Shown here: one piece after another, positions 1 to 41,431 of the stretch
How the letters are laid out: every line of letters starts with the position of its first letter
How positions within the stretch are numbered: position 1 is the stretch's first letter
NCBI RefSeq assembly: GCF_900141825.1
Contig: NZ_FQYQ01000022.1
Location: forward strand, 1 to 41,431
DNA length: 41,431 nucleotides
Reading direction: 5' to 3'
Source of the DNA: Pseudobutyrivibrio xylanivorans DSM 14809
Lineage (GTDB): Bacteria; Bacillota; Clostridia; Lachnospirales; Lachnospiraceae
Program-made: the position numbers and the translations under genes
Notes under the pieces: model-generated
The model's database searches: none
What the model saw: only the letters and a program-made list of their open reading frames with translations
What the model was told of the DNA's origin: nothing

Positions 1-45
1 CCGCCTCTAAAAAAATTAAAGAAAGAAATTATAGGAAAAATCTAA

Positions 46-167
46 TCATACTCTGTATGAAGAGATATTGCCCCTTTTTTAAGGAGACAATCCCATTTTA
101 AGTTCACCTTCGGTGAAGGGATTGTCGGGGTTCACGATTTTTCTTCGTAAACTCGATAAATCGTGAA
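46..167 (-). other. Inverted repeats downstream of etfA
   Basis: Three inverted repeats follow the etfA stop codon on the minus strand. The first pairs 158-167 with 131-140. The second is nested: 118-126 with 86-94, and inside it 112-117 with 103-108 around a 3-base loop. The third is a small hairpin at 46-60 (6-bp arms, 3-base loop) followed on the minus strand by a T-rich stretch. None of the first two has a classical T-run, so they may be 3' stabilising structures, with the small hairpin acting as a weak terminator. The rest of 1-169 shows no gene. Confidence 0.4.
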
Positions 168-169
168 AT

Positions 170-1216
170 TTAATTCTGAGCAGCGAGCTCAGCCTTAAGA
201 GCCTCTGTAAGAGCTGGAACAATCTTGTTAAGATCTCCAACGATACCGTAATCAGCTACATCAAAGATAGGAGCTGTCTCATCCTTATTGATAGCGATGA
301 TGATATCAGACTCTTCCATACCTGCTGTATGCTGGATAGCACCAGAGATACCGATTGCGAAATATACGTTAGGACGTACAGTCTTACCTGTCTGACCTAC
401 CTGAAGATCCTTTGGCTTCCAGCCTGAATCTACAACGGCACGTGAGCAAGATACTGTTCCGCCAAGAACCTCTGCAAGATCCTCAAGGAGCTTGAAGTTC
501 TCTGGAGAACCAACACCACGACCACCAGATACAAGGATCTTAGCATCCATGATATCTACTGTGTTTGTAACGTTCTTAACGATGTTAAGGATCTCAACGA
601 ATCTGTTGTTCTCCTTAAGCTCTGGCTTGAAGTTGATAACCTCAGCCTTTCTACCAGCCTCCTTAGGAAGCTTCTGCATAACACCTGGACGAACTGTAGC
701 CATCTGTGGACGGTTGTCTGGGCATGCGATTGTAGCGATTGTGTTACCACCAAATGCAGGACGAGTCATAAGAAGCTGATTGTGCTTCTGCTCCTGTCCT
801 TCCTTAGCTACGAGTGGGAAATCACCAATCTCAAGTGATGTACAGTCAGCTGTAAGACCTGTCTTAACTCTAGCTGAAACTGTAGGACCAAGATCACGAC
901 CGATTGCTGTTGCACCAACGAGCATGATCTCTGGCTTGTACTCATTAATATAAGCTGTAAGAGCCTGTGCATATGGCTCTGTACGATATGTTTCAAGTGC
1001 TGGATCGTCAATAAGAACAACCTTATCTGCACCGTACTCGCCAAGCTTATCTGCAAGACCTGCGATATCTTTACCAAGTACAACTGCTGTAACGTCTGTT
1101 CCTAAATCTGCTGCAAGCTCATGTGCCTTGCCGATAAGTTCGAAGGCAATTGAGCTAAGTTTATTATCAACCTGCTGAGCGAATATAGCTACGCCCTTGT
1201 ATTCTTCTAATGACAT
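170..1216 (-). CDS. etfA: Electron transfer flavoprotein, alpha subunit
   Basis: Alpha subunit of the electron transfer flavoprotein that works with EtfB and butyryl-CoA dehydrogenase. In anaerobes this complex couples crotonyl-CoA reduction by NADH to ferredoxin reduction (flavin-based bifurcation). The 348-aa length is usual. The N-terminal half has the ETF fold; the C-terminal FAD-binding domain is clear, with GGRGVGSPENF near residues 230-240, then SRAVVDSGW, QVGQTGKTV, GISGAIQH and INKDETAPIF. An AGGAGG site lies 8 bases before the ATG. It is the last gene of the operon, 18 bases after etfB. The bifurcating role is known for the family and is inferred here from the gene neighbourhood. 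Confidence 0.97.
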   Translation of the reverse strand: MSLEEYKGVAIFAQQVDNKLSSIAFELIGKAHELAADLGTDVTAVVLGKDIAGLADKLGEYGADKVVLIDDPALETYRTEPYAQALTAYINEYKPEIMLVGATAIGRDLGPTVSARVKTGLTADCTSLEIGDFPLVAKEGQEQKHNQLLMTRPAFGGNTIATIACPDNRPQMATVRPGVMQKLPKEAGRKAEVINFKPELKENNRFVEILNIVKNVTNTVDIMDAKILVSGGRGVGSPENFKLLEDLAEVLGGTVSCSRAVVDSGWKPKDLQVGQTGKTVRPNVYFAIGISGAIQHTAGMEESDIIIAINKDETAPIFDVADYGIVGDLNKIVPALTEALKAELAAQN

Positions 1217-1234
1217 TCTTTTTGCCTCCTCTTA

Positions 1235-2017
1235 TTAAATTACATGCTTCTCTTTAAGCTTGTTCATGATATACTCTACTGACTCCTTAGGGTCAAGAGT
1301 TACCTTCTCGCCTGCTCCCTTACGAACCTTATCAGAAGCCTTAGCGATCTTTGTTGGAGAACCAGCAAGACCGATGTTAGCATCATCAAGATCTGTAAGA
1401 TCATCACGGCCCCATACAGTAACTTCCTTGTCATATGCATCAAAGATGCCGCCTGGAGTCATGTAACGTGGCTCATTTAACTCTGAAAGTGCAGTAATAA
1501 GACATGGCATCTGAGCCTTTACTTCATGATATCTGTCTTCGTACTGACGCTTAACGATTACGCTGTTGCCTTCAACCTTGATATCTTCTGCATAAGAGAT
1601 AACTGGAAGTGCAAGATGCTCAGCGATCTGTGGACCAACCTGAGCTGTATCACCATCGATAGCCTGACGACCTGTGATGATAAGATCGTAATCAAGTTTC
1701 TTAACTGCAGCTGCAACTGTTGAAGATGTAGCCCATGTATCAGCACCACCAAGGCGTCTGTCTGTAACAAGAACAGCCTCATCAGCACCCATAGCAAGTG
1801 CTTCGCGGAGCATATCATCAGCCTTAGGAAGTCCCATTGTAAGAACTGTAACCTTTGCGCCTGTCTCATCCTTAATTCTAAGAGCAGCCTCAAGACCTGC
1901 CTTATCATCTGGATTCATAATTGCGAGCATTGATGCTCTATCAAGAGTTCCATCTGGGTTAAACTTTACGCCGCCCTTTGTGTCAGGAACCTGTTTAATA
2001 CATACTACGATATTCAT
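1235..2017 (-). CDS. etfB: Electron transfer flavoprotein, beta subunit
   Basis: Beta subunit of the ETF. In bifurcating complexes it holds the second flavin where NADH electrons are split. The 260 aa begin MNIVVCIKQVPDTKG. The nucleotide-binding stretch VLTMGLPKADDMLREALAMG and the DGDTAQVGPQ loop are typical of clostridial EtfB, and the segment VKRQYEDRYHEVKAQMPC matches the ETF-beta signature region. It sits between bcd and etfA on one transcript, 39 bases after bcd, so the three subunits are made together. The start has AAAGGAG upstream. Nothing is truncated or odd. Confidence 0.97.
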   Translation of the reverse strand: MNIVVCIKQVPDTKGGVKFNPDGTLDRASMLAIMNPDDKAGLEAALRIKDETGAKVTVLTMGLPKADDMLREALAMGADEAVLVTDRRLGGADTWATSSTVAAAVKKLDYDLIITGRQAIDGDTAQVGPQIAEHLALPVISYAEDIKVEGNSVIVKRQYEDRYHEVKAQMPCLITALSELNEPRYMTPGGIFDAYDKEVTVWGRDDLTDLDDANIGLAGSPTKIAKASDKVRKGAGEKVTLDPKESVEYIMNKLKEKHVI

Positions 2018-2056
2018 GTATTTAATCTCCTTTTATTTACACGATAATAAACAATC

Positions 2057-3226
2057 TTATTTGAGCATTGCGCCAGAGATAACAAGTCTCTGAACCTCAG
2101 ATGTACCTTCGTAGATTTCTGTGATCTTAGCATCACGCATCATACGCTCAACATCGTACTCTCTTGTATAACCATAACCACCGTGAAGCTGTACAGCCTT
2201 TGTAGTAACAGCCATAGCTGCCTCAGCTGCGAAAAGCTTAGCCTCAGCTGCCTCGATAGAGTAGCTTGTCTTGTGATCCTGTGTATAAACGTCCTTTGTG
2301 CAAGCAGCGTTGTATACAAGATACTTAGCAGCGTCCATACGAGCCTTCATATCTGCAAGCTGGAATGCTGTGTTCTGGAATGCAGCGATTGGACGACCAA
2401 ACTGCTTTCTTTCCTTTACGAACTCGATTGTTGCATCGATTGAACCTTCGCCAATACCAAGAGCCTGAGCAGCGATACCAATACGTCCACCATCAAGTGT
2501 GTGCATAGCGATACCAAAGCCCTTGCCTCTAGCACCAAGTAAGTTCTCCTTTGGAATACGGCAATCCTGGAAGATAAGCTCGTATGTAGAAGAAGCACGG
2601 ATACCCATCTTCTTCTCCTTTGTACCGAATGTAAATCCAGGTGTATCCTTCTCAACGATGAAAGCAGAGAACTTCTTAGACTTACGACCCTTAGCGTCCT
2701 CAACGATGTCTGTTACAGCGAATACGATGTAAACATCAGCTTCCTTACCGTTTGTGATGAAGCACTTAGAACCGTTAAGTACCCAAGAATCTCCATCTTC
2801 GTCAGCTCTACACTGAGCACCCTGTGCGTCTGTACCAGCACCTGGCTCTGTAAGTGCGAAAGCACCAAGCTTCTTACCACTTGCAAGTGGTACTAAGTAC
2901 TTCTGCTTCTGCTCCTCTGTACCATATGTGAGGATAGGATCGCAGCAAAGTGATGTATGTGCAGAAACGATAACACCTGTTGTACCGCAAACCTTTGAAA
3001 GCTCCTCTACACACATAACGTATGTAAGAACGTCACAGCCCTGTCCGCCGTACTCCTTTGGAATTGGAATACCCATGAAACCGTACTTCATCATCTTCTC
3101 TACGTTTTCACGTGGGAACTGCTCTGTCTCATCAATTTCCTGAGCCATTGGCTTAACTTCGTTCTGAGCGAACTCTCTGAACAGCTGTCTAGCCATCTCA
3201 TGCTTCTTATCTAATGTAAAATCCAT
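2057..3226 (-). CDS. bcd: Butyryl-CoA dehydrogenase (short-chain acyl-CoA dehydrogenase)
   Basis: Flavoprotein that reduces crotonyl-CoA to butyryl-CoA, the energy-conserving step of butyrate formation, in complex with EtfAB. The 389 aa are full length for the family. Visible motifs are FALTEPGAGTDAQG (substrate/FAD binding, about residues 123-136), CFITNGKEADVYIVFA, the HGGYGYTREY segment, and IYEGTSEVQ near the end, where Glu373 is the expected catalytic base. It lies 23 bases after hbd and 39 before etfB. An AAGGAG site precedes the start. Identity as the butyryl-CoA enzyme rather than another acyl-CoA dehydrogenase rests on the neighbours. Confidence 0.96.
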   Translation of the reverse strand: MDFTLDKKHEMARQLFREFAQNEVKPMAQEIDETEQFPRENVEKMMKYGFMGIPIPKEYGGQGCDVLTYVMCVEELSKVCGTTGVIVSAHTSLCCDPILTYGTEEQKQKYLVPLASGKKLGAFALTEPGAGTDAQGAQCRADEDGDSWVLNGSKCFITNGKEADVYIVFAVTDIVEDAKGRKSKKFSAFIVEKDTPGFTFGTKEKKMGIRASSTYELIFQDCRIPKENLLGARGKGFGIAMHTLDGGRIGIAAQALGIGEGSIDATIEFVKERKQFGRPIAAFQNTAFQLADMKARMDAAKYLVYNAACTKDVYTQDHKTSYSIEAAEAKLFAAEAAMAVTTKAVQLHGGYGYTREYDVERMMRDAKITEIYEGTSEVQRLVISGAMLK

Positions 3227-3249
3227 GATCTGAATCTCCTTTATATTAA

Positions 3250-4122
3250 TTACTGTGCATCAACTGCTGTCTTAGTACAATCTGCGTTGTATACGTAGAA
3301 TCCCTTACCAGACTTAACACCAAGGTTACCACCACGAACCATCTTACGAAGAAGTGGGCAAGCACGATACTTGCTGTCACCTGTCTCGTTGTAAAGAACG
3401 TCCATGATTGCAAGGCAGATATCAAGACCGATGAAATCGCCGAGCTCTAGTGGTCCCATTGGGTGGTTAGCACCGAGCTTCATAGCAGCATCGATACCAG
3501 CGATATCAGAAACACCTTCCATCTTGATGAAAGCAGCTTCGTTGATCATTGGGATAAGGATACGGTTTACTACGAAACCAGCAGCCTCGTTAACCTGTAC
3601 AGGAGTCTTTCCGATCTCCTCAGAAATCTTCTTGATAGCATCTACTGTCTCAGCAGGTGTGTTAACACCAGCGATAACCTCAACAAGCTTCATTCTGTCA
3701 GCTGGGTTGAAGAAGTGCATACCAACCATTGGACGGTTAAGACCGTTACCAATCTCTGTGATTGAAAGTGAAGATGTGTTTGAAGCGAAGATGCACTCAG
3801 GCTTAGCGATCTCGTCAAGCTCCTTGAATGTTGTCTTCTTAACTTCCATGTTCTCGAAAGCAGCCTCAACGATAAGGTCACAATCCTTGCAAAGGTTCTC
3901 CTTGAGACCTGGTGTGATCTTAGCGAGGATAGCATCTACTGCTGCCTGCTCCATCTTTCCTTTTTCAACAAGTCTTGCATAACCCTTAGCAATCTTGTCC
4001 TTTCCGCCTTCAGCCCACTCCTGCTTAATATCGCAAAGAGCTACTTCATAACCGTCAACCTGAGCAAATGCCTTAGCAATGCCCTGGCCCATTGTACCTG
4101 CGCCAATTACGCCTACCTTCAT
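3250..4122 (-). CDS. hbd: 3-hydroxybutyryl-CoA dehydrogenase
   Basis: NAD(P)H-dependent reduction of acetoacetyl-CoA to 3-hydroxybutyryl-CoA in the butyrate pathway. The 290 aa start with the Rossmann motif GVIGAGTMGQGIAKAF (about residues 4-19). The catalytic His-Glu pair is visible as His136 in MHFFNP and Glu148 in KLVEVI; the C-terminal substrate domain contains GFVVNRILIP and NHPMGPLELGDFIGLD. The length is normal. It starts at an ATG with AGGAGG just upstream and follows thl after a 225-base gap. In many clostridia crt sits beside this gene; here it does not. Confidence 0.97.
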   Translation of the reverse strand: MKVGVIGAGTMGQGIAKAFAQVDGYEVALCDIKQEWAEGGKDKIAKGYARLVEKGKMEQAAVDAILAKITPGLKENLCKDCDLIVEAAFENMEVKKTTFKELDEIAKPECIFASNTSSLSITEIGNGLNRPMVGMHFFNPADRMKLVEVIAGVNTPAETVDAIKKISEEIGKTPVQVNEAAGFVVNRILIPMINEAAFIKMEGVSDIAGIDAAMKLGANHPMGPLELGDFIGLDICLAIMDVLYNETGDSKYRACPLLRKMVRGGNLGVKSGKGFYVYNADCTKTAVDAQ

Positions 4123-4173
4123 TTTTAGTTCCTCCTAGTATTTTTAGTCCGCAGCAATCTTTCTCTTCATAAC

Positions 4174-4258
4174 GCCTGTTACATACACAAGCCTAATGAT
4201 TTCTCCGCTCATCTAACACGATTCGCTTGAGAAATATTAGAGCTTGAGTATTACAGGC
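4174..4258 (-). ncRNA. Long structured element between thl and hbd
   Basis: The 225-base gap between thl and hbd holds an 85-base imperfect palindrome. On the minus (transcribed) strand 4258-4253 pairs with 4179-4174, 4250-4248 with 4182-4180, 4246-4242 with 4192-4188, 4240-4236 with 4197-4193, and 4235-4229 with 4205-4199, leaving a 23-base loop. That is about 26 base pairs with only small bulges. No T-run follows, so it is not an ordinary terminator. A smaller hairpin at 4328-4343 lies just after the thl stop. It may be an mRNA processing or stabilising element that sets thl apart from the other genes, or the relic of a small palindromic mobile element. A candidate only. Confidence 0.5.
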
Positions 4259-4347
4259 TGAAAATTAAAATTCTGCTGCTCACTTAAATATTTAATATGT
4301 AGAATTTAATAATTCCAAATTTTTGCTTATCGTCTTAACGATAACGA

Positions 4348-5550
4348 TTAGCCTTCATATTTCTCAACGATAGTAGCGCAACCCATACCGCCACCGATGC
4401 AAAGAGTAGCAAGACCCTTCTTGTACTCTGGGTTGTGAATCATATCGTAAATAAGTGTTACAAGGATACGAGCACCTGAAGCTCCTACTGGATGTCCAAG
4501 AGCGATAGCACCACCGTTTGGATTGAGCTTGTTAAGATCGAAGCCAAGCTCCTTACCAACTGCTACAGACTGTGCTGCAAATGCCTCGTTAGCCTCATAT
4601 ACATCAAGATCATTGATTGTAAGACCAGCCTTAGCAAGAGCCTTCTTTGTTGCTGGTACAGGACCAACACCCATGATTTCTGGAGCACATCCGCCAAGAG
4701 CACCAGCTACGAATGTAACGAGTGGCTTAACACCAAGCTCCTTAGCCTTCTCCTCAGACATAACTACGAGTGCAGCTGCACCATCGTTGATACCTGAAGC
4801 ATTACCAGCTGTAACAACTCCGTCTGGATAAAGAGCCTTAAGCTTAGCAAGACCTTCGATTGTTGTACCAGGTCTTGGGCCTTCGTCTGTATCGAATACG
4901 ATTGTTTCCTTCTTCTTCTTGATTTCTACAGGAACAATCTCATCCTTGAATGCACCAGACTCGATAGCTGCACAAGCCTTGTTCTGTGAGTTAACTGCGA
5001 ACTCATCAAGCTCTTCTCTTGTAAGCTTCCACTGCTCAGCTACGTTATCAGCTGTCTTGATCATGTGGTAATCATTGTATGCATCCCAAAGAGCATCCTT
5101 AACCATTGTATCTACTAAAGCACCCTGGCTGTTTGATGGCCATGTCATTCTATAACCATAACGACCATTTGGAAGTGCGAATGGAGCTAATGACATGTTC
5201 TCCATACCACCTGCTACTACTACGTCTGCATCACCTGCAATAATCATCTGTGCTGCCTGGTTAACACAGTTAAGACCAGAACCACAAACAACGTTTGTTG
5301 TAACTGCTGTTACTTCGTTTGGAAGACCAGCCTTTAATGTAGCCTGACGAGCAACGTTCTGTCCAAGACCTGCCTGGATAACGCAACCCATGTATACGTG
5401 ATCTACGTCCTCTGGCTTGATACCAGCTCTCTTAACTGCTTCCTTAATTACGATAGCACCTAAGTCTGCTGCTGGAGTGTTGCTAAGTGATCCGCCCATT
5501 GTACCAATGGCTGTTCTACATGCGCTAGCAATAACTACTTTTTTTCCCAT
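4348..5550 (-). CDS. thl: Acetyl-CoA acetyltransferase (thiolase)
   Basis: Condenses two acetyl-CoA to acetoacetyl-CoA, the entry step to butyrate. The 400 aa are full length. The nucleophilic Cys89 lies in [13 protein letters not shown], the [16 protein letters not shown] stretch carries the active-site His, and [10 protein letters not shown] near the C-terminus carries the second catalytic Cys. The start has AAGGAG 9 bases upstream. It is the first gene of the butyrate operon and lies downstream of a Rex-like operator. The symbol thl (also thlA or atoB) follows clostridial use. Confidence 0.97.
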
Positions 5551-5631
5551 GTTTTCTTTCTCCTTTTTAAGAAATACAATTTTTTGTTTGGCGGTCGAGT
5601 AAGGCAGAATTTTTAATAATCAGAACTCCTT

Positions 5632-5659
5632 TTATTACCAGCTTGTGCATGTTGTACAA
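5632..5659 (-). promoter_or_regulatory. Possible promoter of the butyrate operon
   Basis: On the minus strand TTGTAC (5659-5654) and TAATAA (5637-5632) are separated by 16 bases, about 80 bases before the thl start. The match to the housekeeping consensus is moderate. A better start site may exist nearer the Rex-like operator. Confidence 0.35.
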
Positions 5660-5675
5660 TTTAGCATGTTACAAA

Positions 5676-5693
5676 CTGTTAATTTTTTAACGA
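5676..5693 (-). promoter_or_regulatory. Rex-like operator upstream of thl
   Basis: The 14-base core GTTAA-N4-TTAAC (5678-5691) is perfect, and with its flanks the site matches 16 of 18 positions of the Rex consensus TTGTTAA-N4-TTAACAA. Rex is the NADH/NAD+-sensing repressor known to control thl/crt/hbd/bcd/etf operons in clostridia. Its position upstream of thl, the first gene of the butyrate operon, supports the call. Binding is an inference, and no rex gene is in the window. Confidence 0.6.
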
Positions 5694-5882
5694 GCTCAGA
5701 CAAAAAAAATAAACCTCAATCCGCCGCTGATGGTAAAATCTTACCACATGCACGACACAATTTCAAACAAAATTTTTCACAGAATAATCACATTGTAAGG
5801 CTTTTTCTGACAATAGCAATTCATTTCATTCAATTCTCACACTCCGCTCGTTAAATAATTGTCAAAAAACCTTGATTTTACG

Positions 5883-5918
5883 CAAAAAAGGAAACCGCAG
5901 TATATCTCTACGGTTTCC
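5883..5918 (-). terminator. Rho-independent terminator of the beta-propeller gene
   Basis: On the minus strand an 8-bp perfect stem (5918-5911 with 5897-5890), extendable by a wobble pair, is followed directly by a run of six T. It lies about 50 bases after the stop codon of the gene at 5969-6970. Confidence 0.85.
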
Positions 5919-5968
5919 AAATTGTGTCTATACGTATGAAAATTTACGTTAAATTCTTAACAAGCTTT

Positions 5969-6970
5969 TTAGAACCCTACAGCTGTGAACCTGTATGTAT
6001 AGAGGTTTTCGCTCCATGAGCCTATTTCATCTGCTGTTGATACATACAATATTCTGGATGCTAATCGTCCATATCCATCTCTTGAGAAGCAACCGTTGTG
6101 GTTTCTCTCATGCCCAGTAGTTTCTGCTCCAATTAGAGCTATTCTCTCCCAGCCCATACCTTCCAAAGAATCCAAAGTGCCATTCCAAGGTGCACTATAA
6201 ACTGATTGCTTTGCAGAAATAAAATTCAAAGCTCCGCCTGGGAATGGATGTGTATCACAGGTCATATATATTGCATCATCTGTAAAAGCAAAATCCGCAT
6301 TGCTAATAAAATCATAGCTACAAGTGATATGCTTCTTACCAAGATGAATAACATTACCTAAATCACTACAATCAAGCTGCTCTACGAATGTGGTAGTCTG
6401 AGAAGATGTACCGCTGGTGTAGAACAAATAAATAGTACCGTTATAATTTATCAAAGATGGCTGGCCTACGCCCCAGTGTCCATCTCTTATAGCCTCCACA
6501 ACGCGTCCTGTTTTACGCCAGGTCTGAAGGTTATTCGAAACTGCAAACCCAACTTCATTAGCAGTGCAGTCATATGTGGCACAGCCTAAATAGGCCATTA
6601 AATATCTGTAGGATTTTCCCTGGAAAGTGAAATCACCTTCTACTACAGATGGATCGCATACCTGTACTGAATCCCAAGCCCCTGCAGTTGTTGTCATTAC
6701 ATTTACTTCATTTAGGCATATGCCATCTTTTACTTCTCCTGGCGTAGCCTGATTCGAGCAATACAATACTTGCCCGTTAATGCAGGTAGGACAATACTTG
6801 TATATTCCCTGCATCGCCAACGGCACAGCATCTTCCTTGATTTTCAGTAAATACTCTGAATCAATATAGCTTTTGATTCCTCCAACAGCACTGAAAATAA
6901 TGATGCTGGCAATGAGTGTGCCACTTAAGATAGGTCGTAGATTTTTCTTTGTAAAAAACTTCCTAAACAT
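5969..6970 (-). CDS. Membrane-anchored, cysteine-rich beta-propeller glycosidase-like protein
   Basis: A 333-aa protein with a positively charged N-terminus and one hydrophobic segment (about residues 14-31) without a clear cleavage site, so probably anchored with the rest outside. The remainder resembles the five-bladed propeller of GH43/GH32-type glycosidases: CDPSVV (Asp106, a possible catalytic Asp), then YRYLMAYLGC, NEVGFAVSNNLQTWRKTGRVVE, GQPSLINYNGTIYLFYTSG, and GMGWERIALIG. Eleven cysteines are present, several close together (60, 63, 71, 85, 105, 130, 135). It has a strong GGAGG site, its own terminator and sits alone beside the polymer operon, so a role in trimming the surface polymer is possible. 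Family assignment is by pattern only; enzymatic activity is unproven. Confidence 0.6.
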   Translation of the reverse strand: MFRKFFTKKNLRPILSGTLIASIIIFSAVGGIKSYIDSEYLLKIKEDAVPLAMQGIYKYCPTCINGQVLYCSNQATPGEVKDGICLNEVNVMTTTAGAWDSVQVCDPSVVEGDFTFQGKSYRYLMAYLGCATYDCTANEVGFAVSNNLQTWRKTGRVVEAIRDGHWGVGQPSLINYNGTIYLFYTSGTSSQTTTFVEQLDCSDLGNVIHLGKKHITCSYDFISNADFAFTDDAIYMTCDTHPFPGGALNFISAKQSVYSAPWNGTLDSLEGMGWERIALIGAETTGHERNHNGCFSRDGYGRLASRILYVSTADEIGSWSENLYTYRFTAVGF

Positions 6971-7060
6971 AACCCTTTCCTCCCAAACTTCAGGGGGATA
7001 ATAATAGTTCTTTTACAAAGAATATCATGCAAAATGCCTTGCAAACGGAATTTCACAGTA

Positions 7061-7093
7061 GTTATACCAAAGATTAACCTTCTATTAATAGAA
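7061..7093 (-). promoter_or_regulatory. Possible promoter and palindromic operator for the beta-propeller gene
   Basis: A 14-base perfect palindrome, TTCTATTAATAGAA, lies at 7080-7093, just upstream (minus strand) of a TATAAC box at 7066-7061, about 90 bases before the start of the gene at 6970. No good -35 is seen, so a regulator bound at the palindrome could assist or block transcription. Weak evidence. Confidence 0.3.
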
Positions 7094-7154
7094 ATTTAAC
7101 AGAACTTTCAGAATCGCTATTTTTTTGTTGCATTCTTGCCGAATTACCTTCTTT

Positions 7155-7194
7155 TATATAAAAAACACCATGTGTCTGTTTTGACACATGGTGT
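7155..7194 (-). terminator. Terminator of the surface polymer operon
   Basis: On the minus strand a 12-bp perfect stem (7194-7183 with 7176-7165), 6-base loop, is followed by a T-rich run. It lies 11 bases after the stop of glf and ends the 18.7-kb operon. Confidence 0.9.
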
Positions 7195-7204
7195 GAATAA
7201 TTTC

Positions 7205-8317
7205 TTATAATTCTTTCTCTGCAAACTTTAATGCTGAATCAATTACAGCATCCATATCGTAATACTTATACTCACCTAAACGTCCACCGAAGAGAACCTT
7301 CTCTTCCTTATCAGCAAGCTGCTTATACTGCTCGTATAGCTTGCCATTCTTCTCGTCATTAACTGGATAATATGGCTCATCACCAGGCTTCCACTCTGAG
7401 CTGTACTCACGGCTGATGATAGTCTTAGGAATGTCATTTCCTTCATCATCCTTACCAAATTCAAACCACTTGTGCTCGATAATTCTAGTCCATGGAGTCT
7501 CAGCATCTGTGTAATTTACAGCTGCATTTCCCTGGAAGTTTGGCTTATCAAGTGTCTCGTTCTCAAATCTTACTGAACGATACTCTAAAGTTCCAAGCTT
7601 GAAATCGAAAAATGCATCGATAGGACCAGTGTAAACTACCTTCTCTGCAAGAGCATCAAGCTCAGCCTTGTTCTCAAAGTAATCTGTGTTGAGACGAACC
7701 TCAATACCATCAAGCATATTCTCAACCATCTTTGTATATCCACCTACAGGAATACCCTGATAAAGAGCATTGAAATAGTTGTTATCAAAAGTAAGTCTTA
7801 CTGGAAGTCTCTTGATAATGAATGCTGGAAGCTCTGTACAAGGACGTCCCCACTGCTTCTGAGTGTAACCCTTAATAAGCTTCTCATAGATATCTGTTCC
7901 AACAAGTGAGATAGCCTGCTCCTCAAGGTTCTTAGGCTCTGTGATGCCAGCTTCCTTCTTCTGCTCTTCAATCTTAGCAGCAGCCTCTTCAGGAGTAACT
8001 ACTCCCCACATCTTATTGAAGGTATACATGTTGAATGGAAGAGAATAAAGCTCTCCATGATAATTTGCTACAGGTGAGTTTGTGAAACGATTGAATGTAG
8101 CAAACTTAGTAACATAATCCCAAACATGCTTCATGTTTGTATGGAAGATATGTGCACCATATTTATGCACATGAATTCCCTCAATCTTTTCTGTATAAAC
8201 GTTACCTGCAATGTTAGGTCTCTTATCGATAACAAGAACCTTCTTACCTGCGTCTGTTGCCTGTCTTGCGAATACGGCTCCAAAAAGCCCTGAGCCTACA
8301 ATTAAATAATCGTACAT
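7205..8317 (-). CDS. glf: UDP-galactopyranose mutase
   Basis: FAD enzyme that interconverts UDP-galactopyranose and UDP-galactofuranose in the cytoplasm, supplying galactofuranose for surface glycans. The N-terminal dinucleotide-binding motif YLIVGSGLFGAVFA is followed by HKYGAHIFHTN, QKQWGRP, LPVRLTFDNNYF and, near the end, FGGRLGEYKYYDMD, all hallmarks of the family. A longer frame starts at 8332, but the ATG at 8317 is chosen because GGAG lies 9 bases before it and it gives the usual start MYDYLIVG (370 aa). It is the last gene of the polymer operon, which suggests that the polymer contains galactofuranose. Confidence 0.96.
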   Translation of the reverse strand: MYDYLIVGSGLFGAVFARQATDAGKKVLVIDKRPNIAGNVYTEKIEGIHVHKYGAHIFHTNMKHVWDYVTKFATFNRFTNSPVANYHGELYSLPFNMYTFNKMWGVVTPEEAAAKIEEQKKEAGITEPKNLEEQAISLVGTDIYEKLIKGYTQKQWGRPCTELPAFIIKRLPVRLTFDNNYFNALYQGIPVGGYTKMVENMLDGIEVRLNTDYFENKAELDALAEKVVYTGPIDAFFDFKLGTLEYRSVRFENETLDKPNFQGNAAVNYTDAETPWTRIIEHKWFEFGKDDEGNDIPKTIISREYSSEWKPGDEPYYPVNDEKNGKLYEQYKQLADKEEKVLFGGRLGEYKYYDMDAVIDSALKFAEKEL

Positions 8318-8346
8318 TATCTTATACTCCATTCTCTAGTCGACAC

Positions 8347-10347
8347 TTATTCAACTGCCACCTTAAGATCAAAATTCTTATATATTGTCTTAAGATATTT
8401 CTCATTATGGCTTGCAGCCAATAACATAGGCGCATACGCATCACGACCAGAAATATTAAACATATACTCGTAGTCACTGAAGTGCCATCTGTAATCGTTT
8501 ACAAACTTTTCGATGCCATCCCAGATATCTTTTATTCCCTCTGGATTGTCCTCTGGCTTTGAGAATCTAAGCTCAATTTCTCCATTCTCGTCATAATAGA
8601 ATCCCTTAAATGAAGGGCTTGGAGATGATGTAATAAGCTCAAAGTATAGGTTATAATCCTTAGCTGGATCATGCTTTTTATATAAGTCACGATTGTCCAT
8701 TGAGGAATAGAGATATGATAACATGGAACCATCTAAAAGCATAGTCTCACTCATATCTGGCTCTGCATTATTGGCTGTATTAGTACCAGCAACGATTCCT
8801 GTAAGCTGACAGTCTATATTCCATTCCTTTTCAAAAAGATTCTTTAGTGCCAAATATCCACTACCTGCCCAACCAATATCAACAACAACAGCGGATTTAG
8901 CTTCACCGATAAGCTCACGGTACCACTCGCCAGCTGCCTCTCTCTGAGGCTTATATGTCTCAAGAACAGAATCCCAATTTTCGTTCAGGAAATCAATAAA
9001 TGAATTTACATTTCCATAGTGAAGCTTTCTGCGACCATTTTTGATTTTTAAATCAGGAAGCTCCATAGCCTCAAGAACCTGACTCATAGTCTTTTCATTG
9101 GTTGCCTTATGATATACCATCTTACGAAGAAAATCATATTTCAAATAACCAGCGGAAAGCTTTGCTGCTGCAAGGCGAGAGATATATGCATAACATGTAT
9201 CATCGTCAGGATACATATTATCGTATATACGTTTTATTATCTCACCATCACGAGACAGGAACATTACCTTATCAATGTTATGAGACTCTACATAATCATG
9301 AATGTAATTGCAGTATCCCATTACAAACAGACCACCATAGATAAATCCGAATTCCTGATTCATGTTCATGGAATCCATGCCCGCATATAAACGATTGTTA
9401 ACTACGCCTCGATATGCCCCGCCAATAATAGGTGACATATCGAAAGTACGGTTCATAATAGTGTTCTTATTGACGTTTGGATAGTGGAATGCTTTAAAGC
9501 CATGGGAATCTGCATTTTTTACATCGCTTACTTCGTTATCACCAATGTGTGCGAAGGTAATATTCTTACCATATGCCTCTATGCATTCATCTCTAACATA
9601 ATCAAAGAGCTGTCCGTCTGATTTACCAAGGTCTATTTCACATGACACATATAATTCGTCATAGCCCTTATACCCATTTTGCGAAAGAATCTTCTCAAGC
9701 AAGTCCTTTGTTAAATACATATCGGATGTAATAACAATGTGCTTGCCCATAGACACCAATGCATCAAATACATTTCGCATATACGAATTGGCATAGCACA
9801 TTGATAATTCTATCTCTGTCTCGAGAGCTACACCTTTCTCAGCATCCAATCCTGTCATTTCACTGACAGTAGCCCATATATCCTCTAATGTAACCTCGAA
9901 TGTACCATTCTTATTAAACTGCTCCATACGAGATTTATGCTCAGCCTCCACACGGATGCGCTTAAAGTCCATATAGCTGAGTCTCTGCCCGATTAAAAAG
10001 AATAAATCAGTTGGAGCTGAAAATGGTCTAAAAATGAGAGTATCGAATATATCAAAGGAAATAACATCGAATTTGCTAAGTTTCTCAACCAGCTGTTCTG
10101 GTGTACCTAAAGGACACTCACCGCTCTCAGGTGCGTCTGTCTTCAAGCTCTTACTCTCATACAGCTCCACACCTTTATCTTTTGCCAACCACTTTTGAAA
10201 AAGACAGTAGAACGCAAAATTTAGCCATAAAAGATATAACCATGATAATGCTTTAACTATGCCAGAAGAATTATCGTGCATGGCATGATATCTCTGCCTA
10301 ATGCCAGTATGTTTATTAACTAAACTATTATATATTTTAAGTCTCAT
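8347..10347 (-). CDS. HAD-superfamily (COG5610-type) protein of polysaccharide loci
   Basis: A 666-aa protein in two parts. Residues 95-290 form a HAD fold: DIFDT (nucleophile Asp99, Asp102), motif II ITSDMYLT (about 206-213), a Lys in LGKSDGQ, and GDNEVSD (269-275). The second part (about 330-660) contains VMFLSRDGEI (361-370) and VVVDIGWAGSG, and shares this arrangement with the product of 21333-22679. One hydrophobic stretch near residues 33-52 may touch the membrane. COG5610 proteins recur in capsule and teichoic-acid loci, but their reaction is not established; a phosphatase or phosphotransfer role on a sugar or polyol phosphate is an inference. Its ATG directly follows the stop of the previous gene. 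Confidence 0.75.
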   Translation of the reverse strand: MRLKIYNSLVNKHTGIRQRYHAMHDNSSGIVKALSWLYLLWLNFAFYCLFQKWLAKDKGVELYESKSLKTDAPESGECPLGTPEQLVEKLSKFDVISFDIFDTLIFRPFSAPTDLFFLIGQRLSYMDFKRIRVEAEHKSRMEQFNKNGTFEVTLEDIWATVSEMTGLDAEKGVALETEIELSMCYANSYMRNVFDALVSMGKHIVITSDMYLTKDLLEKILSQNGYKGYDELYVSCEIDLGKSDGQLFDYVRDECIEAYGKNITFAHIGDNEVSDVKNADSHGFKAFHYPNVNKNTIMNRTFDMSPIIGGAYRGVVNNRLYAGMDSMNMNQEFGFIYGGLFVMGYCNYIHDYVESHNIDKVMFLSRDGEIIKRIYDNMYPDDDTCYAYISRLAAAKLSAGYLKYDFLRKMVYHKATNEKTMSQVLEAMELPDLKIKNGRRKLHYGNVNSFIDFLNENWDSVLETYKPQREAAGEWYRELIGEAKSAVVVDIGWAGSGYLALKNLFEKEWNIDCQLTGIVAGTNTANNAEPDMSETMLLDGSMLSYLYSSMDNRDLYKKHDPAKDYNLYFELITSSPSPSFKGFYYDENGEIELRFSKPEDNPEGIKDIWDGIEKFVNDYRWHFSDYEYMFNISGRDAYAPMLLAASHNEKYLKTIYKNFDLKVAVE

Positions 10348-11694
10348 TTATACTCCCAAACCAAGTGGTAATTCATTTATACATGGCTTCCATTCCTCCA
10401 AAGGATTTTCACCATACACAATACTTATATTCTTATATTGAAGTGAACCATTTTTCTTCATATAAGGGGCAATTCTAATGAATCTACCAGCCATATTAAA
10501 ACTATAAGAAATCTTTATCCATTTATTTGGTTCAACTGGATAATTCTTTTTATAAAAAATCTGCTCTTCTATAGAGTCTTTATGATTATATTGTTCTCTT
10601 TTATCAAAGGTTCTTAGGCAAAAAAATACACCATCTCCATCTATACTTTCCCAGTCCTCTGAACGGACTTCAAAAGAGATGGTTATCTTATTGTCATCGC
10701 TGCCATTAAATACTTCAAAGGGTTCAGACCAGATTTGCCAATTTTTAGCTTCGGTATAGTCCTTTTTGTTAATTGTTAGATAATGGTTATCGTTTTGGTG
10801 TATTATCTCCCAACCAGTATTTTTAGATTCCCAACCAGCAAATTCTCTACTAAAATCTCCGTTTTGTAAGAGTTGTAAGTTTAACAGTTTTCTAGTTCTA
10901 ACACTAATCTTATCTAAACATATATCCAATAGCTTCCATAAAAAATCACTATAGAAATCTGGCATCAAATGTAAATGATCTAATCCCCAAATATGACGAG
11001 GATTTCCAAAATATTCCTTATCACTTAGAACAATTACTTCAGTGTTATAATTCTCTTTGAACCAATTGTTACATTTTTCTAAGGCATTATTTATATTTTT
11101 AATAAACTCCACACTGTGATTTTCTTTTATAAGTCTAATCTCATCACTTGACTTATCGTGGTAGTAGGTTGCTAATCTAAAATCATTAAGCACTATAGTA
11201 GTATTTGGAATATACTTCTCACAATACTTCATAAATTCTTTTACTGAATTTTTCCATATAGGAAAGAATTCCTCAAAATTATTTCTTCCAGAATATCTCT
11301 TTCCAAAAGAAAGTTTTGACACGTAATTAGACTTTTCATACTTAAATAACTTATTTGAAATGTATGAATCCCCTAACTCTACAAAACCAAAATTAACGTC
11401 AGCATAAAAATCAATTATCAAAATATCTGGTTGCTTTACTGCTAACTCGTTCAGAAAACATTTATTTAAATCCTCATATAAGTGCTGACGTTCTATATAC
11501 TCAACTTTTTTTATATTTTCCTTATACTCTAAAGCATCATATTCAATAATTGGAGACATCAATGACGCAAATGACATTTGAAAATCATAACATGAGACAT
11601 TAAAGATGTCTTTATAATTTGGAGTAATACGTCTGTTAAATGCATCTCTAGACGCACACGCTCCAATAATGCCAACGTTAATTTTGTTTTTCAA
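10348..11694 (-). CDS. DUF6270-like protein with C-terminal carbohydrate-binding-like domain
   Basis: A 448-aa protein. The N-terminus GIIGACASRDAFNRR (about residues 8-22) matches the G-x-C-x-SRD opening of DUF6270, a family frequent in capsule loci with an SGNH-hydrolase-like look; the His pair in GLDHLHL (about 240) could be catalytic. After about residue 275 comes a beta-rich module (LLQNGDFSREFAGWESKNTG, then ISFEVRSEDWE and WIKISYSFNMAGRFIRIAPY) resembling CBM4/9-type carbohydrate-binding domains. No signal peptide is visible, so it probably acts in the cytoplasm on the growing polymer. The start is a TTG with GAGG 8 bases upstream. Function is not established. Confidence 0.6.
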   Translation of the reverse strand: MKNKINVGIIGACASRDAFNRRITPNYKDIFNVSCYDFQMSFASLMSPIIEYDALEYKENIKKVEYIERQHLYEDLNKCFLNELAVKQPDILIIDFYADVNFGFVELGDSYISNKLFKYEKSNYVSKLSFGKRYSGRNNFEEFFPIWKNSVKEFMKYCEKYIPNTTIVLNDFRLATYYHDKSSDEIRLIKENHSVEFIKNINNALEKCNNWFKENYNTEVIVLSDKEYFGNPRHIWGLDHLHLMPDFYSDFLWKLLDICLDKISVRTRKLLNLQLLQNGDFSREFAGWESKNTGWEIIHQNDNHYLTINKKDYTEAKNWQIWSEPFEVFNGSDDNKITISFEVRSEDWESIDGDGVFFCLRTFDKREQYNHKDSIEEQIFYKKNYPVEPNKWIKISYSFNMAGRFIRIAPYMKKNGSLQYKNISIVYGENPLEEWKPCINELPLGLGV

Positions 11695-11699
11695 TTTAT

Positions 11700-13082
11700 C
11701 TACCTCTTTATTTTATATTTCATCCAACCTTGCCCCATTTTTATAATAGTTTTAATCCCCACACGTCCTTCACTAGATGCTGCAATCATTTTTGAATAAT
11801 TGATTTCTTCCTGAACAACTTTAATAGTCTCTGGTTCAACATAAGGCTCAATATCGATTACCTCAGCAACCTCAGGCTTCTCCTCAACTTTTGGTGCACT
11901 TACACACTTAAGGTTAGGTTTGTTATTCTTTTTCTTTCTCTCTGTCTCAGTCTCAACGATTTTCTGGAACATTTGACCAATAGTGTTAATGTCATATTTC
12001 TTTGAGGTTTCATAAGCATTAGCACCTAACTCAAATCTTAGCTTATCATCAGACATTACTCGCTCTAAAGCTGCTGCAAAGCCTTCGATATCCTTTTTGT
12101 GAACCAATAATCCATCATATCCGTCTGTTATTATCTCTCTTGGTCCATCACAAGCAAAGGAAACGCATGGAAGTCCCATAGCAAAACCTTCAATGATTGT
12201 CATACCAAATGGCTCATAATTTGATGAACAAATATTGATGGAAGCCTCAGAATATCTTTCGTTCATCTTATCATTACCACTCTCCAGTACAACTCGGTTG
12301 CCTAAACCATGCTTCATAATTAATCTTACATAGTCTTTAGCAAGTGAACCTTCACCGTAGATTTTTAAAGTCCAATCTGGATATTTATCTGCGATAAGAG
12401 CAAAAGCTTCGATTAGCATATCATAACCCTTCTGATATGCATATCTTCCTGCTGCTACCATGATATGGCTATTCAGATCAGCTCTAAACTTTAATCTCTC
12501 TGTTCCATTTCCTAAAACATAGATTGGCAAATCTCCATGTATCTTTCTTTCGTATACATGTCTATTACGTTCTGTAAGGATAGTGAGTCCATCCAACTTT
12601 CCATATGACTCCCTAATAATCTTCTGAATCTCAGGTGAATGATCCGCATATGATTTATGCTCTTGACCAATTTTCAAAACAGAATCATTAACTAATTCTG
12701 TAGCCAACATATTAAATGATGGCATTGTGGTTACTAACACACCACCTTCAAGATTACATAAAAGTTCACGCATTTTCTTATCAGTATATGCGTTAAACAT
12801 AGGATATAAATCTTCACTTTTATCAATAAGTTCACTAGGAAGAGCTAATAACTCTTTATCTTCCTCAGAAAATTTAGCTCCACGTCTTGCATCCTGAATA
12901 ACTGTTATCTTTATCTTAGGATTAACTGGCAAAGTAGGTGTATCCTTTGTCTTTTTAATACTAATAATCTCAACATCATACTTTCCAGTATCATAAAAAT
13001 AATCTGCAAAATTAAAAATTGTTTTTACAGTACCGCCTATTCCGAAAGCATTGTATACCATAAATCTTATTTTAGTACTCAT
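11700..13082 (-). CDS. Glycosyltransferase family 4
   Basis: GT-B fold sugar transferase of family GT4, cytoplasmic. The N-terminal YNAFGIGGTVKTIFNFA is the acceptor-side glycine motif; the donor-side EX7E motif is in SNYEPFGMTIIEGFAMGLP, followed by CDGPREIITDG. After about residue 375 an unusual low-complexity, Glu/Val/Pro-rich tail leads to a basic C-terminus (WMKYKIKR) that may contact the membrane. A longer frame opens at a TTG (13106), but the ATG at 13082 has GAGGAA 8 bases upstream and overlaps the previous gene's stop by 11 bases, so translation is probably coupled. Donor and acceptor cannot be told from sequence. Confidence 0.88.
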   Translation of the reverse strand: MSTKIRFMVYNAFGIGGTVKTIFNFADYFYDTGKYDVEIISIKKTKDTPTLPVNPKIKITVIQDARRGAKFSEEDKELLALPSELIDKSEDLYPMFNAYTDKKMRELLCNLEGGVLVTTMPSFNMLATELVNDSVLKIGQEHKSYADHSPEIQKIIRESYGKLDGLTILTERNRHVYERKIHGDLPIYVLGNGTERLKFRADLNSHIMVAAGRYAYQKGYDMLIEAFALIADKYPDWTLKIYGEGSLAKDYVRLIMKHGLGNRVVLESGNDKMNERYSEASINICSSNYEPFGMTIIEGFAMGLPCVSFACDGPREIITDGYDGLLVHKKDIEGFAAALERVMSDDKLRFELGANAYETSKKYDINTIGQMFQKIVETETERKKKNNKPNLKCVSAPKVEEKPEVAEVIDIEPYVEPETIKVVQEEINYSKMIAASSEGRVGIKTIIKMGQGWMKYKIKR

Positions 13083-16000
13083 CAGCCATTTCCTCTCTAC
13101 ACTCAATTATACTGTCATAAATTCTCTTAGAATTATCTGTATCACAATAATCAAAATAGCGTTTTGCGTTTTTCTTATGTATATCTGTTAATCTAAAGTT
13201 AGTATTGATATTGTTGATCAACTCTTCCAAAAATGCCTCTGGTGTATATGTCACAACACCTGGAAGTTCTTTCTTCATATCAACATAGCTTCCACGATAC
13301 TTATTATATAATTCACTGTCAAACTGGAAAAATACAGCAGGTTTCTTAGAGTAAACTATATCAAAGATGATACTACTGTAATCTGTAGCAATCATACTGC
13401 ACTCTTTAACTCTGTCAGAAATTTTTACTTCATGCATATCTGTGATATGAATTACATCATTTTCAAACTTATCAAAAAGTGGCTTATACTTTTCAAATTC
13501 AATATGTAAACTGAATACCAATTTCTGACCAGCTTTTCTAAGGGACTTAATTAACTGCTTGTCAGATAAAACCTTGCTGTAATACAAGTAGAAATCTGAC
13601 TTTGCAAAAGTGCTCTCTGATTTTATCAGCCAGTCTCTCCAGGTAGGCATAACCCAGATATATTTACCGTCGTTTTTCTCACATACAGTCAACTTATCAT
13701 ATCTAGCCAAGCCTGTAGAAACCATTTCATCATCCCAGAATTGCGAATTATCAACTAATAATTCCTTTTCATTCTCTGATGAAACAATAAACTTTCGAAT
13801 ACTTCCGCCATATGACTTATTACTGATATCAAATATCTTCATACCAGCTATACCATGCTGTAAATAAATAATAGGCTTTCTAAACTTACCAGTTTTGTCA
13901 TGGTATAGAGAAGGCATAACATCTCTTACTCCATGCGATACGATGTAAAACTCTGCAAGTTCATCAAGATAAAGATGTCTTGTAGAATCGTAGAATACAA
14001 CATTATCCATGTATTCTGATAACGCCTCAAGATCTTCATTTTCTTCCTTAGTTACAAAATAAAACTCTGCATCAACTTCATCTTTATGCTTCATGCAATA
14101 CTCGAAAAATGCCAAACCATTATCTCTGGCTGAAAGACCAAGATTCTCTCCAATAAGCCAAATCTTCTTAGAATTTAAGGATTTCTCATCTGTTGCTTTC
14201 TGAACTATAGCTAAAGCCTCTTCTCTACGTTCATCATCTTCAAACAAAAGTAAATCCTCTACAGCAAAAGACATAATGTTATCAGTTTTATTTACACTAA
14301 TTTTCTTCTTTGTAGTTGACGATTTTATTGAAAATGCGCCATCAACCATCTCGATATAAGAAAGCATACCATTATCTAACTGAACACATGGTAAGAAGCT
14401 CTTCTTAGGAAGACTATTTATATCAACATAGTAAATATATTCATCCTCAACTAATAATTCACGGTTCATAACAATAGTTTCCTCAGAAACTTTATCCCTT
14501 AATACAACCGAGATGTTATTAACCTGATGATTTTCATCTTCATCAATCCAGTCAATTTTAAGGCAAAGTCTGTCTTTTTCATAAAGCCACATTCCCATAA
14601 ATTTAAACAGATTGCTATCTTCTGTTATACCAATGGAATATGATTTTGATACATGATTGCCCCATACTCTCTTATATTTTTTTGAAGTAACTCTTTCAAT
14701 ATGTGAGAAGCTCATAGTTTCTCTGTTATTTACAACCGGTCTGTTAAAATTGTTCTCAACCTTAACTTTAACGTCATTGTCAAAATATAGCTCTGGCTTT
14801 AAAACTATATTCTCCTCGCAATCAAAATACTTCTTAAGCTTTATACTTACGAGAACGTTATCCTTAGCTGCTGTAACTCGTTCTTCTATCTCCTCACCAG
14901 CATCTGTAACAACCATAACCTTATTAGGCTTTTCAAAATAAGGTTCCTTTTTCCATGATAATAGCATCGAAAGATTATTGTTCTTCACTTCAGTACTATC
15001 TACTTTCATCTTCAAAACGTTGTTACGTACGTTACACTTTAAATTGTTAGATGAATCTAAGTATAATAAGCAGCTATGTGCATAACCATTTACAAGTACA
15101 AAAGGATGTGGTGAAACTATATAATAATTCTCTTTAACCTGAGCAATTCTCTTTAATTTCAAATTGTGTCTTTCAACATCAACGCCATTTTCTACTTCAA
15201 CAAATAACTGTCTAACTCCAGGCTTGAAATCATTTTCAATGTTCTCCCAAGTCAAACATACTTCATAATAAATATATTTATCTGTCTCTTTATATACAGT
15301 AAAAGGAAGATTTGATTCGATATTCGTATTAACTCTTTGAATAATAAATCTTTTAACTCTACTATCATATGATTTTTTCTTAAATCCTAAAATAATACTT
15401 CTTCCATCATTAAAATTTTCAGAGTAAGTAAACATAATAATAGTGTTCACTCTCATATTGATTGTAGAATCATCTTTTTTACAAATGATTGCATTGATAT
15501 CTCTAGTAGGAAGTTCAACTGGACTACTAATTACATCTTTAGATAAGAAAATAGTATGTTCCTTTTTATTTCCATCTACAATAAACCAAGAAAAATTGGC
15601 ATCATTGTATTCATTTTTTCCAAGCTCATCCATTTCTGAAACAGCCAACTCATAGCTAAATCTGTCAGAAGAAATTTCCTCAGTATGGAAATAATATTTC
15701 TGCTTTGTCTTATTGTCACGCCACATTAAACAATATGCCGCTTCTTTCATTTTTTCACTATTCTTAACAATGCCTTCCGAAAAAGCTCCAGAAATTTTAA
15801 TAGCCTTCTTATCAACAGAAATTGAATCCACCATTACTTCCCAATGATCCAACTCTTTTTTCTCTTCTTCTCTCTTTATATCAAACGGATTATTGAGTTT
15901 TGGAGAAACTGAAATATTTTTAAAAGTAAATTCTAAACTGTTTTCAACTACAAATACACCTTTATTTTTATGTCCAAATGCCAATTCTGCCTGCTTTGCA

Positions 16001-16302
16001 TTCATAATAACAGGTTGTTCAACATACATATCACCTATACGATTTCTAACCCATAATCTACTTGGAATATCTTTATAATTGTTGTAGGTATCATACATAA
16101 TGCTTCCTACAAGATACTCGCCTTCGAAAGCTGTGGTGATTGCATATTTCTCATTATTTTTTCCAAAAAGCAAACCATCAAAATAATTGTCAAAATATAG
16201 CTCTCTAACCTCTGGTTGAGCCAAAAGAGATATCTTAAAACAAACCATTTGATTCTTTGCAAATACTTCTTCCAACCGATAAATATTCTCTGAGTAATTC
16301 AT
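13072..16302 (-). CDS. Giant CDP-glycerol-type glycerophosphotransferase
   Basis: A 1076-aa protein. The last third is a poly(glycerol/ribitol phosphate) transferase of the TagB/TagF family: IWLIGENLG, YLQHGIAGMK, YIWVMPTWRDWL, LVFSLHIEFEKY and ATDYSSIIFDIVYSKKPAVFF carry the family's His and Ser/Asp positions. Roughly the first 700 residues are beta-rich with no family I can name; they hold at least two similar-looking stretches of alternating strands. The enzyme probably adds polyol-phosphate units to a lipid-linked polymer on the inner face of the membrane. It is followed by a coupled GT4 gene. The large N-terminal part is unusual; TagF itself is nearer 750 aa. Confidence 0.8.
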   Translation of the reverse strand: MNYSENIYRLEEVFAKNQMVCFKISLLAQPEVRELYFDNYFDGLLFGKNNEKYAITTAFEGEYLVGSIMYDTYNNYKDIPSRLWVRNRIGDMYVEQPVIMNAKQAELAFGHKNKGVFVVENSLEFTFKNISVSPKLNNPFDIKREEEKKELDHWEVMVDSISVDKKAIKISGAFSEGIVKNSEKMKEAAYCLMWRDNKTKQKYYFHTEEISSDRFSYELAVSEMDELGKNEYNDANFSWFIVDGNKKEHTIFLSKDVISSPVELPTRDINAIICKKDDSTINMRVNTIIMFTYSENFNDGRSIILGFKKKSYDSRVKRFIIQRVNTNIESNLPFTVYKETDKYIYYEVCLTWENIENDFKPGVRQLFVEVENGVDVERHNLKLKRIAQVKENYYIVSPHPFVLVNGYAHSCLLYLDSSNNLKCNVRNNVLKMKVDSTEVKNNNLSMLLSWKKEPYFEKPNKVMVVTDAGEEIEERVTAAKDNVLVSIKLKKYFDCEENIVLKPELYFDNDVKVKVENNFNRPVVNNRETMSFSHIERVTSKKYKRVWGNHVSKSYSIGITEDSNLFKFMGMWLYEKDRLCLKIDWIDEDENHQVNNISVVLRDKVSEETIVMNRELLVEDEYIYYVDINSLPKKSFLPCVQLDNGMLSYIEMVDGAFSIKSSTTKKKISVNKTDNIMSFAVEDLLLFEDDERREEALAIVQKATDEKSLNSKKIWLIGENLGLSARDNGLAFFEYCMKHKDEVDAEFYFVTKEENEDLEALSEYMDNVVFYDSTRHLYLDELAEFYIVSHGVRDVMPSLYHDKTGKFRKPIIYLQHGIAGMKIFDISNKSYGGSIRKFIVSSENEKELLVDNSQFWDDEMVSTGLARYDKLTVCEKNDGKYIWVMPTWRDWLIKSESTFAKSDFYLYYSKVLSDKQLIKSLRKAGQKLVFSLHIEFEKYKPLFDKFENDVIHITDMHEVKISDRVKECSMIATDYSSIIFDIVYSKKPAVFFQFDSELYNKYRGSYVDMKKELPGVVTYTPEAFLEELINNINTNFRLTDIHKKNAKRYFDYCDTDNSKRIYDSIIECREEMADEY

Positions 16303-16317
16303 TCCAGTATTTCTCCC

Positions 16318-18171
16318 TTAATTGTTTATTATTTTTTCATATATTTTTTCACAAGCGTGCCCTTTTTCTGTATACACAGTTTTAATACGCTTTTTGTACT
16401 CTGCACCTGGATAGCACCAGTGCCTAATATATTTGCATATTTGATGAACCAAGTCTTCTTCATTTTTCACAACTGGTCCAAATCCATTTTCTTCATAATC
16501 AAAATACCCCTTTTTATAAGTATGACTATTAAAGAAATCCTCCGCATCATACTGATAATAAATTGTACTTTTGCCCAAATATGCAAATTCAAATTGTAAA
16601 CTACTATAATCTGAAATAAGTAACCTGGCTTTACTCAATACATTCTTATAGGAATAATCCTTTGAAAGAAGTATTACATCTGTATCCTTTACTATATCTT
16701 TCATATATTCTTCCATAAGTGGATGTGGTTTAAACGCAAGCTTACATCTATGTCGTTTACAATATTTTCTTAATTTTTCATTTTGAAAAATACTTCTTAA
16801 GCGCAAGTAATATTCGCTAGTTGTGATATCACAGGAGGGCATCCACTTCATTTCGTTTTTTGTAGCGTCCCATTCCTGATGCATCAAATTCATTCGCCAG
16901 GTCGGGGCAAACACAATCCATCTAGAATATTTATTTTTCAAAGTATCCATAACTGGTAATCCCGTTAACCATACCTTGCTTTCATCATAATAATATGGAT
17001 ACTCCAGTATTGAATTATATTCATCTAAGGTGCTGGTGATAAAACCCGTAAACTTCGTGTGAAATCTATTAAGAGTTTTGCTCATATCATCCTTGATAAC
17101 ACCATGCTGTAAAAAAACAATTTTTGCCTGATGATATAAGTCTCGATAAAATTCTGCATCTTCCCAAAAAGGATTTTCAACGAAACCATTGCATTGTGAA
17201 GAAATTATATAATCAGCTAACAAAACCAATAATAAATGTTCATCGCTATACAAAGGCACAGTTTTACCTATTTTTTCTAGTCTTGCATAATCTTCACAAG
17301 AGTCGTTAATAACAAAATATGAATCAATATTTTGCTTTGACTGAATATACCTAAAGAAAACCTCTCCATTGTCATCAGCTCTATTAGGTCTATCCATCAC
17401 TACCCAAATAGGTTTATTTTTCTCTTTTAATCGTTGGAAATATTGCTTACGAAGTTTTATAGCCTTTATGCTAGCTTCTGTCTTCAAAGCAGCTAACTCA
17501 GCTTGAAATTCTTCTTCTCTTGCCTCAATCTTATTCTCATCAGCTTTTTCAACGAATATTGATTTGCTGTCAGTACGAAACAAATAGTCACCTCTATGGC
17601 AATATTGCGTCTTGAAAGCATCGTTTATTGGGGCAAATCTATAGAAATTAATTCTATTAATGCTACAAACAGTCCCATTAACACAATTATAAAAATCGAT
17701 TTTTACTGGTTCTTCCTTTAATTGAATGGTTACTTTAAAAACGTCCCTTTTTTCAACAATACTTTCCCCTACAACCTGATCCATTTGGCAATCCGTAAAT
17801 TCACATTTCTGCTCGATGTTGTTTGCCATAACCATGAATTTATAGGAGTCATAGCGAGGCAGCATAGAAATACTACCTTCTATTTCTATTTCCGTGTTTT
17901 TAACTTCAATAAAGTGAATATACACTGGTAAATAGCTTATGTTAGCAACATTGAGATCATTAACAGAAATAACAACATCATTATCCCTGGCTGTTAATTT
18001 ATAATCCATGTGATGCTTAAGTCTCAAATAATAAATAATTTTTGGCATCTCTGCCATGCCAATACTATTTATTATTTGGCTATCTTCGTATTGTGATATT
18101 AGCTCGTGAACTTGTTCATCGGATATTTCAAAACGTTCATGTTTATTTACAATTTCAATTAAATTTTCCAT
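16318..18171 (-). CDS. CDP-glycerol-type glycerophosphotransferase
   Basis: Second polyol-phosphate transferase of the operon, 617 aa. The C-terminal part shows the family hallmarks: PIWVVMDRPNRADDNGE, VFLQHGVIKDDMSK, WIVFAPTWRMNL, LAFKPHPLMEEYM and LISDYSSLQFEFAYLGKSTIYYQYD. The first 220 residues are a divergent, beta-rich N-terminal domain. With the gene at 13072 it gives two enzymes of one family, as in teichoic-acid pathways where a primase (TagB-like) and a polymerase (TagF-like) cooperate; which is which cannot be decided here. It starts at an ATG 8 bases after the upstream permease gene; its ribosome site is weak, suggesting coupling. Confidence 0.85.
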   Translation of the reverse strand: MENLIEIVNKHERFEISDEQVHELISQYEDSQIINSIGMAEMPKIIYYLRLKHHMDYKLTARDNDVVISVNDLNVANISYLPVYIHFIEVKNTEIEIEGSISMLPRYDSYKFMVMANNIEQKCEFTDCQMDQVVGESIVEKRDVFKVTIQLKEEPVKIDFYNCVNGTVCSINRINFYRFAPINDAFKTQYCHRGDYLFRTDSKSIFVEKADENKIEAREEEFQAELAALKTEASIKAIKLRKQYFQRLKEKNKPIWVVMDRPNRADDNGEVFFRYIQSKQNIDSYFVINDSCEDYARLEKIGKTVPLYSDEHLLLVLLADYIISSQCNGFVENPFWEDAEFYRDLYHQAKIVFLQHGVIKDDMSKTLNRFHTKFTGFITSTLDEYNSILEYPYYYDESKVWLTGLPVMDTLKNKYSRWIVFAPTWRMNLMHQEWDATKNEMKWMPSCDITTSEYYLRLRSIFQNEKLRKYCKRHRCKLAFKPHPLMEEYMKDIVKDTDVILLSKDYSYKNVLSKARLLISDYSSLQFEFAYLGKSTIYYQYDAEDFFNSHTYKKGYFDYEENGFGPVVKNEEDLVHQICKYIRHWCYPGAEYKKRIKTVYTEKGHACEKIYEKIINN

Positions 18172-18179
18172 AACAACTT

Positions 18180-18947
18180 CTATAATCTAGATGCCAATAC
18201 ATTCTTATTTTTGTTGAAAACATAGGTCCCAAAGGAATATGAGCCTACCGCCCAAATAATCAATTTTAACCATGCTGTATAGAACGATGGCACTCCATAC
18301 ACCATACAATTTCTTGCCAGATATAAAGACAAGAAAACAGGATTATACGTAAGAATAAACTGCACATTTTCAGGGAAATGCTCAAGTGGTATGAACATAG
18401 CTGAAACAAATGGAAGCATAGACATCGCTAAGGAATATAAATAATCAATATCAGCAAATTTTACATATAACACTGCTAGTACCTTTCCAATTCCAATTAT
18501 CACCATAAATGTGAGAAGAAGAACTGGGAAAATAATTAAACATCTAATTGTTAATCGAATTTTGTAGTAATAGAACAGCGGCATAAGTGCGATTGAAGCA
18601 TAAAGTAAATCTTTAAACGCAGAGAAGACTTTCTGATATATAAATAATTCGAGTCTCCATTTTGTTCTGATAATCAATTTTTTATTTTCCACCAACGAAC
18701 GCATAGCACCTACAGTTGCAGTTCTATAAAACCCAACCATATTAACACCAGTGAATATAAAAATAGGATAATTCTCTATATCATGGGTAATAATATTGCA
18801 ATAGTAATTAGACATTAAAAGCATATAGAGTAAGGGACTTAATATATTCCATAAAAATCCTAAATTTGTTTCACTGACACGTTTCTTATGTTCTTTAAAA
18901 CTTATTTGACTTATAACAAAGTAATAATCACTAATTCTACTAATCAT
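18180..18947 (-). CDS. ABC-2 type polysaccharide exporter permease (second)
   Basis: A 255-aa integral membrane protein with about six hydrophobic helices, of the TagG/Wzm type. The N-terminal amphipathic segment and FKEHKKRVSETNLGFLWNILSPLLYM match the coupling region of this family (usually R-Y-x-x-S-x-LG-x-L-W). PFVSAMFIPLEHFPENVQ and YNPVFLSLYLARN are typical late motifs. It lies 10 bases after the other permease gene and directly before the glycerophosphotransferase. Two unlike permeases next to one ATPase suggest a heterodimeric exporter rather than the usual TagG homodimer. Confidence 0.87.
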   Translation of the reverse strand: MISRISDYYFVISQISFKEHKKRVSETNLGFLWNILSPLLYMLLMSNYYCNIITHDIENYPIFIFTGVNMVGFYRTATVGAMRSLVENKKLIIRTKWRLELFIYQKVFSAFKDLLYASIALMPLFYYYKIRLTIRCLIIFPVLLLTFMVIIGIGKVLAVLYVKFADIDYLYSLAMSMLPFVSAMFIPLEHFPENVQFILTYNPVFLSLYLARNCMVYGVPSFYTAWLKLIIWAVGSYSFGTYVFNKNKNVLASRL

Positions 18948-18957
18948 AATTCACACT

Positions 18958-19719
18958 CTATAGTTTCATAACTATGTCATTCTCTTTAATTCTAAAAACC
19001 AATATACCAACCGCTAAGGACACAACTGCCCAAATAACCATTCTTAATAATTCATCCACATTATATGTTCCATTTAAAATCGCATCTCTTGCAATATTTG
19101 GATATATGTAAAGCGGATTATACTTTGTATATACCTGGATATGTTCTGGATAACGTTCAATAGGTATTAATACAGCAATCATATGTACTAAAATAATAGA
19201 TAAATTTTTCCATAAAAATTTTATATCCCTATTAAAGACATATATGGTGGCAAAAATGTATGAAATTCCAGTAGTAAACATTAACTCAAACAGAATATCT
19301 ACAAAGAAAATCAAGATTGTCCATGTGATTTTAATTCTAAAAAAAAGGATGACTACAAAAATAGTGACGCATGAGAAAAGCAAATTTACAAATGCAGTAT
19401 ATACCCTGGATAATACAAATATTTCGCTTGGTAGCTTTGATTTCTGAAAGAGATTTCTATTATCTACAAACGCCGTCATAGAAGTGGTTGTAGATGTAAT
19501 GAACATAGTCCAAAGCGTGAAGCCAATAATATAATAAGCTGGATAAGAACTAATATTAAAAGTAAAACCACTAAAAACCAAGGTCATTACGCACATGTAT
19601 AGAAATGGTTGAAGAACACTCCAAAACACGCCCAACATACTTCTAGAATATTTTCTTTTAATTTCTCTTACAGTAAGCTCACGAATTACAAAAATATATT
19701 GCTTTAAACCATATTCCAT
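18958..19719 (-). CDS. ABC-2 type polysaccharide exporter permease (first)
   Basis: A 253-aa TagG/Wzm-like permease with about six hydrophobic helices. The coupling motif is canonical: REIKRKYSRSMLGVFWSVLQP. Late motifs LIPIERYPEHIQ and YNPLYIYPNIARDAIL correspond to those in the companion permease. It probably forms the membrane pore that moves the lipid-linked polymer outward, powered by the ATPase encoded just upstream; its ATG lies one base after that gene's stop codon. The two permeases are clearly paralogous but far from identical, so this is an old duplication or a heteromeric pair. Confidence 0.9.
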   Translation of the reverse strand: MEYGLKQYIFVIRELTVREIKRKYSRSMLGVFWSVLQPFLYMCVMTLVFSGFTFNISSYPAYYIIGFTLWTMFITSTTTSMTAFVDNRNLFQKSKLPSEIFVLSRVYTAFVNLLFSCVTIFVVILFFRIKITWTILIFFVDILFELMFTTGISYIFATIYVFNRDIKFLWKNLSIILVHMIAVLIPIERYPEHIQVYTKYNPLYIYPNIARDAILNGTYNVDELLRMVIWAVVSLAVGILVFRIKENDIVMKL

Positions 19720-19720
19720 A

Positions 19721-21346
19721 CTAAGACACCTCGCTAACCTGTGCCACTTCGTTTGATGTAGTCTCGTTCATATGCTGATATGCCTTACAAACCACCTCTG
19801 GCTTTCCAACCATTCTAAGCTTACCCTTTTCAATCCAAACAACCTTAGAACAATTTTCTTTAATTGTTGGCATACTATGACTAACCATTAGAACTGTGCT
19901 ACCACCATGAATCATTTCCTTAACTCGCTTTAAACTCTTCTTTCTGAAGAACTCGTCACCTACTGAAAGCACCTCATCAAGGATAAGGATTTCAGCAGCA
20001 TCTCCGGCTGTAGCTATAGCAAATCCAAGGCGGCTAACCATACCACTTGAATAGTTTTTAACTTTTTCATCCATGAAATCTTCAAGCTCTGCAAACTTTA
20101 CGATTTCATCGTAGTGCTCATCCAAGAATTTTCTTGAATATCCAATAATCGCACCATTTAAATAAACATTCTCTCGACCAGTAAGCTCCATATCAAAACC
20201 GGTGCCGAGTGTAAGAAGCTGAACCTTTTTACGATCAACCTTAACATCGCCTTCTGTAGGTCTAAGAACACCTGAAACAATCTTAAGAATTGTAGATTTA
20301 CCAGACCCATTTGTTCCAATAATTCCTACTACCTCACCCTTATAGACATCAAAACTAACATCATCAAGAGCATTGAATTCTCTGTGAGAAATATTTCTTT
20401 TTAGCAACTGTATAAAGTATTCTTTTATTCCAGAAACATTCTGTGTAGCAACCCTAAATCTCATGGTTACATTCTGAACAGAAATAACTGTTTCATTGCC
20501 TTCTAAATCGTCAGCATCATCTGCATCTTCCAATTCACTCAAATCCTGAATATCAAAAGAATTAAAATACTTGTTGCGACGTGAAGCCTTATTATCTTCT
20601 CGAATCTGTCTATTTCTTCTTCTCTTCTTCGAATGCTTCACTACCACAGCAGCAATAATTCCCATGATAGCTAAAAAAATGCATACTGTACCTACTATCA
20701 TTGGCACAATGCCAATTGTGGATTCAACAGTCTCTAAAAAATTTGTTTCTAATACCATTTCGTTTGAACTTTCACTTTCTTTTTGATCAACACTGTTTTG
20801 TGTTGAAACAACATCATTTACCGGTGAAACTCTGTTAGCTGCCGCTATGGCCTCAGTCTCCTCCAACTCAAGCTCTTCTGTCTCTTCTTCGGTCTCGCCG
20901 ACTGTATCTTCCCCCTCAATAAATACATTTACACTTTTTAATTCATCAAGTGATTGTCTGTTAGTACCATCTGCATTACAGGTATAACCATCCACAACTG
21001 AAATATAGCTGTTTCCACCTGAAAGTGTTTCAAATGAAAGCATATATTTTCTTGTTGAAGATAATCCGCTTCCCTCTAACGTAATAATGCCATCTTCCTC
21101 AGATTCAGCACCCTTAATGTAGCTCATGCGGTTGTTATCATATTTAAGTTCAATATGATAATCCTGGTTTCTATCTGTAGTGCTGACATATACACCTATA
21201 AAGAATTTTGAATCCTCTTCCTCGGTGTACTCATCTGAGCCAAAATTTACCTCTCCACCAATAGCGTATACATTTATTGAGTTGATTACTAAGAAGCACA
21301 TAAATATCAGCGTAGCTGCTAGTCTTCTAAATTTAAGTCTTGTCAT
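19721..21346 (-). CDS. ABC exporter ATPase fused to a secreted cohesin-like domain
   Basis: One 541-544-aa chain with three parts (numbering from the longer GTG form at 21355). A signal-like N-terminus (about residues 1-32) leads to a beta-rich domain (35-148) whose pattern DYHIELKYDNNRMSYIKG and GGNSYISVVDGYTC resembles cohesin-like extracellular modules. An acidic linker follows, then a membrane helix (215-239) with a strongly basic cytoplasmic flank (KHSKKRRRNR). Residues 288-530 are a TagH/Wzt-type ATPase: Walker A GTNGSGKST (347-355), signature YSSGMV (435-440), Walker B ILILDE (456-461), H-loop His493. Known TagH has an external part at the C-terminus; here it is at the N-terminus. It overlaps the upstream gene by 14 bases. 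The cohesin-like call is by pattern, moderately sure. Confidence 0.85.
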   Translation of the reverse strand: MTRLKFRRLAATLIFMCFLVINSINVYAIGGEVNFGSDEYTEEEDSKFFIGVYVSTTDRNQDYHIELKYDNNRMSYIKGAESEEDGIITLEGSGLSSTRKYMLSFETLSGGNSYISVVDGYTCNADGTNRQSLDELKSVNVFIEGEDTVGETEEETEELELEETEAIAAANRVSPVNDVVSTQNSVDQKESESSNEMVLETNFLETVESTIGIVPMIVGTVCIFLAIMGIIAAVVVKHSKKRRRNRQIREDNKASRRNKYFNSFDIQDLSELEDADDADDLEGNETVISVQNVTMRFRVATQNVSGIKEYFIQLLKRNISHREFNALDDVSFDVYKGEVVGIIGTNGSGKSTILKIVSGVLRPTEGDVKVDRKKVQLLTLGTGFDMELTGRENVYLNGAIIGYSRKFLDEHYDEIVKFAELEDFMDEKVKNYSSGMVSRLGFAIATAGDAAEILILDEVLSVGDEFFRKKSLKRVKEMIHGGSTVLMVSHSMPTIKENCSKVVWIEKGKLRMVGKPEVVCKAYQHMNETTSNEVAQVSEVS

Positions 21347-22679
21347 TTCTCTCACGCTCTCTTATCCAACGCTTTCTTTTGCTATACTGCAAATAATATT
21401 TGTAATGTCTGTATGATCTTAAGTGCTGTCTTATATTGGATGGCTTCGAATAAAGCATAACTGAGCCTTCATACCATCCTGAAATATTGACAACATATCT
21501 TCGTCCAAAAATCATTTCTCTCAGCTCAAGATAAACTCTTCTATTAAAGTGATTATCTTTTAAATCCTGTTCTGTCAGCTTTGCTGCCAAAAATGCATCA
21601 TCATAGTCGATTACATCATCTGAAAAATGCAGCTTTCCAAATACTTCTGCCTCCTCGTAGGATGGTGTCGACATAAACCTGAATAATGCGTTCTCGATTT
21701 TCTTCTGAGATACAGGATTATTGAACGATTTACATATTTCTTCAAAGCTACCTAATTTAGCAAATAACTCTGATTGGTAAGAACTAATAATGCTCTCCAA
21801 TTGATTCAAATATTCAATTTGTTTTGTTGAGACATCCGATAAAACTGGAACTGTCTTATCAGACTCTCGCCTATATTTTAATGTCATGCCGTGTGGTGCA
21901 GAAAAAATGCACTCATACAAGCAATTATTAAAAAACACCTTATTTCTGAGTCCGGATCTTGGTCCAAACAAAAATGAATGATAATATTTTTCCTCGGCTT
22001 GCGCCGGTATTTCATACAAACCGTAGTAATAGCCTTCCACAGGTTCCTCTACGCCCAAGCATTTTCGGAACGTATTTAAGCTAAGTTGGATTGAACCAAC
22101 CCAACCACTATCAACAATAGCTATTTTTTCTTTGTCTCCGAATCCACATTCTTTAAGATAATCCCGTGCAAATGTGAATTCTTTTTTAGAGTTATCAACC
22201 AGAGTATTTATAAACTCTGAATCCTCCTCTAAAAGGGTTCTTACTTCGGACAATCTATGTCTTGGTATTTGATCATCTTCTTTGATTTGAAGAAAATCAG
22301 CTATTTTTTCAACAAACTTTTTCCCCTGTTCTGGAGTAAGCCCAGAACGATTTAATACTTTGGTCGGAGTAACATCTACTCCCCCCAAAGTAATATATGC
22401 TAATGCCTGATTTAAATCTAAATGATAAAGCGGAATTCTAAGTGACAATCTTGAAACATACAGATACTTGCATTGAATATCCAGATTAAATTCTTTAACA
22501 TATTTCTCCGCAACCAGGTAATCTAAATAAGCGTCTCTCGCCAAAAAGAATAAAGTCTTTATTCCCTGTTTCTTTGCCTCAGTCAGAACATGTAAAACAA
22601 AACTGTTCAGCACCGGAGCTAAAACATTATTTCCCGTTTGGGAAATAATATCTTTTTCATCTATTCTCTCTATATCCAC
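21333..22679 (-). CDS. COG5610-like C-terminal-domain protein lacking the HAD domain
   Basis: A protein of about 448 aa related to the second half of the product of 8347-10347: TLFFLARDAYLDYL aligns with VMFLSRDGEI, KYLYVSRLSLRIPLY with CYAYISRLAAAKLS, and IAIVDSGWVGSIQL with VVVDIGWAGSGYL. The HAD phosphatase part is absent; the protein begins almost at the second domain. Function is unknown. The start is uncertain: the frame opens at a TTG (22754), an ATG at 22709 has no usable ribosome site, and a GTG at 22679 lies 9 bases after GAGGAG and 13 bases past the previous stop, which I prefer. It overlaps the ABC ATPase gene. Confidence 0.65.
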   Translation of the reverse strand: MDIERIDEKDIISQTGNNVLAPVLNSFVLHVLTEAKKQGIKTLFFLARDAYLDYLVAEKYVKEFNLDIQCKYLYVSRLSLRIPLYHLDLNQALAYITLGGVDVTPTKVLNRSGLTPEQGKKFVEKIADFLQIKEDDQIPRHRLSEVRTLLEEDSEFINTLVDNSKKEFTFARDYLKECGFGDKEKIAIVDSGWVGSIQLSLNTFRKCLGVEEPVEGYYYGLYEIPAQAEEKYYHSFLFGPRSGLRNKVFFNNCLYECIFSAPHGMTLKYRRESDKTVPVLSDVSTKQIEYLNQLESIISSYQSELFAKLGSFEEICKSFNNPVSQKKIENALFRFMSTPSYEEAEVFGKLHFSDDVIDYDDAFLAAKLTEQDLKDNHFNRRVYLELREMIFGRRYVVNISGWYEGSVMLYSKPSNIRQHLRSYRHYKYYLQYSKRKRWIRERERNDKT

Positions 22680-22692
22680 AAACAAAAACTCC

Positions 22693-23496
22693 TCAAGCCT
22701 GCGAGCCATTCCTGATATTAAATGCGATTTTATCAGGAACCATCCATACAGCAATAGGCTTTATTACATAGCCAATTTCACGCCATGGATTCAATCCCAT
22801 TTTCTTAAATCCATTCCATCTGATGGTGACCTCAGCCATCTGATCTGTTAATGTTCTTCGTTTATAACTATTTATAGTCTCTCTATAGTAAAGTAAATCT
22901 TCCTGAAGATTATAGCCTCTGATTCCATCAGCAGTAAGATTCATAAACAACTCGTAATCCTCTCCTCTGCGTGGTTTTTCTGGAGAACCATACGGATTAT
23001 CCATACTTAAAATGCTCTTTCTGAACATGATTGTAGGATGAGCGTATGGCTGGAACCTAAGGAAGTCCTTTTCACCTGGTTTCTTAGGATACTTTCTAGC
23101 ACCGTATACCCTGTCCTCATCATCGATAAGAAGCAAATTGCCGCCAACAAATCCGTAGTCAGGATGTTCCTCTAAGAATAAGAATTCCTTCTCAAGCCTT
23201 TCAGGAGTACTTATATCATCAGCATCCATTCTTGCCAGATATTTGCCCTGAGCCAATTCAACCATTTTGTTCAGGCCATATGCCAGTCCATGATGAATCT
23301 TCTCTCTGACATAAACTATTCTTGAATCTATCTTTCGATATTCATCAATGACCCTCTTAACATCTGTCGTGGAACCATCATCAAAAATGATGAGTTCAAA
23401 ATCATCGAAAGACTGATTTAAGATTGACTCAATAGCTTTTCTCAAATATGTATTTTCGCAATTATAAACCGGAAACATTACACTTACTGCAGGCAT
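22693..23496 (-). CDS. Glycosyltransferase family 2
   Basis: GT-A fold inverting transferase, 267 aa, cytoplasmic side. The opening VSVMFPVYNCENTYLRKAIESIL, IIFDDGS near residue 38, and the metal-binding DxD in ARMDADDISTPERL (about 89) are diagnostic. The late HPTIMFRKSIL and RRGEDYELFM segments match wall-polysaccharide transferases of the TuaG/EpsE kind. No membrane helix is seen. It overlaps the preceding GT4 gene by 35 bases and is followed closely by the COG5610-like gene, so translation is coupled. Sugar specificity is not predictable. Confidence 0.92.
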   Translation of the reverse strand: MPAVSVMFPVYNCENTYLRKAIESILNQSFDDFELIIFDDGSTTDVKRVIDEYRKIDSRIVYVREKIHHGLAYGLNKMVELAQGKYLARMDADDISTPERLEKEFLFLEEHPDYGFVGGNLLLIDDEDRVYGARKYPKKPGEKDFLRFQPYAHPTIMFRKSILSMDNPYGSPEKPRRGEDYELFMNLTADGIRGYNLQEDLLYYRETINSYKRRTLTDQMAEVTIRWNGFKKMGLNPWREIGYVIKPIAVWMVPDKIAFNIRNGSQA

Positions 23497-24628
23497 CTTC
23501 GTAAACCTTTCTCATCACTTTTTCTGATTCTGATTTTTCAAAGGATGTAACAGATTTTCTGATATTCTCTCTGTTATATCTTTCATGCTCTAGCTTATAA
23601 GAATACATACGCTGGATTGCTCTCGCATAAGCATCTACAGTGTCTTCACTAACAAGGAGACCATTTGTCTTTTCCTTGATGTATTCCTTAGAGCCTCTGT
23701 TACTAGAAGCTACAACTGGAAGACCTGTAAACATTGCCTCAAGAGCTGCCATTCCAAGCCCCTCTCTTATAGAAGGGAAAACCATAATGTCAGCTGCTTT
23801 TAAAAACTTTCTTATGTCTACCTCGTAGCCATAGAATCTGACATTAGCGTCTAAACCGTATTTCTTGACATATTTCTTTAATGCACGTTCCTGATTTCCG
23901 CTACCAATAATTCCGTAGAGAATATTTAACTCCTCTGGATTATTATCTTTGAAGTAACGAATAGTCTCGATAATCTTTTTCTGATTCTTGTTCTTTCTTA
24001 CTTCACCAACGCTGATTATGAAGAAATCTTCTTTTTTAATGCCAAGATTTTCGCGTTCCTTGATTTTTTCTTCTTCATCAGTAAGACAGTAATAATTTGA
24101 ATCTACTCCCTCGCCAGGTATGCGATAAACAGTATCAGCACACATGGTCTTGGCAGCATTTTCATCTTCATGATTGATTGTTACGATTGCATCAGTATTT
24201 CTACTAAGTAAATACTCTGCCAAATAATAAATACTATTGCGGAATTTAGACCCTCCATTGTAGAAATGGAAGCCATGGGCAGTATAAATTACATACACGT
24301 CCTTCAGACCAATGCAGGCAAGTCTTGTAACCATGCCTCCTGTAGGCGTGTGACAATGAATAATATTTATATTTTCCGTTTTAATGAGCCTTCTCAAGGC
24401 TACTGTGGCTTTTAAATTAGCTAAAATATCTGCTATAGACTGAGTGATTGGAATGTCGTGATAAAGGACACCTAACTGCTTTAAAACATCTTCATCATCT
24501 TCATAAACGATGTTTTTAGAATTAGATGCGTAATGAACCTCGATATTCATCCCTTCCAACAGCTCAACGTTTTGTCGCTCAAATTTCGACAAAAAGCCAT
24601 ATACAGACGAAACGATTAATGCTTTCAC
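23462..24628 (-). CDS. Glycosyltransferase family 4
   Basis: GT-B fold transferase of family GT4, 388 aa, similar in layout to EpsD/EpsF-type enzymes. N-terminal SSVYGFLSKFERQNVELL, IIHCHTPTGGMVTRLAC and YTAHGFHFYNG mark the acceptor domain; IPGEGVDSNYY, ISVGEVRKNKNQ and the EX7E segment PSIREGLGMAALEAMFTGLP mark the donor domain. It is the second gene of the operon, 14 bases after the LCP gene, and probably adds an early sugar to the lipid-linked precursor. The start is a GTG with GGAG 8 bases upstream. Confidence 0.92.
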   Translation of the reverse strand: MKALIVSSVYGFLSKFERQNVELLEGMNIEVHYASNSKNIVYEDDEDVLKQLGVLYHDIPITQSIADILANLKATVALRRLIKTENINIIHCHTPTGGMVTRLACIGLKDVYVIYTAHGFHFYNGGSKFRNSIYYLAEYLLSRNTDAIVTINHEDENAAKTMCADTVYRIPGEGVDSNYYCLTDEEEKIKERENLGIKKEDFFIISVGEVRKNKNQKKIIETIRYFKDNNPEELNILYGIIGSGNQERALKKYVKKYGLDANVRFYGYEVDIRKFLKAADIMVFPSIREGLGMAALEAMFTGLPVVASSNRGSKEYIKEKTNGLLVSEDTVDAYARAIQRMYSYKLEHERYNRENIRKSVTSFEKSESEKVMRKVYEDACSKCNVSGL

Positions 24629-24642
24629 AAATATTTCTCCCG

Positions 24643-25947
24643 TTATTCCTCGTCCAAAACTTCCTGTATTCTCTCTCTTGCGTTGTTAATATCTTCTTCG
24701 CTCGGATTCATAACATACGCCCTCTTGCCAAGAGAATACACACTTTGATGTGCCCCAGTTCCCCCAACACTTAACTTTTCAATATTCCATTCACCAGGAT
24801 TAGATAATTGATATGCAACCAAATCAGCTATCTCTCCTGTTGATATATCTGTGGCAAATGTGCCATCACATTCTTTTAAGATTTCTCCGTAATTCTTCAA
24901 AACACTTTTTGAAGTCATTTTCTGGACAACAGACTGAATGACATTCATCTGGTTCTCGCCTCGAACGAGATCTCCTCTAGGGAATGAATAACGTTCTCTG
25001 GCAAATGCCAGCGCTTGCAATCCCATCATGTGATTCTCGCCTTTACTGAAATGTCCAATGTTCTCTACGTCGAATTCATAGTCTGACCAAACGGTGATTC
25101 CACCCATGGCGTTAATCAAACCTTCGAAACCACTGAAATTAACCTTGAAATAGTGATCTATATCTATACCGTATAGATTCTCCATAGTCTCTTCTGACAC
25201 ATCTATTCCGTAGATTCCAGTGTGTGTAAGCTTATCCATAGCCCCGCCAGCTATAGATAATGGAACGTAATAATCTCTTGGTGTAGAAACAAGCAAAATA
25301 TGTTTTGTTTCTGGATTAACTGCAGCCAAAATGTTTACATCTGAGCGGCTAGGTACTGAGATATGTCCCCAAGTATCTTTTCCACTGATATAAACTACGA
25401 ATGGCTCCTCTGGAGTAATAACAACTGGGTTCTCAATAACCTTTTCAATACTAATCTCCTCTAATAATCGAAGCTGAACTCCAAGTCCCTCATCAACATC
25501 ATTTTCTTCGAGCATATTAATGTATGAAGTACTAAGAACCGCTCCGTCGCATTCCTCGTTTTTTAAACCTTCAATTAATTCTAACTGACTACTGTATGAG
25601 CTCAGATTAAATGTATAACTTTTTAATGCTTCAGACAGGTCGTCAGTGGTTATATCTTTTGCAAAACCAACGGTCTTGTTTTCCAAGCCTTTAATATCTT
25701 CTATCTTTGCATCTTCTAATACATATATTCCGTATGTGGTAATCTCTGTTGTCTGATTAGCTATGACTTTCAAAGCCCTCATGCTATGAACATACAGATA
25801 TATTCCTTCTATAATCGCAGCGATTGACACCAAAATAAGAAATACACCTAACACTTTAAACAAACGCTTTTTGCGCGATAATAAAAAAATACCTGTGATT
25901 ATAAGTATCACCAATAAAATAACTGGAAGTATAGTAATGCGTATCAT
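24643..25947 (-). CDS. LytR-CpsA-Psr (LCP) family wall polymer ligase
   Basis: Enzyme family that transfers lipid-linked wall polymers onto peptidoglycan outside the membrane. The 434 aa begin with two hydrophobic helices (about 3-24 and 32-53). Residues 60-180 form an extra domain resembling a solute-binding fold (GLENKTVGFAKD, LKNEECDGAVLSTSYINML). The LCP catalytic domain follows: SRSDVNILAAVNP, LLVSTPRDYYVPL, IDHYFKVNFSGFEGLINAMGGI and FARERYSFPRGDLVRGENQ, with the Arg and Asp residues that bind the polyprenyl pyrophosphate. It is the first gene of the polymer operon, fitting attachment of the product to the wall. Confidence 0.93.
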   Translation of the reverse strand: MIRITILPVILLVILIITGIFLLSRKKRLFKVLGVFLILVSIAAIIEGIYLYVHSMRALKVIANQTTEITTYGIYVLEDAKIEDIKGLENKTVGFAKDITTDDLSEALKSYTFNLSSYSSQLELIEGLKNEECDGAVLSTSYINMLEENDVDEGLGVQLRLLEEISIEKVIENPVVITPEEPFVVYISGKDTWGHISVPSRSDVNILAAVNPETKHILLVSTPRDYYVPLSIAGGAMDKLTHTGIYGIDVSEETMENLYGIDIDHYFKVNFSGFEGLINAMGGITVWSDYEFDVENIGHFSKGENHMMGLQALAFARERYSFPRGDLVRGENQMNVIQSVVQKMTSKSVLKNYGEILKECDGTFATDISTGEIADLVAYQLSNPGEWNIEKLSVGGTGAHQSVYSLGKRAYVMNPSEEDINNARERIQEVLDEE

Positions 25948-26051
25948 CTATTGAACCTAAATTCTATTAAATTTCTCTAATGTTTTGGAATGATCTCCCC
26001 TTCAAGTGAATTGAAACGTCTAGTAGATTTGAAAGAATTTCTAACATTATT

Positions 26052-26074
26052 CCTAAACGTTAGGTATTTTAACA
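26052..26074 (-). promoter_or_regulatory. Probable promoter and operator of the surface polymer operon
   Basis: On the minus strand an extended -10 box (TG-T-TAAAAT, 26074-26066) lies about 120 bases before the LCP gene. A perfect inverted repeat, CCTAA-N3-TTAGG (26052-26064), follows at the expected start site, as for a repressor operator. No strong -35 is visible. The remainder of 25948-26130 is AT-rich with nothing else recognised. Confidence 0.4.
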
Positions 26075-26133
26075 TACTTCACAAATTTTTCATATATGAA
26101 TTATTAACAATTTATTCATTGATTTGGGGCAAA

Positions 26134-26167
26134 AAAATAACACCCAGCAATGAACATTACTGGGTGC
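26134..26167 (-). terminator. Rho-independent terminator of deoD
   Basis: On the minus strand a 12-bp stem with one wobble (26167-26156 with 26153-26142) and a tiny loop is followed by a T-rich run. It lies 19 bases after the deoD stop. Confidence 0.88.
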
Positions 26168-26185
26168 CCGTGATTTTAATGTCTT

Positions 26186-26902
26186 TTAAAGAGCAATAGC
26201 AGTCTCAAGAGCGAGCTTCATCATCTCTGTGAATGACTTCTGGCGCTCTTCAGCTGGAATCTCCTCTGAAGTAACAAATGAATCAGAAATTGTGAGCATA
26301 CATGTAGCATTCTTACCAAGCATATTTGCATTATTAAAGAGGGCAAAGCTCTCCATCTCAACGCAATCGCAACCGCAACGCTCCTTAACAGCCTTCCAGC
26401 CGCCCATCTCAGGTGCTGTATAGAACTGATCAGAAGAATGAACCTTAGCAAGCTTAGCATCGATACCAAGCTCCTTAGCCTTTGCGATAGCAATATCATT
26501 AATCTTCTTGCTTGGGTAAAGTGTCTTCTCCTCTACTCCATTTGTAAACTTAGCAAATGTACTCTCAGAAAAAGCGCTCTCAGAAATAACTACATCAAGA
26601 ACATTAAGCTTGTCTGTGTAGCTACCTGCAGAACCAATTCTGATAATATTATCTACATCATAGAACTGGAAAAGTTCATAAGAATAGATGCCGATTGAAG
26701 GCATTCCCATTCCGCTGGCCATAACAGAAACAGGAACCCCCTTGTACTTACCTGTAAAACCAAGGCAGTTGCGAACTGTGTTCACACACTTAACATCCTC
26801 TAAGAAGTTATCTGCTACGAACTTAGCACGAAGTGGATCACCTGGCATTAGAACTGTTTTTGCAAAATCCCCTTTTTGCGCTTCATTATGTGGTGTTGCC
26901 AT
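26186..26902 (-). CDS. deoD: Purine nucleoside phosphorylase, DeoD type
   Basis: Phosphorolysis of purine (deoxy)nucleosides to base and (deoxy)ribose-1-phosphate, cytoplasmic purine salvage. The 238 aa show the family pattern: TVLMPGDPLRAKFVADNFL, GMGMPSIGIYSYEL, IRIGSAGSY, EMESFALF and the catalytic Asp in TISDSF. A GTG at 26908 opens the frame, but the ATG at 26902 has AGGAGG at the ideal 8 bases, so it is used. It is followed by its own terminator and preceded by a hairpin ending the sleB transcript, so it is probably a single-gene unit. Confidence 0.96.
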   Translation of the reverse strand: MATPHNEAQKGDFAKTVLMPGDPLRAKFVADNFLEDVKCVNTVRNCLGFTGKYKGVPVSVMASGMGMPSIGIYSYELFQFYDVDNIIRIGSAGSYTDKLNVLDVVISESAFSESTFAKFTNGVEEKTLYPSKKINDIAIAKAKELGIDAKLAKVHSSDQFYTAPEMGGWKAVKERCGCDCVEMESFALFNNANMLGKNATCMLTISDSFVTSEEIPAEERQKSFTEMMKLALETAIAL

Positions 26903-26950
26903 ATACACGACCTCCTTATAAATTATTAATTAAAACTTTCTTTAATTTCA

Positions 26951-26973
26951 AAGCTAGATTTTCATTCTAGCTT
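26951..26973. terminator. Hairpin between sleB and deoD
   Basis: An 8-bp perfect stem (26951-26958 with 26966-26973) with a 7-base loop sits 40 bases after the stop of the wall hydrolase gene. The T-run on the minus side is poor; the better T-run is on the plus side. It may be a weak terminator of the thyA-to-sleB transcript. Confidence 0.4.
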
Positions 26974-27012
26974 ATTTTTACAGTGTTTTCAACGCAATTG
27001 CCCATTTACAGA

Positions 27013-28248
27013 CTATTTGTAATTGTAGAAATAGTGTGCATTTATAGTCACACCCTCTGTTCTGTCTAAGAAGCCCTCTTTGCCCTCAGCTACCTGTCGG
27101 TCATGAAGATTCTGAGCATAGCTGGTTGTAAAGAAAAACAGTGCATCTGTATTTGTATTACCTGAAATTGCCTGAGATGCCGCATATTGACATCCGCTAT
27201 TTGGACCGTTAGCCAGTATCATAGCTACACGTCCGGAAGTAACCGGTGCAAACTGGCCCGGCGAATATATTACTCCAGCAATGGTATTTGGAAATTTCGG
27301 GCTTGCCACTCGGTTCATTACAACTGAACCAACTGCCAGTCGTCCGGCCTCTCCCTGATTATCAGCCTCCGCCTGAATAAGCGCAGCCAGAAGAAGCGTT
27401 TCTTCATCATCTGTGCTATATCCACCTGAATATGAACCATGTTCGCCAGCCAGCTTCTGAGCCAATGCCAGCTGTGCATCTAGATACTGCTTTTGAATCT
27501 TTTTTTCGTATTCCTCAGCTTCCTTTTGTTGCCTTTCAAGCTCTTCAATGGCAGCCTGTGCATCTGCAATCTGTCCATTAGTAGTATTAAGAGCCGATGT
27601 AGTACTTCCAACCAATGAACCAAGCTGGCTTCTCTTAGATTGCAAATCACTCTGATACGCACTAAGCTGTTTATTCTTTTCTTCTACCTCAGCCTTTTTC
27701 TCTTCCAACGCAGACTGTGTAGCTTCAAATTTTTCTATTGCCTTCTGATTATAGGAAGTAATCTGCGCCATATATTCAATACGTTGCAGAAACTCCGCCA
27801 TAGAACCACATTCCATATAGTTCACAAGGGTGTTGGTTGTTTTATTCTCGTACATATATTTTATACGAAGTTTCATGGCTTTTTTTTGAACATCCAATGA
27901 TTTTTGAATTTTGTCTAATTCATCGTTCAATGTTTCCAAATCCGCCTCAACCAAAGCAATATTCTCTTCCGTCTCAGAAATCTCGCCTGTAACGGCAGAA
28001 ATCTGATTGTTTAGATTTGATATCTGACCCGCAAGGCTATCCGCCTGGCCCTGAAGCTGGTTTTTAGAATCCTGAGCTTCCTGCTTCTTATTCTTTATGT
28101 CGTCAACCTTTTGGGTGGCATTTTTAGATTCTTCCTTTAGCCTGTCCACCTCAGACTGAGAGGCCTGAGCCGAACTGCCAAAGCAAAGGCATACCGCAAC
28201 CACCAATGCCAAACCAGATATAAATCGCTTTCTAAAACATTCCCCCAT
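27013..28248 (-). CDS. Secreted coiled-coil wall hydrolase with SleB-type catalytic domain
   Basis: A 411-aa exported protein. A signal peptide ends near SSAQA (residues 25-29). Residues 30-265 are a long coiled coil like that of PcsB/FtsEX-dependent hydrolases (KNATQKVDDIKNKKQEAQDS onward). The C-terminal domain (about 275-411) is Hydrolase_2/SleB type: LLLAALIQAEADNQGEAGRLAVGSVVMNRV with the catalytic Glu, then FPNTIAGVIYSPGQFAPV and ALFFFTTSYAQNLHDR. It probably cuts peptidoglycan glycan strands. SleB domains are best known from spore germination but occur in vegetative Lachnospiraceae proteins. It starts only 6 bases after ilvN, an unexpected partner for amino acid genes. Confidence 0.87.
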   Translation of the reverse strand: MGECFRKRFISGLALVVAVCLCFGSSAQASQSEVDRLKEESKNATQKVDDIKNKKQEAQDSKNQLQGQADSLAGQISNLNNQISAVTGEISETEENIALVEADLETLNDELDKIQKSLDVQKKAMKLRIKYMYENKTTNTLVNYMECGSMAEFLQRIEYMAQITSYNQKAIEKFEATQSALEEKKAEVEEKNKQLSAYQSDLQSKRSQLGSLVGSTTSALNTTNGQIADAQAAIEELERQQKEAEEYEKKIQKQYLDAQLALAQKLAGEHGSYSGGYSTDDEETLLLAALIQAEADNQGEAGRLAVGSVVMNRVASPKFPNTIAGVIYSPGQFAPVTSGRVAMILANGPNSGCQYAASQAISGNTNTDALFFFTTSYAQNLHDRQVAEGKEGFLDRTEGVTINAHYFYNYK

Positions 28249-28254
28249 ATTGTC

Positions 28255-28773
28255 CTACCTGTTAGAACGGCTGATTGCCTCCACAGCAACTGCTCCGCCT
28301 CGAACAATTTGCACTTTTTTAAATCTCGATTTAAGTAGAGAAATCAGCTCATTATTTTTATTTTCTGTGAGAGTACATTCAAAAAGAACCATGTCCCCAC
28401 CTATATCACATATCTTTACACTTCCACCTCTGTCAAAAACCTCGGCAATCTGAAACGCCTCAGTCTTTCCTGTAACATCAAGTCCTGAAACAGTAGCGTA
28501 AAGTATTTCCTTCATGTGAATTGGGATTGTGGTAAGATCAATAACCTTGATAACCTCCACCATCGCATTCAACTGCTTTTTAATCTGTTCAAAAGTCACA
28601 TCATCAGCCTTTACAGAGATTGTCATTCTTGAAACATCTTCTCGCTCTGTTGTGCCAACTGTAAGAGTCTGCAGATTGTATGACTTAGCCGAAAATAATC
28701 CTGAAACCTTTGCAAGTACACCAACCTGATTTTCTACGTATAAAGCTATCCATCTGTTTTTCATCTTTTCCAT
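28255..28773 (-). CDS. ilvN: Acetolactate synthase, small (regulatory) subunit
   Basis: Regulatory subunit that gives valine feedback control to acetolactate synthase. The 172 aa open with an ACT domain (WIALYVENQVGVLAKVSGLFSAKSYN without a break, residues 8-33; then DVSRMTISVKADD), followed by the C-terminal ALS_ss domain (KEILYATVSG, FDRGGSVKICDIGGDMVLFE in outline). It follows ilvB by 19 bases with GAGG 8 bases before the ATG. The length is typical. The symbol ilvH is equally in use. Confidence 0.94.
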   Translation of the reverse strand: MEKMKNRWIALYVENQVGVLAKVSGLFSAKSYNLQTLTVGTTEREDVSRMTISVKADDVTFEQIKKQLNAMVEVIKVIDLTTIPIHMKEILYATVSGLDVTGKTEAFQIAEVFDRGGSVKICDIGGDMVLFECTLTENKNNELISLLKSRFKKVQIVRGGAVAVEAISRSNR

Positions 28774-28792
28774 GTCTTCTACCTCTGCAATG

Positions 28793-30484
28793 CTATTTAA
28801 GTATCATGTCGCTTAGTGGTGTACCACTTTTAACCATTGGAAGAACTAACTCGTCTGGTGAAACTATAAAATCGATAACTGTTGGACCTTCTTTATTGGC
28901 CTTGGCTTTCTTGAGAGCAGGTACTACATCTGCAGCATTAGTAACTCTAATGCCATGGCAATTATAGCCCTCAGCCCATTTCAGGAAATCCGGATAGTAG
29001 CTGCCATCTTCTGCCGCGAGATTGGTAATCTCATACCGCTTTCCGTAGAAAAGCTGCTGCATCTGGCGCACCATTCCAAGATTAGAATTATTAAATATAC
29101 ATATAACAACAGGAATTTTCTCAGTCATAGCAGTAGCCATTTCTTGCATGTTCATCTGGAAGCCACCATCTCCTGTAACTAAAACAACAGGCTTTTTAGG
29201 GTTACCCACAGCAGCACCTATAGCCGCTGGGAACCCGAATCCCATTGTACCCAAGCCTCCAGAAGTAATAAATTCCTGGTCTTTATTAACCTTTATAAAC
29301 TGGCTGGCCCACATTTGATGCTGGCCAACATCTGTAACAATATTTGCATTTGGGAAGACCATATTGATGGCTTCGCAAATAGTCTGTGGACATACGCCCA
29401 CCTTAGGAACAGGCATTGTAAGTGGATGCTCACTTTCCCATCTATTGATGATATCCATCCATTTTCCTGTGTCCATCTCCTCCGCATATTCAACCAATCG
29501 CTCCAATGCTATCTTGGCATCAGCAGTAACAGGAACATCTACCACAACGTTTCTGGAAATAGAAGCAGATGCAATATCCACATGAACAATCTGTGCCTTT
29601 GGTGCAAACTTTTCAAGGTCGCCTGTGATTCTGTCGTTAAAACGAGTACCTATTGAGAAAAGCACATCACACTCTGTGACAGCTTTATTAGCTGCATATC
29701 TACCGTGCATACCACAATTCCCAATGTAAAGCGGACAATTTTCTGGCATAACACCCTTGCCCATCACTGTAGTAGTAACAGGGACTTTCATCCTTGTGGC
29801 AAACTCCAGAAGTTCATCCTGAGCTCCTGAAATACGCACACCACCGCCTGCCATAATCAGCGGACGTTTCGCTGATTTCAAAAGCTTATATGCTTTCTTA
29901 AGCTGACCAATATGTACATTTTCATTTGGATGGTATCCTCTGATATCAACATGAGTAGGGTAATCAGGTGAACCTGCAGTAACCTGAATATCCTTTGGAA
30001 TATCAATAAGAACTGGGCCTGGCTTTCCTGTGGAAGCAACCTGAAATCCCATCTTTATTAGACGTCCCATATCTTCACGTTCTCGCACTGTCACGCCAAA
30101 CTTTGTGATAGAGCGAGTCATACCCACAATATCAACCTCTTGGAACGCATCATTTCCTATAAGATGAAGTGGCACCTGGCCTGTAAAAATCACCATAGGG
30201 ATGCTGTCATAATAGGCATCAGCGATACCGGTGATAGTGTTTGTGGCACCTGGACCAGAAGTAACCAATACGACGGCAGTCTTGCCCGTAGCTCTTGCGT
30301 AGCCTTCGGCTTCGTGTACAAGAGCCTGCTCATGACGACCCAAAATAACCCTGATTCCTTCGGTCTTATATAGCTCGTCCACGATATCCGTAATCATACC
30401 TCCGGGGTAGGCAAAAATAGTGTCTACTCCCTCTTCCTTCAACGCCTTAACAAACAACTTTCTTCCTGTAATATTCAATGCCAT
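28793..30484 (-). CDS. ilvB: Acetolactate synthase, large (catalytic) subunit
   Basis: Thiamine-diphosphate and FAD enzyme making 2-acetolactate (valine/leucine) or 2-aceto-2-hydroxybutyrate (isoleucine). The 563 aa contain the catalytic Glu52 in GRHEQALVHEAEGYARATG, VLVTSGPGATNTITGIADAY, and the ThDP motif GDGGFQMNMQEMATAM with NNSNLGMV about 25 residues later. FAD-domain features such as GNCGMHGRYAAN are present. A GAGGAC site precedes the ATG. It begins 36 bases after dfrA, with no room for a T-box or leader peptide, so classical attenuation at this gene is unlikely. Confidence 0.96.
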   Translation of the reverse strand: MALNITGRKLFVKALKEEGVDTIFAYPGGMITDIVDELYKTEGIRVILGRHEQALVHEAEGYARATGKTAVVLVTSGPGATNTITGIADAYYDSIPMVIFTGQVPLHLIGNDAFQEVDIVGMTRSITKFGVTVREREDMGRLIKMGFQVASTGKPGPVLIDIPKDIQVTAGSPDYPTHVDIRGYHPNENVHIGQLKKAYKLLKSAKRPLIMAGGGVRISGAQDELLEFATRMKVPVTTTVMGKGVMPENCPLYIGNCGMHGRYAANKAVTECDVLFSIGTRFNDRITGDLEKFAPKAQIVHVDIASASISRNVVVDVPVTADAKIALERLVEYAEEMDTGKWMDIINRWESEHPLTMPVPKVGVCPQTICEAINMVFPNANIVTDVGQHQMWASQFIKVNKDQEFITSGGLGTMGFGFPAAIGAAVGNPKKPVVLVTGDGGFQMNMQEMATAMTEKIPVVICIFNNSNLGMVRQMQQLFYGKRYEITNLAAEDGSYYPDFLKWAEGYNCHGIRVTNAADVVPALKKAKANKEGPTVIDFIVSPDELVLPMVKSGTPLSDMILK

Positions 30485-30520
30485 TATTATGTCCTCACTG
30501 TAAGTGCTGGTTTGCGGTTG

Positions 30521-31006
30521 CTATTTTATGTATGTTCTGAAATAAAACTCTATATCATAATATGTCTGCTCTTCTGACTCTTCCGCGAGCTTCCACTCTG
30601 GCTTTTCTTCCAGATTAGGGAAGTAAGTATCCGCATCATATGAATAATCAACATATGTGACGAATGCACGATTGCAGTCATCAAGAAGCATTCTGTAAAT
30701 ACTCTCTCCGCCAATAACGTAAATGTCATCAGAATTGTATTTAGCTAATTCTTTATCAAGCTCTTCCTTTGAATGAACGATAACTGCGTCCTTCACCTGA
30801 TAATTCTTGTCACGTGTAAGCACAATATTTACACGATTCTTAAGAGGCTTGCCATTTGGAAAGCTCTCCAATGTTTTTCTACCCATGACTACCACTTTTC
30901 CTGTAGTAGTGTCACGGAAAAATTTCATATCATCTGGGATGCTCACAAGAAGCTTATTATCCTTGCCGATTGCCCAGTTTCTATCTACTGCAACTATAAG
31001 ATTCAT
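30521..31006 (-). CDS. folA: Dihydrofolate reductase
   Basis: NADPH-dependent reduction of dihydrofolate to tetrahydrofolate, needed because thymidylate synthase next door yields dihydrofolate. The 161 aa show NLIVAVDRNWAIGKDNKLL, the catalytic Asp26 in IPDDMKFFRD, VVVMGRKTLESFP, and YVIGGESIYRMLL (NADPH binding). The AGGAG site is 6 bases before the ATG. It lies 12 bases after thyA, the standard pairing. The gene is also called dfrA; nothing suggests an acquired resistance form. Confidence 0.95.
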   Translation of the reverse strand: MNLIVAVDRNWAIGKDNKLLVSIPDDMKFFRDTTTGKVVVMGRKTLESFPNGKPLKNRVNIVLTRDKNYQVKDAVIVHSKEELDKELAKYNSDDIYVIGGESIYRMLLDDCNRAFVTYVDYSYDADTYFPNLEEKPEWKLAEESEEQTYYDIEFYFRTYIK

Positions 31007-31018
31007 ATATTCTCCTTT

Positions 31019-31870
31019 TTAAACAGCAATTGGAATGTTCTTAATCTGCTCTCCGGCTTCATATCCTTCTACGATAAGATCGTCTGTAGTGAAGTCGTAG
31101 AAATTCTTTACCTCTGGGTTGAGGTAAACCTTTGGTGCTGGAAGCTCTGGGCGTTCAATGAGCTCCTTAATAATATCCACATGTCTGTCGTAGATGTGAG
31201 CATCTGCAATAACGTGGATAAGCTGACCTGGAATCATGTCATTAACCTGAGCAACCATCATAAGAAGAATTGCATACTGGCATACATTCCAGTTGTTCGC
31301 AGCAAGAATATCCTGTGAACGCTGATTTAAAACCATATTTAAAACAAGCTTATCTGAATTCTTGTCCTTAGTAACATTGTATGTAGCTGAATAGCAGCAT
31401 GGATCAAGATGACCTGTAGCCAAATCATGGAACTGATAAAGATTTGTCATAATACGGCGTGAATAAGGTGTCTCCTTAAGCTGTTTTAGGACATAATCCA
31501 TCTGATCAATCATTTCGCCTTTAAATTCGAACTTTTCTCCTACAACATAACCATATGCTGTACCTATAGAACCGTTTTCATCTGCCCATTCATCCCAAAT
31601 GTGGCCCTTTAAATCCTTAATATTATTTGACTTGCGCTGGTAGATCCAAAGGATTTCATCCATTGCCGTTTTAAGCGCTGTCTTTCTAAGAGTAAGAGCT
31701 GGGAACTCCTCTCTTAAATCGTATTTATTAACTACACCAAACTGCTTGATAGTATAGGCCTTCTCACCTGTATCCTCCCAGATTGGTCGTACAATCTCAT
31801 CCTTTGTATCAGTACCATTTTCCAAGATATCACGGCACATAGCCTTAAAAATCACATCAGCTTTGCTCAT
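31019..31870 (-). CDS. thyA: Thymidylate synthase
   Basis: Methylates dUMP to dTMP using methylene-tetrahydrofolate. The 283 aa carry the active-site Cys in HLDPCCYSATYNV (the usual PC motif), RRIMTNLYQFHDL with the phosphate-binding Arg pair, NQRSQDILAANNWNVCQYA, and the late HVIADAHIYDRHVD. It starts at an ATG with AAAGGAG upstream and is the first gene of the thyA-folA-ilvB-ilvN-sleB series. Its upstream region shares 222 bases with the divergent gene at 32093 and contains an inverted repeat at 31908-31925. Confidence 0.96.
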   Translation of the reverse strand: MSKADVIFKAMCRDILENGTDTKDEIVRPIWEDTGEKAYTIKQFGVVNKYDLREEFPALTLRKTALKTAMDEILWIYQRKSNNIKDLKGHIWDEWADENGSIGTAYGYVVGEKFEFKGEMIDQMDYVLKQLKETPYSRRIMTNLYQFHDLATGHLDPCCYSATYNVTKDKNSDKLVLNMVLNQRSQDILAANNWNVCQYAILLMMVAQVNDMIPGQLIHVIADAHIYDRHVDIIKELIERPELPAPKVYLNPEVKNFYDFTTDDLIVEGYEAGEQIKNIPIAV

Positions 31871-32002
31871 TAATTCTCTCCTTTAACTATAGTTATCCTA
31901 GTCTAATTACACTAATAAAAGTGTATCACAACGTTTTATGTTTTGATAGAGATTATTACAGGATTTTTCCGTCAAAATACCACATGCAGTAATGATTTTT
32001 CC

Positions 32003-32031
32003 TTGAAAATGCGCATCTGTTGCGTTACTAT
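32003..32031 (+). promoter_or_regulatory. Promoter of the 81-aa membrane protein gene
   Basis: TTGAAA (32003-32008) and TACTAT (32026-32031) are 17 bases apart, about 60 bases before the start codon at 32093. Good spacing and fair match to the housekeeping consensus. Confidence 0.5.
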
Positions 32032-32092
32032 AAATTATAGTTGTGTTGGGTCTTCCTCGGGAAAATCTAAGGCCTGACAAATAGGAGAAGAA

Positions 32093-32338
32093 ATGAGTCA
32101 ACAGAAGGTAGATCAGAAGAAATTAGATAAGAAAAATCGTAGATCAACACTTAGAAAGAAAAAAATCGAAGAAGTATTAAGCCTCGCATTAGTTTCTGTT
32201 ATTGCTATCGCAATTGTTGCTTGGGTTGGTTACTCAATATATTCAAAGGTTCAGACAGCTGCAGCTGAGAATGCTACATATGAATATTATGATATTGACA
32301 CTGCAGCTATTCAGGACTATCTTTCAACATTAAACTAA
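32093..32338 (+). CDS. Small single-pass membrane protein
   Basis: An 81-aa protein with a lysine/arginine-rich N-terminus (residues 5-25), one membrane helix (about 28-47, LALVSVIAIAIVAWVGYSIY) and a short acidic, Tyr-rich tail (YEYYDIDTAAIQDYLSTLN) predicted to lie outside. TAGGAG lies 6 bases before the ATG, a promoter lies upstream and a terminator downstream, so it is a real single-gene unit. Similar lone small membrane proteins are common in Lachnospiraceae; I know no function. Confidence 0.8.
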   Translation: MSQQKVDQKKLDKKNRRSTLRKKKIEEVLSLALVSVIAIAIVAWVGYSIYSKVQTAAAENATYEYYDIDTAAIQDYLSTLN

Positions 32339-32364
32339 TTTCATAGTATCTAATATGATTTTTG

Positions 32365-32400
32365 CAACTGTTTGCCTATCGCGGACAGTTGTTTATTTTT
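32365..32400 (+). terminator. Terminator after the 81-aa gene
   Basis: A 7-bp perfect stem (32365-32371 with 32385-32391) with a 13-base loop is followed by TTTATTTTT. It lies 26 bases after the stop codon. Confidence 0.7.
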
Positions 32401-32456
32401 GTCTTAAAATTCACAGTTAAATCACGTTTTCTTCACACTTTAGTTATTCCTGGTGT

Positions 32457-32462
32457 TATAAT
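32457..32462 (+). promoter_or_regulatory. -10 box upstream of the 52-aa gene
   Basis: A perfect TATAAT at 32457-32462 preceded by TTCACA 19 bases upstream (32432-32437), about 60 bases before the small gene at 32522. The -35 spacing is long. Confidence 0.45.
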
Positions 32463-32521
32463 GGCTATAGATAAAGCAAAGAAAATGTTTTATATATAAC
32501 TTTTGCAAGGAGGTATCTGTG

Positions 32522-32680
32522 ATGTTTGATTTTGGTATATTTCAGGACCTTAAGGCCGAAGGAATTAGTAAAGATTTAATTGAGAGCATAAGCGAACGTA
32601 TCCAGCAGAAAGAAGAAAGGATGTACGAGCAGTCTGCTTCATGGGGAATTTTCATGACCCCTAATACATTCAATAGATAA
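32522..32680 (+). CDS. Small soluble protein, 52 aa
   Basis: A 52-aa frame starting MFDFGIFQDLKAEGISKDLI and ending in WGIFMTPNTFNR. Supported by a consensus AGGAGG site 8 bases before the ATG, a perfect -10 box upstream and a terminator 20 bases after the stop. It is rich in charged residues, has a probable amphipathic helix (residues 8-36) and no membrane segment or cysteine. I do not recognise the family. The clear transcription unit makes it a probable real gene. Confidence 0.7.
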   Translation: MFDFGIFQDLKAEGISKDLIESISERIQQKEERMYEQSASWGIFMTPNTFNR

Positions 32681-32700
32681 TATAACCGAATAATGAATTA

Positions 32701-32729
32701 AGCGGATACCGTATGGTACCCGCTTTTTT
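32701..32729 (+). terminator. Shared terminator between convergent genes
   Basis: A 10-bp stem with one mismatch (32701-32710 with 32715-32724) followed by six T on the plus strand. It lies between the 52-aa gene and the converging Nudix gene, whose stop is at 32735, and can serve both; on the minus strand the mismatch becomes a wobble pair. Confidence 0.8.
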
Positions 32730-32734
32730 GATGC

Positions 32735-33319
32735 TTATTTTTCTGAAAGTAAAAGTGCTAATATATGAGCCATTTGTGGAAATTCTCCAGATTGAATCAA
32801 TTCATCAATTTCCTGTCTGGTGTACAGATGCACATTTAGAAATTCCGTATCATCAAGATTCTGCCCTGCAACCTTGTGGCAGTTCTTTGCCACGTAAATA
32901 TTCGCGTAATTATCTGCCATTGTAGCATTAGATGGCAGTCTAAAGATATATTTCCAGTCATCCGACTCATAGCCAGTCTCTTCAAGAAGCTCTCTTTTGG
33001 CCGCATCCAAAGCTGCCTCCACCTGTGCAGTATCATTGCAGCTTCCGTATTCCTTACCATCAAGTCTCTCAAGACCACCTGCACAAAATTCAACTGTCAC
33101 CTTATTAATACCATGACGGAACTGCTTTACACAGATATATTTGCCATTCTCATCTGTCGCAACAATAACAACATAATCTCTTCTGCTGTAATTGTAAAAA
33201 GGCTCGAAGATCGTACCATCTGGAAGCTTGTATGCACATTTTCTAAAATCAATGTACTCATCTTCCACTATGTGCTCGCAGGATGTTAACTCCCACTCTA
33301 AATCCTTATCTGATTGCAT
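32735..33319 (-). CDS. Nudix hydrolase (ADP-ribose pyrophosphatase-like)
   Basis: A 194-aa Nudix hydrolase, cytoplasmic, cleaving nucleoside diphosphates linked to another group. The Nudix box is visible as GGLE...AALDAAKRELLEETGY (about residues 80-118), with an insert of about a dozen residues between GG and the RELLEET core. N-terminal beta strands and VKQFRHGINKVTVEFCAGG match the ADP-ribose pyrophosphatase (NudF-like) group. A GGAGGAC site lies at good distance from the ATG. The substrate is an inference from overall layout. Confidence 0.9.
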   Translation of the reverse strand: MQSDKDLEWELTSCEHIVEDEYIDFRKCAYKLPDGTIFEPFYNYSRRDYVVIVATDENGKYICVKQFRHGINKVTVEFCAGGLERLDGKEYGSCNDTAQVEAALDAAKRELLEETGYESDDWKYIFRLPSNATMADNYANIYVAKNCHKVAGQNLDDTEFLNVHLYTRQEIDELIQSGEFPQMAHILALLLSEK

Positions 33320-33396
33320 TTTGTCCTCCTCCTGTCGTTGAGTATATTATTATGTAGTTTGAGTAGGATGTAAAGATGATTTATCAAGCAATCGGA

Positions 33397-33495
33397 TTAA
33401 GCAACATATTCGTAGTATTCATCTTCTGTAGCAAAAAGCTCATACACTCCATCAACTAATCCCATATAACCTTCTGAAACAACATATCCTTTCAT
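33397..33495 (-). CDS. Small protein, 32 aa
   Basis: A 32-aa frame, MKGYVVSEGYMGLVDGVYEL then FATEDEYYEYVA, with a strong GGAGGTG site 6 bases before the ATG. Very rich in aromatic and acidic residues. I recall similar short YMG-x-VxGxYxLFA-type proteins as recurrent in Lachnospiraceae genomes, but without known function. No terminator is clear; the promoter region is probably 33496-33595. Confidence 0.6.
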   Translation of the reverse strand: MKGYVVSEGYMGLVDGVYELFATEDEYYEYVA

Positions 33496-33595
33496 AAAAA
33501 CACCTCCGTAGGTTCCTTGCATCAACTGTAACTGTGTACATGGTAACCCAAGTTAGTGTCCATAAATATACCCATGTTTTTGATTGAAAGGATGA

Positions 33596-34531
33596 TTAAA
33601 GTTCTTCTTTAGCTTCTTCTTTAGCTTCCTGTGATTCCTGTGATTCCTCTTTGACACGCTCTACCATGGCATCGATATCAGCATCAATTCTAGCCAAGAG
33701 CTTTTCCCATTCTTCATCGGTCATATTTCGCCAATCTACCTCCTTATAGTTGGAATCCTTTTTCATGTACGCTTCGATAAGCTTTTTTAGCGCATCTTGT
33801 GTATCTATAGCATTTTCATTCTCTTCAGATTCTTCTATTGTAGGAGTTTCACTAACTTTTTCTGTTATACTTACATTAAACATATTTGTGGTCATACCCA
33901 TAAGAGTTTCCATCAACTTATTGATGTGCGGCATGAAGTTTTCTAGCGAAAGATTTCCCAATCCTGCCATTTCATACTTGCCCATTTCACTTGAGAAGGT
34001 AGCAAGATAATCCATGCGCTCAAAGATATCATTTACCTCAAAGTTACTCACAAACTTCATTGTCTCGTCGGCAAGATTCTCAGTTTCGCGAATATAGGAG
34101 CATAGCGCAGCAAACTCTGTAAAGTCTGCATCAGTAGGGGCAACATTATAAGGATCTATTTCTTTTTCAAACTGTTTTCCATCCTTATCAGTACCAATGG
34201 CTGTGTACTTTCTATCATCGCCATTAACATCTATTCTGATTTCAAACTGTTGCATTACACCTTGATAAGAAAATGCTGTAATGCCATTTGCGCCTGTAGT
34301 TGTGCGTAACTCACTGTTCATTACAGTCGCTGATACAATTCGTGTATAGCTATTGCCTTTATTCTTACTATCCTCTGTAAGCTCAGTAGTATTCAGTTGT
34401 TCATCTGATGATGCTTTCATAGCTTTTTCAAAATCAGCATCTTTGTTATTTACAAAATTTGAAAAATAAAGATAGCTACTTGAAAAAGTACCCTGCATAA
34501 GATAATTGTTTTCAGCTAAATAATCTGCCAT
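33596..34531 (-). CDS. Conserved-type protein of unknown function, 311 aa
   Basis: A soluble-looking 311-aa protein without signal peptide or membrane helix. The N-terminus MADYLAENNYLMQGTFSSSY is polar; the middle holds a beta-rich domain (IVSATVMNSELR, YQGVMQQFEIRIDVNGDDRK, AIGTDKDGKQFEKEIDPYNV), and the C-terminal 90 residues are helical, acidic and end in a repetitive Glu/Ala/Lys tail (EESQESQEAKEEAKEEL). I recall DKDGKxFExxxDPxxVxPxxA segments in other Lachnospiraceae proteins but know no role. It starts with AAAGGAG 5 bases before the ATG, inside an unusual structured leader. Neighbours (a FliD-tail-like gene) hint at a surface or flagellar link; this is weak. Confidence 0.75.
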   Translation of the reverse strand: MADYLAENNYLMQGTFSSSYLYFSNFVNNKDADFEKAMKASSDEQLNTTELTEDSKNKGNSYTRIVSATVMNSELRTTTGANGITAFSYQGVMQQFEIRIDVNGDDRKYTAIGTDKDGKQFEKEIDPYNVAPTDADFTEFAALCSYIRETENLADETMKFVSNFEVNDIFERMDYLATFSSEMGKYEMAGLGNLSLENFMPHINKLMETLMGMTTNMFNVSITEKVSETPTIEESEENENAIDTQDALKKLIEAYMKKDSNYKEVDWRNMTDEEWEKLLARIDADIDAMVERVKEESQESQEAKEEAKEEL

Positions 34532-34537
34532 AAAACT

Positions 34538-34596
34538 CCTTTCTGCAGCTCATCTGTCAGTCAAAGCTGCTCCGCTCTCCAGAAAGGTCCGAGCGG
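34538..34596 (-). promoter_or_regulatory. Structured leader with sequestered ribosome-binding site
   Basis: In the minus-strand RNA, 34596-34591 (CCGCTC) pairs with 34577-34572 (GAGCGG), leaving a loop that contains CCTTTCTG (34587-34580). This same octamer is fully complementary to CAGAAAGG (34545-34538), which carries the ribosome-binding site of the gene at 34531. Between them GCAGCT (34570-34565) pairs with AGCTGC (34550-34545). The two long pairings are either mutually exclusive or form a pseudoknot. This suggests control of translation. Structure is read from sequence; the effect is an inference. Confidence 0.5.
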
Positions 34597-34600
34597 TAAT

Positions 34601-34628
34601 AATTTATCTAAAAAAGCACTTATCTCAA
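34601..34628 (-). promoter_or_regulatory. Possible promoter overlapping the terminator hairpin
   Basis: On the minus strand TTGAGA (34628-34623) and TAAATT (34606-34601) are 16 bases apart; the -35 lies within the terminator hairpin of the upstream gene. Transcription would begin close to 34596, exactly at the first stem of the structured leader. Confidence 0.35.
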
Positions 34629-34653
34629 CTTCATTCCGTTGAAATAAGTGCTT
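34610..34653 (-). terminator. Terminator of the FliD-tail-like gene (hairpin copy A)
   Basis: A 16-bp stem with one wobble (34653-34638 with 34629-34614) around an 8-base loop, followed on the minus strand by six T. It lies 22 bases after the stop codon of the gene at 34676. A second copy with compensating base changes lies at 35346-35385. Confidence 0.85.
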
Positions 34654-34675
34654 CCTTAGCTTTATTATTCATTAT

Positions 34676-35314
34676 TTAGTTCAACATAATCCCATTAGCA
34701 TTATAGGTTCCTGATTTCATAGCCAACGCCTTATTTATAATGGTATCAATTGAGCTTGCACTGCTCATGATTGATTTATAATATGCAGATGCAGTATTAA
34801 ATATACTCTTTATATCATCTACTTTTGCTGCTTTAAGTTTATCCTGATCTACAGAAAGCTTTCCATCAGCTGATAATGTAATACCGATTTTATTTAATGC
34901 ATCTGCCTTTTCTTTGTATGCTTCAACAAATTCTGTTGAAAAACTATTCTTTAATGAGCCACCACAATTATCTAGCTCTGAAATAGTACTATTGTATGCT
35001 GTCACGTAATTGTTGATATTTTTAATAAGCGCGCTATTGTCATATTCTTTTCCAGTTTCTGCTTTATACAGATCCTCTTTTCCTAGACTAGCCAATGCAT
35101 CTTCCAGATTATTAGCGGCAGTTTCAACTTTCTTATATTTATCATTACCTTTTGTGGTACCAAATCCAAAGGACTCCATTTTTCGTTGATATTCCAATTC
35201 ATTCTTTTCAAGCAACTGGTTAATCAGCGGATTTCCTTTTTTATTTTTATTTAACATTAATAATAGACCTTGGCTAGACTGATAATATTCAAAAGAATTG
35301 TTAATTGAACTCAT
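34676..35314 (-). CDS. Orphan protein resembling the C-terminal part of FliD
   Basis: A 212-aa protein without signal peptide. The second half resembles the flagellar cap protein FliD: LNKIGITLSADGKLSVDQDK, then KAAKVDDIKSIFNTAS, with helical flanks (ENYVTAYNSTISELDN-like stretch earlier). The first 50 residues (MSSINNSFEYYQSSQGLLLM) are Ser/Asn-rich. FliD is usually over 400 aa, so this is either a short relative or another secreted axial-type protein. The frame opens at 35344, but the ATG at 35314 has AAAGGAGG 6 bases upstream. It is flanked by two related hairpins. No other flagellar gene is in the window. Confidence 0.65.
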   Translation of the reverse strand: MSSINNSFEYYQSSQGLLLMLNKNKKGNPLINQLLEKNELEYQRKMESFGFGTTKGNDKYKKVETAANNLEDALASLGKEDLYKAETGKEYDNSALIKNINNYVTAYNSTISELDNCGGSLKNSFSTEFVEAYKEKADALNKIGITLSADGKLSVDQDKLKAAKVDDIKSIFNTASAYYKSIMSSASSIDTIINKALAMKSGTYNANGIMLN

Positions 35315-35345
35315 CGTAACCTCCTTTATATACCAACAAATCAAA

Positions 35346-35385
35346 ATGCGCCTATCTCAACTTCATTCCGTTGAAATAAGCGCAT
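35346..35385 (-). repeat. Hairpin copy B upstream of the FliD-tail-like gene
   Basis: A 16-bp stem with two wobble pairs on the minus strand (35385-35370 with 35361-35346) and the same 8-base loop as copy A at 34614-34653. The two copies share 28 identical bases in the centre and a CTAAGG motif on the 5' side (minus strand); outer stem bases differ in a pair-preserving way. Here only TTTTGATTTG follows, so termination would be weak. It lies 18 bases before the ribosome site of the gene at 35314. Confidence 0.75.
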
Positions 35386-35594
35386 CCTTAGCCTTATAAA
35401 AATTCTTACACTTAGATATCGAGATTATTTGATTAATAATTAATGGATATAATTAACAAATATGAGGTGCAACTTTTGGATATTTAAACTTACGAAAAGA
35501 ATTAATATCTCGCTATTTCTTTTTAGCATTCTTTCGATTTTTTACGGCTGCTTGATAATTCCTAGATTTAAGCATAATGCTTTTCAATTAAGGA

Positions 35595-35891
35595 TTATTT
35601 ATCAATTGAATTTGATAATAATGATTCTAATAACTCAACATATTCTTTAAATTGTGCTCTTCCAAATTCAGTGATTGTATAAGTGGTTAGAGGTTTGTTG
35701 TTTACAAACGCTTTTTCAATTGTTAAATACTGCAATTCGCTTAACTTATTAAGCTGTATACCTAAATTACCGTCTGTTGCAGAGGTTATTTCTTTCAATT
35801 CCTTGAAACTTTTTGTACCAGTCAGCAGAGCAGATAATACAGCTAACCTAAGCTTCGTTTGAAAGGCTTCTGGTATTGTATTTATTTCCAT
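35595..35891 (-). CDS. Winged-helix transcriptional regulator
   Basis: A 98-aa DNA-binding protein of the HTH_34 type (single winged helix, MarR/ArsR-like). LRLAVLSALLTGTKSFKELKE is the first helices, ATDGNLGIQLNKLSELQYLT the recognition helix, and KPLTTYTITEFGRAQFKEYV the wing and C-terminal helix. AGGAG lies 9 bases before the ATG. The gene overlaps the end of the membrane protein gene by 44 bases, so they are translationally linked; it probably represses its own unit, as is usual for such pairs. Confidence 0.88.
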   Translation of the reverse strand: MEINTIPEAFQTKLRLAVLSALLTGTKSFKELKEITSATDGNLGIQLNKLSELQYLTIEKAFVNNKPLTTYTITEFGRAQFKEYVELLESLLSNSIDK

Positions 35892-36561
35892 GATTCCCTG
35901 CTCCTATCTTAAAAAACAACCCCAATGCAACCATTCCAAAAATCATTACAATTCTGATACTAAAGCTACTAATTGAAATCAACGTACCAGCACCACCTAT
36001 TGTTCCAAATGGCATCTGTTTCATGCTTAAAAACAGAACAAAGTATACAAAACTATAAAGAGCTGTAATGATTGAGATGATTCTCCTTTGAGTAAGAATT
36101 CCAGTCATGAAAAAAGCAAATATTACTGGCAATATCTCTATCAACTCTCTACATTTCCATAGAGTATTTATCATTTCATTATTTCCATTAGGCATTAAAT
36201 GCATGTATAGGAATACAAAAAGATAAGATCCTACTAATACGATTCCCCATATTTTTAACATACCATTGCTAATGTCATTGTTCATGGCTTTTAGTTTTCG
36301 TGAAAATACGAAGAATAACAAAACATAACCCAGAATTTTAATCCAATAGTAACTGAATCCGAATACTTGGACAAGTGGAAAATCATATCCTGATGTATTT
36401 CTAAAGTAATACATCAATTGTTCAACAATGGCCGCAATCCCATTAATTACACCTATCCAAATAAAAAATGCTGCGATTTTAGAAAAATCTTGTTGTGTAC
36501 GTTCAATTACAGTTTTGATTAACGAAATGTCGTCTAATGCAAGTGCTACATTCTTATCCAT
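35848..36561 (-). CDS. Multi-pass membrane protein paired with a winged-helix regulator
   Basis: A 237-aa integral membrane protein with about six hydrophobic segments (roughly 27-50, 69-92, 105-122, 140-156, 161-176 and 198-218) and a short soluble N-terminus. I do not recognise a named family. Adjacent HTH_34 regulators with small membrane proteins are common in Firmicutes, and the partner often senses or relieves membrane stress, but that is not established here. GGAGGG lies 5 bases before the ATG. It is the first gene of a two-gene unit. Confidence 0.75.
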   Translation of the reverse strand: MDKNVALALDDISLIKTVIERTQQDFSKIAAFFIWIGVINGIAAIVEQLMYYFRNTSGYDFPLVQVFGFSYYWIKILGYVLLFFVFSRKLKAMNNDISNGMLKIWGIVLVGSYLFVFLYMHLMPNGNNEMINTLWKCRELIEILPVIFAFFMTGILTQRRIISIITALYSFVYFVLFLSMKQMPFGTIGGAGTLISISSFSIRIVMIFGMVALGLFFKIGAGNHGNKYNTRSLSNEA

Positions 36562-36740
36562 GATTACCCTCCAAATTTACACTTTATATTATAGAGTACT
36601 CTATGAACTGATGTTACATCACCGTCAAATCATTTTCAAGTGAATTTTGAAAAATCAAAAAATTACTGTCCACTTTTTCCACTTTAAATCGTATTATAAG
36701 TAGAAGGCCTTCTAAAATAAGAAAAAGGGAGCAATATCAC

Positions 36741-36863
36741 ATGGATGAAAAAGAAGTAAGGCGAATTGTGGAGACTTATTCAGATATGATTCTTCGAATC
36801 AGCTACAACTATTTGCAGCATACCTTTGATTCTATGGCACAGGAAATAATTGAAGCAAAGTAA
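36741..36863 (+). pseudogene. Truncated ECF-type sigma factor relic (40 aa)
   Basis: A 40-aa frame, MDEKEVRRIVETYSDMILRI then SYNYLQHTFDSMAQEIIEAK. The first 30 residues look like region 2.1 of SigV-like ECF sigma factors (a YSDMILRISY-N-YL pattern normally followed by the acidic D-AED-CQ-VF helix), but the reading frame ends about 130 residues early. GGGAG precedes the ATG and a terminator follows. Either a relic or a deliberately short protein that could compete for RNA polymerase; the relic reading is more likely. Confidence 0.6.
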
Positions 36864-36878
36864 ATATTCATTAGTGCT

Positions 36879-36903
36879 GGCATCCTTAATGGGTGCCTTT
36901 TTT
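36879..36903 (+). terminator. Terminator after the sigma relic
   Basis: A 7-bp stem with one wobble (36879-36885 with 36891-36897), 5-base loop, followed by six T, 15 bases after the stop at 36863. Confidence 0.8.
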
Positions 36904-36983
36904 ATGTTCAATATGCTAACTTGTTTTCATAATATAAGAATGATAACATCGAAATATAATTAAAATTTGAGGGGAATTACTGT

Positions 36984-37880
36984 ATGAAAAAATTCAAAAC
37001 TTTAGTTCTATTTGCTACGTTAGGTATTTGCTTAGCAGCCTGTGGAAAAAACACCAATGACGATTTGTTAAGCTACACTACAAGCGAGGCTGAAGGCTTC
37101 CAAACTTTGCAAATAGATGATAAAGTCTTTGTCCCGTTTACCTTAGTTACTCCAGCTGACTGTGGTAATCAGGTTGGAATTGCAGGTAATGATTCAAAGG
37201 ATAAAATCTATGAATACAAGGATTTCAGTTCTAATGAATGGATAATCGAATACTATGAATCAGGTGAAATGGATGTACCAATGCTCTACCGAGAGCAAAA
37301 TGTTGATGACATTCCAGATGGCATTTCTTCTGATTATGAATGGAACAATACTAGCAAAAACGAAAGTTGTACTTCTGAATATCCGATGTTGATAATGGTT
37401 AATGATGTGGTTTATAAAAACACAGGTTATATTTGCTCAGCTGTTAGCTGTGGCACTATGGATGGCACCATAGATAAAACTCTGGATTCCAAAGATACAC
37501 CTACTGAAAATAACCAATCTAATTTTGGTACTGGCTATAATTATCAATATAGTACTGAAGGCCAAATAGTCGTTGATATTGATGGAGAGAAATATATTTT
37601 CAGAGATTCCAAATTAACAGATTCATCTATTCCTATAGAAGTAGCTAATTTTACTGCTACAATCAAAGAAGTTAGAAATGATGGACAGTTACTTGTAACC
37701 TTTGTAGATATGGATGATATGTTTGTATCTCTTGCAGATGGAGACTATATAGTTGATGGTTCAACATTAGAGACTGATTTTTCTGAAGGGGATTCGGTAA
37801 GGATTTGGTTTGATGGCAGTGTTGAAGAAGTCCTGCCTGCGATTCTTCCTAACGTTTATAAAATTGAATTAGATAATTAA
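36984..37880 (+). CDS. Lipoprotein with Lachnospiraceae-type repeat-like domain and DUF3221-like C-terminus
   Basis: A 298-aa lipoprotein: signal MKKFKTLVLFATLGICLAAC with lipobox Cys20, so anchored outside the membrane. A middle domain (PMLIMVNDVVYKNTGYICSA, then CGTMDGTIDKTLDS and PTENNQSNFGTGYNYQYS) is one I recognise as frequent in clostridial secreted proteins. The last 70 residues (ATIKEV, YIVDG, GDSVRIWFDGSVEEVLPAIL) resemble DUF3221. Function unknown. GAGGGG precedes the ATG, and a perfect terminator follows at 37901. Confidence 0.85.
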   Translation: MKKFKTLVLFATLGICLAACGKNTNDDLLSYTTSEAEGFQTLQIDDKVFVPFTLVTPADCGNQVGIAGNDSKDKIYEYKDFSSNEWIIEYYESGEMDVPMLYREQNVDDIPDGISSDYEWNNTSKNESCTSEYPMLIMVNDVVYKNTGYICSAVSCGTMDGTIDKTLDSKDTPTENNQSNFGTGYNYQYSTEGQIVVDIDGEKYIFRDSKLTDSSIPIEVANFTATIKEVRNDGQLLVTFVDMDDMFVSLADGDYIVDGSTLETDFSEGDSVRIWFDGSVEEVLPAILPNVYKIELDN

Positions 37881-37900
37881 TTATGGTTACGATAACAGAC

Positions 37901-37931
37901 GAGCCTCCTTTATGGAGGCTCATTCTTATTT
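37901..37931 (+). terminator. Terminator after the lipoprotein gene
   Basis: An 8-bp perfect GC-rich stem (37901-37908 with 37914-37921), 5-base loop, followed by ATTCTTATTT. The same stem sequence recurs after the gene at 39768 (40954-40977). Confidence 0.8.
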
Positions 37932-37987
37932 GATTATAATTTTTTTTAAGTTTTGTAATATCCTTTGCTACTTTACGGCTATATAAG

Positions 37988-38002
37988 TGTAAGGCGCTTA
38001 CA
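37988..38002 (+). promoter_or_regulatory. Inverted repeat just before the sigma factor gene
   Basis: A perfect inverted repeat TGTAAG-N3-CTTACA at 37988-38002, 4 to 9 bases after an AT-rich TATATAAG box (37980-37987) and 23 bases before the sigma gene start. Position fits an operator overlapping the transcription start. No good -35 was found. Autoregulation is only a possibility. Confidence 0.35.
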
Positions 38003-38025
38003 AATAAATCTAAAAGGGGGCATAT

Positions 38026-38589
38026 ATGAAAGACGAGGAAATAATTGAGCTGTATTTCAAACGAAATGAAAGAGCTATAGAAGAAACTGATTCTAAATAT
38101 GGAAATTATTTGGAGTCAATTGCTGAAAATATTCTTAATGATGAATTAGATGCTGAGGAATGTTTAAATGATACTTATTTGAAGACTTGGGATAGAATCC
38201 CACCTACGCGACCAAAAGTCTTAAAAGCCTTTTTAGCAAAAATTACTAGAGAACTTGCTTTTGACAAATATAGAGCAATTCGAAGTAAAAAACGTGGAAA
38301 TGGCACAATGCATGAAATACTGGATGAACTAGAGGAATGTATTCCTGCATCAAATGGTGTCGAACAGTCTATTTTAGGGAAAGAGCTTGAGAGCATAGTA
38401 GCAGATTTTGTTAGGGCGCTTCCAGAGAGGGAGGCATACATCTTTCTCAGCAGATACTTCTATGTAGAAGATATTACCGACATATCAAAGAAATACGGCA
38501 TGTCAAAGAACAATGTTTCAGTAACACTTAGTAGGTTGAGAACAAAGCTGCAAACACGTTTGTTAAAGGAGGGCTATTTAGTATCATGA
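38026..38589 (+). CDS. ECF-type RNA polymerase sigma factor
   Basis: A 187-aa sigma-70 family factor with regions 2 and 4 only. Region 2 spans about residues 5-90 (IAENILNDELDAEECLNDTY LKTWDRIPP in outline, then AFLAKITRELAFDKYRAIRS). Region 4 is about 120-180 (LPEREAYIFLSRYFYVEDIT, DISKKYGMSKNNVSVTLSRL) with the helix-turn-helix. AGGGGG lies 6 bases before the ATG. It overlaps the next gene by the ATGA stop/start, so a sigma and its membrane partner are made together. In Lachnospiraceae such sigma factors pair with DUF4179 proteins, which probably act as anti-sigma factors. Confidence 0.93.
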   Translation: MKDEEIIELYFKRNERAIEETDSKYGNYLESIAENILNDELDAEECLNDTYLKTWDRIPPTRPKVLKAFLAKITRELAFDKYRAIRSKKRGNGTMHEILDELEECIPASNGVEQSILGKELESIVADFVRALPEREAYIFLSRYFYVEDITDISKKYGMSKNNVSVTLSRLRTKLQTRLLKEGYLVS

Positions 38590-39584
38590 AAAAAGAAAAC
38601 TTATTTTTAGCATTTAATGGTGTAGACGATGTTTTAATCACACAGTGTGCAAGATATCACGCCGACAATAAGGTCGTAAAATACAATAAACGATTTTCAA
38701 TGGCTGCCTGTGTATGCTTAATTCTTTTGACGACAATTACATCAACAGCTGCTATTCATCACTTTTGGGGAAGAGGTTTGAGTAGTTATTTCAATGCTAC
38801 TGATGAGGAACAACAATCGCTCACAGATCAGGGCCAGGCTATTATTTTTTCAGAAAGTGATGATTATTCAAAATATGCTATTACGGATAATGGAATTACT
38901 CTTACACCAGTAGCAATTGTGGCTGATGATAATAAGATTAATCTTGCAGTAAAATACTCAGGCATTGAGCTTAATAATGATGCAGAGCCTAATATAAACA
39001 TTGATGAAGTATATATACAAGGCTATGAAGGTAATACCTTAGGCTATAGCATGGGAATCAAGGATGATGAATTGATGTTCATTATTGATGGAACAGATTC
39101 AATTGATTCCGGAATTACCTTAACTGGTAAAACTTTGCATTTAGAATTAAGTGACTTTTCGGTTGTGAATTTTGATTCATCTGAGAAAAGTTTAGGTGGT
39201 AAGTGGACATTTGATTTACCTATTCCTGAAGTAAGCAATGCTAAGGTCATTGATTTAAATCAATCACTTTCTGATTTTAATTGCGAGGCCGCATCAATTA
39301 AAATCAGTCCTATCTCTGCTGAGATAAGATATAACATATCTGAGGATGTTTTAGAAAGATGGCTCGACGAAAGAGAATCCCCAGTACCATATATTGCAAG
39401 TCTCACTCTTGATGATGGAAAGATTATTAATTGCGAAGATTTAGATAGCTTAAACAATATTGATGGATTAAATAATAATGCTATTTTCTCAGTGGAATTT
39501 AACAACATCATTGATCCCAATACAGTCAAATCAGTTGAAATAAGGGATATTAATGGAAATATGGCAACTTTGACACTGAAATAA
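38586..39584 (+). CDS. DUF4179 membrane protein, probable anti-sigma factor
   Basis: A 332-aa protein with a short cytoplasmic N-terminus (about 38 residues), one membrane helix (about 39-59, MAACVCLILLTTITSTAAIHH in outline) and a large external domain. The stretch after the helix, AITDNGITLTPVAIVADDNK then LAVKYSG, is typical of DUF4179, found next to ECF sigma factors. The short cytoplasmic part would bind the sigma; the external domain would sense an unknown signal. It starts by overlapping the sigma gene's stop (ATGA) and ends with a terminator at 39607. The anti-sigma role is by context. Confidence 0.87.
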   Translation: MKKENLFLAFNGVDDVLITQCARYHADNKVVKYNKRFSMAACVCLILLTTITSTAAIHHFWGRGLSSYFNATDEEQQSLTDQGQAIIFSESDDYSKYAITDNGITLTPVAIVADDNKINLAVKYSGIELNNDAEPNINIDEVYIQGYEGNTLGYSMGIKDDELMFIIDGTDSIDSGITLTGKTLHLELSDFSVVNFDSSEKSLGGKWTFDLPIPEVSNAKVIDLNQSLSDFNCEAASIKISPISAEIRYNISEDVLERWLDERESPVPYIASLTLDDGKIINCEDLDSLNNIDGLNNNAIFSVEFNNIIDPNTVKSVEIRDINGNMATLTLK

Positions 39585-39606
39585 CACCTCTAATATCTAT
39601 TCATTG

Positions 39607-39643
39607 TGCTTCCTGCAACAATCAGTTGTGGGAAGCATTTTTT
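39607..39643 (+). terminator. Terminator of the sigma/DUF4179 operon
   Basis: A stem of about 12 bp (39607-39613 with 39631-39637 plus imperfect inner pairs) followed by six T, 22 bases after the stop codon. Confidence 0.8.
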
Positions 39644-39767
39644 ATTTTATAAGGTTATATTTCTATAAAACATTCCGATATTAAGAATGAAGACTAGGCA
39701 TATGGAGGTGCAAAAGAGTCTTCGCGTTTGGCCTTATAAACTCTTTATTTGTGGAAAGGAGTCCGCT

Positions 39768-40949
39768 ATGAAGATTGAAAACAGCCATGTAAACATGGCA
39801 TCTAGTCACAATTCTTATTCTTACACCCATATAGAAACAGCTACAATTGAACGACGAGCAAGTGTTGACTCGCTTGGTGCAATTATGCAGCTTTCTGAAG
39901 AAGGGGAAAAATCCTACAAAGAAGCAATTAAACAGTATGAAAAAGACGAGGAACAGGCTCGTAAGGATCAGCAACAGAAAAATATGCAAAACACCTTGAA
40001 TATGATGGCTGAGCACGAAAAGCAAGTTCGAGAGGCTAATCAAGGCAGAAGTCAATGGGATTTTGAAGATTTAGAAATTAGCATTGTAAAGAAGATTCTT
40101 GCAGTACTAAATGGAGAAAAACTTGATACAAAGCTAAAAGAACAATTGAATAATTGGCAAAAGGGAGTACTTGGTGGATGTGATAATAATTCAAATGACG
40201 TTAGCTTCAGTGTAAATGGAATCAGTCAGAATACCTTAAATCTATCTTCGGCTGAGTCAGTTTCTAGGACTCAAGTTTGGCAGAAAATAACGGCTACAGA
40301 AGGAACCCATCTAGAATATGAAAATACAACCTTTGCAAGCCAAGGCACCGTTCAGACTGCCGATGGACGAAGTTTAAATTTTAATGTAGAGGTTCAGCTT
40401 GGACGCAGCCTATCTCAAAAAATCAATACTCTATCAGCTGAATCATACACAAGAATCCTTACAGACCCTTTGGTAATAAATATGGATTCTAATATCACAT
40501 CAGTGTCAGATATGAAATTTAAATTCGATATTGATTCAGATGGTAAAGAGGATGAGATTTCTTTTGTTGGTAAAGGCAGTGGATTCTTGGCATTAGACAA
40601 AAATGAAGATGGCAAGATAAATGACGGTTCTGAACTTTTCGGAACAAAGTCTGGAGATGGCTTCAGTGATTTGGCGGAATATGATGAAGATCATAATGGA
40701 TGGATAGATGAAAACGATTCTATCTTTTCAAAGCTAAAAGTATGGACCAAAGATGAAAATGGAAATGATAAACTTCTTAACCTAAAAGAAGCAGACGTAG
40801 GAGCTATATACCTTGGAAATGCAGACACCGAGTTTTCTTATAAAGATATAGCTGGTGAAACAAATGGAGTTTTGCGTAAAACGGGAATCTATCTGAAAGA
40901 AAGTTCGGGTGCTGCCAGCACTGTAGCTCATGTAGATTTGGCATTATAA
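39768..40949 (+). CDS. Signal-less protein with EF-hand-like calcium loops
   Basis: A 393-aa protein. The N-terminus MKIENSHVNMASSHNSYSYT is Ser/His-rich; residues 20-110 are helical and Gln/Lys-rich. From about residue 265 comes a domain known from bacterial secreted calcium-binding proteins: FDIDSDGKEDEISFVGKGSG then FLALDKNEDGKINDGSELFG and YDEDHNGWIDENDSIF, with D-x-D-x-D/N-G loops, then FSKLKVWTKDENGND. No signal peptide is present. The upstream frame begins at 39687, but the ATG at 39768 has AGGAG 7 bases upstream. A 7-bp hairpin lies in the leader (39713-39746). Function and export route are unknown. Confidence 0.82.
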   Translation: MKIENSHVNMASSHNSYSYTHIETATIERRASVDSLGAIMQLSEEGEKSYKEAIKQYEKDEEQARKDQQQKNMQNTLNMMAEHEKQVREANQGRSQWDFEDLEISIVKKILAVLNGEKLDTKLKEQLNNWQKGVLGGCDNNSNDVSFSVNGISQNTLNLSSAESVSRTQVWQKITATEGTHLEYENTTFASQGTVQTADGRSLNFNVEVQLGRSLSQKINTLSAESYTRILTDPLVINMDSNITSVSDMKFKFDIDSDGKEDEISFVGKGSGFLALDKNEDGKINDGSELFGTKSGDGFSDLAEYDEDHNGWIDENDSIFSKLKVWTKDENGNDKLLNLKEADVGAIYLGNADTEFSYKDIAGETNGVLRKTGIYLKESSGAASTVAHVDLAL

Positions 40950-40953
40950 CATT

Positions 40954-40977
40954 AGAGCCTCCAATATTGGAGGCTCT
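40954..40977 (+). terminator. Hairpin after the EF-hand-like gene
   Basis: A 9-bp perfect stem (40954-40962 with 40969-40977), 6-base loop, 4 bases after the stop. The following bases are not T-rich, so termination may be weak. Its stem contains the same octamer pair as the terminator at 37901. Confidence 0.6.
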
Positions 40978-40999
40978 ACATAAATTCCAATGTCGAGCG

Positions 41000-41062
41000 C
41001 GAGACGGGAATAAGGAAGCATCACGCCCGGCTACGCCAGCCGTGATAGGTCGTCCCGTCTCG
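41000..41062. repeat. GC-rich cruciform element next to the insertion sequence
   Basis: A 10-bp perfect outer stem (41000-41009 with 41053-41062) and an inner 6-bp stem (41020-41025 with 41041-41046) topped by a further 3-bp pairing (41030-41032 with 41038-41040). The element is visibly richer in G and C than its AT-rich surroundings, which suggests a mobile palindrome (REP/MITE-like) or a small structured RNA. No protein is encoded. Identity is unknown. Confidence 0.55.
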
Positions 41063-41112
41063 ATGTGAAATACTCATTTAGTATAAAAAAATAGGACTAC
41101 CCATAAATGATA

Positions 41113-41431
41113 TGTACCCAGAATCCTGGACACATATTTATGAACTAGGCTGAACACATGGATGCTATCCTGTATTGTACAGGTGGCATCCATTTTGTTT
41201 TTGCCTGAATTCTTTTGTTATTGTAGTAATCTATATATTCTTCAACTGCCTTTGAGAATTCTTCAAAAGAAGAATAGTCTTTCTCATAACCATAGTACAT
41301 TTCGTTCTTTAATCTTCCAAAGAATGTCTCCATTATACAGTTATCATAACAGTTACCTTTTCGAGACATAGATTGGATAATGCCATGCTCTTGTAAAGCA
41401 GTACGATAATAAGTATGTTGATACTGCCAGC
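41113..41431 (-). mobile_element. IS3-family (IS150-like) insertion sequence, partial
   Basis: The 3' end of an insertion sequence runs off the right edge of the window. The likely outer end starts at 41113: TGTACCC, then TGGACA 14 bases later, matches the style of IS150-group terminal repeats. The transposase gene lies inside (41145-41431). Target duplication cannot be tested because the other end is outside. Confidence 0.75.
41145..41431 (-). CDS. IS150-type transposase orfB, C-terminal part (truncated by window)
   Basis: The last 95 residues of an IS3-family transposase (DDE integrase core). The frame stays open to the window edge, giving WQYQHTYYRTALQEHGIIQS before the internal Met. The diagnostic string SRKGNCYDNCIMETFFGRLK contains the third catalytic residue (Glu in METFF), followed by YIDYYNNKRIQAKTKWMPPV. 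In a complete copy it would be expressed as an OrfAB fusion by frameshifting. The stop TAG is at 41145-41147, 32 bases inside the presumed element end. No internal damage is seen in the visible part. Confidence 0.93.
   Translation of the reverse strand, partial: WQYQHTYYRTALQEHGIIQSMSRKGNCYDNCIMETFFGRLKNEMYYGYEKDYSSFEEFSKAVEEYIDYYNNKRIQAKTKWMPPVQYRIASMCSA

Follow-up and report, generated by a model that had tools for sequence, protein, structure and literature searches.

The exporter locus

The window, a 41,431-nt stretch of contig NZ_FQYQ01000022.1 from Pseudobutyrivibrio xylanivorans DSM 14809, carries a teichoic-acid-like locus whose genes from 13072 to 25947 lie on the minus strand. Its exporter gene (19721..21346) encodes a cohesin-like ectodomain, a transmembrane (TM) helix and a TagH/Wzt-type ATPase. 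As originally predicted, these parts share one continuous frame; it occupies 19721–21355 on the minus strand (544 codons, from a GTG at 21355 to the end), and plus-strand frame 1 across this interval contains many stops. The ATG at 21346, giving 541 aa, is more likely the start than the GTG, because Met occurs there in all five closest fused relatives and the GTG is absent from some of them. Residue numbers follow the 544-codon frame.

The exporter gene is followed by genes for two ABC-2 permeases, TagG1 (18958..19719; PF01061, E 3.2e-11) and TagG2 (18180..18947; PF01061, E 5.8e-9), and then by genes for two CDP-glycerol glycerophosphotransferase-type enzymes. The first (16318..18171) matches PF04464 at E 7.3e-34 and the second (13072..16302) in its C-terminal part at E 9.5e-31; the first 700 of the 1076 residues of the latter are without a Pfam family at E up to 0.01. 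Since the tandem permease genes after the single ATPase gene (18180–19719) are distinct, a heterodimeric permease is suggested from sequence. Two permease genes also occur in loci L021, L023, L142, L145 and L283, and one is seen in the other loci with wide flanks. Among such loci, CDP-glycerol glycerophosphotransferases were rejected as a correlate of the ectodomain: they accompany two of the six fused exporters (the window and L283) and none of the 10 unfused ones, and are missing from the fused loci L021, L022, L023 and L284.

On the upstream side, a conserved protein with no family in Pfam or NCBIfam (21333..22754) overlaps the start of the exporter gene; its relatives adjoin an ATPase or permease in other loci. 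Then come a GT2 glycosyltransferase (22693..23496; PF00535), a GT4-type glycosyltransferase (23462..24628; PF00534) and an LCP glycopolymer ligase (24643..25947; PF03816, E 6.2e-36), a candidate partner of the exporter, which matches the NCBIfam CpsA-type model at E 1.1e-89, below the cut-off of that model. Elsewhere in the window, 8347–10347 encodes a 666-aa protein with no Pfam match and weak, below-cut-off HAD matches in NCBIfam; relatives of it stand beside the ATPase in several loci. A plasmid search gave no record, among the best 5000, that reaches 80% coverage of the query.

Architecture of the exporter protein

The protein begins with a putative signal peptide (residues 4–32; 21260..21346), a basic-hydrophobic stretch ending in VYA. 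It is followed by the cohesin-like beta domain (residues 33–150; 20906..21259) and, on the grounds of model and composition, by an acidic, disordered and presumably extracellular linker (residues 151–214; 20714..20905) with 18 D/E against 2 K/R over residues 151–212. A single TM helix recognized by hydropathy (residues ~215–240, or ~217–240 in a second reading; 20636..20713) leads into a predicted cytoplasmic linker (residues 241–286; 20498..20635) that begins HSKKRRRNRQ, with 7 K/R in the 15 residues after the helix. The TagH/Wzt-type nucleotide-binding domain (residues 287–533; 19757..20497) is delimited by Pfam, PDB relatives and the model. In the full-length AlphaFold model, a helix (2–24), a beta domain (34–147), a long helix (205–260) and the ATPase (287–533) are separated by low-confidence stretches at 155–215 and 259–286; the N-terminal beta domain is thus predicted as folded and as separate from the ATPase. 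Sequence and hydropathy agree on a signal-like stretch, one TM segment and a basic inner side, so that an N-out, single-pass layout is predicted. The signal-like N-terminus, the acidic linker, the membrane helix with its basic inner flank and the intact ATPase motifs named in the original prediction are all present.

A cohesin-like fold for the external part, which had been proposed by pattern reading, is borne out by modelling. The 118-residue domain is predicted with a pLDDT of 92.6, and cohesins lead both the Foldseek and the VIA lists of its structural matches, the best being 2vo8 (Clostridium perfringens) and 4dh2 (C. thermocellum); the model thus has the cohesin-type beta sandwich. Identity with 2vo8 is 14%. 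The window copy gives no match to Pfam PF00963 (Cohesin) at E up to 1, and 10 of the 19 domain members match this family, the best at 3e-6. Unlike these cohesins, the domain sits on a transporter and not on a scaffoldin or glycosidase.

The C-terminal half matches Pfam ABC_tran (E 3e-22), and over residues ~290–535 its PDB relatives are TagH (7dd0), TarH (6jbh) and Wzt-type chains. It contains GTNGSGKST (347), SSGM (436), ILILDE (456), SVGD (464) and VSHS (491), which we take to be Walker A, signature, Walker B, D-loop and H-loop, respectively. This complete motif set and the adjoining ABC-2 permeases in a polymer locus place the protein in the broad TagH/Wzt-type class. The best NCBIfam model is TagH (NF010066), and the ATPase is named TagH/Wzt-type rather than TagH because its 189.8 bits fall below the equivalog cut-off of 320. 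The ATPase stops at about residue 533 of 544, and both the C-terminal TM and SH3b-like domain of B. subtilis-like TagH and the C-terminal substrate-binding domain of Wzt type are absent, with ~11 residues past the ATPase in the model.

In passages of PMC11466899, where the B. subtilis ATPase is in places named TagG, the TagGH ATPase is given one TM helix and an external C-terminal domain with some homology to SH3b, and SH3b domains are said to bind wall polymers. The window protein resembles this TagH in its ATPase class, its ABC-2 permease partners, its teichoic-acid-like locus and its possession of a TM helix with an external domain. Unlike in B. subtilis, the ectodomain is cohesin-like rather than SH3b-like, precedes the ATPase behind a putative signal peptide (type I topology) instead of following it, and goes with two permease genes. 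The observation that the external part lies at the N-terminus here and at the C-terminus in known TagH therefore stands, as far as these passages describe the B. subtilis protein. ATPase class and permease type are shared with TarGH (Alicyclobacillus herbarius, S. aureus) and Wzm–Wzt, to judge from parts of PMC7078476, and Wzt can bear a C-terminal substrate-recognition domain, according to a portion of PMC9445017. The TagH and TarH chains among the PDB matches are 264–280 residues long and lack such an N-terminal extension, although some may be trimmed constructs.

Constraint and mosaic inheritance

The ectodomain is under constraint equal to that on the ATPase. Against five relatives, with dS saturated in several of the comparisons, dN/dS is 0.048–0.101 for the ectodomain (four relatives; the fifth is not computable), 0.046–0.106 for the ATPase and 0.17–0.39 for the TM helix and linkers.

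The locus of Pseudobutyrivibrio ruminis CF1b (L021) reveals a mosaic. Over residues 1–529 its exporter protein is 84% identical to that of the window, with 100% in the signal, 96.6% in the cohesin part and 81% in the ATPase. The permeases are 33 and 30% identical, the upstream LCP, glycosyltransferase and 21333 genes 84–94% and the GLF flank 98.7%. Synonymous difference ranges from 0.03 to 0.58 up to residue 255 and from 0.51 to 0.81 from residue 241 on, with a step from 0.145 (residues 211–255) to 0.676 (residues 241–285) that falls in the cytoplasmic linker; amino-acid-changing difference climbs there as well. It thus appears from sequence that the polymer-making cassette was swapped, and that one edge of the swapped segment falls within the exporter gene, separating anchor from motor. 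Synonymous differences upstream are uneven (0.37–0.54 in genes, 0.66 in parts of the 21333 gene), so a single exchange probably does not suffice. Over 8347–20600, the differences from L021 resemble a serotype-like exchange: the flanks are better conserved, and between them lie divergent ATPase, permease and synthesis genes.

These data bear on the idea that the ectodomain holds on to the polymer being exported, or to the linkage unit of that polymer, a role that may belong to the SH3b-like domain in B. subtilis TagH. A beta-sandwich fold would permit glycan binding, the external domain of the B. subtilis ATPase offers a parallel through its partial SH3b homology, and the early glycosyltransferases are conserved between the window and CF1b, so that the ligand could be a linkage unit common to both. 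However, the ectodomain remains nearly identical while the permeases and the downstream synthesis genes differ, its charge (24 D/E, 9 K/R) is unfavourable for a phosphate polymer and its best structural matches are cohesins. Because it stays constant while permease and polymer genes change, the ectodomain is unlikely to read the exported polymer, and polymer holding as a whole is an improbable, though the least improbable, of the alternative functions.

Stand-alone relatives and dockerins

The domain is widespread in the family, its profile matching at least 141 of 397 Lachnospiraceae genomes at E up to 1e-6. Among its carriers are stand-alone proteins composed, like the exporter, of a signal, a cohesin-like domain, a stalk and a TM helix, here with an acidic tail; unlike the exporter they have no ATPase, and most lie beside a putative wall-hydrolase or LCP gene. 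All domain hits at E up to 2e-9 that are not exporter-fused define 104 such regions, many of which end at contig ends. A putative wall-hydrolase gene lies directly upstream on the same strand in 56 of them, and 20 of these 56 hydrolases carry a dockerin; dockerin-bearing regions number 21 of 104 in all. Neither hydrolase nor dockerin was found in 25 control stretches, picked by offset from genomes of the same set. These same regions supplied both the seed and the iterations of the dockerin profile, with which Pfam agreed on nine hydrolases (three with and six without). An LCP gene is present in at least 31 of 104 regions versus one of 25 controls; in at least 30 it lies within 1.5 kb of the stand-alone gene, and in 26 of those <150 bases upstream on the same strand. 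The LCP counts are lower bounds, as the home-made profile missed the LCP of L136 seen by Pfam. A TagH-type ATPase accompanies the stand-alone gene in only two of the 104 regions, which tells against the docking role proposed below for the exporter.

The hydrolase family has SH3_3 and Cadherin-like domains in all eight members scanned and a weak Glucosaminidase match, under the cut-off, in two, and wall hydrolysis is thus a putative activity. Dockerin-bearing putative hydrolases adjoin the cohesin gene in, for example, L132, L133, L134, L137, L153 and L154, and such a pair of dockerin hydrolase and membrane-anchored cohesin could form a two-gene wall-hydrolase tether outside cellulosomes. In L141 (8489–10282; G444), a single protein combines TPR, leucine-rich repeats and cohesin-like and cadherin-like domains.

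In a domain tree of 123 rows, a 22-row group with support of 90 unites 17 of 18 ATPase-fused rows with a permease-fused one; the fused L075 lies outside. The tree was built by a quick method from few columns without bootstrap, with all rows retained and many forks unsupported, and its class GLUC denotes the hydrolase family anywhere in the region. Four stand-alone rows fall in this group, L135, L136, L140 and L152: L135 and L136 belong to capsule operons with Wzz, a kinase-like ATPase and an LCP, and L140 adjoins BacA. The other stand-alone rows lie elsewhere, those of LCP type mostly together.

Could the ectodomain then act as a functional cohesin that binds a surface protein with a dockerin? 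The superfamily probably binds dockerins, since 20 of the 56 adjoining putative hydrolases carry one, and the genome of the window holds one Dockerin_1 match (G000:C28:93308-93478, L275), in a subtilase-family surface protein that is the sole candidate found. The frame in question encodes 1425 aa with Peptidase_S8, PA and Big_2 domains. Nevertheless, Dockerin_1 occurs in only 7 of 18 genomes with an intact fusion, while G009, a relative without the ectodomain, has one, and the exporter-type cohesins sit on a different tree branch from the hydrolase type. The 7-of-18 count does not support the dockerin as general partner, and this function for the window protein is decidedly unlikely. A wall hydrolase of the stand-alone type was rejected as partner, a relative being found in two of the 18 genomes searched.

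Recurrence, losses and rearrangements

The N-terminal 237 residues have matches in 12 of 61 genomes, the own one included (E up to 0.01); of these, G030 and G033 lie outside the genus, and there the match is a stand-alone protein. With the ATPase as query, 11 of 29 genomes of the genus match at E up to 1e-85 and at least 87 of 397 genomes of the family at 1e-78; extensions were examined in the best 30 matches of the family search, and some lower-ranked matches have long frames. These two ATPase searches yielded 40 loci with ~1.5 kb of flank each. Cohesin-like domain, TM helix and ATPase share one frame in 18 of them, in 10 genera and with the window included, which answers the suggested search for the same fusion elsewhere in Lachnospiraceae. 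Among the rest, G010 has the halves in two frames, four ATPases retain a TM helix but no cohesin, and the other 17 ATPases lack both. A further fused case in an 11th genus, G691, has its frame cut by the locus end. A search of 344 genomes across the order gave matches in eight (E up to 1e-15), every one of them from the same family. A signal-like hydrophobic stretch precedes the domain in 17 of the 18 fused relatives. The exception is L082 (G358), where the preceding sequence lies in another frame; because the stretch is missing there, its ectodomain may not be exported.

In an ATPase tree of 42 rows, all 18 fused rows and G010 fall into one 37-row clade (support 100/99), within which at least eight changes between the fused and unfused states are needed, each either a gain or a loss; the domain is therefore often dispensable. 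The nearest ATPase relative of the window, G009 (94.2% over 242 residues), retains the cytoplasmic linker and an unchanged gene order and lacks signal, cohesin and TM helix, and its genome contains no match to the N-terminal part of the window protein. On sequence, it is read as a recent natural loss of the ectodomain. In G094 (L139:1100-2959), the same ectodomain and TM helix precede a permease, in a 620-aa frame with PF01061 at 378–578, and the ATPase is the neighbouring frame. The ATPase fusion and this permease fusion would be two routes to the same complex. A second ectodomain is common to L073, L139 and the stand-alone L140 (E 9.2e-8 and 1.5e-19) and is not detectable in the other stand-alone proteins.

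Such absences could mean that the ectodomain does little, with the TM anchor of the ATPase being what matters, or with the outer part cut and released. The four loci that keep a TM helix alone and the 17 that keep neither part accord with this, and so does G009, where signal, ectodomain and TM helix went together. Against it, a passenger would decay, and the ectodomain is constrained as tightly as the ATPase, with TM and linker sequences drifting; the prospects of this explanation are slim. An assembly or frame artefact joining two genes can be dismissed in the face of 18 intact fusions in 10 genera. Among the 40 loci with their ~1.5 kb flanks, the domain profile detected a separate cohesin gene upstream only in G010; the break between its two frames coincides with the beginning of the TM segment, where a natural boundary between genes would not be expected, and reads as a frameshift. 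Because it recurs in 18 of 40 loci (10 genera) and its domain is constrained, the fused architecture is real and beyond chance.

Proposed function of the ectodomain

It is tempting to propose that the ectodomain docks an extracytoplasmic wall-assembly protein, with the LCP ligase as first candidate, on the type I ATPase subunit of a TagGH-type exporter. The probability of this reading is put at about one-half, on the favourable side. The protein would be the membrane-anchored ATPase subunit of an ABC-2 wall-glycopolymer exporter. After cleavage of the signal peptide, the cohesin-fold domain would lie outside on a flexible acidic stalk, coupled through the TM helix and the basic linker to the ATPase, which would power the two TagG-like permeases. 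ATPases of this class act as pairs, and for this reason two ectodomains may flank the polymer exit. There they would dock a wall-assembly protein whose gene lies in the constant portion of this locus or elsewhere in the cell. If this were the LCP ligase, the emerging lipid-linked polymer would be passed straight to attachment. Sequence and prediction support the architecture, the fold, its conservation and constraint, and the modular inheritance; topology, pairing, docking and the choice of partner are inferences.

The LCP ligase of the same locus appears to be the leading candidate, and division or other wall proteins are possible. Among loci with wide flanks, an LCP gene is found in five of six fused ones (the window, L021, L022, L023 and L283), with none within 4 kb upstream in L284, and in 4 of 10 unfused ones (L142, L144, L145 and L149); the association in these loci is mild at best. 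The LCP does not depend on the ectodomain, since it stays in G009, which lacks it, and in L144 and L145, which have the TM helix only. The ectodomain probably acts as a docking receptor, and the genes of its relatives accompany those of wall enzymes. For the tethering of such exporters there is a parallel in S. aureus: TarG is a binding target of GpsB, which has been proposed to recruit the exporter to the septum, as set out in parts of PMC9241681.

Implications for wall assembly in Lachnospiraceae

A TagGH exporter with an external ATPase domain is known, with the domain at the other end and of another fold (passages of PMC11466899). Parts of a cellulosome survey (PMC11557425) note single-cohesin TM proteins of unclear partner, and the survey does not contain the term ABC transporter. 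The cohesin–ATPase fusion appears unreported in the open-access literature searched (titles and abstract starts), where no cohesin on a teichoic-acid-type exporter was found.

More broadly, and tentatively, Lachnospiraceae might use membrane-anchored cohesin-like receptors as a scaffold for wall assembly, with a hydrolase branch that works partly through dockerins, an LCP branch and a branch built into the exporter, on the ATPase and once on the permease. Export and attachment would then form one machine, of which the polymer-making half could be swapped by recombination and the docking half stay constant; this wider scheme is more doubtful than the docking proposal itself. To our knowledge, the handover of exported wall polymers to LCP ligases is poorly understood. 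These gut bacteria offer directly testable material: an exporter that carries its own putative docking domain on the outside, a close relative from which the domain has been lost, and a genome in which it sits on the permease. They point to cohesin-type scaffolding for cell-wall building, outside cellulosomes, in which the ectodomain may hold a wall-building partner where the polymer emerges.
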